The notes under the pieces are model-generated. The model was given only the letters and a program-made list of their open reading frames with translations, was not told where the DNA came from and did no database searches. A stretch of DNA of 64,000 nt from Selaginella tamariscina. Lineage: Eukaryota; Streptophyta; Lycopodiopsida; Selaginellales; Selaginellaceae. A program made the translations under genes and the position numbers. The stretch is taken from the NCBI GenBank assembly GCA_003024785.1, contig PUQB01000006.1, positions 657,817 to 721,816 on the forward strand, written 5' to 3'. Positions 1-64,000 of this stretch are shown piece after piece (within the stretch, counting starts at the first letter, position 1; each line of letters starts with the position of its first letter).

Positions 1-960
1 GATGTTTTCAATAAAGAAGGCAACATATTTCTTCAGTTTGGTTTAGGGTTGTGCATGTGTGTGCATATGTGTTTTTGTAAGTTCTTGTAATGCGTGTGTA
101 AATTTATGATTGTGTTTATATATGTGTGCAAAACAAACATCGAATAATTAAGAAAATAATATTAATAAACACACTATGAACATATTTTAAATTATACATA
201 ATAATATATGATTTTATCTAATATATAGCCATATATAGTTTTAATAATATATATTAATTTAATATTGATAAAAAGGTTTAACATTGAAATATTCTTGAAA
301 TAATAAGAAATTAATTGAGAAAATCCCATTAATATATACAAATGTAAATTAAGTACTCAAATAATTAACTAAATTAATTATCATAATCATGTTTAATATT
401 GGAATATTCTTGGAATAATAAGAAAATAATAAAGAATATCCCATTAATATAAAGAAGATTAATTACTCAAGTAATTAAGGAAATGATATTAATATACACA
501 CTATGAACATATTTTAAATTATACATAATAATACATCATTTTATCTAATATATAGTCATATATAGTTTTAATAATATATATTAATTTAATATTGATAATA
601 AGGTTTAACACAGGAATATTCTTGAAATAATAACAAATTAATTGAGAAAATCCCATTAATATATACAAATGTAGAATAATTACTGCAATAATTAAGAACA
701 AGACTAATTTAATTATGATAATCAGGTTTAATATTAGAATATTCTTCAAATATTAATAAAATAATAAAGAATATCCCATTGATACTAGGAAATGAAAACT
801 AAATACTCGAGTAATTAAAAAATAATAATAATAAACAGACTATGAATATATTTTAAATGATACATAATAATATATCAATTTATTTATTGTATAAGTATAT
901 ATTTATATATATATAATATAAATATACTTGAATACTAAGAATGTAGAATATAGTCTAAAA
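1..960. repeat. AT-rich tandem repeat, ~330-bp unit
   Basis: Very AT-rich sequence. The phrase ctatgaacatatttt and the ~200 bases after it recur: the ctatgaa anchor sits at 174, 501 and (as ctatgaata) 840, giving periods of 327 and 339 bases. Each unit also has two related halves, both carrying an 'aatattcttg(g/a)aataataa' block followed by 'atcccattaatat'. The array probably continues left of the window. No credible ORF. Confidence 0.75.
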
Positions 961-1328
961 TTTCGTAATATTAAACAGCTTGAATCACTTGAATAACATT
1001 AAATGCAATTTTAAAATACTCATTGGAACTGGAGAGTATATATGTCAGAGTGTCGGATATTTGTGTCAACTCATCTTAAATTTTTTTGTTCTTTTTAAAA
1101 AATTTGAATTTCTGACATATGTATTGTCGGTCTGACATGTAAATTTGAAAATGCATTTAATTTCCCACTCAAATTCAATCTGGTTCTTTCTCCGGCAAGG
1201 GTTTCTTCATTTCTGTATTTTTCACTCTTTAGATCTTCTTTTTTCTTCATAGTGATCATCTCAGGAGCGAGATTAAATTGGGTGCTATTCTTTATAGGAA
1301 AGCACGGCGCCTTCAGTGCTGTTTACAA

Positions 1329-2282
1329 GTAAGTATTATAAACAAATTTAAAAATACTTATAAAGATTCACTCTCTTACATTCTCTCTTAAAATTACAAT
1401 TTAGGGGTTTAGGAATGCATTAGGATTATAATATATTCCGTTAGGGATTTATCCCGTTTAAATATCTTTTAACTTAATATTCTAGGTTAACCGGGCGGCG
1501 GGATTAATCCGGCCATTTCTTTTTCGCCTCTTCGAAGAGGTGGCGGGATTAATCCCGCCACCATCTCTCGGGCAATGCTTCTCCGCCACTGAAAAAGAGT
1601 GGCGGGATTAATCCCCGATAACCTTCTCAACTAATGAAGAGTTACCAGAATTTATTAGAAAGAGTTGTCGGCGGGATTAATCCCGCCAACCATTTTAGGA
1701 GGCAGGGAAGGGGTGGCGGGATTAATCTCGCCACCACATCCCTGTTTTAAGGATTTGGGGACAGGATTTATCCCGAGATCTCTTTGAAATCATAGTTTTG
1801 GAGAGAGTTATGTGCGGGTTTAATCCGCCACCCATTCCCCGTCGTAAGAATTGTGGGCGGGATTAATCCCGCCGACTCTCCGAAGGGGTTGAGTCGGCGG
1901 CGGGATTAATCCCGCCGACCGTTCCTCGTCGGAGAGAGTCAACGGGATTAATCCCGCCGGACTCCCCCGAGGAGGAAGAGGCAGCGGGATTAATCTCGCC
2001 GGCTCTTCCTTGTCGGAGGGAGTCCAAGGCGGGATTAATCCCGCCGACTCTCTCCGAAGGGGTTGAGTCGGCGGCGGGATTAATCCCCGGACCGTTCCTC
2101 GTCGGAGGGATTCGTGGGCGGGATTAATCCCGCCCATCAGTTGTATTAATCAAACATGAGATATTATCTCTAAACATAATTATGTATTATTGCATATGCA
2201 TATTATTAAGTAACCGTAATTCAGATTTCTTAGAAATATTGCATAAACAGATATCATAAATAATATAATTATTTATGTGCAG
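1329..2282 (+). other. Putative first intron of the transposase-like gene
   Basis: A GTAAGT donor at 1329 follows a TC-rich, leader-like stretch (1190-1328). A pyrimidine-containing acceptor ending TGTGCAG at 2282 precedes an open frame. The palindrome array fills most of the interval. Inference only; no transcript evidence is visible. If the intron is real, the coding exon begins at 2283; otherwise the first ATG in this frame is at 2289. The in-frame GTG at 2277 is not a credible nuclear start. Confidence 0.35.
1437..2135. repeat. Array of GGGATTAATCCC palindromes
   Basis: The 12-base perfect palindrome GGGATTAATCCC, usually inside the longer palindrome GGCGGGATTAATCCCGCC, occurs perfectly at 1545, 1604, 1673, 1859, 1902, 1944, 2031, 2076 and 2120. 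Degenerate forms start at 1444, 1500, 1718, 1764, 1816 and 1986. The last seven copies are spaced a regular 42-45 bases. Spacers are often palindromic too: CCTCTTCGAAGAGG at 1527-1540, an 8-bp stem at 1583-1605, and CCGACTC/GAGTCGG arms between copies. It is GC-rich inside AT-rich surroundings and lies just 5' of the transposase-like coding region, within what reads as its first intron. Confidence 0.85.
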
Positions 2283-2533
2283 GACAATATGTTTAATACT
2301 GGAGATAAAGTATGTCTTCTTCGGAACAACGAGATAGTTGGCACTGGAACTGTGGAAGTTCGAGATAATAATGCATCATGTCACAATATTGCCCAAGGAT
2401 CTTGTGTGTACGTATGGGTGAACACCATTTACAAGCATGTTGAGGTTCTGGGAATGGAATTTGAGGAGGGTTCTCCTGTATTGTGGAATTTGGATGAAGT
2501 CAAGGTTGACACAGAATATGCAGAGTCACAAAC
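2283..2533 (+). pseudogene. Transposase-like gene, 5' part (before LARD copy A)
   Basis: The open frame encodes ~83 residues before it runs into the LTR of copy A at 2534. It has a small beta-rich look (GDKVCLLRNNEIVGTG near the start, then GSCVYVWVNTIYKHVEVLG) reminiscent of the short domain next to plant En/Spm-type transposases. That family link is weak recall. With the retroelement and one copy of its CAAAC duplication removed, the frame continues from 9655 for several tens of codons, so this exon and the 9.65-12.4 kb block were once one gene. The element was therefore inserted into coding sequence. Residues after 2533 in this frame belong to the LTR. Confidence 0.5.
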
Positions 2534-4232
2534 TGTCAGAGTTTTAACCCAAAGGGCCAACACGTGGCAACACGTGGGTGCCAGGTGGCCATTCGGCGTC
2601 ATCACCCTGTGTGAGCAACGCTAAGTTTCCCAGAACAACCCCAACGACCCCTAAGGTTAGACTCTAATGCCCAATTGAACAGGAGACTTAGGGTTTAGCC
2701 TAAGTCTCCCTAGAGTGTCTACCCCCAAAACCCTTGAGAGATAACCCTAGTTGACTTAGGGTCTTGCCCTAGAAGACCTAGACAGGCTCATGCCCTAACC
2801 CCCATCAAGGAGACGTGTGTTCCACACATACCCCTAGACAGAGCTAAAGCATCGTCACTTACCCCTTGAGGAATCACCCTCATCCGGGAGTATAACCCCT
2901 TTAGGGCGCAAGGGGTACCCCGAACCACGACTAACCCCTAAGGGTTTGAGTGGCAAGTTATACCCTAGACCTAGGGCTAGTACTTAGTGAGGACACGAGT
3001 GTGCGCCGTAGGCGGACACGAGTTCTGCTAAGCAAACTTCCTAAGACTAGGTTTGGGATAACCCTAAGCACATGACCTTGCGAATGCCTTACGAAAGGGC
3101 TTCTGCTAATGAGCTTAGGTTGTTCAACCCCTGGATTCCAAGGAGAACACTCCCCTAGCCAAGTGTGCCAAAGCACACCTAGTTACGAGACCTAACCTCC
3201 CTTGAGCGATGCCCAAGGCTTAGCACCCTAGTGCAAGCACAAGCATGCATGTTTGCTAGAGTATCCAACCCCTTAACAACAAGCCCATGACATAACCCCA
3301 AAGGGCGTGCCTCGGGCGTTGTACCATGTGACGTTTAGCCCAGTGTCACATCTCCATGTGACACTGCCTTCCATGATGTGGGCTATCATCCCATAGCCCT
3401 TAGATTCAAGAGTTGCACTAAGTACCACAAACGTGGTTCCTAAATGCCAACTCTAGAACCCCTCAATGAACCCTTAGGAACTAGGTAACATGAACCTGTC
3501 AAACAAGATCCCACGCCCACAGTTGAACAAGGACATGGATGTGCCTTGCTTGGCCGTGAGTGCTACACCTAGCTTGACGTGGAGGAGGAGGCTAGAGACA
3601 TGGATTCGCCAACGTTAAGGGTAAGCTACCCCGAAAGTGGAACGTACCCCTGGCATCTGGAAGTTAGGGCGGCACAATAGAGGGTTGTACCTTAACGATA
3701 CAAGCTGAAGCTTGCACCGGCAGAAGAGCAACGAACTCATTCATGAACCCAGGAGCTCTCCTACATATACTCTACCTTATTTATGTGACGGAGCCCCCCC
3801 CCCCCCCCTCTTTCCTATTTGTGTTAGTGGGCTGGCACTGAATTTTAGCCCCTTAGACAAATTAGCAATATGAGCCTATAACTCACCCTTACTCTTACCC
3901 CTAAACCCTACCAAAGGGGGTGGGGGTTTAGGGCATGGGTTAGGGCAACCCTAGGGTTAGGTCAACCCTAGGGTGTTCCTAACCCTATTTAACATGCCAA
4001 ACTCATCTTAACTAGGACGTCAAAATCGGGGGTGGGTTTTCTAGAAGGTAAGTGCTACCTTTGCTTAGAGTTTCTCGCGACATCTAAAGATATTCGGCCG
4101 GACTACCCTTAAACACCTAAGTGCACTAAGCGGGGCTGTTCTCACTACATCTAAGGTCCGTCAACATAGTACAGTAGGTAACAACAGTCAACATCCAAAG
4201 TAAAGGGTCGAGTCATAGTAAAAACTATGACA
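2534..4232 (-). repeat. Copy A, left LTR (3' LTR in element sense)
   Basis: 1,699 bases. Plus-strand edges TGTCAGAG ... CTATGACA; in element sense it starts TGTCATAG and ends CTCTGACA. Contains a 9-bp-stem hairpin GTGTCACAT/ATGTGACAC (~3350), a poly-C tract (~3788), many CCCTAA/CCCTAG telomere-like words, and an edge hairpin GTCATAGT-aaaa-ACTATGAC at 4212-4231. It lacks ~47 bases present in the other LTR near 3598. Confidence 0.9.
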
Positions 4233-7200
4233 CACTCCCCGCCTTTGAAAATGGTCAACGTCCTCGTTGACGTCCAACTCCAAGACTAGATAATGTTAGA
4301 AAAAACTAACCAAAACTAACATATCACTCTATGCGGAGTTAGCCAAAAGTTCACATAAGTTTTATTACCCCTCTTGCATTACGCGAAACCAAGTACTTCA
4401 GAACCGTCATTCACTAAGTCGTAAACTTAGCTGCCGGAGGCACCACCTGCGACATGAAGTCACTTGGAGACCTTTTGCACGTCTGCAAAGTCTATCACCC
4501 GACGCACACAACACATATGGTTAATTTCTTTACTTTAACTAGAATTTATTTGGAGGCCTCTAGTTAGTGTTGTTGCCGGCCCCTTGGTTAATAAGAAATA
4601 AAGACTTACTTTATCCTTTTATAGTAAAGGTTGTTGATGACCCCTGTCATCTAGCGCACAACAAGCACTCAAATGCTTGACCCAAACACCTTCGCATTTC
4701 TTTGATTTTCCAACGGTCCCACATTGTCACATGTTATGGTATTATAGTCTCACATTTCTGCATCCCTCGGTGTTTCTCATTACTCCTTTACATAAGGGTC
4801 TGCTACTATACCTATTCCTCGTTAGTATATAGTTACGCCAGACTAAGTATGAGACTTTTATCGGAATCAAGCTCTTTTCCGATACAAGAGTACAATTCAT
4901 AAAACCTTGTTCTTTATAAACATGTCAATCTGGCCAGAGGCGATCACAGAGGCGCATGGCTGTACACATGTATACAACAAGATTATGCCAATCTACCAAC
5001 TGTCATCCACTTGGTGTGTTATTAACATAAATTTATTCCTGATAGGAATCAAATTTAGTCAAATCTGCGACCAAGTTTGATAGCACTACCATTTGTCCTT
5101 CGCAACCATCTTTGTACTTTTTCATAACACCGACCAGTTCAGGGACCAGATAAGCTAACAACCTTTCTTACAAACTAATGTGGAAACTAGGAAATTCAAC
5201 CCATCTCTAATGCCTCAATCACAATCTTTGTCTTAATTAGTACCCTCATTGTACTCATTCTCCAAAGAGCACAACATACTAGGTGCCATTCAATAATTCC
5301 TAACTCCTTATCGTACTAAGTTCAAAATACGGAATTTTAAAACTTAGTTTTTACGATAAGAATCTCCCTAAACTCGTAATACTGTATGCCTCCGTAACAT
5401 TATATCTATTTCCAACTCTTAAACTTATTTCGTAAATGTTTCTCAACACTATACCGAAGTATAGCATTTCACTAATTGAAACAACTAGTGTTTTTGATAA
5501 ACATCTTTTAAAACTAATCCTTATTCTATAAATAGTCGCAATTTCGATATTGATACTCTCGAATGGATAATGATCGTTTTAACGTTCAAATCCTAAGCTT
5601 ATCAACTAGTTGTTATACTAGTGGATATAAACTTACAATCATATCAATTTATCGAAATGCTACAACTACATTATAGATATGGTCTTAGTTTATATGAACC
5701 GAACTTCAATTTTGAGACGGAAATATAATGTTATGACAGTATTTCGAGGAACTTTGTTCAGAGACTAAGAGGAATCATGAACTAGTGTCTGGTTCATCTA
5801 ATTGATTTAGTAAGATATAAACCTCCACATAAATGTTATCATAACACTGAAGTGTTAGATCAACTTCATGTTTTAGTCATACCTTATAACTCAATAGATC
5901 TCCCCAAACATGAATAAAATATCTAGTTCAGTACATTGAATTAAGATACATTATTCACTCTAGACACTTAGCAATCCAGAAAGTATCCCATTGCCCCTCA
6001 AGCAATGTATTGAGAAATGTCTCATTTCTTAACTAACTTGAAAACACGTTTCAAGTTATAACACTAAGGTAGTGCCTTACCAAAGTGTCAAACTCAAATC
6101 CACTTGAGTCTTTATATTATATGATTACGGCCTCATGTGATCATAACCAAGTTTTAATATTGAGTGCTCCAAACCCAATATTCAAGAGATACCATACTAT
6201 ACTTTGACAAGTCATTTATAATCAATCTTAAAAGACTGTCATAAATACTTTCAAAGTTTAAGATATGAATATCTCAAGGAATGAGGTGATAGGAAACCTC
6301 ATATTTTTGTACCGAATATTGGACTATACGTTACGAACCTTGTATCACAATCATCAAGAAGGGAGATCATCTTCTTGAATTAATCCCGCTATTTCACTTT
6401 CAAGAATATTGAACCAAGGTCAAGGAACACCATCAAACCTTGAGATAGAACCAAAGACTAACCCAAGGAATATAATCAAACCTTGAGTCAAGAATAATTC
6501 TAATTTTCAATATTCTAAAGAACTGAAGATACATACTTTATTTGTTCTTTAAGTGCCCACATTTGCGACCATGATGCAGAGTCAAGAAACCGTCTTTTGA
6601 ATAATCGTATTCGACTCTAAAATGAAATTGATATTGAAAATCAATATCAACTTCTAAGTCTCTTCGAACACCGACTCTCTGAGGAAGTACATGCACTTAA
6701 ACCTCCAAAATGTATACCCGACTAACTTCCGACTCATTTGACACCACCACACATAACTTATTAAATTTAGCAAGTTTCCTTACTTAGTCAATAAGCAGAG
6801 TGGAGAATTCTAAATCATGCTCTTCTTAACCAAGGAATCACCCTTGTTCAAGAGCTTATCCCCACATTGCAAACAACATTACAAATTTTAAGATTAAAGA
6901 GTTAACAATGAAAATGCACAAGTGTGCGCCGAACGCCTTCACTATGCATGTCCTTATTACTCAGTAAACTATGCCATCTATCCCAAAGTTGCATTGATAA
7001 CTTCATAATCAAGTTAGCTGAGTTAGCTAACTTGAATACAAAGTGCGCGCCTACAACCAACTAAGGTTTAAGTTGTACATTGTTCAAATCAGACGACTTG
7101 AACTTAGTAAACTATTTCACCTTGCAACTAGCGTCATCAAAATATTGCGAACATCAGACAATACTTTGACTACATTGGATCTTCAAACCCATTGCTTAAC

Positions 7201-7885
7201 ATATTTATCATATGTTAATATTTGACTTTCTTTTGTATTATAAGTTCATCACCATAGTCTGCTTCTGAGTTACACTCTGGAAAACACGCACTATAATGAG
7301 AGCTTATTTTACAACTTCTATCAGAATGTAATGTTCACTCTTATGTTTGAATATGCCCCTTCTCTCGAAGTCAAAGGCGCACTTCTGAACATAAGTCTTT
7401 CCCCATTTGAACACTATTGTTGGAAATGATATTGAATCTTGACCTAAGCCAAAACTTAATGGACATAGTCATGTTCTCAAATCATGTGTTATCCCAAATT
7501 CAAACACCTTAAAGAAAAAGAAAAATTTTCAATAATGTGTAGAATAGGATATCACAAGGCCCATCTCACAAGACTTAGTTTGTAAACCAAAACAAACTAA
7601 CATGCCTTGTCTTGTGGAAGTAAATGGTAAAGTAACCTGGACAACCATAAGGTAAAATAACCTGGCATACAACTTGGAAGCTGACTTCCAAGTGCTACCT
7701 TCTAAGTCCATAACCAACACCCACTTATGAAGTAGGTGTACTCTTAAGAGTTATAAATCTCATGACCAACTCTCCATGCAGAATTCAGACATTAGCCGAA
7801 AGTGATAGAGTACTTCAAGAATTTAGAACTAACTAAACCCTAAAATACACTATACTTTAGGTAGTCCTACTGACCGTAGAGAATA

Positions 7886-7900
7886 GGCTCTGATACCAAT
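7886..7900 (-). promoter_or_regulatory. tRNA-Met(i) primer-binding site, copy A
   Basis: Minus strand reads ATTGGTATCAGAGCC immediately inside the LTR. TGGTATCAGAGC is the usual complement of the plant initiator tRNA-Met 3' end. It sets the element's orientation. Confidence 0.88.
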
Positions 7901-9649
7901 TGTCAGAGTTTTAACCCAAAGGGCCAACACGTGGCAACACGTGGGTGCCAGGTGGCCATTCGCGTCATCACCCTGTGTGAGCAACGCTAAGTTTCCCAGA
8001 ACAACCCCAACGACCCCTAAGGTTAGACTCTAATGCCCAATTGGACAGGAGACTTAGGGTTTAGCCTAAGTCTCCCTAGAGTGTCTACCCCCAAAACCCT
8101 TGAGAGATAACCCTAGTTAACTTAGGGTCTTGCCCTAGAAGACCTAGACAGGCTCATGCCCTAACCCCCATCAAGGAGACGTGTGTTCCACACATACCCT
8201 AGACAGAGCTAAAGCATCGTCACTTACCCCTTGAGGAATCACCCTCATCCGGGAGTATAACCCCTTTAGGGCGACAAGGGGTACCCCGAACCACGACTAA
8301 CCCCTAAGGGTTTGAGTGGCAAGTTATACCCTAGACCTAGGGCTAGTACTTAGTGAGGACACGAGTGTGCGCCGTAGGCGACACGAGTGTTCTGCTAAGC
8401 AAACTTCCTAAGACTAGGTTTGGGATAACCCTAAGCACATGACCTTGCGAATGCCTTACGAAAGGGCTTCTGCTAATGAGCTTAGGTTGTTCAACCCCTG
8501 GATTCCAAGGAGAACACTCCCCTAGCCAAGTGTGCCAAAGCACACCTAGTTACGAGACCTAACCTCCCTTGAGCGGATGCCCAAGGCTTAGCACCCTAGT
8601 GCAAGCACAAGCATGCCTGTTTGCTAGAGTATCCAACCCCTTACAACAAGCCCATGACATAACCCCAAAGGGCGTGCCTCGGGCGTTGTACCATGTGACG
8701 TTTAGCCCAGTGTCACATCTCCATGTGACACTGCCTTCCATGATGTGGGCTATCATCCCATAGCCCTTAGATTCAAGAATTGCACTAAGTACCACAAACG
8801 TGATTCCTAAATGCCAACTCTAGAACCCCTCAATGAACCCTTAGGAACTAGGTAACATGAACCTGTCAAACAAGATCCCACGCCCACAGTTGAACAAGGA
8901 CATAGATGTGCCTTGCTTGGCGTGAGTGCTACACCTAGCTTGACGTGGAGGAGGAGGCTGGAGACAAGCCTCAACCTCTGCCTCTTGGAATGTGCATTCC
9001 GACGTGACCTCCCAGGCATGGATTCGCCAACGTTAAGGGTAAGCTACCCCGAAAGTGGAACGTACCCCTGGCATCTGGAAGTTAGGGCGGCACAATAGAG
9101 GGTTGTACCTTAACGACACAAGCTGAAGCTTGCACCGGCAGAAAGCAACGAACTCATTCATGAACCAGGAGCTCTCCTACGTATACTCTACCTTATTTAT
9201 GTGACGGAGCCCCCCCCCCCCTCTTTTCCTATTTGTGTTAGTGGGCTGGCACTGAATTTTAGCCCCTTAGACAAATTAGCAATATGAGCCTATAACTCAC
9301 CCTTACTCTTACCCCTAAACCCTACCCAAGGGGGTGGGGGTTTTAGGGCATGGGTTAGGGCAACCCTAGGGTTAGGTCAACCCTAGGGGTGTTCCTAACC
9401 CTATTTAACATGCCAAACTCATCTTAACTAGGACATCAAAATCGGGGGTGGGTTTTCTAGAAGGTAAGTGCTACCTTCGCTTAGAGTTTCTCGCGACATC
9501 TAAAGATAGCCGGCCGGACTACCCTTAAACACCTAAGTGCACTAAGCGGGGCTGTTTCTCACTACATCTAAGGTCCGTCAACATAGTACAGTAGGTAACA
9601 ACAGTCAACGTCCAAAATAAAGGGTCGAGTCATAGTAAAAACTATGACA
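7901..9649 (-). repeat. Copy A, right LTR (5' LTR in element sense)
   Basis: 1,749 bases, near-identical to 2534-4232 apart from single or few-base indels and one ~47-base block. It has a single copy of the 68-base internal unit that is repeated in other family members. Confidence 0.9.
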
Positions 9650-9654
9650 CAAAC

Positions 9655-12535
9655 AAATAGTAGCATGAGTTTACCAGATGATGGCTTGCTTGCTGTGATG
9701 GATGAGGTGATTCTCTTTCTTCGTGAGATTGAAGTCGGAAGAGGCATCATCACAGCTATAAATCCAATGGAAGCAGTGTCAAAGAGAAACTAGGGTCCGA
9801 CTTCGTGGGTGTAGTTGTGACAGAGTTTCACCTAATGGCACATTGTATCCTGGATCCCTCGTGAGGTGGCGAACATCTGAATTAAGACGGCAAGATGGTT
9901 CAACATATTCTAGGTTGGATTTCAATAATAACAACCCGGAAGATTAACTCATATTTGAAGAGGTTCCTTGCATTGGTCCTATTGTAAAAAAAAGGCGATT
10001 CATGGGTTGTAGATCTTCCCCTGCAAGTTTCAGCAAGAGGGTAAAGATGGATCCTACATCTTCCGAAAGTGTTACGAGCATTTCCACGATTGACTGTTGC
10101 AAGAAGAAGTGTTGTCAGATGGCAGACCGGAATGAAATTACCCAATGTAGACATGTCTTTCGTATGCTCACCCAAAAGCAAAGGCATGAGTTTGTATATG
10201 CTGCACTAACTGGGTGTATTGATGGAATGGCCTCGGACACAGGTTATCAGAGTACATCCATGGTATTTAATAAGGTGGCCATCTGCTTCAAAGCTTGGTA
10301 CAGTATATACGGGATCCCAAAGACCACGTTCTACGTCGGAGGGATGAGTGGCTAGATGGAGCGCGAACCTCAGTACATGGGAACACTCGCTTGGTCAAAA
10401 CCTGCTCTCACATCATGGCAGCCATAGAGATACTCAAGGCTTTTGTGGAAGCAAATGCAGACAGGATGCCTCACAAATGCCGAACCACAAATGCAGGGGT
10501 CAGAGAAAATCTCAAGGTTTTGCCTTCAATCTACACTCAATTGAAGCTGTGTGAACATGTGAACAAGTGCCTCAGTTTGATGGGGCTCCAAGCAATCTGC
10601 ACTGGTACCTTCAACAACGTATGGAATACTCATTTTAAGGATGTGGAGATTGCAAAACACTCTAGCTTTTCCAAGTGTGACACTTGTACATCATTGAAGG
10701 CTGCAGAGGCTTGTGCAAAAACCTTGGTGGAGATCACTGCCATTCAAAAGAAGATGGAGGTCCACATGATTGCACAACAAACTTGCCGGTCTCAGTACTA
10801 TGCACACCGCATGCTTTCTGTGTCACGCCCATCAGAGTACCTGTGCTTATCCATGACAAGATGGATCATTCAAAGACCAGCATTCCAAAGCTCTTTGCAA
10901 CACCAAAGTGCCTTGAAATGTCATGAAACTTCCGATTTTATTGACATGTGTGCTAACACATGGACACGGTTGTGAGTCATATGGACACTTTTCACTTCCA
11001 CATTGGTCTAGCGACTCCAATTTCACTATTGGGTCATTAGCCATGTGTTTCAGAAACCTTGAAGCCCTCACAGACAAGTCCTATCAGTGATCTCAAAGTG
11101 AAGAAACAACACCTTCAACCTTTACATAATGCTCTCATGAACACGTCTGCACTTGAGGCTACTTGGGAATATGAGAGGCATTGTCAACAGCCTGCATAGA
11201 AACAGATGGCCCTGTTGAGAGTTCTGGTTCAGTGGAGGGATCTAGCTCAAATAGTGTACATGTGTCCTCAACATCAAATAAGCTTCCTCGTCATTTGCTT
11301 TTACAAATGGATAATTGTGCAGGCGAGAACAAAAATAGGTAAATCATTTTACTTAAGGGTTTCTCAAGCTCATACTTACTTTTATTTTCTAGATATGTGC
11401 TAGCATACTTGTCAATGCTTGTTGCCAAAGGTGTGTTTAAAACAATCACGCTCAGTTTCCTTATGGTTGGTCACACTCATGAAGATATTGATGCGTTCTT
11501 CAGCAAGGTCTCCAACTCTACAAAAAGGACAAGTGCACTTACTTTACCGCATATGATGAATCTTTTTGAAAATTGCATCTCCAAAAAAGTTGTGCTTTCT
11601 TGTGATTGAGGTGCCAGACTTCAAAAAATTTCTCAAGGAGTATATAAAAGAAGGGAGTGATTCTTTAGTTGGTCACCTTGTGCCGCTACAATTCTTTTTC
11701 TCCATACGAGATGGTATACCTATTATGCAGTACAAGTTACGGCCATCAGAGCAGGAGTGGTTACCGAAAGAGGGCTTAATGCTCTTCAAAAGTGGAGAGG
11801 ATGGAAAGCCACTTCTCCCGAAGGATAACCAAACCCTATTCCATTGAGTGCCCAGCTCAAGGAACAAGAGGTTATTATTGATGGCATCAAAAAATATGTG
11901 GCATGGGTTCAAAAATCGATGCCAAAGAATTTTGATAAGGCAACTGGTTACTCAGAATTATATAAGCATTGGTCGACTATTGGGAGACTGTTGTTCGAGA
12001 GTTGGAAGGGCCTACTGTCACAAGTACAGAATTGCAACACCCTTTCTGGCCTAAAACAAGGTGGCGAGAGGAGATTGAAATGACATCACTGAGCATAGAC
12101 GACATAGAAGCCAGTAGTGATGTGGAAGTGCAAACCCTACACTTTGTTGGACAAAGGAACCAAAAACCTAAAGCATACTTTGATTGTTGCCAGGATCTTC
12201 AAAAACTAATGATGGTTCTCATTACTCCAGATGCGTCATATAATCAGCCTATTTGGATGGGTCAAATTATCGACACACCTGAAGTAATCACAAAAAATAA
12301 TATTGTTAAGGTTGCATGGTTCAAACCACAAAAAAGGCGACACGAGAAGGAGAGCGAAAATATAATGGATGCCTAGAGAAAACATGGTCTCCCAATCAAA
12401 AAGACCAGCATGTTTTATAAATGTTAAATCCATTCGATATGGGTGGATGTCAAGAAGCGTTGATAAAGTCACGATTAACAAAACTGCAAAGGAATGTATG
12501 TTTTCTGAAGCTTAAAGCAATTACAAAATTATAAA
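9655..12535 (+). pseudogene. DUF7869-type transposase-like gene, 3' part
   Basis: Plus-strand coding continues in several frames. In order: a Cys-rich segment DCCKKKCCQ (~10.09 kb), HEFVYAALTGC (10.19 kb), a VAICFKAWYSIYGIPKTTFY-like block (10.28-10.33 kb), a HSSFSKCDTCTSLKAA motif (10.66-10.70 kb), IHDKMDHSKTSIPKLF (~10.84-10.89 kb), MDNCAGENKNR (~11.31 kb) and FLMVGHTHEDIDAFFS (~11.46-11.51 kb). This order matches the DUF7869 family of transposon-associated proteins as I know it. The three acidic motifs (HDKMDH, MDNCAGEN, HTHEDID) could be a DDE/D triad, an inference. A 54-base GT-AG intron (11339-11392) joins ..KNR and YVLAYLS in frame. The C-terminal part runs to ~12376, possibly 12.5 kb. 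At least four frame changes (~10.3, 10.85, 11.6-11.85 and 12.0 kb) plus the retroelement insertion make it non-functional as read. Confidence 0.6.
11339..11392 (+). other. 54-base intron in transposase-like gene
   Basis: GTAAAT donor and TTTTCTAG acceptor. Removal joins codons for ..AGENKNR|YVLAYLSML, restoring the conserved family segment in one frame. Short for a plant intron but internally consistent. Confidence 0.6.
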
Positions 12536-12728
12536 ATATCATATATTTAATATTCATAATTATATAAACTCTTTAATAATAGTACCAAATTGTATACTTA
12601 ACTATATAAATTTAAAAAATGATATGGAAGATTGACTATATTATTATAGGATTTTATATATATTATTACTACTACAATTTTAATTAATAATGTTATATTT
12701 AAATATTAATATTTTAATAACAACATCA

Positions 12729-13017
12729 ATATTTATATAATGTACCTCTTATGCTCTTCCTTAATTGTTATATTAGGCAATATATTATATAATTTAATAC
12801 CTTCTACTTTATAATGTTATTAATTTTTGTTCAATGAATGCTATAATTTATTAAAGGGTAGAATACAAAATAGAATATTCTAAAGAATATTCTATTTTCA
12901 AACATATATTCTAAAGAATATTCCTTTAATATTAGAAAATGCTAATTAAATAGCTAAAATTGCTAATTATTAGGAAATGGGACTATAGCCATGCCCATTT
13001 TGGTTACAACTTGCATA
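12729..13017. repeat. Dispersed AT-rich repeat Y, copy 1
   Basis: About 285 bases nearly identical to 36405-36690, including ttgttcaatgaatgctataa and two copies of the palindromic phrase ATTCTAAAGAAT. No ORF. It is followed directly by the 5'-truncated gypsy relic, and its middle part recurs at 16602-16690, on the far side of that relic. Confidence 0.8.
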
Positions 13018-13429
13018 AATTTCCTCCTTATGTCAGTTCGTCAGCACATCCACAGGCTCTCCTCACTCCTATGCATTCACGGACTTCTATACATGGTTCT
13101 TCCAATCATGTACACTCGTCAAACTCAACACAGGTTTTTCCCAATCTTGCCTCTTTTCATTACTTTGCTTCTGTTTCATTCCCCAAGATCCTTCCTCTTT
13201 TTCATCACAGCTCCCTCCTTCTCCTCTCTGTGTTCTTACCACTACTATGCATGAACTTGCCACTAATCCTACTCCTTTTTATCTTTTTGCTTTTCAAGTA
13301 GCTCCCATGTCCTTTTCTACCTCTCCTATATTTGACTCTCATATTTTTCAATCTCATTCTCCTTCTCCTACTTCTTCCCTGCCATCCAAGTATCACTTCT
13401 TTCAGGACGTCTTTGATAAGCACAAGGCT

Positions 13430-14160
13430 ACAGTTTTTCCTATTTATAGGTCCTATGACTGTCCCATCGATCTTGTGAAGGGGAAGACTCCATCGTTCAG
13501 ACCGATTTATGTACTATCACCTACAGAATTGGAGGTTCTTCGCTAGTACATCAAGGACAACTTAGCATCCGGCTTCATTCATCACTCAAAGTCCCCTGCA
13601 TGAGCACCTATCTTCTTTGTCAAGAAGAAAGGTGAGAGTTTGCGTTTGATTGTGGACTACATGGGTTTAAATCAAGTCACCATCCAGAACCGGTACCGTT
13701 GCCATTGATTCTGGAACTTCTTAATCGGATATGAGAAGCAAAGGTGTTCACAAAGATCGACTTACGAGGGGCCTACAATCTTGTATAGATTTGTCCAGGT
13801 GATAAGTGGAAGTCTGCCTTTCATACAAGGTATGGACACTTCGAGTACACGGTGATGCCTTTCAGACTTATAAATGCCCCAGCTGTGTACCAACACATGG
13901 TGAACGACATCTTCATGACTTCTTAGATTAGTTTGTGGTGATCTACCTTGATAATATACTGATTTTCTCCAAGGACAAGCATGTACGACTAGTTTTACAA
14001 AAGTTTCGCGAGCATGGCTTGTATATGAAGTTGGAGAAGTGTTTTTTCGACATGGATACTGTGGAGTTCTTGGGTTACATCGTCTCTCTTGCCGACGTCT
14101 CAATGAACATGCACAAAGTGAAAACTGTCGTGGAGTGGGAGAGGCTTAAGTCTATATGAG
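13430..14160 (+). pseudogene. G1 reverse transcriptase remnant
   Basis: Starts with the conserved RT entry region (YDCPIDLVKGKTPSFRPIY at 13.45-13.51 kb), then an in-frame stop at 13543 and the FFVKKK and LRLIVDY motifs (13.61-13.66 kb). The active-site box reads YLDN at 13944-13955 instead of YLDD/YVDD, so the second catalytic Asp is lost. The thumb-side motif KCFFDMDTVEFLGYIVS follows. Several further stops. Confidence 0.85.
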
Positions 14161-14299
14161 ATGTTGGCTTTGCAAATTTCTTTAGGCAATTCATACATGA
14201 CTTCTCCAAATGTGTACTTCCACTCACAAAACTCACCAAGCGCATAGAGGATTTTCTTGGTCCAACAAGGCAGAACATGCATTCACAACACTCAAGGAC

Positions 14300-14640
14300 A
14301 CCTTCACGACAGCTCCGATTTTAGCACATCCTGATCCTTCTCGTCCCTTCTTCGTTGAAACAGATGCTTGGACTTTACAGTAGGTTCTATCCTATCACAA
14401 GTTGGAGAAGACAAGTTACTTCATCATGTAGCCTTTCACTCTCGTAAGTTCTTTTCAGTGGAGATCAATTATGAGATTCATGACAAGGAACTCAAGGCCG
14501 TTGTACATTCGTTCGAGGAGTGGTGGCACTTCCTGAAGGTGCTAAGCATCCTATACAAGTTCTTACGGATCACAAGAATTAAAATTTTTTCAAACAGCTT
14601 GAGTTATCAGTTGGCGATAGGCTAGGTGGGCAAAATTCCT
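14300..14640 (+). pseudogene. G1 RNase H remnant
   Basis: Recognisable RNase H start ([17 protein letters not shown], ~14.32-14.36 kb) followed by a stop, then VAFHSRKFFSVEINYEIHDKE and EEWWHFL in another frame. Degenerate. Confidence 0.75.
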
Positions 14641-14867
14641 ATCATGTTTTAATTTTATCATCGTTTACAGGCTTGGTTTTTGGAATGGTAAAGCGGATGT
14701 ATTGTCTAGGCGCTCTTACCTTGCACCGACACATTAGTCCTGACATCACAAGCTCATCTTCCTCCAATTCCCGTATAGACTATAAGTTGTTTGCCATATG
14801 GGACAGGCTCCTGTACCAAGAAGGTCTCCTATACATTCCTGTTGGTATTTATAGGACTTGTGTGGTA

Positions 14868-15620
14868 CATGATTGTCATGATACCTCGGCTACATGACAT
14901 TTTGGTGTGTCCAAGATAGTTAAGTTGGTGACTCACAACTATTGGTGGCTTGGGTTGCAAGGTTTTGTGGAAAAATTTGTACGAAGTTGTGACACATGCA
15001 ACAAGTTGAAGATGCCTCGCACACGTCTTCTGGTCTTCTTCGTCCTTTTCTGTTCCCTCTACTCCTTGGAGATGCATTTTTATGGATTTCCTTACAGATG
15101 GATTTGATGCAGTTCTGTGGTGATTGATTATTTCACCAAACAGGCTCATTTCCTGCTCTATAACAAGATGGTTACATGCCAGACAACTACTGAGTTGGTA
15201 ATTCGTGAAGTGTTCAACATCATGGTCTTCATGAGAGTATTGATCAAGGCCCATAATTTATGTCCAGATTTTGGTGAGAACTTCTCCGAAGTCTACAAGT
15301 TAAAGCGGATCTTTCTTCAAGATAACATCTGCAAATTGATAGGCAATCAGAATGCACAATTCAGACCTTAGAGCAGTATCTTCGCTGCTTTATTAGTTAC
15401 CAACAGGACAACTAGTTGGACATTCTTCCTATGGTAGAGTTTACTTACAACAACTCCATTCATGCATTTACGGGCCAGACACCTTTCATCGCTCTCACAG
15501 GCTACCATCCACGTTTTGACTTTGCTCCTCATGCTTCTCATTCTTCAGTACATGATTGTTTTCAGCATCTTCGTCAGGTACAGGATGATCTCCAAGTTCC
15601 TCTTCAGCAGGCATAAGAAT
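14868..15620 (+). pseudogene. G1 integrase remnant
   Basis: HHCC zinc-binding segment is visible (H..H..., then SCDTCNKLK at ~14.98-15.01 kb). A fragment of the catalytic core follows (VVIDYFTKQAHFL, ~15.12 kb), but the usual second-Asp motif is garbled. The C-terminal part is VEFTYNNSIHAFTGQTPF and then HLRQVQDDLQVPLQQA (~15.43-15.61 kb). Stops interrupt the frame. Confidence 0.8.
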
Positions 15621-15810
15621 AATACAAGCATCACGCTAATGCTCATCGTCAGTCGGCACCTGCATACAAGGTTGGTGATCTTGTGTGGCTTCTTTGTTGA
15701 CATATCCGCATCAACAAGCCTTCTTCTAAGTTGGATTTTCAAAGATTAGGCCCTTACAGGATTGCGGCTGAGGTCAATCCTATAACTTTCCAATAGAGCT
15801 ACCATCTACT

Positions 15811-16065
15811 GTGAAACTTCATCCTGTGTTTCACACCTCTTTGTTGGAACCGTATCATCCTTCTTCTCTTCCTGATCGTGCTTCTTCTCCTCCCCATCAA
15901 GTGGTCATTGACGATGAATCTAAGTACGAAGTTGCAGCCATCCTTGATTCTCGTCTTCATCGCTGTCAACTTCAATACTTGGTAGATTGGAAAGGTACAG
16001 ATCGCACTTGGGAACCTACATCCAATTTACTCCATGCTTCTTCTAAGGTTGTTGCATTCCATTAA
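15811..16065 (+). pseudogene. G1 chromodomain remnant
   Basis: KLHPVFHTSLLEPYHP precedes a chromodomain (YEVAAILDSRLH...LQYLVDWKG..DRTWEPTSNL). This C-terminal chromodomain places the element in the chromovirus branch of Ty3/gypsy. A few residues between WKG and DRTWEP are missing relative to G2. Confidence 0.85.
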
Positions 16066-16124
16066 CGTTATCCTACTAAACCAGGTCCCAGGATTCGTGG
16101 AACTCGTCCTTATGGAGGAGGTGT

Positions 16125-16549
16125 TGCCACGACCCGATACAGAATACAGGATATGCTTACAAGATACAACCTACATATATAGGATACAGGATATGCTTAC
16201 AAGATACGACCTACATATACATAATACATGATACGGGATACAGGATATGCCTAGAGGATATATCTACAGGATATGCCTACAGGATATGCTTACAGGATAT
16301 ACCTATAGGATAAGGGACATTATTTTTAGCTCATGCCTAAATTAGCTCTTGGAGTATCATTTTTAGCTTATGCCTGGATTGTGAGTATAAAAACTCAGAC
16401 CTAATTGTTGTACAATCAGTTACTATCAACACCAATTATTGTACGATTATTCTTATCATGTTCCTTGTTCTTGTCTTGTTCCTTACTCTTGCCTTGCTCT
16501 TGAGTCAAGCCTTCTTATTCTTATCATGCTCTTGGGTCGTGGCTTGACA
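16125..16549 (+). repeat. G1 3' LTR
   Basis: Begins TGCCACGACCCGATACAG and ends GTCGTGGCTTGACA, matching the edges of the G2 LTRs (TGTCACGACC...GGCTTGACA) in reverse orientation. Shorter than G2 LTRs, with its own reiteration of acAggAtAtgcctA-like units near 16150-16320. Preceded by a purine tract GGAGGAGGTGT. Confidence 0.75.
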
Positions 16550-16601
16550 CTGCATATGCATTCCCCATAACAGCTTGGAACCAATGGTGATCAAACTACC
16601 T

Positions 16602-16690
16602 GGGCAAATTTTTGTTCAATGAATGCTATAATTTTATTAAAGGGTCAATTACAAAAGAGAATATTCTAAAGAATATTCTGTTTTCAACAG
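16602..16690. repeat. Fragment of repeat Y, 3' of G1
   Basis: Matches ~85 bases of the Y repeat (tttttgttcaatgaatgcta through aatattctgttttcaa). With 12729-13017 it brackets G1, suggesting a duplication or rearrangement around that insertion. Confidence 0.6.
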
Positions 16691-17060
16691 CAGACAGACT
16701 CCTAGAAGAAGAAGACGAGGCATCTTTAGGAACAACACTCTTAACCTCCACCATGACAACAACAACGCTACAACTCGCACCATCATCCTCTTGCGGAGTA
16801 CAAGGTTGATGAACTGGTGTTGGTTCAACATAAGTTTTACATGCACCACAACTTACATTTTTACCAACACATCTTGTATTAATTTTGAGACCAAGTCTCA
16901 AAATAGCCCACTTATATGGTAGGTGCATTGATGGAATTGACCTATTCTCTCTTCTTGCTTCTGTTAATGGAACACCTCCATATGCTTGGCATTCATCAGC
17001 ATTGTTAGCTAAGTTGATAGTTTTTATAGAGGACCATTTATGTCTTGGTGCTATTTGCAT
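16690..17060 (-). CDS. Unrecognised ORF, possible gene fragment
   Basis: Minus-strand open frame of ~120 codons from 17060, read in the same direction into the Y fragment at 16690. It has a Cys pair (SCGAC), a Val-rich run (CSVVVVMVEV) and a Ser run. I recognise no family. Codons after 16690 come from the repeat. The stretch is less AT-rich than its surroundings, which favours former coding sequence, but the opposite strand is also partly open (16885-17079). Confidence 0.25.
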
Positions 17061-17089
17061 ATTAAATTCTAGTCTTTAAGCATTATTCT

Positions 17090-18640
17090 TAGTTGCCACT
17101 TTATCAAACAGACACCATCTTTAGATTGTACTATTTTTTATCTCCAAGACAGGCTCCTCCATTGTGATACTCCATTGATGTGCCAAAGACAACCTCTTAC
17201 ACACCTGCAACCATCACACCTGAACTTAATATTTTATTAATACATATGACACTATGGAAAGTGACAACTTAACGAATATGTGGTTTTATACTTATACAAG
17301 AATTATGCAAGTAAATGGGTTTTTTTTTTTTTTTTTTTTAATCTATCAACATGGAGTTTCTTTTCTTAATGTGTTCTATGCTTAATATGTTTATAGTTTG
17401 ACATATTTTTATAGATTAATGGATAAAGTTGGTAAACCATATTTAGTTTGTGATTTCATGTATGTTTCAACAAGGTTCATGGTTAAACCCATTGAGTAAG
17501 TTAATATGAGAACACATAACTCTTTAATAAGCACATAAGTAAAGTTAAAGTAGTAATAAAAATGCAGTTTAGTATTTAAAGTAATAAGTGAATTGTTTAC
17601 TTGGATTGCCTTTAGTTCCAAGGGTAACAATACTTCACAACTTATTATAACTTAGAGAGAGTTTAAACCTAAAAAACAAGTTACATGATGCATAACGTAG
17701 AACATGATCCAGTCATTGGGGATGGAATGGAAAGACAATATGGACTTGTAATGAGAGATGTTATTAAAGAAGATTTTCTTAGGCATCACCAATTAATTAA
17801 TATTTAAAACTCTTTTAGTTATGAGTATAACCAAAAGTACTTGAGTTGTTATGAAATACTTGACTTAATATCTTAAACATTTCTAATTGCATTACTATTT
17901 TTCTTTCTTTAGACTCTATACCTACCATTCCAACCTCCTTAATGACATTTCCAAGACCTTGTAATCTTGTTATAAACTTATCAATAACATTGTCAAGCCA
18001 CTAGATTTGTGGTTCTTTTTACCAAAAAACATGTTTTTAAAGCTATTGGAACTTACTATTTATTTGCAATGTTTTCAAAATTGTTATGTTCACTATCAAA
18101 CCTCAACACTATCTTCTAAGACTTTCATATTTCTAAAGGTTTTTGTTACTCAAAGGTTTGTCGTGAAACCCTAGCACTGTCTTCCAAGACTTCCATATTT
18201 TGGACGACAACAGCAATGAACTATATGACACTTAGCTTCATGCCTTCTGAATTCACTCTTATGAAAGAATAAGGTCCCAACATATGGTTTAATATTTCAT
18301 TTGATAACATGAGGTTTTCTATCACCTTAACTACTGAGATATTTGTTTTTGACAGGAACAATGGACTTAATGAAGTTGCTCTTGACAAGGCCGGTGGACT
18401 TATGGAGCTTCAACACAAATCTAAATGACTATAATCCCATCTTCACCTCAACTCTTTTTTAGGAGTAGCAAAGAAGATGCACATGCCTGGATTAAATATT
18501 AGTTTTCCACGGGTTCATCAACAAACCCCAAAGAGTCTCTCACATTTTGTACTATTTACATTTGTGTTGAAGCAATTTTGAATTAAGCAATGTCTATGTT
18601 TTTATACAATTAATTTTACCATCTCATAATCAATGCCAGA
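17090..18640. other. Intergenic, no feature seen
   Basis: AT-rich sequence with a 20-base T run (17320-17339) and scattered stops in all frames. No gene or repeat recognised. Confidence 0.5.
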
Positions 18641-18799
18641 GAAACACTGTAAAATGTGTGTGTGTGTGCGTGCGAAAATGCGTGTTTGTCTGTACGATAT
18701 CTACCAGAAGAATTACCCTCGGACCGTCTGATACATTGACACGACTACGTGAGTCTTTAAAAAAGCGACCACGAGGGTCTAGGGTTTCTCAGATTCAAG

Positions 18800-19150
18800 A
18801 TGCAGATCTTCGTCAAGACGCTCGCCGGCAAGACCTTCACGCTTGAGGTTGAATCCTCGGACACAATCGACAATGTCAAGGTCAAGATCCAGGACAAGGA
18901 AGTAATCCCACCGGTCGAGCAGCGGTTGTTCTTTACAAGGAAAGAGCTGGAGGACGGGCGGACCTTAGCCGACTACGACATCCACAAGGAGTCGACCCTT
19001 CACCTCGTGCTGCGTCTGCGTGGAGGTATGCAGATATTTGTGATGGCTCTCACGCTTATCTCTGCTGGTAAGCAGGTCGATGACGGGCGAACTCTGGCGG
19101 ACTACGACATAGGGATGTTTTATTTTATCTTTTTGAATAGGCTGATTTGA
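18800..19150 (+). pseudogene. Truncated polyubiquitin gene
   Basis: The ATG at 18800 opens one full 76-residue ubiquitin unit ending LVLRLRGG, followed in frame by the Met of a second unit. That second unit lacks roughly residues 9-42 (it jumps from VMALT to LISAGKQ) and leaves the ubiquitin sequence after DYDI, ending at 19150. The first unit departs from the near-invariant consensus at several sites: I44F in the hydrophobic patch, A46T, G47R, D39V, Q40E and G35V. Lys48, Lys63 and the C-terminal GG are kept. A TAGGGTTT telo-box lies just upstream (18780-18787), as in many plant translation and ubiquitin genes. It could yield one divergent ubiquitin only if processed from the non-ubiquitin tail; more likely a decaying copy. 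Confidence 0.85.
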
Positions 19151-19601
19151 ATAAAGGGAAATACATTTTAAAAAGTTTGGCAATACACATATACAATGTC
19201 GTCAACGCACATATAGTTTATTATCATATAGACACTCGACGTACTCAGTGTAATAATTCCTCATGTGAACTTACTATCGTAAATTTAAATAATTACGGGA
19301 ACCATAAATTCTAGAAATAGAGATTCCAGAATCACTTTTTCACGTCACCGGCTTAACAGACAAATACAGAACATTCTGTATCGCTTACGTGGGTAGGGCT
19401 GATGAATCAGCACAAGAAGCTTCGGCCAGTCAGCACGACTTCTAGAAGTGACGACTTGTAAAACAGCCAATACACGTCCGCCGGTGATAAGTTAGAAATA
19501 TATACTACTCGCAAAAGTCGATGTACATATAAGAACGCTGCCCTTTGCTCATATTCGGTCACAGCAATACACCAGCAAAGAAGGACTTGTTTTCTATTAA
19601 T

Positions 19602-20106
19602 ATGTTTAGCCTCAATCAGCAATTATTTGCGGGTTCTCCACTTTCCTCACCGAGATTGAACTCTCCCAGGAAGAATTTCGCAGTGTCAGCAGCATACATG
19701 GATTCGCCAGTTGCAACGAGGACATTGGTCCAGCAGCAGAGCCTGTATGATGTGCTTGGTGTTCCTCAGCAGTCCGATTTAAAAACATAAAGAGCGGATA
19801 CAGAAATCGCGTCAGAACGACGCATCCGGATGTGGTACCAATGGAGCACAAGGAGGAGTCCACAAAGGAGTTCCTGAAGATACATGCTGCCTACACAACC
19901 CTGTCCGATCCAGAGGCGAGAGCAAGGTACGATATGCAGCTCTCTCTACAGACCCTCACCCCAAGCTTAGGGTTCGGATTCGAGGACTACTCGTACTCAG
20001 GCTGGAGTCCATCCGGTAGTAATCCCTGGCGTCCTTTCCGTCTTCAGCGCAATCTAAACACTGGAAGTCTTCCCCGAACAACTGGGAAACAGATCAGTGC
20101 TGGTGA
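19602..20106 (+). pseudogene. Plastid J-protein, DNAJ11-like, two frameshifts
   Basis: ATG at 19602 starts a Ser/Arg-rich, acid-poor N-terminus like a plastid transit peptide. The J domain follows: SLYDVLGVP, then Y-R-N-R-V-R and the diagnostic HPD at 19823-19831, then EFLKIHAAYTTLSDPEARARYD. The frame ends WETDQCW-stop at 20104-20106, the hallmark C-terminus of Arabidopsis DNAJ11-type small chloroplast J-proteins as I recall it. Two shifts are needed to read through: a missing base near 19785-19790 and another change between ~19990 and 20075. J-proteins stimulate Hsp70 ATPase through the HPD loop, here in the stroma. Length (~165 codons) matches the family. The signature is so well kept that the shifts are either very recent or sequencing errors. 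Confidence 0.85.
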
Positions 20107-21399
20107 ATTTGTCAAGTAAGTGATTCCATCGAGAAATTTTGGGTCTTTCGTTTTTTCAATTTCCGGACAAAAACGGTCGCTGGGCTTTCTTAAACATCAG
20201 TAACCACCGCGTTCGTAACTGTCAACAGAAGCGAATCAAGTCCTACAAACATGCCAAGTGTCTCACCCTACTTGGCAAGATGATAGCCGTTAGATTCGCC
20301 ACGGAGTTAGAATCAGGGTTTCCCAGAGTTCTAGGACCTTCCAATTTCCTTTCATAAGAGAAGGAGAAAGATTTTTGAATATTCTTTAATATATTTAATA
20401 AATGTGATTTATTATTATACACATTCGTGAATATCGAGAGGATTTGATTATATACTGTTATAAGATAAATTTTGTGTATAAAGCACAAGAATGGTTTTAA
20501 GTACTTTACTTTTATTCTTGTATGCCGTTAAAGTTTGCATGCAATGCAAGAAACCCTAGATCTAGATACTTCTTTTTCCTATACTTAAAGTAGAGACTTA
20601 ATTATACTGTATGTGTATTTTGTATTTTTCACAAAGAACTTTAGATGAACTTAATTAGCAAGGGAAAAGTTTGGTAAGGTTTATTGTGAAGTACTAAGAA
20701 CTGAGAGTAAAGGGTGTGTCTCTTTACAAACAGTTTTACAACATATAAGAAAAAGGTAGAGTGAGATGAAAAAGCTTATGTGTTGTAGCACTAGCACAAT
20801 ATTATTATGAATTAACTTTTTTGAATTAATTCATAATTTTTATTATTTATGAATAGTCCATGCTAATTTTTAATGTGTGTGTATATACATTAATAATTTA
20901 TATAATGAACAAATTAAAGTATTTTAAATACAAAAAATATTTGATTTAATTTAAAATTAATAAAAGTCATTATGTAAATTAATTTGGTTTATTTGGTAGT
21001 TTAAACCATGGTCTAATTTAAAATTATCAATCTTTTGTGCATATTTTGTAGGTAGGGAGTGTTTGCATATATCCAAATTTGCAATAATTGTTAACATAGA
21101 GAATGGTGTCCTTCAAAACCTAATGAAAGAAATTTGTTTATCAAGATCCTGTGTTGGACACAAGCACAAACAACACTCACATTGTGAGTTAAGATGCATG
21201 CATGTCTTGCTTAGTTGTAAGTGTCTTTTTTAACTTTGGTGTTGCAAATAAGTCTTAACTATTAGACTAGTTAAATGTGTAATTGAACAATATCCTTCGG
21301 ACATGCAAATGAGTTATTGGTTAAAAAGAGTTAGTGAACATTTTGGATGTGACATACTTGGTTAACAATGTAAATTAACACTAACAATAGGTTTACCCT

Positions 21400-21665
21400 T
21401 AGGATGTGACACACCCCACATATTGAAAGTTGAGGCACAACAAAAGGTGTGCCTTAACAAATACAAGTAGGCTTATGCTTGTGGGAAAGAAAATTCTAAG
21501 CTCTTCCATACCTACTTTACTTAAATAGTTCTCCTTATTTTCTTATTTACTTAACTGGATTGTCCCAAATGTCAATCCCACTGTATTAAACCTAATGGCT
21601 TCATCTACCCACATGGGGTTATGAAAACCCTAGGGTTAGATCAACCCTAGGGGTTGTTAACATAT
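21400..21665. repeat. Degenerate LTR fragment of the LARD family
   Basis: Resembles the middle of the family LTR: a short CCCACAT segment, 'tgtgccttaacaaatacaag', then 'cctactttacttaaatag', and ends in an aaccctagggttagatcaac-like phrase. Highly diverged, so an old insertion. Confidence 0.5.
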
Positions 21666-22080
21666 ACACTTTTCCTGCCTCAAAAAATATTATTCACACA
21701 GTACATGAAACATTTTACAGTTAACATTTTGAGATTTTGTCTTTAGAATAACTTTATATATTACCTTTTATCTTATCTCTAAAGTTAATGATAGATTTTG
21801 CTGTTTACCACTGCCATGTGAGAGCATTTACAAGAATATCTTACTCATAAGACAAGAATCTATTCAATAAATATGTTATAGAGAATTCAAGAAATTAATA
21901 TGGTATACATAAAGATAAATCACAAGGATATTCTTACATGTTTACTTACATTGAGTAGGTTGAGCAAGTTCGCTTTCCAAGTTGGAACCTTCTTCACAAT
22001 GTTGAGTAATTAAGACATTTGGAAGAGAATGACCAATGACCATGCAAAACATTAAAGAAACATACATGCTAGAGGTTTAT

Positions 22081-22690
22081 AATGCCCTCAAGTTGAAATT
22101 TCAAAAGTAAACCTAGAGACACCCTCTAGTATCACATTGCATTCAACTTCAATTTGGGTGTGTGGATTGAGGTAAAGTGAGATTAATGAACCATAAAAAA
22201 TTAACTATTTTTTTTTCCAGCCTAAAGTGAATGTGGAAAAGGCAAACTTTTATGATTGATAATCTGCACTCGTCCAGTGATAAATTGGAGAAGTTATTGG
22301 AGGTAAATGACAAGCAAATCACTTATAACAAGAAAGTCAAACCAAAAAAGCTGATCCAAATTGCAAAGCCATGTCACACGCTTGAATGGGAACACTAAAG
22401 GTTTGAATGCTCTTAAGTTGAAACTTCAAAAGTGAAACCTAGAGACATCCTTGGTATGATTAATTTGATCAAGGTAAAGTGAAATTAATGAATCAAAAAT
22501 TTAATTGTTTTGTCTTTCCAGTTTGAAGTGAATGCGAAAAAGGTAAACTTTCATGATTGATAATCCACACTTGTTTCAATGATAATTGGAGAAGCTATTG
22601 GAGGCGAATGACAAATAAATCACTTTCCACAAGAAGGTCAAACCAAGAAAACTAATCTAGATTGCTTATCTGCATCACATGCTTGAATGA
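22081..22690. repeat. Two diverged tandem copies, ~300-bp unit
   Basis: 22081-22390 and 22406-22690 align along most of their length: aatgcc/tctcaagttgaaa, aaacctagagaca, agtgaattaatgaa-like, ttcatgattgataat, ggagaagttattggagg. Period ~325 bases. Both contain a T-rich run followed by TTCCAG and a short open segment, so they may be duplicated exons of an unknown gene. Confidence 0.6.
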
Positions 22691-24583
22691 GACACACCTA
22701 GCCTTGATTTGTATAAGTAAGTCATTTCAATATTATAGTTGTGATTAATATGCAACAGATAAAAGGGGACAAAGTGAGGAGGTCATATATAATCACAAAG
22801 TCAAACTTTCTTATGAACAAAAGGCTATCGTGCACTTAATAACCAAAAGACTAGTTGTTTGCCAACATGAAAAAAGTCGACGCAAAGATGGACAAATACC
22901 TAATCATTTGTGTTATTATCAATAGACTCTTGATGAGGGAGAAAAGATTTTTTGGAACCATATAGTGTAGTGCAAAAGCTACATAAAGGTAATTATATAT
23001 AACATATCTTGCATTTTAGTTCATTAAATATTATTTTACTTGGTGTATGGGATTCGCTAGCAGACTTCACACCAACTAAAATAGCTTCTTTATGGGGTTT
23101 GTTGGTGAACACCTTGGATGTCAACTACCTTGTTCTACCTTCCATGTATGTGATTCATTTGCAAACTGCACGTTCTTATTAACTTTCATATTAAACTTTT
23201 ATTACTGTTGGACACATCTCAACATCATCCTTGAAATCGACATCATTCATAGCAATTACATTGAAAGGGTCAATCAAAAGATTTTTGAATGACTACCAAA
23301 GGCTTGGTACATGGGTTAAGAAGGTGTGTGATAAAATAGAAATGTGTAATTTTATGATGTTTGACTTGCTAGACATCTTCCCTTTCCCTAATAGAACTTT
23401 CCCTAAGTGGAATGGACTCATAAAGAAACATGTCACCTATGCACTAGAACTGTCAGAGTTTTTACCCAAAGGGCCACCACATGGCAACACGTGGCTGCTA
23501 GGCGGCCATCCGGTGTCATAACCCTATATGAGCAGTGCTAAGTCTCCTAGAACCACCCAATGACCCCTAGGTTAGACTCTAATGCCCAAGTGGACAGGAG
23601 ACTTAGGGTTTAGCCTAAGTCTCCCTCCCATAACCCTTGAGGGATAACCCTAGTTGACTTAGGGTTTAGCCTAAGTCTCCCTAGAGTGTCTACCACCAAA
23701 ACCCTTGAGGGATAACCCTAGTTGACTTAGGGTTTAGCCCAAGTCTCCCTAGAGTGTCTGCCCCAAACCCTTGAGGATAACCCTAGTTGACTTAGGGTCC
23801 TGCCCTAGAAGACCTAGACAGGCTCATGCCCTAACCCCCATCAAGGAGACGTGTGTTCCACACATACCTCAATAGGGTTAAAGCATCACCCTACATCTTG
23901 AGGAATCACCCTCAATTGAGTACAACCCTTAAAAGACAACGAGGGATATCTTGACCCACAACTAACCCTAAGGGTCTGAGTGGCCAAGTAATACCTGGCT
24001 CAAGGGTTAGTACCTAGAGAACACACGAGTGTTTGCAGTCAGCGGCACGAGTGATCCCCTAAGCATTCCTTAGAGGCTAAGGTTGAAAAACCCTAACCCT
24101 TATTCCCCAAAGGGAACCATGCCTATGTCTAAGAAGACCCTCGCTAAGGAGCTTAGGTTATTCAACCCTCAGACATGCTCCCACATCCTAAGAACGAACC
24201 CCTTAACCATGTGTGCTAGTAAGCACACTTGGCAAAGAGACCTAACTCCTTGGGCATGTGCCCAAGGCTTGGCCCTAGTCCTAGAACATAAACATGTGCT
24301 TGTCAAGTTCACCAACCCTCGGCCTTAGGCTCGAGACACAACCCGTGGGTCATGCCCTGAGTGTTACACTTGTATGAACCCATCCTAGTGTCACATGTGT
24401 GTGTGGCACCGTTTCACAGGACAAGGCTATCTTCATAGCCCCCTTAGAGATAAGAAGTTAGACCGGTACCACGATCGTGGCTCACCAAATGCAACTCTTA
24501 GAGCCCACACTCGGATACCCCTTTGGGAACATGTTTGCCTAAGAGCTCATCCCCTGAAACAAAGTCTTAACGATTACCATATG

Positions 24584-25225
24584 TGTCAAGCCACGATCCA
24601 GGAAACAGGAAGAGAGCAGGATTCCAAGGACATGAAGGCTTGACTCAGGAACAGGACCGAGAGCAGGACAGGAACCAGGAATAGGAACAGGACGGATCTA
24701 GGAGTAGGACAGGATTAGGATAGGAATCCGGGAGCAAGACAGGAATGCACAGGATAGGATCCGGGAGCAAAACAGGAACAGGACAGGATCCCGGAGCAGG
24801 ACAGGATCCAGGAACAGGACAGGAAATAGGAGCGAGACAGGAACAGGACAGGAAACAAGACAAGACAAGATTGATCGTAGTAAGACTGGTGTTGATAGTA
24901 ACTGATTGTACAACAATTAGGTCGGAGCTTTTATGCTCACAACTCCAAGAGCTAATCTAGGCATGCATGCAAAAGTGGTTGCATGCATGCAAAAGTGATT
25001 GCATGCATGCAGAGGCTAAGATGAGTCCACGTCCCTTATCCTCTAGGCATATCCTGTGGCATATTCCTATAGGAATATCCTGCAACTGAATCCTGTGTCC
25101 GGAATCCTGGTAGGAGTATCCTGTAGGAAATCCTGCAACCCATATCCTGTATCCGGAATCCTGTGGAAAGTCCTGCAACCCATGTCCTGTATCCGGAATC
25201 CTGTATTCTGTATCGGGTCGTGACA
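24584..25225 (-). repeat. G2 left LTR (3' LTR in element sense)
   Basis: Edges TGTCAAGCCACG ... GGGTCGTGACA on the plus strand. The left half is a purine-rich minisatellite of CAGGAACAGGA-like units. The middle has repeated GCATGCATGCAAAAGTG. The right half has repeated ATCCTGTAGGAA / ATCCGGAATCCTG units. Confidence 0.9.
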
Positions 25226-25270
25226 ACACCTCCTCCCTAAAGACGAGTTCCACGAGTCTTGGGACCTGGT

Positions 25271-25872
25271 TTAGCAGGATAATGCCGATGGAAGGCAGCA
25301 ACCTTGGAAGAAAGCATGGAGTAAGTTGGATGCAGGTTCCCAAGTGCGATCAGTAGGCAGGTATCCTTTCCAATCCACCAAGTATTGGAGTTGGTGACGA
25401 TGAAGACGAGAGTCAAGGATGGCTGCGACTTCGTACTTAGGTTCCGTGTCAATGACCACAGGAGGGGGAGGAGAAGAAACACGACCAGGAAGAGAAGAAG
25501 GATGATACGGCTTTAACAAAGAGGTGTGAAACACAGGATGAAGTTTCACCGTGGATGGTAACTCGAGTCGGAAAGCTACAGGATTTACCTCCGCCATGAT
25601 CCTATAAGGCCCAATCGTTGAAAATCCAACTTAGAAGAAGGCCTGTTGTGCGAATGTGTCGACGAAGAAGCCACATGAGATCACCAAATCTTGTATGCAG
25701 GTGCCGGCTGTCGGTGAGCATCAGCATGATGCTTGTATCGTTCCTGTGCCTGTTGAAGATGAACCTGGAGATCATCCTGTACCTGCCGAAGATGCTGAAG
25801 CGATCCTGTACTGCAGGAGCGGAAGTTGTCCTCGATGTATTGACGAAGAACCTTCAACTCTGTGGGTGACAA
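25271..25872 (-). pseudogene. G2 fused RT start, integrase end and chromodomain
   Basis: The minus-strand frame 25872-25681 starts with the RT entry residues SPTELKVLRQYIEDNF, then switches at ~25812 to integrase C-terminal residues (LQHLRQVQDDLQVHLQQAQ). After a frame change, 25597-25271 gives VKLHPVFHTSLLKPYHP and a full chromodomain (YEVAAILDSRLH..LQYLVDWKGY..DRTWEPASNL). Compared with G1, all catalytic RT, RNase H and integrase parts are deleted. Chromodomains of this kind usually direct integration to modified chromatin. Confidence 0.85.
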
Positions 25873-26087
25873 TGCATAGATCGGTCCGAATGGTGGAGTC
25901 TTTCCTTCCGCAAGATCAATAGGACAGTCGTAGGACCTGTGAACAGGAAGAACTGCAGCCTTGTGCTTGTCAAAAACGTCCTTAAAGTCGTGGTACTTGG
26001 ATGGTAGGGAAGAAGGAGGAGAAGGAGAAGGAGAAGGAGAAAAAACAGGGGAGTCGGATACAGGAAAGGTAGGAGAGGACGTAGGAG

Positions 26088-27056
26088 TTACTTGAAAAGC
26101 AAAAAGTGGAAGGGGGCAGGATCAGTGGCGAGTTCATGCATGGTAGTGGTAAGAACTCGGAGAGGAGAAGGAGGGAGCTGTGACTGAAAAAGAGGAAGGA
26201 TCTTGGGGGATGGAACAGAGGCCAGGTAACAGAAAGAAGCAGGATTGGAAAAAACCTGTGTGGTTGTTGATGAGTGTACAGGATTGGAAGAATCCTGTAC
26301 AGGACACCGTGAGTGTACAGGATTGGAAGAATCCTGTACAGGAGTCCGTGGTTGCGCAAGAGTGGAAGAAGCCTGCGAATGTGCTGACGAATCAACAGGA
26401 GGTGGATCCTGTTGAGGAGGAACCTTCGACACTGATACAGGATTGGAAGAACCCTGTACAGGACACCGCAAACTTACAGGAATGGGGAGAGCCTGCGGAT
26501 GTGCTGAGGAACTGCCATGAGGTGAATCCTGTCGAGGAGGAGTCTTCAACACTGGTACAGGAACAGGTACGGTCAATCCTGTAGCTTGTACTGCCTCAGA
26601 TACTAAGGATGTATCCTGCACGCAGGAAGGTACAGGATTGATCCTAGAAGTTGGAGAGGAAAACGTGAGTGTCCTAGACCTCCAGTCGATCTGCGGATTT
26701 GCAACAACGAACCATGGCATGCCCAAAATGATGGGAGTCGACCGAGTCTTGATCAAGTTGAAGGAAATTGAACAGTTGAATGTGCCATACCTGCAGGAGA
26801 GAGGTTCGGTAGCATGGGTAACTGCACCGGAAGCAATTAGACGCCCATCGGCCACCTCTACAGGAACTGCACGCTTCAACTTCACCACCGAAATGCCATG
26901 TTGAGTTGCAAACGTGTCATCCATGAAGCATGCATTTGCACCAGTGTCTAACAAGGCAAACTCCATGAGCTCTCGATTATTAAGATGAATGTGTACAGGA
27001 AACTTAAGTGACGGGATGGTATGAGCAGCACCAATGGAGCCTGCACCTACGTCCAA
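26088..27056 (-). CDS. G2 aspartic protease and repeat-rich linker
   Basis: Contains the retropepsin active site LLDTGANACFMD (~residues 36-47) and the second-loop hydrophobic IILGMPWF motif (~110), as in Ty3/gypsy proteases. After ~140 residues the frame becomes a Ser/Pro/Gln-rich linker with tandem degenerate peptides of the type PVQDSSNPV. It ends at a stop at 26088, before RT. In DNA this linker is a chain of CAGGATTGGAAGAATCCTG-like units (26240-26560) that are themselves palindromic. The protease would cut Gag and Pol polyproteins. Confidence 0.88.
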   Translation of the reverse strand: MDVGAGSIGAAHTIPSLKFPVHIHLNNRELMEFALLDTGANACFMDDTFATQHGISVVKLKRAVPVEVADGRLIASGAVTHATEPLSCRYGTFNCSISFNLIKTRSTPIILGMPWFVVANPQIDWRSRTLTFSSPTSRINPVPSCVQDTSLVSEAVQATGLTVPVPVPVLKTPPRQDSPHGSSSAHPQALPIPVSLRCPVQGSSNPVSVSKVPPQQDPPPVDSSAHSQASSTLAQPRTPVQDSSNPVHSRCPVQDSSNPVHSSTTTQVFSNPASFCYLASVPSPKILPLFQSQLPPSPLRVLTTTMHELATDPAPFHFLLFK

Positions 27057-28044
27057 CTTCGCGGCTCCTAGACGAAGTGGACATTGGAGTTTTCCGACTG
27101 AACTTCGGCTTCGACTTCACGCGTCTTGAAGTTCCTGGCTTTAATAGGACAATCTGCCACCTTGTGTCCTGCTCACCACAATACAAGCACAGGTTCTCAC
27201 TGCGACGACGTTGCTTCTCGGCAGCGGAAAGAGAGCCACGCTTGGATTTCTCAACCTCCATAGGAACTACTCCAGAAGGTGGTGCAGGAACATGTACCAC
27301 AGCTGTAGGATTGGTTTGCAGGAACTGTTGACGGGATCTTTCCTGACGACGCTCGAACAAACGGTTGTCGCAACGAACAGCTTGTTGCATGATCTCCGCT
27401 AATGTTTGGGCATCCGGTAACGTAAGGAGAAGGTCCTTCACGTCGTCCCTCAACCCAAAACGGAAGTGTTCGATCAATGCAGTCTCGTCCCATGGAATGT
27501 TCGTGCAAAGTTGCTGAAATTCGGATGCATAGACGGAAGCTGGTCGGGATCCTTGAGTGAGCTTCCGTAACTTCGTGCATGCAGAACGGTACTTATCAGG
27601 ATCTCCAAAACAGGCTTCAAAGGCAGCCACGAAACCTTCAAAGTCTTCCATCAGTGGATCGTCACGCTCCAGCAAGGGGGCAACCCAAGCCCGTGGAGAT
27701 CCACTTAGTAAGGATGCCAAAAGACCCACCTTTTGAGCATCAGTCGAGTAGCGCCGTGGTTGCATACGGATCAAGAGTCGGATCTGATTCAGGAAACCTT
27801 GGAAATCGGCACGATTACCACTGAACTTCTCTGGCATGCTAACCTTCGGCTCCGAAGAAAAGTTTGATGAAGAGGAAACCACCGATGCCTGGGAGAGAGC
27901 CTGCGCAGCAGCCTTGGAGGATGCATCAGCAGCTGCATGTGCCGCAGTGGTGGAACCTTGCAGGTCGGTGACCACTTGGCGCAAAGTGGCCAGCTCATGA
28001 AGTAGCATTTGGTGCTCGTGTTGAAAATGCTCAAAATCAGCCAT
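27004..28044 (-). CDS. G2 Gag, frameshifted in the zinc knuckle
   Basis: Minus-strand frame from ATG 28044. Residues ~1-70 are Ala/Ser-rich with a coiled-coil look. Residues ~75-220 are the retrotransposon Gag core (MPEKFSGNRADFQGFL, then FEGFVAAFEACFGD and YASEFQQLC). A basic stretch and one CCHC knuckle follow, starting CLYCGEQ. The knuckle's His and last Cys lie in the neighbouring frame (GHKVADC), so one base, most simply a G of a GGG run near 27165, is missing. In that corrected phase gag runs directly into the protease frame, so a single gag-protease reading frame is likely. Gag forms the particle that packages element RNA in the cytoplasm. Confidence 0.85.
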   Translation of the reverse strand: MADFEHFQHEHQMLLHELATLRQVVTDLQGSTTAAHAAADASSKAAAQALSQASVVSSSSNFSSEPKVSMPEKFSGNRADFQGFLNQIRLLIRMQPRRYSTDAQKVGLLASLLSGSPRAWVAPLLERDDPLMEDFEGFVAAFEACFGDPDKYRSACTKLRKLTQGSRPASVYASEFQQLCTNIPWDETALIEHFRFGLRDDVKDLLLTLPDAQTLAEIMQQAVRCDNRLFERRQERSRQQFLQTNPTAVVHVPAPPSGVVPMEVEKSKRGSLSAAEKQRRRSENLCLYCGEQDTRWQIVLLKPGTSRRVKSKPKFSRKTPMSTSSRSREVGRRCRLHWCCSYHPVT

Positions 28045-28137
28045 GATCTAGGAAAGAAAAAAGGAGGAAAATGAAGGAAAGGAATCAAGAAAAAGGTAGC
28101 TGGAAAACGGAGAACTATGAAGCAGTTACTATCAAAC

Positions 28138-28775
28138 TGTCAAGCCACGATCCAGGAAACAGGAAGAGAGCAGGATTCCAAGGACATGAAGGCTTGACTC
28201 AGGAACAGGACCGAGAGCAGGACAGGAACCAGGAATAGGAACAGGACGGATCTAGGAGTAGGACAGGATTAGGATAGGATCCGGGAGCAAGACAGGAAAG
28301 CACAGGATAGGAGGGAGCAAAACAGGAACAGGACAGGATCCCGGAGCACAGGATCCAGGAACAGGACAGGAAATAGGAGCGAGACAGGAACAGGACAGGA
28401 AACAAGACAAGACAAGATTGATCGTAGTAAGACTGGTGTTGATAGTAACTGATTGTACAACAATTAGGTCGGAGCTTTTATGCTCACAACTCCAAGAGCT
28501 AATCTAGGCATGCATGCAAAAGTGGTTGCATGCATGCAAAAGTGATTGCATGCATGCAGAGGCTAAGATGAGTCCACATGTCCCTTATCCTCTAGGCATA
28601 TCCTGTGGCATATCCTGTAGGAATATCCTGCAACCGAATCCTGTGTCCGGAATCCTGGTAGGAGTATCCTGTAGGAAAATCCTGCAACCCATATCCTGTA
28701 TCCGGAATCCTGTAGGAAAGTCCTGCAACCCATGTCCTGTATCCGGAATCCTGTATTCTGTATCGGGTCGTGACA
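28138..28775 (-). repeat. G2 right LTR (5' LTR in element sense)
   Basis: Near-identical to 24584-25225. Length changes fall in the CAGGA-type minisatellite. Confidence 0.9.
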
Positions 28776-29593
28776 ATATGTGTGAGCGGGTTACCAGACG
28801 AAAGGAGTTGGCTAACTCCCTGGATGCGGCATACCCGGGCACAGTAGTGCATATTTACCAACGATAAGGGTAGGCTACCCCTAACATGTGACATACCCCG
28901 CAGGCGAGTGGGACACGGCGGCATAAAAAGTGCCTTGACGACATGAGACGAACCCATGTCGGCGAGGAGGAAGGAACCAGAGACCTCTCAGTCTCTAGCC
29001 TGCTTGCCCACACCTACTCTACCTTATTTCTATGACGGAGCCACCCCCCCTAAAATGCTGTTCTAATAAGTGGGCTAGCACGGAAATCTATCCCCAATGC
29101 AAAAGATACGGTGAGTTTACCCAATCAACCCCATCAACCCCTAAAACCTCCCAAGGGGTTTAGGGCGTGGGGTTGGATTGACCCTAGGGTTAGGTCAACC
29201 CTACAAGTGTTTTTTTAAACATATCTGACATGCCAAACTCACCGAAGCCAACCAGAAATCCAACTGGACACGAATCGCTGAGAGGGGCTTTCTAGAAGGT
29301 AAGTGTTAGCTTTGCCTAGAGTTTTCTTGCAAATACCTAGTGAAACCTGGCCAAACCATCACTAAATCCCCAAGTGCACTAAGCGGCATGTTTCTTACAC
29401 CCTGTAGGGTCTGTCACGGACTCGATAAGTAACAACAGTCAACATCCAAAGTAAAGAGGAGTCATAATAAAAACTATGACAAGAACTCGTCAAAGGTTAT
29501 TTCAATCTCATTGGTGTGTTTGTCTTCATTCTTTTTAGTGTCTTTGTAATGGGTTGTGGTTCTCACAAACGTGCTCCAGTAGGTACACTTTAA

Positions 29594-32377
29594 AGATTAT
29601 AAATTGTGCTCTTAGTCTATAACATAAGTGTCAAGATCAAGTCAACAAAATTATAAAAGGTACATTACTTTTTTTTTTTTACAATGCATTTTCTAAGCTT
29701 GCACACCTATGAAATTACCATGTCATATGCTAAAGAGTTTGTGAGCTCCTAGGAATGATGGTGATGCTAGTCTTGTTCTTCTTGAATATGATAACAACAA
29801 GGACATGATTCCAAATGTTTTAGATGATAGAAAGGTTGTGAGATTTGGCAGAGTACATGTGTTAGAGGGAGCATTTACTAAGGTCGATGCAGCTCTTACT
29901 TGAGTTATATGCCCCACAACATGCTATGGTTGTTGATTTATTACTAGTATAGAAAGTACAATTGTAGCTTGTGCAACCATAAAACGATCGGTATGTAGTA
30001 TCAAAAGGGCATATTCACTTGTTAAGATTCTCGAAGACCTGAAGCAAATATCATCACTAGTAATTTGAAACCGGTGATTTGTAAATTTGTAAATTCCATT
30101 GTACATATTCATCGAGCAATTTTGATTTTCATAAAAAGAATTCAACAAACAATTTCACCAATGTCTTTAACGATGAGTCATAAGAGAGTTTCTTAAACAA
30201 ATATTTATAATTGTTTATAATATGTTGAGGAGGAAGCAAGAAGATAAGCTCAACTTTATTTATGACAAACCTTATCAGCAAACCCCACTTGTTGATTACA
30301 AAGTTTTTAAGTGATTTATGAATATAACTTCTTTCTATTAATTAATGTCATTGTTCGTGAATCTTAAGTATGATGTTGTGTTTTGTGTTGGACTATACCA
30401 AGTTTTACCAAGTTTTTATTAATTTTATAATTTTAAATTTTTTATTTCACTTTTCATTTTTAAGATTTGTCATGAATCAAAACTACATCAATTTTAAAAA
30501 AATTTCAACTTGTGAACTCAAAAAATGTGTCCAACCTCTCTGCAATGCAATAAAACCTTTTTAAGCTACTATAATTCTATTATTTATATAATTAATATTA
30601 TTCTATACTGAATTTACTACATCAAGGTTTATCACAATTCTTACTTTGGTAAAGTCACTTGACTCAAGTAGATTGAAGTTATTTGGTTAAGTAGCATAGA
30701 AGCCCTCCTCGTAATATTAATTGATTCTTAATTTTATGACTAGATAATGTTATGACAAAGGTGAGCTTGATGATGTTTTTCCCTTGATAAGTTAGATTCA
30801 CTTAACATATTTTATTATGACTTAAACAACACAAACTTTATCTTTTGAACATTTACCTTCAATCCAACTTCTTAACAAAAACTTTGTAAGGCATTTAAAT
30901 ATTATTATATACTAAATTATGTATGCATTAATAAACCACATCATTAATATACAAAAGTAATAATACATATATAATGTTTTAGATCTCATTCTTTTCTTGT
31001 TGATAAATGCCTAAACCAATAGTGTCATAGTTTTTATATGACTAGCTTTATTCTATTTATGTGTGGGGTTTGTATCATATGCCTTCTAAAAATCTATGAC
31101 GCAACAAATAAAATTCAATGATCTTATCCACAAGAATGTACAATAACTTAGAACGCGATAACAAGCAACCTTGTAAAAAACCATTTACACCTAGTTTCAT
31201 TACTTAATTAATAACTGTATATATATATATCACACAATACACACACATACGTGGCACTTCAGTTTCATGTTCTATTAATAATGTAAGTATATTTCAAAAT
31301 GGATGTCTATGTGTAATCATAAACATGTCAAGTAATGCTGAATTTTAAATTATATACCCCCTCCTCTTTTCTCTCACTATACATTACTTAATGTACTGAT
31401 ACCTACAATGATTGCTAGTTTGCAAAACCTAAAACTCTAGGATACAAATATTAATATATGAAGTCAAGTAACAACCACAAAAGAGCAAGTGAGGAAGAAG
31501 TCCTTAGAATTCCTACATAGGCATATGTTGTTTCCACTCCCACATCAAACACGCACTCATAAACCACAAACGCACCCACACACAAAAATCACCCAACTAC
31601 TAAGGTTCATGCACAACAACATCAAGGAGCACTTTACCTTCCAAAGCTGCTAATTTGGTGACTATGCAAAAATGTATGTCAAGTTGATGATCAAGTTGGC
31701 ATAACATTCTCTTAGTCCTAGCATCATAGACACGTTTTGCAAATAAACCTGATGAATCTAAGCAATTGTAATTCCAAGCGATTATTGATTAATAAATGTT
31801 TTTATTAAGCTTGATAAGTATACCAAATACACAAATTTTATTATATCAATAGGGTAAGATTCAATAAATTTATTAAACTAAATCTTGTTAGCGAAAAATA
31901 TTCTTAAACTAACATTCTAAATTTTTTTGGTTTATATGAGTTCTTTTTATGTATTTTGATTTGGTCTTTACCTTTGCCACATTTCAATGTACAATGAATG
32001 AAGTTTATAATGATGAATTTTTGGATACAAATGACATTTTGGGAAGATTATCTTAAAAGAAATGACTCATGTGTTCAAATGATGACGAGATTATGGCTCA
32101 AATTGAAAAAACTCAATTGTATATTTGAAATTATTTGTCATAATTTTTACCATGTCTACTCTTTATTTTGAAGCTTACTATTATTGCCTACTAAAATGTT
32201 ATGAACTCTAATATAGTAAAACACAGCCCGCTTAATGCACTTGAATCTATAAAGATAATTGTAATTAGGTATTTCAGGAAATTTTAAACAAAACTAGAAT
32301 TTATCTTTTAAAAAACTCTTTCTTCATTTTAATATTTCAATTATATTCTTAGTAGGTTTTAATGAGTTCAACGTGTT
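29594..32377. other. AT-rich intergenic, no gene recognised
   Basis: Stops are frequent in all frames. A short (AT)n/(AC) tract lies near 31217-31247. The longest open frames (64-74 codons) have no recognisable sequence. Confidence 0.5.
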
Positions 32378-32935
32378 AGATAAAACTAAACACACCCATA
32401 GGATTAACTAAGCCTAAGGTTTCCCTAACCCACGCCCTAACCCCTTAGGAGGGTTTAGGGGTAGATGGGCCATTAGTTTAGACTTACCAAGCACTAACAC
32501 ATTTGAACTAGCATTCAATGCCATCCCACTTAAATAAATAAAAAAAAGGGAGGCCTTTGTCACATAAATTAAGTAATGTGAGGGGGCAACATGCTAAAGA
32601 TTGAGAGGTTTTTAGCATTATTCATGCCCTTGTCCAACTATGAGCATGGAATCTTGGCATATGAGTTTTCTTTACCAAATTCTTAAGGATTCACAAATAA
32701 AAAATTTAGTATTAACATCTACAAGTCACACTCAAGACTTTGGGATTTCCTAGAGATGCTCATGAGACAAGATCTCAGGTTATCCTTTAGGGTTCTAAGG
32801 GTAGTCACTTTAAAGGACTTAGGGTGGGACTTGCCTACTTAGGCATCTAAGGAGGCCTTAGAAGACTTAGGGTTGTTTATAGGTGATAACACTAGATGGC
32901 CATTTAACAACCATGTATTGTCATGTGTCGGCTCT
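32378..32935 (+). repeat. Degenerate LARD-family LTR fragment
   Basis: Family LTR words in diverged form: aaacacacccataggattaac, ccctaacccacgccctaacc, tttaggggtag, a run of aaaaaaaggg plus gtcacataaat (the poly-C/TATA region in plus sense), and later cttagggtgggactt. Old insertion. Confidence 0.55.
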
Positions 32936-33060
32936 TCAAATTAAAACTTTAACACAATTAAAACAACATATTTAAGATATGTGATTTCCCATGAAGAGTT
33001 AAGTGTGGATCTATGCAAGGTGGAGGCTTTTATGTAATTTCTCGTCTAATGGATATTCAT

Positions 33061-34169
33061 TGTCAGAGTTTTAACCCAAAGGGCCAACATGGCAACACGT
33101 GGCCGCAAGTGGCCATTCGGCGTCATCACCTGTGTGAGCAACGCTAAGTCTTCCAAGATAACCCTAAGAGTCTGACTTAGAGCCCAATTAGGCAAAAGAC
33201 TTAACGTCTACCCTAAGTCCCCTAGAATGACCATCCTCTGAACCTTAAAGGATAACCCGAGTAGACTTTAAGATCCTGTCCTAGTTGTATATGACTTGAC
33301 CATTTACTTTGGACATTGACTGTTGTTACCTACTGTACTATGTTGATGGACCCTAGATGTAGTGAAAAACAGTGCACTTAGGTGTTTAGGGGTAATCTGG
33401 CCAGTATCTTTAAATGTCGCAAAAAACTCTAAGCAAAGTAACACTTATCTTTAAAAACCCACCCCGATTTTGACGTCCTAGTTAATATGAGTTTGGCATG
33501 TTAAATAGGGTTAGAACACCCCTAAGGTTGACCTAACCCTAGGGTTGCCCTAACCCACGCCCTAAACCCCTTGGGTAGGGTTTAGGGGTAGGGGTTAGTG
33601 TGCAAACTCATCTCATTAACTAAGGGGTTGGCATTCTGTGCCAGCCCCTTACACATATAGGAAAAGAGGGGGGCTCCGTCACATAAATAAGGTAGAGTAT
33701 AAGTAGGAGAGCTCCTGGGTTCATGACTGAGTTAGTTGCTCTTCTGCCGGTGCAAGCTTTAGCTTGTGTCGTTAAGGTACAACCCTCTATTGTGCCGCCC
33801 TAACTTCCAGATGATAGGGGTACGTCCTCCTTCGGGTATCTTACCCTTACGTGGCAAATCCATGCATGGGAGGTCTTGTCGGGATGTACGTTCCAAGAGG
33901 CAGAGGTTGTGGCTTATCTCCAACCTCCTCCTTCACGTCAAGCTAGGTGTAGCACTCATGCCCAAGCAAAGCACATCCATGTCCTTGAACAGGCTGTGGG
34001 TGTGGGATCTTGTTTGACAGGTTCACATTACCAGTTCTTGAGGGTTCACTAGGGTTCTAGAGTTGGCATTTAAGGGCCACGTTTGTGGCACTTGGTGCAA
34101 CTCTCAATCTAAAGGGCTATGGCATGATAGCCCACATCATGGAAGGCATGTCACATGGAGATGTGACAT
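33061..34169. repeat. Head-to-head LTR chimera next to Dof relic 1
   Basis: 33061-~33287 is the first ~227 bases of a minus-oriented family LTR (TGTCAGAGTTTTAACCC...). It abuts without spacer a plus-oriented LTR beginning ~17 bases in (33288-34169), which stops at the GTCACATGGAGATGTGAC hairpin where Dof relic 1 begins. No primer site or interior is present. The same minus-then-plus arrangement, with another breakpoint, occurs at 40483-43379. Confidence 0.75.
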
Positions 34170-34616
34170 CACAACCACACACTCAAGATGCAGTTGAACT
34201 TCCAGTTGCTAAGCCACCACAACCTATTCAAGGTACTACCGATAGTGGTGAGATTGAGCAGCCTAACAAGGGCAAGGGTCCAGGAGACCTAGAAAACATG
34301 CAACTCCAAAGTTTGCAAAGAATGTCAAGTGTACGTTTCTGTGGTTCAAGAGACATCAGCTACCAGGGAATTAACAATAAGAGAGTCAGCCAAGGTTCAA
34401 TTGTAAGGAATGCGAAATGAGATTTACACCCGAGCCAGACTAACTGCAAAACGGCAGAAGAAATGGAATGAGATGAATGGGGTGGATAAGGATGAGTCTT
34501 AGTTTAACTCATAGTCTGTCTTCGAGGGTTGCCTGAGACATTTAAGTGTTGGTTTTGGTTGTATGAGTTTTGGAGTTTTATTTGGGATGTAATTAAGTAG
34601 TTTTATACATATAGTA
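34170..34616 (+). pseudogene. Dof-like zinc-finger exon relic, copy 1
   Basis: 447 bases matching 39145-39592. One frame encodes a basic AT-hook-like stretch (GKGPGRPRKH type), and another the finger half CKEC. The finger follows the Dof spacing. Indels scatter it over three frames: at the RCF/FCG boundary, in the linker, and after FTPE. It reads ..KKWNEMNGVDKDES-stop near 34500. Everything 5' of the exon is replaced by an LTR fragment. Its 3' flank (34617 on) is the normal gene end. Confidence 0.6.
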
Positions 34617-34719
34617 CATGTATACCTTACGCTACAAGAGGAGAGAGAGATGCAACATGTACAAAAGTGTACGAATTTCATAGGCTCACTAACGTAGCGG
34701 TACTCCATAGACCACACGA

Positions 34720-36165
34720 AAGAACCTTATCCATCCATCCGCAAGCTACTCAGTAGCCGTATGCATGCTTAACCAAATGTTATCTATCCACACACCAACA
34801 CATCACTAACAGCTGGACTAGGTGCATCGTTCTGTGGTGGTGGAACTGCACTTGAGGACGTTTCTACAATTTTCAACAATCTCCTAAACTCGCTTAATAG
34901 AGCAGGCTGCTTTCACAAAGGAGATGTAAAGCCTCAGCCATATCTAAAAAAGAAAACCCTAGTAGCCTCTCCAACTGCATGACCAACGTTGAATCTCTAA
35001 CAAGGATTACACATGGCTGCATGGGTAGCATTGAAAAATGTTGATACAATTCCACTTCCCACTGCCAAAGTGCTTGCTTCCATTCATCACACCAAATTCA
35101 AAAACTCATACTTGTAAAAGTGTCCTCACTTGCGCGTTGAAATCTTTCTAGTTTCCCTTTCGATCACATTCCACAAATATATAATAATAGCTTTCATATC
35201 TTACCTTTACACTAACTTCTTCAAAGGGAGTAATTAATGTTAATAGTGTAATTTGTTGGTCTCTCCCAACAGTACTGTTATATTGATTTAGAATCCACTT
35301 TTCTTTTCGATTTCAACCTTTTGTCACAATATAATATATAAAGAACCCAAGGATTAACAAGCACATCTTTAATGTTCTAGATTCGGACTTTTATTTTTTA
35401 TTTGAATGTTTGGAAAGTGTAGAAGGAAATACCTTCAAAACTTCAAGTTTAGACGCCACAATTACATTTCTTTAGACCCTCTTAATACCCTAGTATTATA
35501 GACACTTTACTGTAAAACACATATAGTTTTACATATGTACTCAAGTTTTAATGTTTGAGTACACACGCATATTCTATACCCCATTTTTGAAGTGAACACC
35601 CTAGGAGTTTTTTACACTTGCACACTAAATGAATGTATTTTCTTAGATATGACTAAAATAAATATTAGTGTTCTTTTATGAGACATATTATTTAACTAAA
35701 CAAATACACACCTCCAGTCGTTCCAATCTGGACTTTATATAATTTTAGAATTAGAGGATCTTTCTTACTCTTTGTTATAACATTCATATCCATTGATCAA
35801 TGCATTAATTATCTTGAGCTTACGATTTTATGTAGACCCATAGTAGATGCGTTTGTTAGTGTGGTCTTGATTGGAGGTTGTTCTTGGTTCCAAAGTATTT
35901 ACAACAGCATTACATATAAAGCTTAATATATTTGGGCTCCCTAATTAAAATATTATAAACTTAAGCTATGAGCTTGTATAAAATATATATATATATATAT
36001 ATATATATTTGTGATTTCTTAATTAAATTAAATTTTTTTGAAATAGTTTATGATTAAATTAATTCTTATTATGCAAAAGATTTTTTTTTTCTTTAATTAC
36101 AAGAATAAAATAATAAGATGTTTGGCGGTAGATCATGACTCAATAAATTGAATTATGAGATAACC
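34720..36165. other. AT-rich intergenic, no gene recognised
   Basis: No supported ORF. Contains an (AT)n microsatellite at ~35979-36008. Confidence 0.5.
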
Positions 36166-36938
36166 CATTTATTTTAGATTTGTAATGCTTATGAGAAAAT
36201 TATTATTTTTAAAAAAAATTAAATATTAATTTTATTTTATTTTCTTATAAATTTCAAGAAGAAAATTATTTATCATCAATATACATTGTGTAAAAATGAC
36301 CTAAATGTAGTATTTTACATTAGACATATTAACACTAAAAAGTTTATATTAAGATGCACTATAAAGGACTATAATAATATGATAGTAAATAAGAATTTCA
36401 TCAGAATATTTATATAATGTACCTCTTATCTCTTCCTTAATTGTTATATTAGGCAATATATTATAAATTTAATACCTTCTACTTTTAATATGCTATTAAT
36501 TTTTGTTCAATGAATGCTATAATTTATTAAAGGGTAGAATACAAATAAAATATTCTAAAGAATATTTTATTTCAAACATATATTCTAAAGAATATTCCTT
36601 TAATATTAGAAAATGCTAATTAAATAGCTAAAATTGTTAATTATTAGGAAATGGGACTATAGCCATGCCCATTTTAGTTACAACTTGCATTTATTTTAGA
36701 TTTGTAATGCTTATGAGAAAATTATTATTTTTTAAAAAAATTGTAAATATTAATTTTATTTTATTTTCTTATAAATTTTAAAGAAGAAAATTATTTATCA
36801 TCAATATACATTGTGTAAAAATGAAAGCGTGCACACCTAAATGTAGTATTTACATTAGACATATTAACACTAAAAAGTTTATATTAAGATGCACTATAAA
36901 GGACTATAATAATATGATAGTAAATAAGAATTCATCAG
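36166..36938. repeat. X-Y-X' arrangement: repeat Y between ~240-bp direct copies
   Basis: X (36166-36404) and X' (36688-36938) are near-identical (atttattttagatttgtaat ... aagaattcatcag). Between them lies Y (36405-36690), the same repeat as 12729-13017. X' differs by small indels and an added aagcgtgcac phrase. A 240-base duplication is far longer than a transposition footprint, so tandem duplication, recombination or an assembly join is more likely. Confidence 0.75.
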
Positions 36939-37775
36939 CTAAATAATGAATTGAGTTGCAACATACACGTATAATATATATATATATATAAATAGATAAA
37001 CATAAGTTTACCGAATGTTCGAATTTATTATATGCATACAATTTTTTAATTTATGTTGTCTCACCTCTCTGGTATTGAATAACTTTGAATTAATTATCTA
37101 TACTAAAATAGGAGAACGCAAATGAAAACACTGAGACAATTAAAATATTAAAGTATTCCACGTTATCACACGTGTGTGTAACATAGATTGTGCAACATAT
37201 ATCATTAAATGTAGATGTCTAGCACAAAATATGCTGCCACGTGTCGCTACAATAAATACCCACCACACGCAGCACACAGGTTTTTTTTGTCCCTTAAATA
37301 GGGCGTGCCTAAGTTGTCTTGCCTAGGGTATCTGGCGCGCCGCAGTTGCTTAAAATCCCTTTTTCTCCTACAGTTCTGTAAGCACATTTAATTGTGTATT
37401 CTTGCATATATCTCACTCCGTTTTTTACTTTTTGTGTATATCGCTTGGGGATCGTGGGGATTTGTTTGATTTTATGTGGTTATGCAGGGAGTGTTCTGTC
37501 GTGTGTCGCTCTAATAAACAGTCCCCCACCTTGTACTGCATAAATTAACATTGATACACATCACTTTAAGGTTCTGCGTTGTCTGACTCAGGTATGTGAG
37601 GTGTTATGCTCCTTGACAGCAGTGCTTTTCTCCCTCTCCTGGATTCTATTAGTGCGCGCGTGTGTCTATGTGTTCCGTTTCTTTGTTCTCTCGAATTGGT
37701 TTGGATTGTAGTGCAATTTTTTTCACGTGGGTTGTTAATTTAGATGTACTAATCTCCTTGAGTTAGGTTTCTATC

Positions 37776-38220
37776 ATGGAGTACTTGGGTTCAACCTTCT
37801 TGAAGACCATACATCACCCTAGCGATTTCTTTTCATGTGTAAGTGTTTGCACGTTCTCATCTCGCTATATGTTAAATGTGAAATACTGTCACCTGATCTC
37901 TCATTCGTGGCCTGTTATGTTCTCAAGGGACTCCCACGCGGCGTGAACTGGCTCCGTAGATGCTTCAACTCCCAAATTAATGATCAAGGACGTCTCCAGA
38001 TGATGATGGCACCAAGGTAACACTACATTATGGAGAACTCCTCACTGTTTGACAAGGGATGGGATAAATTTCTCCGCGACAACGCTGTGGAAGCTGGAGA
38101 TACCATTGTCTTTAGAGCTGTTGGCGCAGCGGAGCTTCAAAGCCAGAGTGTACGGGAGATGGCGTTCCCAAACGCGAGAAAGCTATCCAGCAAAATCCGC
38201 AGGTACCATATGATATTTAA
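37776..38220 (+). pseudogene. B3 DNA-binding domain exons, frameshifted
   Basis: ATG 37776 opens a 21-codon exon (MEYLGSTFLKTIHHPSDFFSC) ending at a phase-0 GTAAGT donor (37839). Its FLKTI..PSDF text is the first strand of a plant B3 domain. The second part reads LPRGVNWLRR, then GTKVTLHY, then SSLFDKGWDKFLRDN, EAGDTIVFRAVG, which are the middle and last B3 strands, with frame changes near 37975-38035. A GT donor follows at 38201. B3 domains bind DNA in the nucleus; all known ones are from green plants. Upstream, 37200-37770 looks like promoter and leader. As read it is broken, but each piece is well conserved, so decay is recent or the breaks are sequence errors. Confidence 0.7.
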
Positions 38221-38566
38221 CAAAGTATGTGTGTAGTGCACATTGTTATCCGTTGTTAGATGTATGTTATTTTCTCTATCTTGTTCCTTACACAAGACTC
38301 TCAGTTGTCGTCATCAAGTGTATGGGGTTTGCATTGCAATACCTAGGCATATATTTCTTATAACAATCGGTAATTTAATTATATCTATAGTGCATACATA
38401 CATAAATGTACCTACTATACCGAGAGAGCGTTTGTCAAATATACCTAGTGCATGTAGATTAACATCTTGATAAATAAATAAATAGCCTTGGGAGAATCCT
38501 AGGGTACAGAGAGGCTGCCGAGGTGTAATCTCTAAAATCCCCTTTTTCTGATTGTTCACACAATTA

Positions 38567-38724
38567 GATGGTGAAAGCTGTATGCCAAGCGTGCAAAAAA
38601 CAGTGGATGTGGCAGTAGATCGTGCTGCTGGGGATACAGTGTGCATGGAGTGCGGACTTGTTCTTGAGGAGAGGGTTGAGCGAAAGGCGCTCGTTGATGA
38701 TTATGGCTCTAACGATGGTGATCC
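38567..38724 (+). pseudogene. TFIIB-like zinc-ribbon exon, one frameshift
   Basis: After an acceptor (ACAATTAG) the exon reads MVKAVCQACKK. Then, shifted by one base at an A6 run, TVDVAVDRAAGDTVCMECGLVLEE. Together they give CX2C-X16-CX2C with the DxxAGDxVCxxCGLVLEE signature of the N-terminal zinc ribbon of TFIIB/Brf proteins. In those proteins the ribbon contacts RNA polymerase; here no cyclin-fold core follows. A GTAATG donor lies at 38725, and the phase fits an acceptor CTGCAG ending at 38940. Confidence 0.7.
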
Positions 38725-38940
38725 AAGTAATGCTCCTCTCCCATGTTTGATCGTACGTACATATTTATATGTAAGTGTTCTGTGTATGCAACGTATTGCG
38801 CGCGTTGTGTTTATTTTTCCGACTATCTCTTTCTTACTTCTGTAGATTAGTTCTTTGCTTTTAGATATATATTATTATTTATCAAGAAAGTTTTATATCC
38901 ATTTTATAACAAGTTTATATCCATTACAGATATTCTGCAG

Positions 38941-39451
38941 CAATGAATAGAAAAGAAGAAATATACTTGCTGAGACTGGGAGGAGCTGGAGATATACGGG
39001 CCAAGAACTCAAAGGAGATCGGAAATCCTAGGAGAGCTGAATTTGGAAAGGTGCCTAAGGAAGGAGCTCTCGCACTAATAATACTTGGGAAAGGCACTGA
39101 TAAAGAAGACAAATACTTTTATGGTGCCCCTTCTTCAAGCACTGCACAACCACACAGCACTCAAGATGCAGTTGAACTTCCAGTTGCTAGCCGCCACAAC
39201 CTATTCAAGGTACTACCGATAGTGGTAGATTGAGCAGCCTAACAAGGGCAAGGGTCCAGGGAGACCTAGAAAACATGCAACTCCAAAGTTTGCAAAGAAT
39301 GTCAAGTGTACGTTTCTGTGGTTCAAGAGACATCAGCTACCGGGAATTAACAATAAGAAAGAGAGTCAGCCAATTCAATTGTAAGGAATGCGAAATGAGA
39401 TTCACACCCGGCCAACTAACTGCAAAACGGCAGAAGAAATGGAATAGATGA
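38941..39451 (+). pseudogene. Basic segment plus Dof-like finger exon, copy 2
   Basis: The open segment MNRKEEIYLLRLGGAGDIRA through SSSTAQPHSTQDAVELPVA (to 39233) is unrecognised. Then, in shifted frames, come an AT-hook-like GKGPGRPRKHATP, KCTF/FCGSRD and NCKECEMRFTPGQ (39280-39450), ending KKWNR-stop at 39449-39451. With the shifts allowed, the four Cys follow Dof spacing (CX2C, ~21-22, CX2C) and the loop keeps a NNKKESQP-like stretch. Dof fingers are plant-specific. The 3' flank is cut off at 39592 by LARD interior sequence, whereas copy 1 keeps it. A two-base difference from copy 1 moves the stop. Confidence 0.6.
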
Positions 39452-39592
39452 ATGGGGTGGATAAGGATGAGTCTTAGTTTAACTCATAGTCTGTCTTCAA
39501 GGGGTTGCCTGAGACATTTAAGTGTTGGTTTTGGTTGTATGAGTTTTGGAGTTTTATTTGGGCTGTAATTAAGTAGTTTTATACATATAGTA

Positions 39593-40482
39593 ACTTCACA
39601 ATCAAGTTAGTTGAGTTAGCTAACTTGAATACAAAGTGCACGCTTACAACCAACTAAGGTTTTAAAATTATACTTTATTCAAATCAGGTGACTTGAACTT
39701 AGTAAACTATTTTACCTAATGTTACTTGTAGCTAGCGTCATCAAAATATTGCGAACATCGGACAATACTTTGATTACATTGAATCTAAGAACCAACTACT
39801 TAACATATTCATCAAATGTTAATATGACATTTCATTGTATTATAAATTCAATGTTTGCTCTGGAGTTACACTCTGGAAAACATGCACTATAATGAGAGCT
39901 TATTTTACACTTTAGTTAAAATGTAATATTCCCTCTTATGTTTAAAATGCCCCTTTTTCCAAAGTCAAAGATGCACATTTGAACATAAGTCTTTCCCCAT
40001 TTGAACACATTGTTGGACCCAATATTGAAGCCAAAACTCAATGGACACTGTATGTTTCCAAATCATGTGTTATCCCAAATTCAAACACCTTAAAGAAAAA
40101 GAAAAATTTTCATTAATGTGTAGACTTAGGATATCACAAGACACACCTCACAAGACTTAGTTTATAAGCCAGAACAAACTAACACGCCACATCTTGTGGA
40201 GTATATGGTAAGGTAACATGAACATCCATAAGGTAAAGTAACCTGGCATACAACTTGGAAGTTGCCTTCCAAGTGTTACCTTTGGACATTTGAGTCTATA
40301 ACCCACACTCACTTAAGAAGTAGGTGTACTCTGAAGAGTTATACATCTCAGGACCAACTCTCCACGCAGAATTCAGACGTTAGCCAAAAGTGATAAAGTT
40401 CAAGATTTAGAACTAACTAAACCCTAACCACACCACACTTTAGGCAGTCCTACTAACCGTAAAGAATGGCTCCGATACCAAT
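39593..40482 (-). mobile_element. LARD interior end fragment
   Basis: Matches copy A 6998-7900 (minus orientation) up to and including a primer site. It starts mid-element exactly where the Dof relic stops, so its left boundary is a rearrangement breakpoint. Belongs to a lost fourth minus-oriented copy. Confidence 0.8.
40468..40482 (-). promoter_or_regulatory. tRNA-Met(i) primer site, fragment at 40 kb
   Basis: Minus strand reads ATTGGTATCGGAGCC beside the LTR start at 40483; one base off the copy A site. Confidence 0.8.
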
Positions 40483-41125
40483 TGTTAGAGTTTTAACCCA
40501 AAGGGCCAACACTGGCTGCCAAGTGGCCATTCGGTGTCATCACCTTGTGTGCAACGCTAAGTCTTCCAAGATAACCCTAAGAGTCTGACTCAGGGGCCCA
40601 ATTAGGCAAAAGACTTAGAGTCCTACCCTAAGTCCCCTAGAAAGACCATCCCCTGAACCCTAAAGGATAACCCGGGTAAACTTTAAGATCCTATCCCAGT
40701 AAACCTAGACAGGCTCATGCCCTAACCCCACAAAGGAGTGTTCTCACACATACCCCCATGACAGAGCTAAGGCATCGTCACTTACCCCTCGAGGAATCAC
40801 CCCATTCGGGAGTACAACCCCTTTAGGGCGACAAAGGGTACCCTGAACCACGACTAACCCCTAAGGGTTTGAGTGGCCAAGTCATACCCTAGACCTAGGG
40901 CTAGTACTAGTGAGACACGAGTGTGCGCCGTAGTGGACACGAGTGTTCTGCTAAGCAAACTCCTTAAAGCTAAATTTGAATAACCCTAAGTAATGACCTT
41001 ACGAGTGTCTCATGATAGGGCTTTTGCTAATGAGCTTAGGTTGTCAACCCTTAGATCCTAAGGAGAACACCCCCTAGCCAGGTGTCCAAAGCACACCTAG
41101 TTACAAGACCTAACCTCCCTTGAGC
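40483..41125 (-). repeat. Minus-oriented partial LTR
   Basis: First ~640 bases of a minus-oriented LTR (TGTTAGAG... to ...cctcccttgagc), then an abrupt switch to a plus-oriented LTR at ~41126. Confidence 0.8.
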
Positions 41126-42386
41126 AAAGCTAGCACTTCCATCTAGAAAACTCTTACCTTGGTTTTTCGTGTCCCGGTTGGATTAATGGCTAGTTCTGGT
41201 GAGTTCGGCATGTCGGATATGCTTAGAAATACCCCCAGGTTTGACAAGTTAGTTTAGGGTCGATGGAATAACTCACCAAGTATGTTCCTCTGGGAATGAG
41301 ATTTCAGTGCTAGCCCACTTATGTAAATAGGAAAACAAGGGGGGGGCCTCTGTCACATAAATAAGGTAGTATATAGAGTGAGGGTTCCTGGGTTCATGAA
41401 TTGAGCTCGTTACTCTTCTCCCTGTGCAAGCTTTACTTGTGTCGTCAAGGCACAACCCCTATTGTGCCGCCCTAACTTCCAGATGCCAGGGGTACGTCCC
41501 ACCTTCGGGGTAGCTTAACCCTTAAACGTTGGCGAATCCATGCCTGGGAGGTCTTTCAGAAATGCACGTTCCAAGAGGCAGAGGTTGAGGCTTGTCTCTA
41601 GCCTCCTCCCCACGTCAAGCTAGGGTAGCACTCACGGCAAGTAAGGCACATCCGTGTCCTTGTTCAACTGTGAGCGTGGGATCTTGTTTGACAGGTTCAT
41701 GTTACTTGGTTCCTAGGGTTCATTAGGGTTCTAGAGTCGGCATTTAGGAGCCACGTTTGTGCACTTTGTGCAACTCTTGAATCTACGGGCTATGGCATGA
41801 TAGCCCACATCGGGGAAGGTAGTGTCACATGGAGATGTGACACTGGGCTAAACGTCACATGGTACAACGCTCAAGGCACGCCCTTTGGGGTTATGTCGAG
41901 GGCTTGTCGCCAAGGGGTTGGATACTTTAGCAAACAGACATGCTTGTGCTTGCACTAGGGTGCTAAGCCTTGGGCATCCACTCAAGAGAGGTTAGGTCTC
42001 ATAACTAGGTGTGCTTTGGCACACTAGGCTAGGGGAGTGTTCTCCTTGGAATTCAAGGGTTGAACAACCTAAACATGTTAGCAGGAGCCCTTTCGTGAGG
42101 CACTCGCAAAGTCATGTGCTTAAGGTTATCCCAAACCTAGCCTTAAGGAGTTTGCTTAGCAGAACACTCGTGTCCGCCTACGGCGCACACTCGTGTCCTC
42201 ACTAAGTACTAGCCCTAGGTCTAAGGTATAACTTGGCCACTCAAACTCTTAGGGGTTAGTCATGGTTCATGGTACCCCTTGTCACCCTAAAGGGGTTGTA
42301 CTCTCGGATGAGGGTGATTCCTCAAGGGATAAGTGACGATGCCTTAGCTCTGTTCAGGGGTAAGTATGGAACACACGTCTCCTTGA

Positions 42387-43036
42387 TGTCAAGCCACGAT
42401 CCAGGAACCAGGAAGAGAACAGGATTCCAAGGACAGGAAGGCTGGACTCAGGAACAGGACCGAGAGCAGGACAGGAACTAGGAATAGGAACATGACGGAT
42501 CTAGGAGCAGGACAGGATCAGGATAGATCCGGAAGCAAGACAGGAAAGCGCATGACAAGATCCAGGAACAAGACAGAAGCAGGACAGGATCCAGGAGCAG
42601 GACAGGAAACAGGAGCGAGACAGGAACAGGACAGGAAACAAGACAAGAACAAGACAAGACGAGATTGATCGTAGTAAGACTGGTGTTGATAGTAACTGAT
42701 TGTACAATAATTAGGTCGGAGCTTTTATGCTCACAACTCCAAGAGCTAATCTAGGCATGAGTGCTAAAAGTGGTTGCATGCATGCAAAAGTGATTGCATG
42801 CATGCAGAGGCTAAGATGAGTCCACATGTCCCTTGTCCTCTAGGCATATCCTGTGGCATATCCTATAGGAATATCCTGTAGGAATATCCTACAACCGAAT
42901 CCTGTGTCCGGAATCCTGGTAGGAATATTCTGTAGGAAAGTCCTGCAACCCATATCCTGTATCCGGAATCCTGTAGGAAAGTCCTGCAACCCATGTCCTG
43001 TATCCGGAATCCTGTACTCTGTATCGGGTCGTGACA
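42387..43036 (-). mobile_element. Solo LTR of the gypsy G2 family
   Basis: 650 bases, edges TGTCAAGCC ... GGTCGTGACA, with perfect CTTGA duplication (42382-42386, 43037-43041). It interrupts the copy B 5' LTR within a phrase (acacgtctccttgatg.ggg) that is intact in other LTRs. Confidence 0.92.
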
Positions 43037-43380
43037 CTTGATGGGGTTAGGGCATGAGCCTGTCTAGGTCTTCTAGGGCAAGACCCTAAGTCAACTAGGG
43101 TTATCCCTCAAGGGTTTTGGGGGTAGACACTCTAGGGAGACTTAGGCTAAACCCTAAGTCAACTAGGGTTATCCCTCAAGGGTTCTGGGGGCAGACATTC
43201 TAGGGAGACTTAGGCTAAACCCTAAGTCTCCTGTCCACTTGGGCATTAGAGTCTAACCCTAGGGGTCGTTGGGGTTGTTCTGGGAAACTTAGCGTTGCTC
43301 ACACAGGGTGATGACGCCGAATGGCCACCTGGCAGCCACGTGTTGCCACGTGTTGGCCCTTTGGGTTAAAACTCTGACAA

Positions 43381-43394
43381 TTGGTATCGGAGCC
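43381..43394 (+). promoter_or_regulatory. tRNA-Met(i) primer site, copy B
   Basis: TTGGTATCGGAGCC immediately after the LTR end; confirms plus orientation. Confidence 0.88.
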
Positions 43395-44678
43395 ATTCTC
43401 TGCGGTCAGGGACTACCTAAAGTGTAGTGTGTTTTAGGGTTTAGTTAGTTCTAAATTTTTGAAGTACTCTATCACTTTCGGCTAACGTCTGAATTCTGCG
43501 TGGAGAGTTGGTCCTGAGATCTATAACTCTTCAAAGAACATTACTTAATAAGTGGGTGTGGGTTATGGACTCCAATGTCGAAGGTAGCACTCGGAAGGCA
43601 ACTTCCAAGTTGCATGCCAGGTTATTTTCTCTAGGTTACTTGACCTTAAGGTTGTCCAGGTTACTTTACCATATTTTCCACAAGACGTGGCGTGTTAGTT
43701 TGTTCTGGCTTACAAACTAAGTCTTGTGAAGTGGATCATGTGATATCTAAGCTTACCATTATTGAAAATTTTTCTTTTTCTTTAAGGTGTTTGAATTTGG
43801 GATAACACATGATTTGGAAACAGACAGTGTCCTTGAGTTTTGGCTTAGTCAAGATTCAATATCGGATCCAATAGTGTTTCAAACGGGGAAAGACTTATGT
43901 TCAAAGTGCGTCTTTGACTTCGGGAAAAGGGGCATATTCAAACATAAGAGAATACTACATTTTGACATAAAGTGTAAAATAAGCTCTTATTATAGTGCAT
44001 GTTTCCGAGAGTGTAACTCTAGAAGCAGACTATGGTGATGAACTTATAATACAACGAATGTCAAATATTAACATATGATAAATATGTTAAGCAATGGTTT
44101 GAAGATCCAATGTAATCAAAGTATTGTCCGATGTTCGCAATATTTTGATGACGCTAGCTGCAAGTAACATTAGGTGAATAGTTTACTAAGTTCAAGTCCT
44201 TGATTTGAACAAAGTATAACTTGAAACCTTAGTTAGTTGTAAGCGCGCACTCTGTATTCAAGTTAGCTAGCTCGACTAACTTGATTATGAAGTTCTCATA
44301 TGGGATCATGAGAGAGACTTAGATAATACAGCTTGAGGATTTCGTTTCTTATCAATAAGTTTTGGGATAGATGGCATGATCTATCAGAAAGAGAATGTTG
44401 GAAACATACGTTTACATTTTCAGTTTACTGAGTAATAAGGACTTGCATAGTGAAGGCGTTCGGCGCACACTTGTGCATTTTCATTGTTAACTCTTTAATC
44501 TTGAAATTGTAACGTTGTTTGCAATGTGGGGATAAGCTCTTGAACAAGGGTGATTCCTTGGTTAAGAAGAGCATGATTTGGGATTCTTCACTTTGTTTAT
44601 CGACTAAGTAAGGAAACTTGCTAAGTTTGATAACTTATGTGAGAATTACAATGAGCTAGTAATAGTCGGATTTCCATT

Positions 44679-46069
44679 GGAGGTTTAAGTGCATGTACCT
44701 CCTCAGAGAGTCGGTGTTCGATGAGAATTAGAAGTTGATATTGATTTTCAATATCAATTTCATTTTAGAGTCGAATACGATTATTCAAAAGACGGTTTCT
44801 TGACTCTGCATCATGGTCGCAAATGTGGGCACTTAAAGAACAAATAAAGTATGTATCTTCAATCTTTCGGAATATTGAAAAATAGAACTATTCTTGACTC
44901 AAGGTTTGATTGTATTCCTTGGGTTAGTTGTTAGTTCTATCTCAAGGTTTGATGGTGTTCCTTGAGTTGGTTCAATATTCTTGTAAGTATGATATTGTGT
45001 AGCGGGATTAGCTCAAGAAGATGGTGTCCCTTCTTGATGATTGTAGTTCAAGGTTCGTCCAATATCCGTTCGAGAATATGAGGTTTCCTATCACCTCATC
45101 TGTTGAGATATTTATATTCTAAACTTTGGCAGAATTTGTGACAATCTTTTCAAGATTGGTTATAAATGACTTGTCAAAGTATGGTATGATATCTCTTCAA
45201 TATTGAGTTTGGAGCGCTCAATATCAAACTTGGTTATGATCACATGAGGTGGCCGTAATCATATAATATAAAGACTCAAGTGGATTTGAGTCTGACACTT
45301 TGGTAAGGCACTACCTTAGTGTTATAACTTGAAACGTGTTTTCAAGTTAGTTGAGAAATGAGACATTTCTCAATACATTGCTTGAGGGGCAATGTGATAC
45401 TTTCTGGATTGCTAGGTGTCTAGAGTGAATAATGTATCTTAGTTCAATGTACTGAACTAGATATTTTATTCATGTTTGGGGAGATCTATTGAATTATAAG
45501 GTATGACTAAAACATGAAGTTGATATAACACTTCAGTGTTATGATAACATTTATGTGGAGGTTGATATCTTACTAAATCAATTAGATGAACCAGACACTA
45601 GTTCATGATTCCTCTTAGTCTCTGAACAAGTTCCTCGAATACTGTCATAACATTATATTTCCGTCTCAAAATTGAAGTTCGGTTCATGTAAACTAAGACC
45701 ATGTCTATATTATAGTTGTAGCATTTTGATAAATTGATATGATTGTAAGTTTATATCCACTAGTATAACAACTAGTTGATAAACTTAGGATTTGAACGTT
45801 AAAACGATCATTATCCATTCGAGTATCAATATCGAAATTACAACTGTTTATGAATAAGGATTAGTTTAAAAAGATGTTTATCAAAACACTAATTGCTTGA
45901 ATTAGTGAAAATGCTATACTTCGGTATAGTGTTGAGAAACATTTACAAATCAATTTAAAGTTGGAAATAAATATAATGTTATGGAGGCGTGCAGTATTAC
46001 GAGTTCAGGGAGACTCTTATCGTGGAAACTAAGTTTTAAAATTCGGTATTTTGAACTTAGTACGATAAG
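44679..46069 (+). other. Stem-loop chain in LARD interior (copy B)
   Basis: At least 16 local, non-overlapping inverted repeats with perfect 6-10-bp stems. Examples: 44679-44702, 44735-44757 (TTGATATTGA arms), 45013-45037, 45078-45099, 45142-45158, 45200-45224, 45272-45293, 45326-45348, 45351-45373 (TTGAGAAATG arms), 45375-45395, 45440-45459, 45525-45542, 45586-45606, 45887-45907, 45914-45929 (six-bp stem, TTCG loop) and 46016-46069 (long two-part hairpin). Equivalent hairpins occur in copies A, C and E. No ORF explains them. Confidence 0.8.
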
Positions 46070-47100
46070 GAGTTAGGAATATTGAATGGCATCTAGTATG
46101 ATGTGCTCTTTGGGAATGAGTACAATGATGACAATTAAGAACGTGTTATCTAAAGGTTGTCGATTGAGGCACTAGAGATGGGTTGAATTTCCTGGTTTCC
46201 ACATTGGTTTGTAAGAAAGGTATGTTAGCTTATCTGGTCCCTGAACTGGTCGGTGTTATGAAAGAGTACAAAGTGGTTGTGAAAGACGAATGGTAAGTGC
46301 TATCACACTTGTTGTGGATTTGACTGAATTTGATTCCTATCGGGAATAAATTTATGTTAATAACACACCAAGTGGATGGCAGTTGGCAAGACCTTGTTGT
46401 ATACATGTGTACAGCCATGCGCCTCTGTGATCGCCTCTGGCCAGATTGACATGTTTACAAAGAACAGGGTTTTACGAATTGTACTCTTATATCGGAAAAG
46501 AGCTTGATTCCGATAAAAGTCTCATACTTAGTCTGGCGTAGCTATATACTAACAAGATAGGTATAGTAGCAGACCCTTATGAAAAGGGGTAATGAGAAAC
46601 ACCGAGGGATGCAGAGATGTAAGCTATAATACATGTATGTGGAATGTGGAAAATTGGAAAACGTGAAGGTGTTTGGTCAAGCATTTGAGAAGTGCTTGTT
46701 TGTGTTAGACGACAGGGTCGTCAACAGCATTTAATATTAAGGAATAAAGCAAGTCTTTATTTCTTTTAACCAAGGGGCCGGCAACAACACTAACTAGAGG
46801 CCTCCAATATAAATTCTAGTTAAGTAAAGAAATTAACCAGTGTTGTGTGCGTCGGGTGACAGACTTTGCAGACGTGCAAAAGGTCTCCAAGTGACTTCAT
46901 GTCGCAGGTGGTGCCTCCGGCAGCTGGGTTTACGACTCAGTGAACGACGGTTCTGAAGTACTTGGTTTCGCGTAATGCAAGGGGGGTAATAAATTATGTG
47001 AACTTTTGGCTGACTCCGCATAGAGTGATATGTTAGTTTTGGTTAGTTTTTTTAACATTATCTAGTCTTGGAGTTGGACGTCAACGAGGACGTTGACATT

Positions 47101-47117
47101 TTCAAAGGCGGGGAGTG
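47101..47117 (+). promoter_or_regulatory. Polypurine tract, copy B
   Basis: TTCAAAGGCGGGGAGTG directly before the 3' LTR. The same purine tract is at 57160-57176 (copy E) and, reversed, at 4233-4249 (copy A). Confidence 0.75.
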
Positions 47118-48815
47118 TGTCATAGTTTTTACTATGACTCCCCTTTACTTTGGACGTTGACTGTTGTTACGTACTATGTTGATAAGCCCTAGGTGTAGAA
47201 GAAACAGGCCCGCTTAGTGCACTTGGATATCTAGTGATGGTCCGGCCGGGTGTCATTAGGTATTTGCAAGAAACTCTGGGCGAAGCTAGCACTTCCATCT
47301 AGAAAACTCTTACCTTGGTTTTCCGTGTCCCGGTTGGATTAATGGCTAGTTCCGGTGAGTTCGGCATGTCGGATATGCTTAGAAATACCCCCAGGTTTGA
47401 CAGGTTAGGGTTTAGGGGTCGATGGATAACTCACCAAGTATGTTCCCTCTGGGAATGAGATTTCAGTGCTAGCCCACTTATGTAAACAGGAAAACAGGGG
47501 GGGGGGCCTCTGTCACATAAATAAGGTAGTATATAGGAGTGAGGGTTCCTGGGTTCATGACTGAGCTCGTTACTCTTCTCCCGGTGCAAGCTCTAGCTTG
47601 TGTCGTCAAGGCACAACCCTCTGTTGTGCCGCCCTAACTTCCAGATGCCAGGGGTACGTCCCACCTTCGGGGTAGCTTACCCTTAACGTTGGCGAATCCA
47701 TGCCTGGGAGGTCTTGTCGGAATGCACGTTCCAAGAGGCAGAGGTTGAGGCTTGTCTCCAGCCTCCTCCTCCACGTCAAGCTAGGTGTAGCACTCACGGC
47801 CAAGCAAGGCACATCCGTGTCCTTGTCCAACTGTGAGCGTGGGATCTTGTTTGACAGGTTCATGTTACTTGGTTCCTGAGGGTTCATTGAGGGGTTCTAG
47901 AGTCGGCATTTAGGAGCCACGTTTGTGGCACTTGGTGCAACTCTTGAATCTAAGGGCTATGGCATGATAGCCCACATCGGGGAAGGCAGTGTCACATGGA
48001 GATGTGACACTGGGCTAAACGTCACATGGTACAACGCTGAGGCACGCCCTTTGGGGTTATGTCATGGGCTTGTCGCCAAGGGGTTGGATACTTTAGCAAA
48101 CAGACATGCTTGTGCTTGCACTAGGGTGCTAAGCCTTGGGCATCCGCTCAAGGGAGGTTAGGTCTCATAACTAGGTGTGCTTTGGCACACTTGGTTAGGG
48201 GAGTGTTCTCCTTGGAATTCTCCCAAACCTAGCCTTAGGGAGTTTGCTTAGCAGAACACTCGTGTCTGCCTACAGTGCACACTCGTGTCCTCACTAAGTA
48301 CTAGCCCTAGGTCTAGGGTATAACTTGGCCACTCAAACCCTTAGGGGTTAGTCATGGTTCAGGGTACCCCTTGTCGCCCTAAAGGGGTTGTACTCCCGGA
48401 TGAGGGTGATTCCTCAAGGGGTAAGTGACATGCCTTAGCTCTGTCTAGGGGTATGTGTGGAACACACGTCTCCTTGATGGGGGTTAGGGCATGAGCCTGT
48501 CTAGGTCTTCTAGGGCAAGACCCTAAGTCAACTAGGGTTATCCCTCAAGGGTTTTGGGGGCAGACACTCTAGGGAGACTTAGGCTAAACCCTAAGTCAAC
48601 TAGGGTTATCCCTCAAGGGTTTTGGGGGTAGACACTCTAGGGAGACTTAGGCTAAACCCTAAGTCTCCTGTCCACTTGGGCATTAGAGTCTAACCTTAGG
48701 GGTCGTTGGGGTTGTTCTGGGAAACTTAGCGTTGCTCACACAGGGTGATGACGCCGAATGGCCACCTGGCAGCCACGTGTTGCCACGTGTTGGCCCTTTG
48801 GTTAAAACTCTGACA
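47118..48815 (+). repeat. Copy B 3' LTR
   Basis: 1,698 bases, TGTCATAG ... CTCTGACA. Includes a possible TATA box (agtatatagg, ~47528-47537), the GTGTCACAT hairpin (~47990), and two copies of the 68-base unit (~48528-48664). Confidence 0.9.
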
Positions 48816-51800
48816 TCAGGGATCAGATAAGCTAACATACCTTTCTTACAAACTAATGTGGAAACCAGGAAATTCAACCCATCTCTAGTGCCTCAATTGA
48901 CAATCTTTAGATAACACGTCTCTTAATTGTCACTCTCATTGTACTCATTCCCTAAAGAGCACATCATACTAGATGCCGTTCAATACTTCCTAACTCTTTA
49001 TCTCACTAAGTTTAAAATACCAAATTTTAAGACTTAGTTTCCACGATAAGAGTCTCTCTGAATTCAGAATACTGCACGCCTCCATAACATTATATTTATT
49101 TCCAACTCTTAAACTGATTTCGTAAATGTTTCTAAACTATACCGAAGTATAGCATTTTCACTAATTGAAGCAACTAGTGTTTTTATAAACATCTTTTAAA
49201 ACTAATCCTTATTCTATAAATAGTCGCAATTTTGATATTGATACTCTCGAATGGATAATGATCGTTTTAACGTTCAAATCCTAAGCTTATCAACTAGTTG
49301 TTATATTAGTGGATATAAACTTACAATCATATCAATTTATCGAAATGTTACAACTACATTATAGATATGGTTTTAGTTTACATGAACCGAACTTCAATTT
49401 TGAGATGGAAATATAATGTTACGACAGTATTTCGAGGAACTTTGTTCAGAGACTAAGAGGAATCATGAACTAGTGTCTGTTCATCTAATTGATTTAGTAA
49501 GATATCAACCTCCACATAAATGTTATCATAACACTAAGTGTTATATCAACTTCATGTTTCTGTCATACCTTATAATTCAATAGATCTCCCCAACATGAAT
49601 AAGATATCTAGTTCAGTATGTCGAACTAAGATACATTATTCATTCTAGACACCTAGTAATCCAGAAAGTACTACATTGCCCCTCAAGCAATGTATTGAGA
49701 AATGCCTCATTTCTCAACTAACTTAAAACACATTTCAAGTTATAACACTAAGGTAGTGCCTTACCAAAGTGTTGAACTCAAGTCCGCTTGAGTTTTTATA
49801 TTTCATGATTATGGCCACCTCATGTGATCATAACCAAGTCTTAATATTGAGCGCTCCAAACTCAATATTCAAAAATACCATACTATACTTTGACAAGTCA
49901 TTTATAATCAATCTTAAAAGACTGTCATAAATACTTTCAAAGTTTAAGATATGAATATCTTAATGAATGAGGTGATAGGAAACCTCATATTTTGTACCGA
50001 ATATGGGACCATACATTATAGTCATTGTATCACAATCATCAAGAAGGGACCATCTTCTTGAATAATCCCGCTACTTCTTTCAAGAATATTGAACCAAGGT
50101 CAAGGAACACCATCAAACCTTGAGATAAAAAAAGACTAACCCAAGGAATACAATCAAACCTTGAGTCAAGAATAGTTCTAATTTTTCAATATTCTAAAGA
50201 ACTGAAGATACTACTTTATAAGTTCTTTGAAGTCCCACATTTCGACCATGATGCAAAGTCAAGAAACCGTCTTTTGAATAATCGTATTCGACTCTAAAAT
50301 GAAATCGTTATTGAAAAACAATATCAACTTTTGATCCTCATCGAATACCGACTCTTGAGGAGGCATGCACTTAAACCTCCAATGGAAATCCACTGTTACT
50401 AGCTCATTGTAATTCTCAACATAATTATAAAACTTAGCAAGTTTCCTTACTTAGTTGATAAACAAATGGAGAACCTCAAATCATGCTCTTCTTAACCAAG
50501 GATCACCCTTGTTCAAGAGCTTATGCCCACATTGCAAACAACGTTACAATTTCAAGATTAAAAGTTAACAATGAAAAATGCACAAGTGTGCGCCGAACGC
50601 CTTCACTATGCAAGTCCTTCATTACTCAGTAAACTGAAAATGTAAACGTATGTTTCCAACATTACTCTTTGTGATAGATCATGCCATCCATCCAAAAAGC
50701 TGCATTGATAGGGATGCAACATTAAATCTGTTATGCCAAAATCTATTATTCTATCTCATTCTTATGATCCCATATGAGATAATTTCATAATCAAGTTAAC
50801 CGAGCTAGCTAACTTGAATACAGAGTGCGCGCTTACAACTAACTAAGGTTTCAAGTTGTACATGTTCAAATTAGGTACTTGAACTTAGTAAACTATTTCA
50901 CCTAATGTTACTTGCTAACGTCATCAAAATATTGCGAACATCAGACAATACTTTGATTACATTGGATGTTCGAACCAACTGCTTAACATATTCATCATAT
51001 GTTAATATTTGACATTTTGTTGTATTACAAGTTCATCACCATAGTCTGCTTCTAGAGTTACACTTCGAAACATGCACTATAATGAGAGCTTATTTACACT
51101 TTTATGTCAAAATGTAGTGTTTACTCTTATGTTTGAATATGCCCCTTCTTCCGAAGTCAAAGATGCACTTTCGAACATAAGTCTTTCCCCATTTAATATT
51201 GCTGAACCTGATATTGAATCTTGACCTAAGCCAAAACTCAATGGACACTGTCTGTTTCCAAATCATGTGTTATCCCAAATTCAAACACCTTAAAGAAAAA
51301 GAAAAATTTTCAATAATGTGTAGACTTAGGATATCACAAGACCCACTTCAAGACTTAGTTTGTAAGCCAGAACAAACTAACACGCCACGTCTTGTGGAAG
51401 TATATGGTAAAGTAACCCAACATTCATAAGGTAAATAACCTGGCATACAACTTGGAAGTGCTTCCAAGTGCTACCTTCTAAGTCCATAACCCACACCCAC
51501 TTATGAAGTAGGTGTACTTGAAGAGTTATAGATCTCAGGACCAACTCTCCACGCAGAATTCAGACATTAGCCGAAAGTGATAGAGTACTTCAAGAATTTA
51601 GAACTAACTAAACCCTAAAATACACTACACTTTAGGTAGTCCTACTGACCGTAGAGAATAGGCTCCGATACCAATTGTCAGAGTTTTAACCCAAAGGGCC
51701 AACACGTGGCAACACGTGGCTGCCAGGTGGCCATTCGGCGTCATCACCCTATGTGAGCAACGCTAAGTTTCCCAGAACAACCCCAACGACCCCTAGGGTT

Positions 51801-53442
51801 AGACTCTAATGCCCAAGTGGACAGGAGACTTAGGGTTTAGCCTAAGTCTCCCTAGAATGTCTGCCCCCAGAACCCTTGAGGGATAACCCTAGTTGACTTA
51901 GGGTTTAGCCTAAGTCTCCCTAGAGTGTCTACCCCAAAACCCTTGAGGGATAACCCTAGTTGACTTAGGGTCTTGCCCTAGAAGACCTAGACAGGCTCAT
52001 GCCTAACCCCCATCAAGGAGACGTGTGTTCCACACATACCCCTGACAGAGCTAAGGCATCGTCACTTACCCCTTGAGGAATCACCCTCATCCGGGAGTAC
52101 AACCCCTTTAGGGCGACAAGGGGTACCCTGAACCACGACTAACCCCTAAGGGTTTGAGTGGCCAATACCCTAGACCTAGGGCTAGTACTTAGTGAGGACA
52201 CGAGTGTGCGCCGTAGGCGGACACGAGTGTTCTGCTAAGCAAACTCCCTAAGGCTAGGTTTGGGATAACCCTAAGCACATGACCTTGCGAGTGCCTTACG
52301 AAAGGGCTTCTGCTAATAGCTTAGGTTGTTCAACCCTGGATTCCAAGGAGAACACTCCCCTAGCCAAGTGTGCCAAAGCACACCTAGTTACGAGACCTAA
52401 CCTCCCTTGAGCGGATGCCCAAGGCTTAGCACCCTAGTGCAAGCACAAGCATGCCTGTTTGCTAGAGTATCCAACCCCTTAGCACAAGCCCATGACATAA
52501 CCCCAAAGGGTGCCTCAGGCGTTGTACCATGTGACGTTTAGCCCAGTGTCACATCTCCATGTGACACTGCCTTCCCGATGTGGGCTATCATGCCATAGCC
52601 CTTAGATTCAAGAGTTGCACCAAGTGCCACAAACGTGGCTCCTAAATGCCAACTCTAGAACCCCTCAATGAACCCTCAGGAACCAGTAACATGAACCTGT
52701 CAAACAAGATCCCACGCCCACAGTTGGACAAGGAACACGGATGTCCCTTGCTTGGCCGTGAGTGCTACACCTAGCTTGACGTGGAGGAGGAGGCTGGAGA
52801 CAAGCCTCAACCTCTACCTCTTGGAACGTGCATTCCGACAAGACCTCCCAGACATGGATTCGCCAACGTTAAGGGTAAGCTACCCCGAAGGTGGGACGTA
52901 CCCCTGGCATCTGGAAGTTAGGGCGGCACAACAGAGGGTTGTGCCTTGACGACACAAGCTAGAGCTTGCACCGGGAGAAGAGTAACGAGCTCAGTCATGA
53001 ACCCAGGAACCCTCACTCCTATATACTACCTTATTTATGTGACAGAGGCCCCCCCCTGTTTTCCTGTTTACATAAGTGGGCTAGCACTGAAATCTCATTC
53101 CCAAAGGGAACATACTTGGTGAGTTATCCATCGACCCCTAAACCCTAACCTGTCAAACTTGGGGGTATTTCTAAGCATATCCGACATGCCGAACTCACCG
53201 GAACTAGCCATTAATCCAACCGGGACATGGAAAACCAAGGTAAGAGTTTTCTAGATGGAAGTGCTAGCTTCGCCGAGAGTTTCTTGCAAATACCTAATGA
53301 CACCCGGCCGGACCATCACTAGATATCCAAGTGCACCAAGCGGGCCTGTTTCTTCTACACCTAGGGCTTATCAACATAGTACAGTAGGTAACAACAGTCA
53401 ACGTCCAAAGTAAAGGGTTGAGTCATAGTAAAAACTATGACA
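48816..53442 (-). mobile_element. LARD-type retroelement, copy C (left part missing)
   Basis: Minus-oriented. Interior 48816-51675 matches copy A 5133-7900, primer site 51661-51675, LTR 51676-53442 (1,767 bases, two 68-base units). The other LTR and ~900 bases of interior are absent, replaced at the left by copy B. The right edge ACTATGACA abuts interior sequence of copy E (ataggactacc), so it probably inserted into E just downstream of E's primer site. Confidence 0.85.
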
Positions 53443-56400
53443 ATAGGACTACCTAAAGTGTAGTGTATTTTAGGGTTTAGTTAGTTTTAAATTCTTGAAG
53501 TACTCTATCACTTTCGGCTAACGTCTGAATTCTGTGCGGAGAGTTGGTCCTGAGATCTATAACTCTTCAAAGAACATCTACTTAATAAGTGGGTGTGGGT
53601 TATGGACTCCAATGTCGAAGACACTTGAAGACAACTTCCAAGTTGTATGCCAGGTTACTTTACCTTATGAATGTTTGGGTTACTTTACCATATACTTCCA
53701 CAAGACGTGGCGTGTTAGTTTGTTCTGGCTTACAAACTAAGTCTTGGAAGTGGGTCTGTGATATCCTAAGTCTACACATTATTGAAATTTTTTTTCTTTT
53801 TATTTAAGGTGTTTAGATTTGGGATAACGCATGATTTGAAAACAGATAGTGTCCTTTGAGTTTTGGCTTATGTCAAGATTCAATATCGGATTCAACTAGA
53901 GTGTTCAAACGGGGAAAGACTTATGTTAAATGTGCATCTTTGGCTTCGGGAGAAGGGGCATATTCAAACATAAGAGTGAACACTACATTCTGATAGAAGT
54001 TGTAAAATAAGCTCTCATTATAGTGCATGTTTTCCAGAGTGTAACTCCAAAAGTAGATTATGGTGATGAACTTATAATACAACGGAATGTCGGATATTGA
54101 CATATGATAAATATGTTAAGTAGTGGTTTGAAGATGCAATGTAATTAAAGTATTGTCTAATGTTCGCAATATTTTGATGACGCTAGCTACAAATAACTTT
54201 AGGTGGAATAGTTTACTAAGTTCAAGTCCCTTGATTTGAATAAAGTATAACATGAAACATTAGTTAGTTGTAAGCGCGCACTTTATATTCAGGTTGGCTA
54301 ACTTAGCTAACTCGTTTGAAGTTGTATCTCATATGAGATCATGAGAGAGATTTGGGATAACAATTTAAGGATTCTGCTTTCTTATCGGTACAGTTTCAGG
54401 ATAGATGGCATGATCTATCATAAAGAGTAATGTTGGAAACATACGTTTACATTTTCAGTTTACTGAGTAATGAAGAACTTATATAGTGAAGGTGTTCGGT
54501 GCACACTTGTGCATTTTCATTGTTAACTCTTTAATCTTGGAAACTGTAACGTTGTTTGCAATGTGGAGAGAAGATCTTAAACAAGGGTGATTCCTTGGTT
54601 AAGAAGAGCATGATTTGGGATTCTTCACTTTGTTTATCGACTAAATAAGGAAACTATTAAGTTTGATAACTTATGTTGAGAATTACCAATGAGCTAGTGA
54701 TAGTCGGATTTCCATTGGAGGTTTAAGTGCATGTACCTCCTCAAAGAGTCGGTGTTCGATGAGAATTAGAAATTGATATTGATTTTTAATATCAATTTCA
54801 TTTTAGAGTCGAATACGATTATTCAAAAGACGGTTTCTTGACTCTACATCATGGTCGCAAATTGGGCACTTAAAAAAAATAAAGTATGTATCTTCAATCT
54901 TTCGGAATATTGAAAAATAGAACTACTCTTGATTCAAGGTTTGATTGTATTCCTTGGGTTAGTTGTTAGTTCTATCTCAAGGTTTGATGGTGTTCCTTTA
55001 GTTGATTCAATATTCTTGTAAGTATGATATTATGTAGCGGGATTAGCTCAAGAAGATAGTGTCCCTTCTTGATTATTGTAGTTCAAGGTTTGTCCAATAT
55101 CCGATTCGAGAATATAGGTCTCTATCACCTCATCTGTTGAGATATTTATATTCTAAACTTTGCAGAATTTGTGACAATCTTTTCAAGATTGGTTATAAAT
55201 GACTTGTCAAAGTATGGTATGATATCTTTCAATATTGAGTTTGGAGCACTCAATATCAAACTTGATTATGATCACACGAGGTGGTAATTATAATATAAAA
55301 GACTCAAGTGGATTTGAGTCTGACACTTTGGTAAGGCACTACCTTAGTGTTATAACTTGAAACGTGTTTTCAAGTTAGTTGAGAAATGAGACATTTCTCA
55401 ATACATTGCTTGAGGGGCAATGGATACTTTCTGGATTGCTAGGTGTTAGAGTGAATAATGTATTTAGTTCAATGTATGAACTAGATATTTTATTCATGTT
55501 TGGGGAGATTATTGAATTATAAGGTATGACTAAAACATGAAGTTGATATAACACTTCAGTGTTATGATAACATTTATGTGGAGGTTGATATCTTACTAAA
55601 TCAATTAGATGAACCAGACACTAGTTCATGATTCCTCTTAGTCTCTGAACAAGTTCCTCGGAATACTATCATAACATTATATGTCCATTTTAAAAACTCA
55701 AGTTTGATTCATGTAAACTAAGACCATGTCTATATTATAGTTATAGTATTTTGATAGATTGATATGATTGTAAGTTTATATCCACTAGTATAACAACTAG
55801 TTATATATTAAGCTTAGGATTTGAACGTTAAAACGATCATTATCTATTTAAGAGTATCAATATCGAAATTGCGACTATTTATAGAATAAGGATTAGTTTT
55901 AAAAATGTTTATCAAAAAACACTAGTTGCTTCAATTAGTGAAAATGCTATACTTCGGTATAGTGTTGAGAAACATTTATGAAATCAGTTTAAGAATTGGA
56001 AATAAATATAATGTTATGGAGCCATGCAGTATTCTGAATTCAGAGAGACTTTATCGTGGAAACTAAGTCTTAAAATTGGTATTTTGAACTTAGTGAGATA
56101 AAGAGTTAGAAATATTAAGGCATCTAGTATGATGTGCTCTTTGGAATGAGTACAATGAGATGACAATTAAAGACGTGTTATCTAAAGGTTGTCGATTGAG
56201 GCACTAGAGATGGGTTGAATTTCCTGGTTTCCACATTGGTTTGTAAGAAAGGTATGTTAGCTTATCTGGTCCCTGAACTGGTCGGTGTTATGAAAGAGTA
56301 CAAAGTTGGTTGCGAAAGACAAATGGTAGTGCTATCACACTTGGTCGGGATTTGACTGAATTTGATTCCTATCGGGAATAAATTTATGTTAATAACACAC

Positions 56401-58866
56401 CAAGTGAATGGCAGTTGGTAAATTGGCAAGACCTTGTTGTATACATATGTACAGCCATGCGCCTCTGTGATCGCCTCTGGCCAGATTGACATATTTACAA
56501 AGAACAGGGTTTTACAACTTGTACTCTTATATCGGAAAAGAACTTGATTCCGATAAAAGTCTCATACTTAGTCTGCGTAGCTATATACTAATGAGAGATA
56601 GGTATAGTAGCAGACCCTTATGAAAAGGGGTAATGAGAAGCACCAGGGATGCAGAATGTATAAGCTATAATATCGTAACATGTGGAGATGTGGGACCATT
56701 GGAAAATCAAAAGAAATGCGAAGGTGTTTGGTCAAGCATTTGAGAAGTGCTTGTTGTGTGTTAGACGAAGAGGTCGTCAACAGCATTTAATATTAAGGAA
56801 TAAAGCAAGTTTTTATTTCTGTTAACCAAGGGGCCGGCAACAACACTAACTAGAGGCCTCCAATATAAATTCTAGTTAAGTAAAGAAATTAACCATTGTG
56901 TTGTGTGCGTCGGGTGACAGACTTTGCAGACGTGCAAAAGGTCTCCAAGTGACTTCATGTCGCAGGTGGTGCCTCCGGCAGCTAGGTTTACGACTTAGTG
57001 AACGACGGTTCTGAAGTACTTGGTTTCGCGTAATGCAAGGGGGTAATAAAATTATGTGAACTTTTGGCTGACTCCGCATAGAGTGATATGTTAGTTTTGG
57101 TTAATTTTCTCTAACATTATCTAGTCTTGGAGTTGGACGTCAACGAGGACGTTGACATTTTCAAAGGCGGGGAGTGTGTCATAGTTTTTACTATGACTCC
57201 TCTTTACTTTGGACGTTGACTGTTGTTACCTACTGTACTATGTTGACAAGCCCTACATGTAGTGAGAAACAGCCCCGCTTAGTGCACTTAGGTGTCTAGG
57301 GGTAGTCCGGCCGCTGTCCTTAGATATTGTGAGAAACTCTAAGCGAAGGTAGCACTTACCTTCTAGAAAACTCTTACCCTCGTTTTCCGTGTCCCAGTTG
57401 GATTAATGGTTAGTTCCGGTGAGTTCGCGTGTCGGATATGCTTAGAAATACCCCTAGGTTTGACAGGTTAGGGTTTAGGGTCGATGGATAACTCACCAAG
57501 TATTCCCTCTGGGAATGAGATTTCAGTGCTAGCCCACTTATGTAAACAGGAAAACAGGGGGGGGGGCCTCTGTCACATAAATAAGGTAGTATATAGGAGT
57601 GAGGGTTCCTGGGTTCATGACTGAGCTCGTTACTCTTCTCCCGGTGCAAGCTTAGCTTGTGTCGTCAAGGCACAACCCTCTGTTGTGCCGCCCTAACTTC
57701 CAGATGCAGGGTACGTCCCACCTTCGGGGTAGCTTACCCTTAACGTTGGCGAATCCATGCCTGGGAGGTCTTGTCGGAATGCACGTTCCAAGAGGCAGAG
57801 GTTGAGGTTGTCTCCAGCCTCCTCCTCCACGTCAAGCTAGGTGTGTAGCACTCACGGCCAAGCAAGGCACATCGTGTCCTTGTCCAACTGTGAGTGTGGG
57901 ATCTTGTTTGACAGGTTCACGTTACTTGGTTCCTGAGGGATAATTGAGGGGTTCTAGAGTTGGCATTTAGGAGCCACGTTTGTGGCACTTGGTGCACTCT
58001 TGAATCTAAGGGCTATGGCATGATAGCCCACATCGAAGGCAGTGTCACATGGAGATGTGACACTGGGCTAAACGTCACATGGTACAACGCCTGAGGACAT
58101 GCCCTTTGGGGTTATGTCATGGGCTTGTTGCCAAGGGGTTGGATACTTTAGCAAACAGACATGCTTGTACTTGCACTAGGGTGCTAAGCCTTGGGCATCC
58201 GCTCAAGAGAGGTTAGGTCTTATAACTAGGTGTGCTTTGGCACACTTGGCTAGGGGAGTGTTCTCCTTGGAATTCAAGGTTGAACAACCTAAACATGTTA
58301 GCAGGAGCCCTTTCGTGAGGCACTTGCAAGGTCATGTGCTTAGGGTTATCCCAAACCCAGCCTTAGGGAGTTTACTTAGCAGAACACTCGTGTCCGCCTA
58401 TGGTGCACACTCGTGTCCTCACTAAGTACTAGCCCTAGGTCTAGGGTATAACTTGGCCACTCAAACCCTTAGGGATTAGTTGGTTCATGGTACCCCTTGT
58501 CGCCCTAAAGGGGTTGTACTCCCGGATGAGGGTGATTCCTCAAGGGGTAAGTGACGATGCCTTAGCTCTGTCCAGGGGTATGTGTGGAACACACGTCTCC
58601 TTGATGGGGGTTAGGGCATGAGCCTGTCTAGGTCTTCTAGGGCAAGACCCTAAGTCAACTAGGGTTATCCCTCAAGAGTTCTAGGGGCAGACATTCTAGG
58701 GAGACTTAGGCTAAACCCTAAGTCTCCTATCCACTTGGGCATTAGAGTCTAACCCTAGGGGTCGTTAGGGTTGTTCTGGGAAACTTAGCGTTGCTCACAC
58801 AGGGTGATGACGCCGAATGGCCACCTAGCAGCCACGTGTTAGCCCTTTGGGTTAAAAACTCTGACA
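53443..58866 (+). mobile_element. LARD-type retroelement, copy E (5' LTR missing)
   Basis: Plus-oriented interior 53443-57176, purine tract at its end, and 3' LTR 57177-58866 (1,690 bases, one 68-base unit). 5' LTR and primer site are lost or displaced by copy C. It ends CTCTGACA and is followed by caagg, inside the left arm of the inverted repeat at 58.9 kb. Confidence 0.87.
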
Positions 58867-59735
58867 CAAGGGCTCTTTTTTGTGAAGCACTCGCATAATT
58901 GCATACTTAGGGTTCTCCAAACATAGCGTTATAGAGTTTATTTAGTAAAACACTTGTGTTTACCTACAATGCACACTCGTTTCCTCACTAAGTATTAACC
59001 CTAAGTATAGGGATGACTTAGCCACTCAAACCCTTAGGGATTAGTTATGGTTCAAGGTACCCCTTATTGCTCTAAAGGGTTGTACTCGTGAATGAAGGTG
59101 ATTTTTTAAGGAGTAAGTAACGATGCATTAGCTATGTCACAAGGTATGTATAAGACACATCTTTTTATGGGGTTAAAACATGAGCATACCTAAATTTCTT
59201 AGGGCAGGACCCTAAAGTCTACTTGGGTTATCCTCTAGAGTTTGAAAATAATCATTTTAAGGGGACTTAAGGTAGGACCCTAAGTTTCATGTCTATTTAA
59301 GTATTTGAGTTTAAATTTCAAGGTGACTTAACGTTGCTCACACATAATGTTGATGTCAGATATCATGTGTCACCACGTGTTAGCCTTCGAGTTAAAACTT
59401 AGTTAAGCTTAACTTAAAGATTAAGCGTCTAACTCAAGAATATATTTACCAAATTAAACATAACAACTTGATTAAGGATTTAATTTAGGAATAAACTTAT
59501 TAAGTTAGGAATAATTAAATAGTTAAGCTTAAGCATGAGTGTTTAATAATAAAATCATAAGGTTAAGAATAACAATTGGGTTAAGGATTCAAATTAAAGA
59601 TAAATTCACAAAGTTAAGAATAAAATTAAATTAAAAATATATTAATTAATAAATTATTAATAAATAATTAAGCCGCCTATGAGTGGCAATGTGTACTAGT
59701 ATAGCCTTAAAAGGGAATTATTAAGGACATTGAAT
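58867..59735 (+). repeat. Left arm of ~0.8-kb inverted repeat
   Basis: Two parts: an old, diverged LARD-family LTR (58867-~59397) and an AT-rich stretch of taagttaagaataa-like words ending aattaagccgcctatgag and ctagtatagcc (to ~59735). Both parts recur, reversed and in mirrored order, at 62420-63200. The outer end is cut by copy E. Confidence 0.8.
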
Positions 59736-59739
59736 CTAC

Positions 59740-61033
59740 ACTGCAGGTTAAAGAAGATTGTAAAGAATATCTGAATCAGCCCTAAATATACTTTTTAGTT
59801 TAGCTCCACACACAAGTTATTTCTTTAGTTTTCCATGAACATGAATTATGTATAGTTTATAGTGTATTGTTTCGGCAATAAAACATCTCATGTTTAATTT
59901 TAATTAGGATTATCATTATAATATAATAATAACTTGCGCCAGTCCTAACACATTATATAAGTCATATATTTTAAGAAAAGTTTACGATTTGAGTTCACTT
60001 AATAATTATATTGAATCTTTTATCATACAAGGAAAAAAAGAAATTTTAATGTAATAAATAAATTATATGGTATAATTTAAATAAAAATTAAAATTATAAT
60101 TTAAATTTAATTTATGATCTAAAACTTCATAAACTTATGCTACATAAAGATGAGTTATCCTTTGGCATTTTATACAATATAATTGTTTGCATACCTATAA
60201 AACAATTTGAAATATCATTGTGGAATATATAATTTGCCTCTAAAGGATAACTATTTTTAGTATTAATATATTACTAATATTTTTTAATATGAATAAATAC
60301 TTTAAAATTTTCAAAAAGCACATTAAATTATTAAATACAAGTATAAATATATTACTTATATTTATGGAATTATTAAAATAAAGTATCTAAGCAATATATA
60401 TTATTTTCATAAATATGAAATTATAGAATTATAAACACTATATAAGAAAGAATGCTACAATAATATATACTCCAATAAATAACAAAAAAAGCCATCTTAG
60501 ATCAAAAGAAATATTTATATAGTGATTAGAAAGTAGTGATTAAAGATTTAACTTATCTAGTGGAAACTTAAAGGTTACACATACATTTTGTGGATAACTA
60601 TTAATTCAATTTAGAATAACTGTTGGATATAATTTAAAATAATTATTAAATAGAATTTAAGACGACACAAACACATTGAATAAACTTATTCTATACAATT
60701 TAGTGGAAACTTAAAGGTACATAGAGACGCACTCACACATACTTAATAAACTTACAGGATCTAGTGAAAACTTAAAACTTATATATATGTCTACATACAT
60801 AGATGTAATATCTATAATTAGTAGCTGTTAAACTATACTTCGTCAATGCCTCACGCTTATAAATGTGGGATAAATGATCCAACACGTGGCAGCCTCAGAG
60901 CACCGATCAAGAAGGTGTGCCGTGTACGATCCGGACTTAGAGAAAGAAGCATGGAGCTTCTGCTCCATTTTGCAAGTGGATAAACATATATGTACATATA
61001 CTATACATGTATTTATGTCTTTGTACTTACAAT

Positions 61034-61074
<41 letters not shown>

Positions 61075-61147
61075 ATTGAACTCACTGGCTTATGTACAGA
61101 CAAAGAACGTGATTATTAATAAATACAAACCTTGTGTAGGCTCTGTG

Positions 61148-61178
<31 letters not shown>

Positions 61179-61380
61179 TTAGATATATGAGTGATCTGAG
61201 GTGTGTGTGTGTGAGCGAGAGGGAGGGGGAGGGGGAGAGAGTGAGAGGAAGTCGGACATATGAGCACTCGATATAGAGAGATAATATATTTTACTACTTT
61301 AAAGTTACTGCATACTAAAACATTCAATGTAATTATTAAGTAAACTTAAATAAGGGAATTATAGAACACCGGCTGTGCGT
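59740..61380. other. AT-rich spacer with microsatellites
   Basis: No gene recognised. (AT)17 at 61039-61072; (TG)n then (GA)n at 61147-61178; a second TG/GA tract near 61201-61245. Confidence 0.6.
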
Positions 61381-61432
61381 TTATGTGCGTGGAGAGAAAG
61401 AAAATATGAAATATTTAAAATTAAGTACAATG

Positions 61433-62124
61433 TCAAGCTGCAGTATCACGGGCAACCGTGGCTTTTCTCCAACTTCTAATCTTCCCGCCTTTAACAAATC
61501 TCTCTTTGCAATTGGGGCATCTATACCTCTCCTGTGTTTCCTTATTATTGTTAAAGCACTCAAACTTAGTTGGGTTGTGACCACAGAAAATGCAAACCGG
61601 TCCCGGAGATGATGGCTTTACCAAGCTTGCCCGTGTAATCTTCTTGGGGGGACTCCCTGTTGTCGGCTCCAACGGACTCTTCAGCTTTGTAACCTTCTTA
61701 GATCTCCTTGCTTTCACAACCTTCCCAGCCGAAGGTTGGACGTCCAAAGGGGATGGAAGAGTTTCCACAGCTGGGGACGGAGCTAACAAAGTTGGCGGAG
61801 TTACTGGGGACGTAGCTAAAGCTGGAGGTAAACTCAATGTGGAGTCGTTGGGGGGTTGAACCATAACTTGGGATTCAGGAGCAGAACTGAGAATCCCACC
61901 TGCATGCACCTGCAGGTTAATTCCCTTTTTCTCCTTTTGCTTGACCTAGCGTCTTCCGTGACAGATGTCCTCTTATACCCTGAGCATACTTCAACAACAG
62001 GACGATTACTAACCTGGAAATACACCAATCTAACCTCTTCGTTGCGTGCCGCCTTGGCATGATCTGGAACGTATCGATCCAACGATGGGTACCACTTCTC
62101 CTCTAACACATATATACCTGTCAT
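61433..62124 (-). CDS. Dof-like zinc-finger protein, finger at C-terminus
   Basis: Reading from ATG 62124: an unrecognised N-terminal part (EKWYPSLDRYVPDHAKAA...), a basic stretch SSKRRK, then a one-base shift at a T5/A5 run (~61927). The second frame is open to the stop at 61433-61435 and holds a Pro/Ser/Thr-rich linker, a basic RRSKKVTKLK patch and a zinc finger C-IF-C-x21-C-PN-C with TKFECFNNNKETQ and FVKGGKIRS. Spacing and TKF..NN...Q...C..C...GG..R are the Dof signature. Dof proteins are plant nuclear DNA-binding regulators of AAAG sites. Odd points: the finger lies at the C-terminus (usually N-terminal), RRYWT is replaced by KERFV, and the region lies between inverted repeats. An upstream exon may exist (62125-62302 is open). 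Confidence 0.7.
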
Positions 62125-62419
62125 GATGTGAATATGAAATCTGAGGAAACCTAGAAATGTGTCCCGTTCTTATACTCCACACAAAAAGGTTATCCTCGTT
62201 ACCTTTTTCTCGCGTGGGAGCACGTCGTAAACACAGAATAAATGTGGAATATTCTTTTTGAAAAAGGTTTAACGCATCCCACGTATAACTATGCCTCAGC
62301 ATGCATTTTTTCCAGGCTGGCTAAATACCAGCGTTTACCACGTGTCCTCAATTGATAAATGTTACTTGTTTTCTTGGACCCTAAACAGGTGATGAATACT
62401 CCTTACGATCTTTAACACT

Positions 62420-63200
62420 CCTTACTAATTCCCTTTAAGGCTATACTAGTACTTATCACTAGTAGGCGGCTTAATTATTTAATAATATTAATTAATTAAA
62501 TTTTTAACTCAATTGTTATTCTTAATTTGCGAGTTTATTTTTAATTTGGATTTTTAACACAATTATTATTCTTAACGATTTTATTCATGCCTAAGCTTAA
62601 CTATTTAGTTATCCTTAACCTGATAAATTTATTCCTAAGTTAAATGCTTATCTTTAAGTTTTAATAATTCTTAATCAAGTTTGTCATAGTTTTAACCTAG
62701 GGCTAACACGTGGTGACACATGGCTGTCAAATGGTTATCTGACATTAACACTATTTGTGAACAATGCTAAGTCTTATTAAACGACTTTGAGATTCATATT
62801 CAAATGCATAAAACTTAGGTCCTGCTCTAAGTTCCCTTAAAATGATTATCCCAACCTAAGTAAATTTTAAGGTCCTCTCCCAAGAAACCTAGGCATGCTC
62901 ATGTCCTAATCCACTAAAAAGATGTGTCTTATACATATTTTGTGATATAAATAAAGCATCATCACTTACCCCTTCAAAAATCATCTTCATTCGAGAGTAC
63001 GACCCTTTTGAAATAATAAGTACCTTGAATCACTACTAATCCCTAAGGGTTTGAATGGCCAAATCATACCTTATACTTATGATTAATACTTAGTGAGGAC
63101 ATGAATATGCACTATAGATTAAGCAAACTCCATAATGTTATGTTTGGAGAACCTAAGCATGTAATTATGCTAGTGCTTCACAAAAAAGCCCTTGTTAATG
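62420..63200 (-). repeat. Right arm of ~0.8-kb inverted repeat
   Basis: Reverse-complement counterpart of 58867-59735. Inner AT-rich part ~62420-62690 (ggctatactagtac, gtaggcggcttaatta, then repeated ttattcttaa words), then an old LTR fragment starting TGTCATAGTTTTAACC at ~62682. Similarity to the left arm extends to ~63190 (gcttcacaaaaaagcccttg). Confidence 0.8.
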
Positions 63201-63318
63201 AGTTTAAATTGTTTAACTTCTGGATATATTCACACACCTTAAAAAAACACCTTAGCCAAGTGTGCTGTTAGCACACTCAATTACAAAACCTAAACTTCCT
63301 TTAATGATGTCATAAACA

Positions 63319-63560
63319 TTAAAATATACCAAATTGATGTTAATGTTGGTATATGTAAACACTAAAATATTCCCTCGTGGCATGACTAAAATATACAAAT
63401 TGATGATATGTCAACAATAGATATTCCCTTTATGGCACAATCAAAGTATACAAGTTCATGATGATATTGGTATATGTTAATACTAAATATTTAATTCACG
63501 ACCAAAATATACAAGTTAACGCGATGTTAATATATGTCAACACTAAAATATTTTCTTCAA
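63319..63560. repeat. Short tandem repeat, ~60-70-bp unit, four copies
   Basis: Units begin aaaatatac(c)aa at 63319, 63388, ~63444 and ~63505 and share ttggtatatgt, aacactaaaatatt and ggca-type words. Diverged copies. Confidence 0.6.
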
Positions 63561-64000
63561 ATATTTAAGGTGGTCCGTATTCAAAGACATCATCTTCATA
63601 TTTACTAAGGGTCTAAAATAAGTATTTTTAAGAAAATTTACATTGTTGATTTTGGATCCTTAACTTAATAGTAATAAACTTAAAGCTCTAATCAATTTTA
63701 AGTCTACTATTATTGGGTTAATTAATAAATCTTTAATTCAATTATTATCTTTAACTTGGATTCTTAAATCAGACTTAATACTGACTAGAGGTGTCCCTCA
63801 ACATTTAAATCAACAAAGGCAAACGTATCTGAATCATTACTCCTTAATGACTCCTAATTATCGCCCCTAAGTGCTGGCTAATCCCACCTCCCGCTGCCTG
63901 CTTTTCATTTCAAAACCATGACACTAAATCATAATAATAATATATATAGATATAATATGATATATACATTAGTATACAGTAATACTACTATATATTGAGC

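Follow-up and report, generated by a model that had tools for sequence, protein, structure and literature searches.

How LTR elements without genes of their own compete for another element's proteins is an open question, and it comes up in a stretch of Selaginella tamariscina DNA of 64,000 nucleotides (the window; contig PUQB01000006.1, positions 657,817 to 721,816), in which the middle of a high-copy, protein-less element is a chain of hairpins. What keeps such a chain in place is the question raised by this locus. The element family, of which the window holds several copies, is a LARD (large retrotransposon derivative), a gene-less LTR element, as judged by its LTRs, a target-site duplication, a PBS, a purine tract and an interior of 3.7 kb without Pfam matches in the frames scanned. 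Its parts in the window are the following:

2529..2533 (partner 9650-9654), no strand: target-site duplication CAAAC flanking copy A
2534..9649, minus strand: copy A, complete element with LTRs 98.7% identical and interior at 4233-7899
39584..40481, minus strand: start of the interior of copy F, 86-89% identical to the other copies
41121..43379, plus strand: 5' LTR of copy B, truncated at its 5' end and interrupted at 42388-43036
43381..47117, plus strand: noncoding interior of copy B, 3.7 kb, aligned to copies A, C, E and F
43382..43394, plus strand: PBS TGGTATCGGAGCC of copy B, just inside the 5' LTR, read directly
44679..46069, plus strand: segment of copy B with the chain of 19 hairpins, characterised by hairpin count and MFE (z -14.2 sense, -10.5 antisense)
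47104..47115, plus strand: polypurine-like tract of copy B before the 3' LTR, read directly
47118..48815, plus strand: 3' LTR of copy B (TGTCATAG...CTGACA), with 12 perfect stems of at least 6 bp
48816..51674, minus strand: interior of copy C, cut by copy B at 48816, from the alignment among copies
53446..57176, plus strand: interior of copy E, from the alignment among copies

The LTRs of copy A have TG..CA ends, the PBS of copy B is one which we take to resemble initiator tRNA-Met, and the purine-rich stretch at 47104..47115 is presumably a polypurine tract. In agreement with the preliminary description of this DNA, the interior lacks a recognisable retroelement protein, as there were no Pfam matches at the curated cut-off in the 10 of 14 frames of copy B that were scanned (stop-to-stop, at least 45 aa, copy B only, to which A, C and E are homologous). 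The LTR tip is a hairpin itself (GTCATAG..CTATGAC, 47119-47138), which is present in all five complete LTR starts examined (A 5' and 3', B 3', C 5' and E 3').

With respect to the arrangement of the copies, the 3' LTR of copy B adjoins the cut interior of copy C at 48816, and to the left of B (41120-41125) lies a reversed LTR leading into copy F and not the remainder of C, so that both junctions represent nested or rearranged insertions. At 53442-53446 the start of the copy C 5' LTR meets the interior of copy E (at about its position 30) head to head, copy E being without a 5' LTR there. The insert at 42388-43036 in the 5' LTR of copy B is related to 24584-25225 and 28138-28775, and 24584-28775 (minus strand) is an element of Ty3 type in which gag (PF03732) and protease-like frames were recognised. 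Ceratopteris richardii and Cetraspora pellucida are among the few named gag relatives in the 120 of 271 that were listed. Behind the LTR ends near 23.4 and 33.1 kb, reading by eye revealed no PBS. An open frame at 61433-61945 (minus strand) has a divergent zinc finger (PF02701, E 1.7e-8) of Dof, a plant family, as suits a green-plant host, and no relatives of this frame scored at E 0.001 in a protein search.

In the genome assembly searched (300.7 Mb in 1391 contigs), the 1.4-kb segment of copy B has 1844 candidate loci, of which 40 were scored, at 94-100% identity and with copy B included; the mean pairwise identity among 63 genome copies is 0.956, and the family is young. The set of 89 copies used below comprises four window copies and 85 fetched ones, and for the rest of the interior there are 41 copies. 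The set of 105 contains in addition 16 diverged copies that are 71-89% identical to B, four of the 20 such copies having been left out since they had no match to the segment (L104, L107, L111) or too low a coverage (L112). L027 and L039 are partial for the whole interior, L001 (identical with window copy B) and L002-L008 (duplicates of later loci) were not used, and gap-rich columns were excluded from column counts.

Perfect stems that do not overlap number 19 between 44679 and 46069; they are 6-10 bp long and have loops of 3-14 bases (all 19 have 6 bp or more, 13 have 7 or more and seven have 8 or more). The tightest gaps between neighbouring hairpins are 1, 1, 6 and 6 bases, and the earlier count of about 16 perfect stems, some only a few bases apart, was a slight underestimate. 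Dinucleotide shuffles contain on average 5.0, 1.5 and 0.4 stems of these three minimum lengths and order-2 Markov sequences 5.6, 1.7 and 0.5, none of 1000 sequences of either kind reaching the observed counts; the comparison with shuffles that had been proposed as a check on density (19 versus 5.0) therefore came out in favour of an excess. With loops of 2-14 bases, 13 stems of at least 7 bp compare to 1.5 ± 1.1 in 60 shuffles. The segment holds 13-20 hairpins per copy in the 89 genome copies (mean 17.2), and some 28-35 perfect hairpins are found per whole interior. The stem sequences differ between hairpins, and a 23-base hairpin pattern searched in viral contigs had no match. In the following list of the hairpins of copy B, intact means that all pairs are Watson-Crick or G-U, among the scorable copies of the set of 105:

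44679..44702, plus strand: 6-bp stem, intact in 68 of 70
44735..44757, plus strand: 10-bp stem with loop TTT, intact in 71 of 101
44858..44879, plus strand: 6-bp stem, intact in 86 of 102
44941..44966, plus strand: 7-bp stem, intact in 93 of 104
44973..44997, plus strand: 6-bp stem, intact in 59 of 81
45013..45037, plus strand: 8-bp stem, intact in 93 of 104
45078..45099, plus strand: 7-bp stem, intact in 90 of 103
45142..45158, plus strand: 7-bp stem, intact in 84 of 104
45200..45224, plus strand: 8-bp stem, intact in 102 of 105
45272..45293, plus strand: 8-bp stem, the covariation example of the preliminary description, intact in 79 of 104
45325..45349, plus strand: 10-bp stem, intact in 96 of 104
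45351..45373, plus strand: 10-bp stem, 1 base after the preceding hairpin, intact in 90 of 103
45375..45395, plus strand: 7-bp stem, 1 base after the preceding hairpin, intact in 93 of 103
45440..45459, plus strand: 7-bp stem with a second Watson-Crick type at three pairs, intact in 94 of 105
45525..45542, plus strand: 7-bp stem holding the best covarying pair, 45527/45540, intact in 72 of 104
45586..45606, plus strand: 6-bp stem, intact in 95 of 103
45759..45776, plus strand: 6-bp stem, intact in 86 of 102
45887..45907, plus strand: 8-bp stem bounding an inversion in genome copy L068, intact in 83 of 96
45914..45929, plus strand: 6-bp stem with a cUUCGg tetraloop, intact in 85 of 99

One pair of the hairpin at 44735..44757 is A-U in 68 copies, G-U in 17, U-U in 10 and G-C in five, and the exact cUUCGg form of the last hairpin occurs in 71 of the 89 copies. 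The hairpins recur in copies A, C and E, the segment corresponding to 54717-56102 in E, 6706-5307 (minus strand) in A and 50380-48997 (minus strand) in C; the excess itself is clear in C (sliding-window z 5.2-6.9), variable in E (1.9-6.1) and weak in A (1.7-3.9 in the interior), with 13.9 and 10.4 in B. In 9801-23100, where no long element copy was detected, z ranges from -1.2 to 3.4. The LTRs of the element are hairpin-rich as well, and hairpin-rich stretches exist elsewhere in the window, e.g., at 701-2800 and 61601-63700; the excess is thus mainly, though not exclusively, a property of the LARD family, LTRs included.

The predicted folds are correspondingly stable. Compared with 16 shuffles each, the MFE of the 1.4-kb segment has z values of -14.2 (B), -8.9 (E), -10.7 (A) and -13.0 (C) in sense and of -10.5, -7.8, -10.9 and -9.9, respectively, in antisense orientation, the antisense folds being nearly as unusual because perfect palindromes fold on both strands. 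In 250-base windows, the mean sense z of the four interiors is -2.6 to -3.3 in contrast to -0.4 to -0.6 in three background stretches, and column-shuffled alignment windows (28, overlapping) give mean z values of -4.3 in sense and -3.2 in antisense. RNAalifold pairs 475 column pairs in the four-copy alignment, among them those of two imperfect stems at columns 810-932 and 1029-1213 with about 45-49 pairs each; only two pairs have a kept two-sided change, and the covariation term of +0.81 lends no support. The sense strand of the element is strongly biased towards G over C (skew 0.19 at 44001-46000 and 0.21 at 54001-56000), and this skew alone makes more G-U pairing possible in the sense RNA.

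The preliminary description had argued for selection on RNA structure from covariation in the stem at 45272..45293. The pair states given there are correct, 45273/45292 being G-C in B and E, G-U in A and A-U in C, and 45280/45285 changing from G-U to G-C between copies; the counterpart in copy A, placed one base off, is at 6090-6111, and in copy C the outermost pair of the stem is an A-C mismatch. Across 105 copies, 45273/45292 is G-C in 73, G-U in 19, A-U in four, U-U in three and G-A in one (p 0.06), and the best pair, 45527/45540, is A-U in 90, G-C in 11 and G-U in two (nominal p 0.0041, 19 pairs tested). With a home-made approximation to R-scape that uses a tree as null, two of the 19 testable hairpin pairs have p < 0.05 and none p < 0.001 in 105 copies, and in 63 copies no pair-compatible pair within 250 columns has p < 0.001. 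A second Watson-Crick type is seen at 11 of 140 stem pairs versus 17.9 expected (196 of 200 simulations reach 11), and two-sided changes among five window copies are not in excess of a slid-partner control. Covariation, for which a large alignment had been named as the check, hence has to be given up as an argument, no pair being significant in either 63 or 105 copies. Since double transitions convert one Watson-Crick pair into another, two-sided changes that keep pairing are weak evidence on their own; in addition, the family is young and the power to detect covariation therefore low, and its lack of significance is partly due to the fact that the stems change little.

In the 105 copies, 98.0% of the stem cells are still paired versus 85.1 ± 1.9% in a neutral tree simulation (0 of 200 reach), a figure to be read in the light of the stems having been picked as perfect in B and of a null that spreads changes regardless of the stems' low changeability. 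On internal branches of the 89-copy tree, the stems of the B hairpins change at 0.65 of the trinucleotide-context expectation (2.8% of shifted masks are as low) and their loops at 1.05, and in the interior outside the segment (41 copies) the respective values are 0.64 (5.7% of shifted masks) and 0.99. On terminal branches, stems are at 0.82 (segment) and 0.60 (rest) and loops at 0.83 and 1.09. Taking six reference copies in turn, internal-branch values are 0.42-0.63 for stems and 0.53-1.11 for loops; with A hairpins the loops are as slow as the stems (0.53 both), with L073 hairpins the loops are at 0.68, and with L096 hairpins the stems are not significantly slow (96 of 400, 105-copy set). The contrast between stems and loops thus speaks against a slow-down of the region as a whole, though it does not do so with all references.

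Measured against unpaired sites (73 copies, internal branches), transitions at predicted pairs point in the same direction for the sense fold, those keeping the pair being at 0.76 and those breaking it at 0.31, in contrast to 0.58 and 0.52 for the antisense fold. With all predicted pairs of the whole interior and normalised counts, pair-keeping changes are favoured equally on both strands, and comparing paired with unpaired sites on internal versus terminal branches yields no significant difference (OR 0.79, p 0.47; OR 0.73, p 0.10). Internal/terminal tests based on single-copy structures, one of which had p 0.019 when B was the reference and 0.23-1.0 for three further copies, were dropped because the reference's own changes were counted as internal; averaged structures and then perfect hairpins with non-stem controls replaced them.

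Both strands of a perfect palindrome read alike, whereas a changed pair that is G-U in the sense RNA is A-C in the antisense RNA, so the balance between the two kinds of change is strand-specific. For the 16 B hairpins outside the segment, there are 33 changes to G-U versus nine to A-C (p 0.003, from non-stem column rates), and for the B hairpins of the whole interior 70 versus 22, a G-U share of 0.76 in contrast to 0.52 ± 0.06 in pseudo-stems made of random non-stem columns (0 of 2000 reach). With E, A, L013, L037 and L045 as references the share is 0.70-0.74 versus 0.54-0.58 (0-12 of 500 reach), so that over the whole interior and all events the six references tried are all at no more than 12 of 500. 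Within the segment the outcome varies: for all events in 89 copies, the preference for G-U is found with B (3 of 500) and A (12 of 500), weakly with L073 (44 of 500), and not with C (437), L043 (403) and L090 (394 of 500). In an earlier test of the G-U share on all events in these 89 copies, the preference was significant when B (p 0.023) or A (p 0.040) served as reference, but not for L043 (p 0.12), L073 (0.15) or L090 (0.41).

On the internal branches of the 105-copy tree, the G-U share in the segment is 0.70 versus 0.49 in the control (1 of 400 reaches) and lies above the control mean for all eight references, of which five are at no more than 9 of 400 (1, 1, 4, 116, 76, 0, 9 and 44 of 400 reach). 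When all branches are counted, B (4 of 400) is the only reference under 5%, little or no preference being seen with L043 (171), L096 (133) and L090 (265 of 400), and pairs defined by majority give p 0.18 (interior) and 0.10 (segment) for all events. The segment signal is hence stronger on internal branches, as selection on RNA in transposing lineages predicts; over the whole interior terminal branches also show the preference (51 versus 18). Hairpins that contain one G-U or one A-C within a sequence number 38 and 10, with about 8 and 5 expected, where the counts are sums over four interiors and the copies not independent; with one row per column position they number 18 and six against 4.6 and 2.9 in shuffles. 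Taken together, changes to G-U are preferred over changes to A-C on the sense strand, with a significance that depends on the reference copy, the tests across references not being independent of each other.

The main rival to selection on the RNA is a mutational by-product, in which one arm is copied into the other by template switching, either in reverse transcription or in DNA replication, and the RNA has no role. Template switching is reported to create and maintain hairpins (in passages of PMC8794818) and to invert spacers between repeats (in passages of PMC8604942), and L068 (genome copy C658:167963-169307) carries an inversion of about 66 bp at L068:1151-1216, homologous to window 45829-45894, that ends in the arm matching 45887-45894 and has the opposite orientation in all the remaining copies (72 of 73); switching between inverted repeats is expected to yield products of this kind. 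The hairpin-rich LTRs, the unusual antisense folds and the absent covariation fit such an origin, too. However, clusters of changes are not enriched for matches to nearby reverse complements at 10 bases (2.1% versus 3.4% at random spots), with a slight enrichment at 12 bases (1.1% versus 0.2%), stem changes kept on both sides within the same branch are few (eight arm counts, i.e., four), and copying between arms does not predict that G-U is preferred over A-C in one strand, so that as the whole explanation it seems rather unlikely. The same strand bias weighs against a role of the palindromes as DNA (protein-binding sites, cruciforms or chromatin signals), which needs no favoured strand; the perfect Watson-Crick pairing of all 19 stems in B and an LTR tip that is itself an inverted repeat would suit it, yet the stem sequences vary from hairpin to hairpin, and we regard it as very improbable.

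Scarcely better placed is the idea that the hairpins feed or dodge small-RNA silencing, either as precursor-like structures or as a fold that hides the RNA. The long imperfect hairpins of the four-copy consensus fold would be suited to this, but the scan of the 64-kb window yielded no Rfam family at its gathering score, and matches up to E 1 in 41000-49000 consist of a single miRNA family at 23.5 bits versus a cut-off of 72 (E 0.51), which leaves it improbable. A retrozyme-like circular RNA element would share with this one that it is a noncoding, structured and LTR-flanked plant element; the window element is, however, far larger than retrozymes are said to be. In the accessible part of PMC4918200, retrozymes are non-autonomous plant retrotransposons acting through RNA, in contrast to which neither a hammerhead nor any other ribozyme family appeared in the Rfam scan of the window, making this explanation hardly credible.

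Selection on the RNA fold is favoured by the slower change of the stems, the retained pairing and the strand-specific preference for G-U, and it is the better supported of the readings and the likely reason why the hairpins are kept; the reading first put forward is thereby supported in part, on these grounds and not on covariation, the reason then given. Template switching may supply perfect arms while selection keeps them, and both can hold. With slightly less assurance, and still on the favourable side, the full account would be that of a noncoding LARD interior whose sense RNA forms a hairpin chain kept by purifying selection in lineages that still transpose. The sense RNA would be transcribed from the element's own LTR and primed at its own PBS, its local hairpins being joined in the fold by imperfect stems of greater length, and reverse transcription and packaging would presumably be provided by the proteins of an autonomous partner. 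Because the element has no genes, its RNA would have to compete for these proteins through its own fold, and a series of stem-loops could serve this competition by binding Gag, by compacting the RNA or by promoting dimerisation. Packaging or Gag capture as the specific reason is a tentative suggestion, and equally speculative is the view of the interior as a selected RNA device that, by its 28-35 perfect hairpins, secures packaging, dimerisation or reverse transcription for the element in the particles of another one. If this were true, the element would be an RNA-level satellite whose fold is its sole adapted product. With copies that are many and young and hairpins that can be counted, such a LARD makes selection on retrotransposon RNA structure measurable from a genome alone and offers defined stem-loops as deletion targets. 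The case also cautions that a function as RNA should be claimed for inverted repeats of mobile elements only after a strand-specific test.

Among known systems, RNA structure directs packaging and dimerisation in Ty1 and Ty3, according to the available portions of PMC4974528, PMC5454406 and PMC11381356, and the likeness to the window element concerns the proposed mechanism. Ty1 and Ty3 differ from it in encoding Gag and Pol. In the part of PMC4974528 considered, packaging signals of Ty1 are located near the 5' end, UTR or POL sequences are named for Ty3, and deletions of up to 5 kb inside Ty1 do not significantly affect transposition; internal hairpins would thus not generally be needed for packaging, and the comparison cautions against ascribing such a role to each hairpin. 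For the TRIM Cassandra, likewise a noncoding LTR element, a conserved RNA fold has been predicted (PMC7215508, in the sections available) that pairs its LTRs, whereas the window element has local hairpins in a long interior. TRIMs have short LTRs and almost no interior, from which an LTR of 1.7 kb and an interior of 3.7 kb set the window element apart. Within a limited literature search, neither a hairpin chain of this kind nor a strand-specific substitution test was found.

A LARD with structured RNA has already been described, and the window element is a further LARD. LARDs such as Sukkula of the Triticeae reportedly go back to Kalendar et al. 2004, and Sukkula is said to have an interior of about 3.5 kb and LTRs of about 4.4 kb, in contrast to LTRs of 1.7 kb here. 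The original description of LARDs has LTRs of more than 4 kb, which we treat as a trait of the first family and not as a defining one. Both elements are alike in having LTRs, a PBS, a polypurine tract and a noncoding conserved interior; in comparison with Sukkula, the fold of the window element is resolved as short perfect hairpins, with substitutions tested in up to 105 copies.
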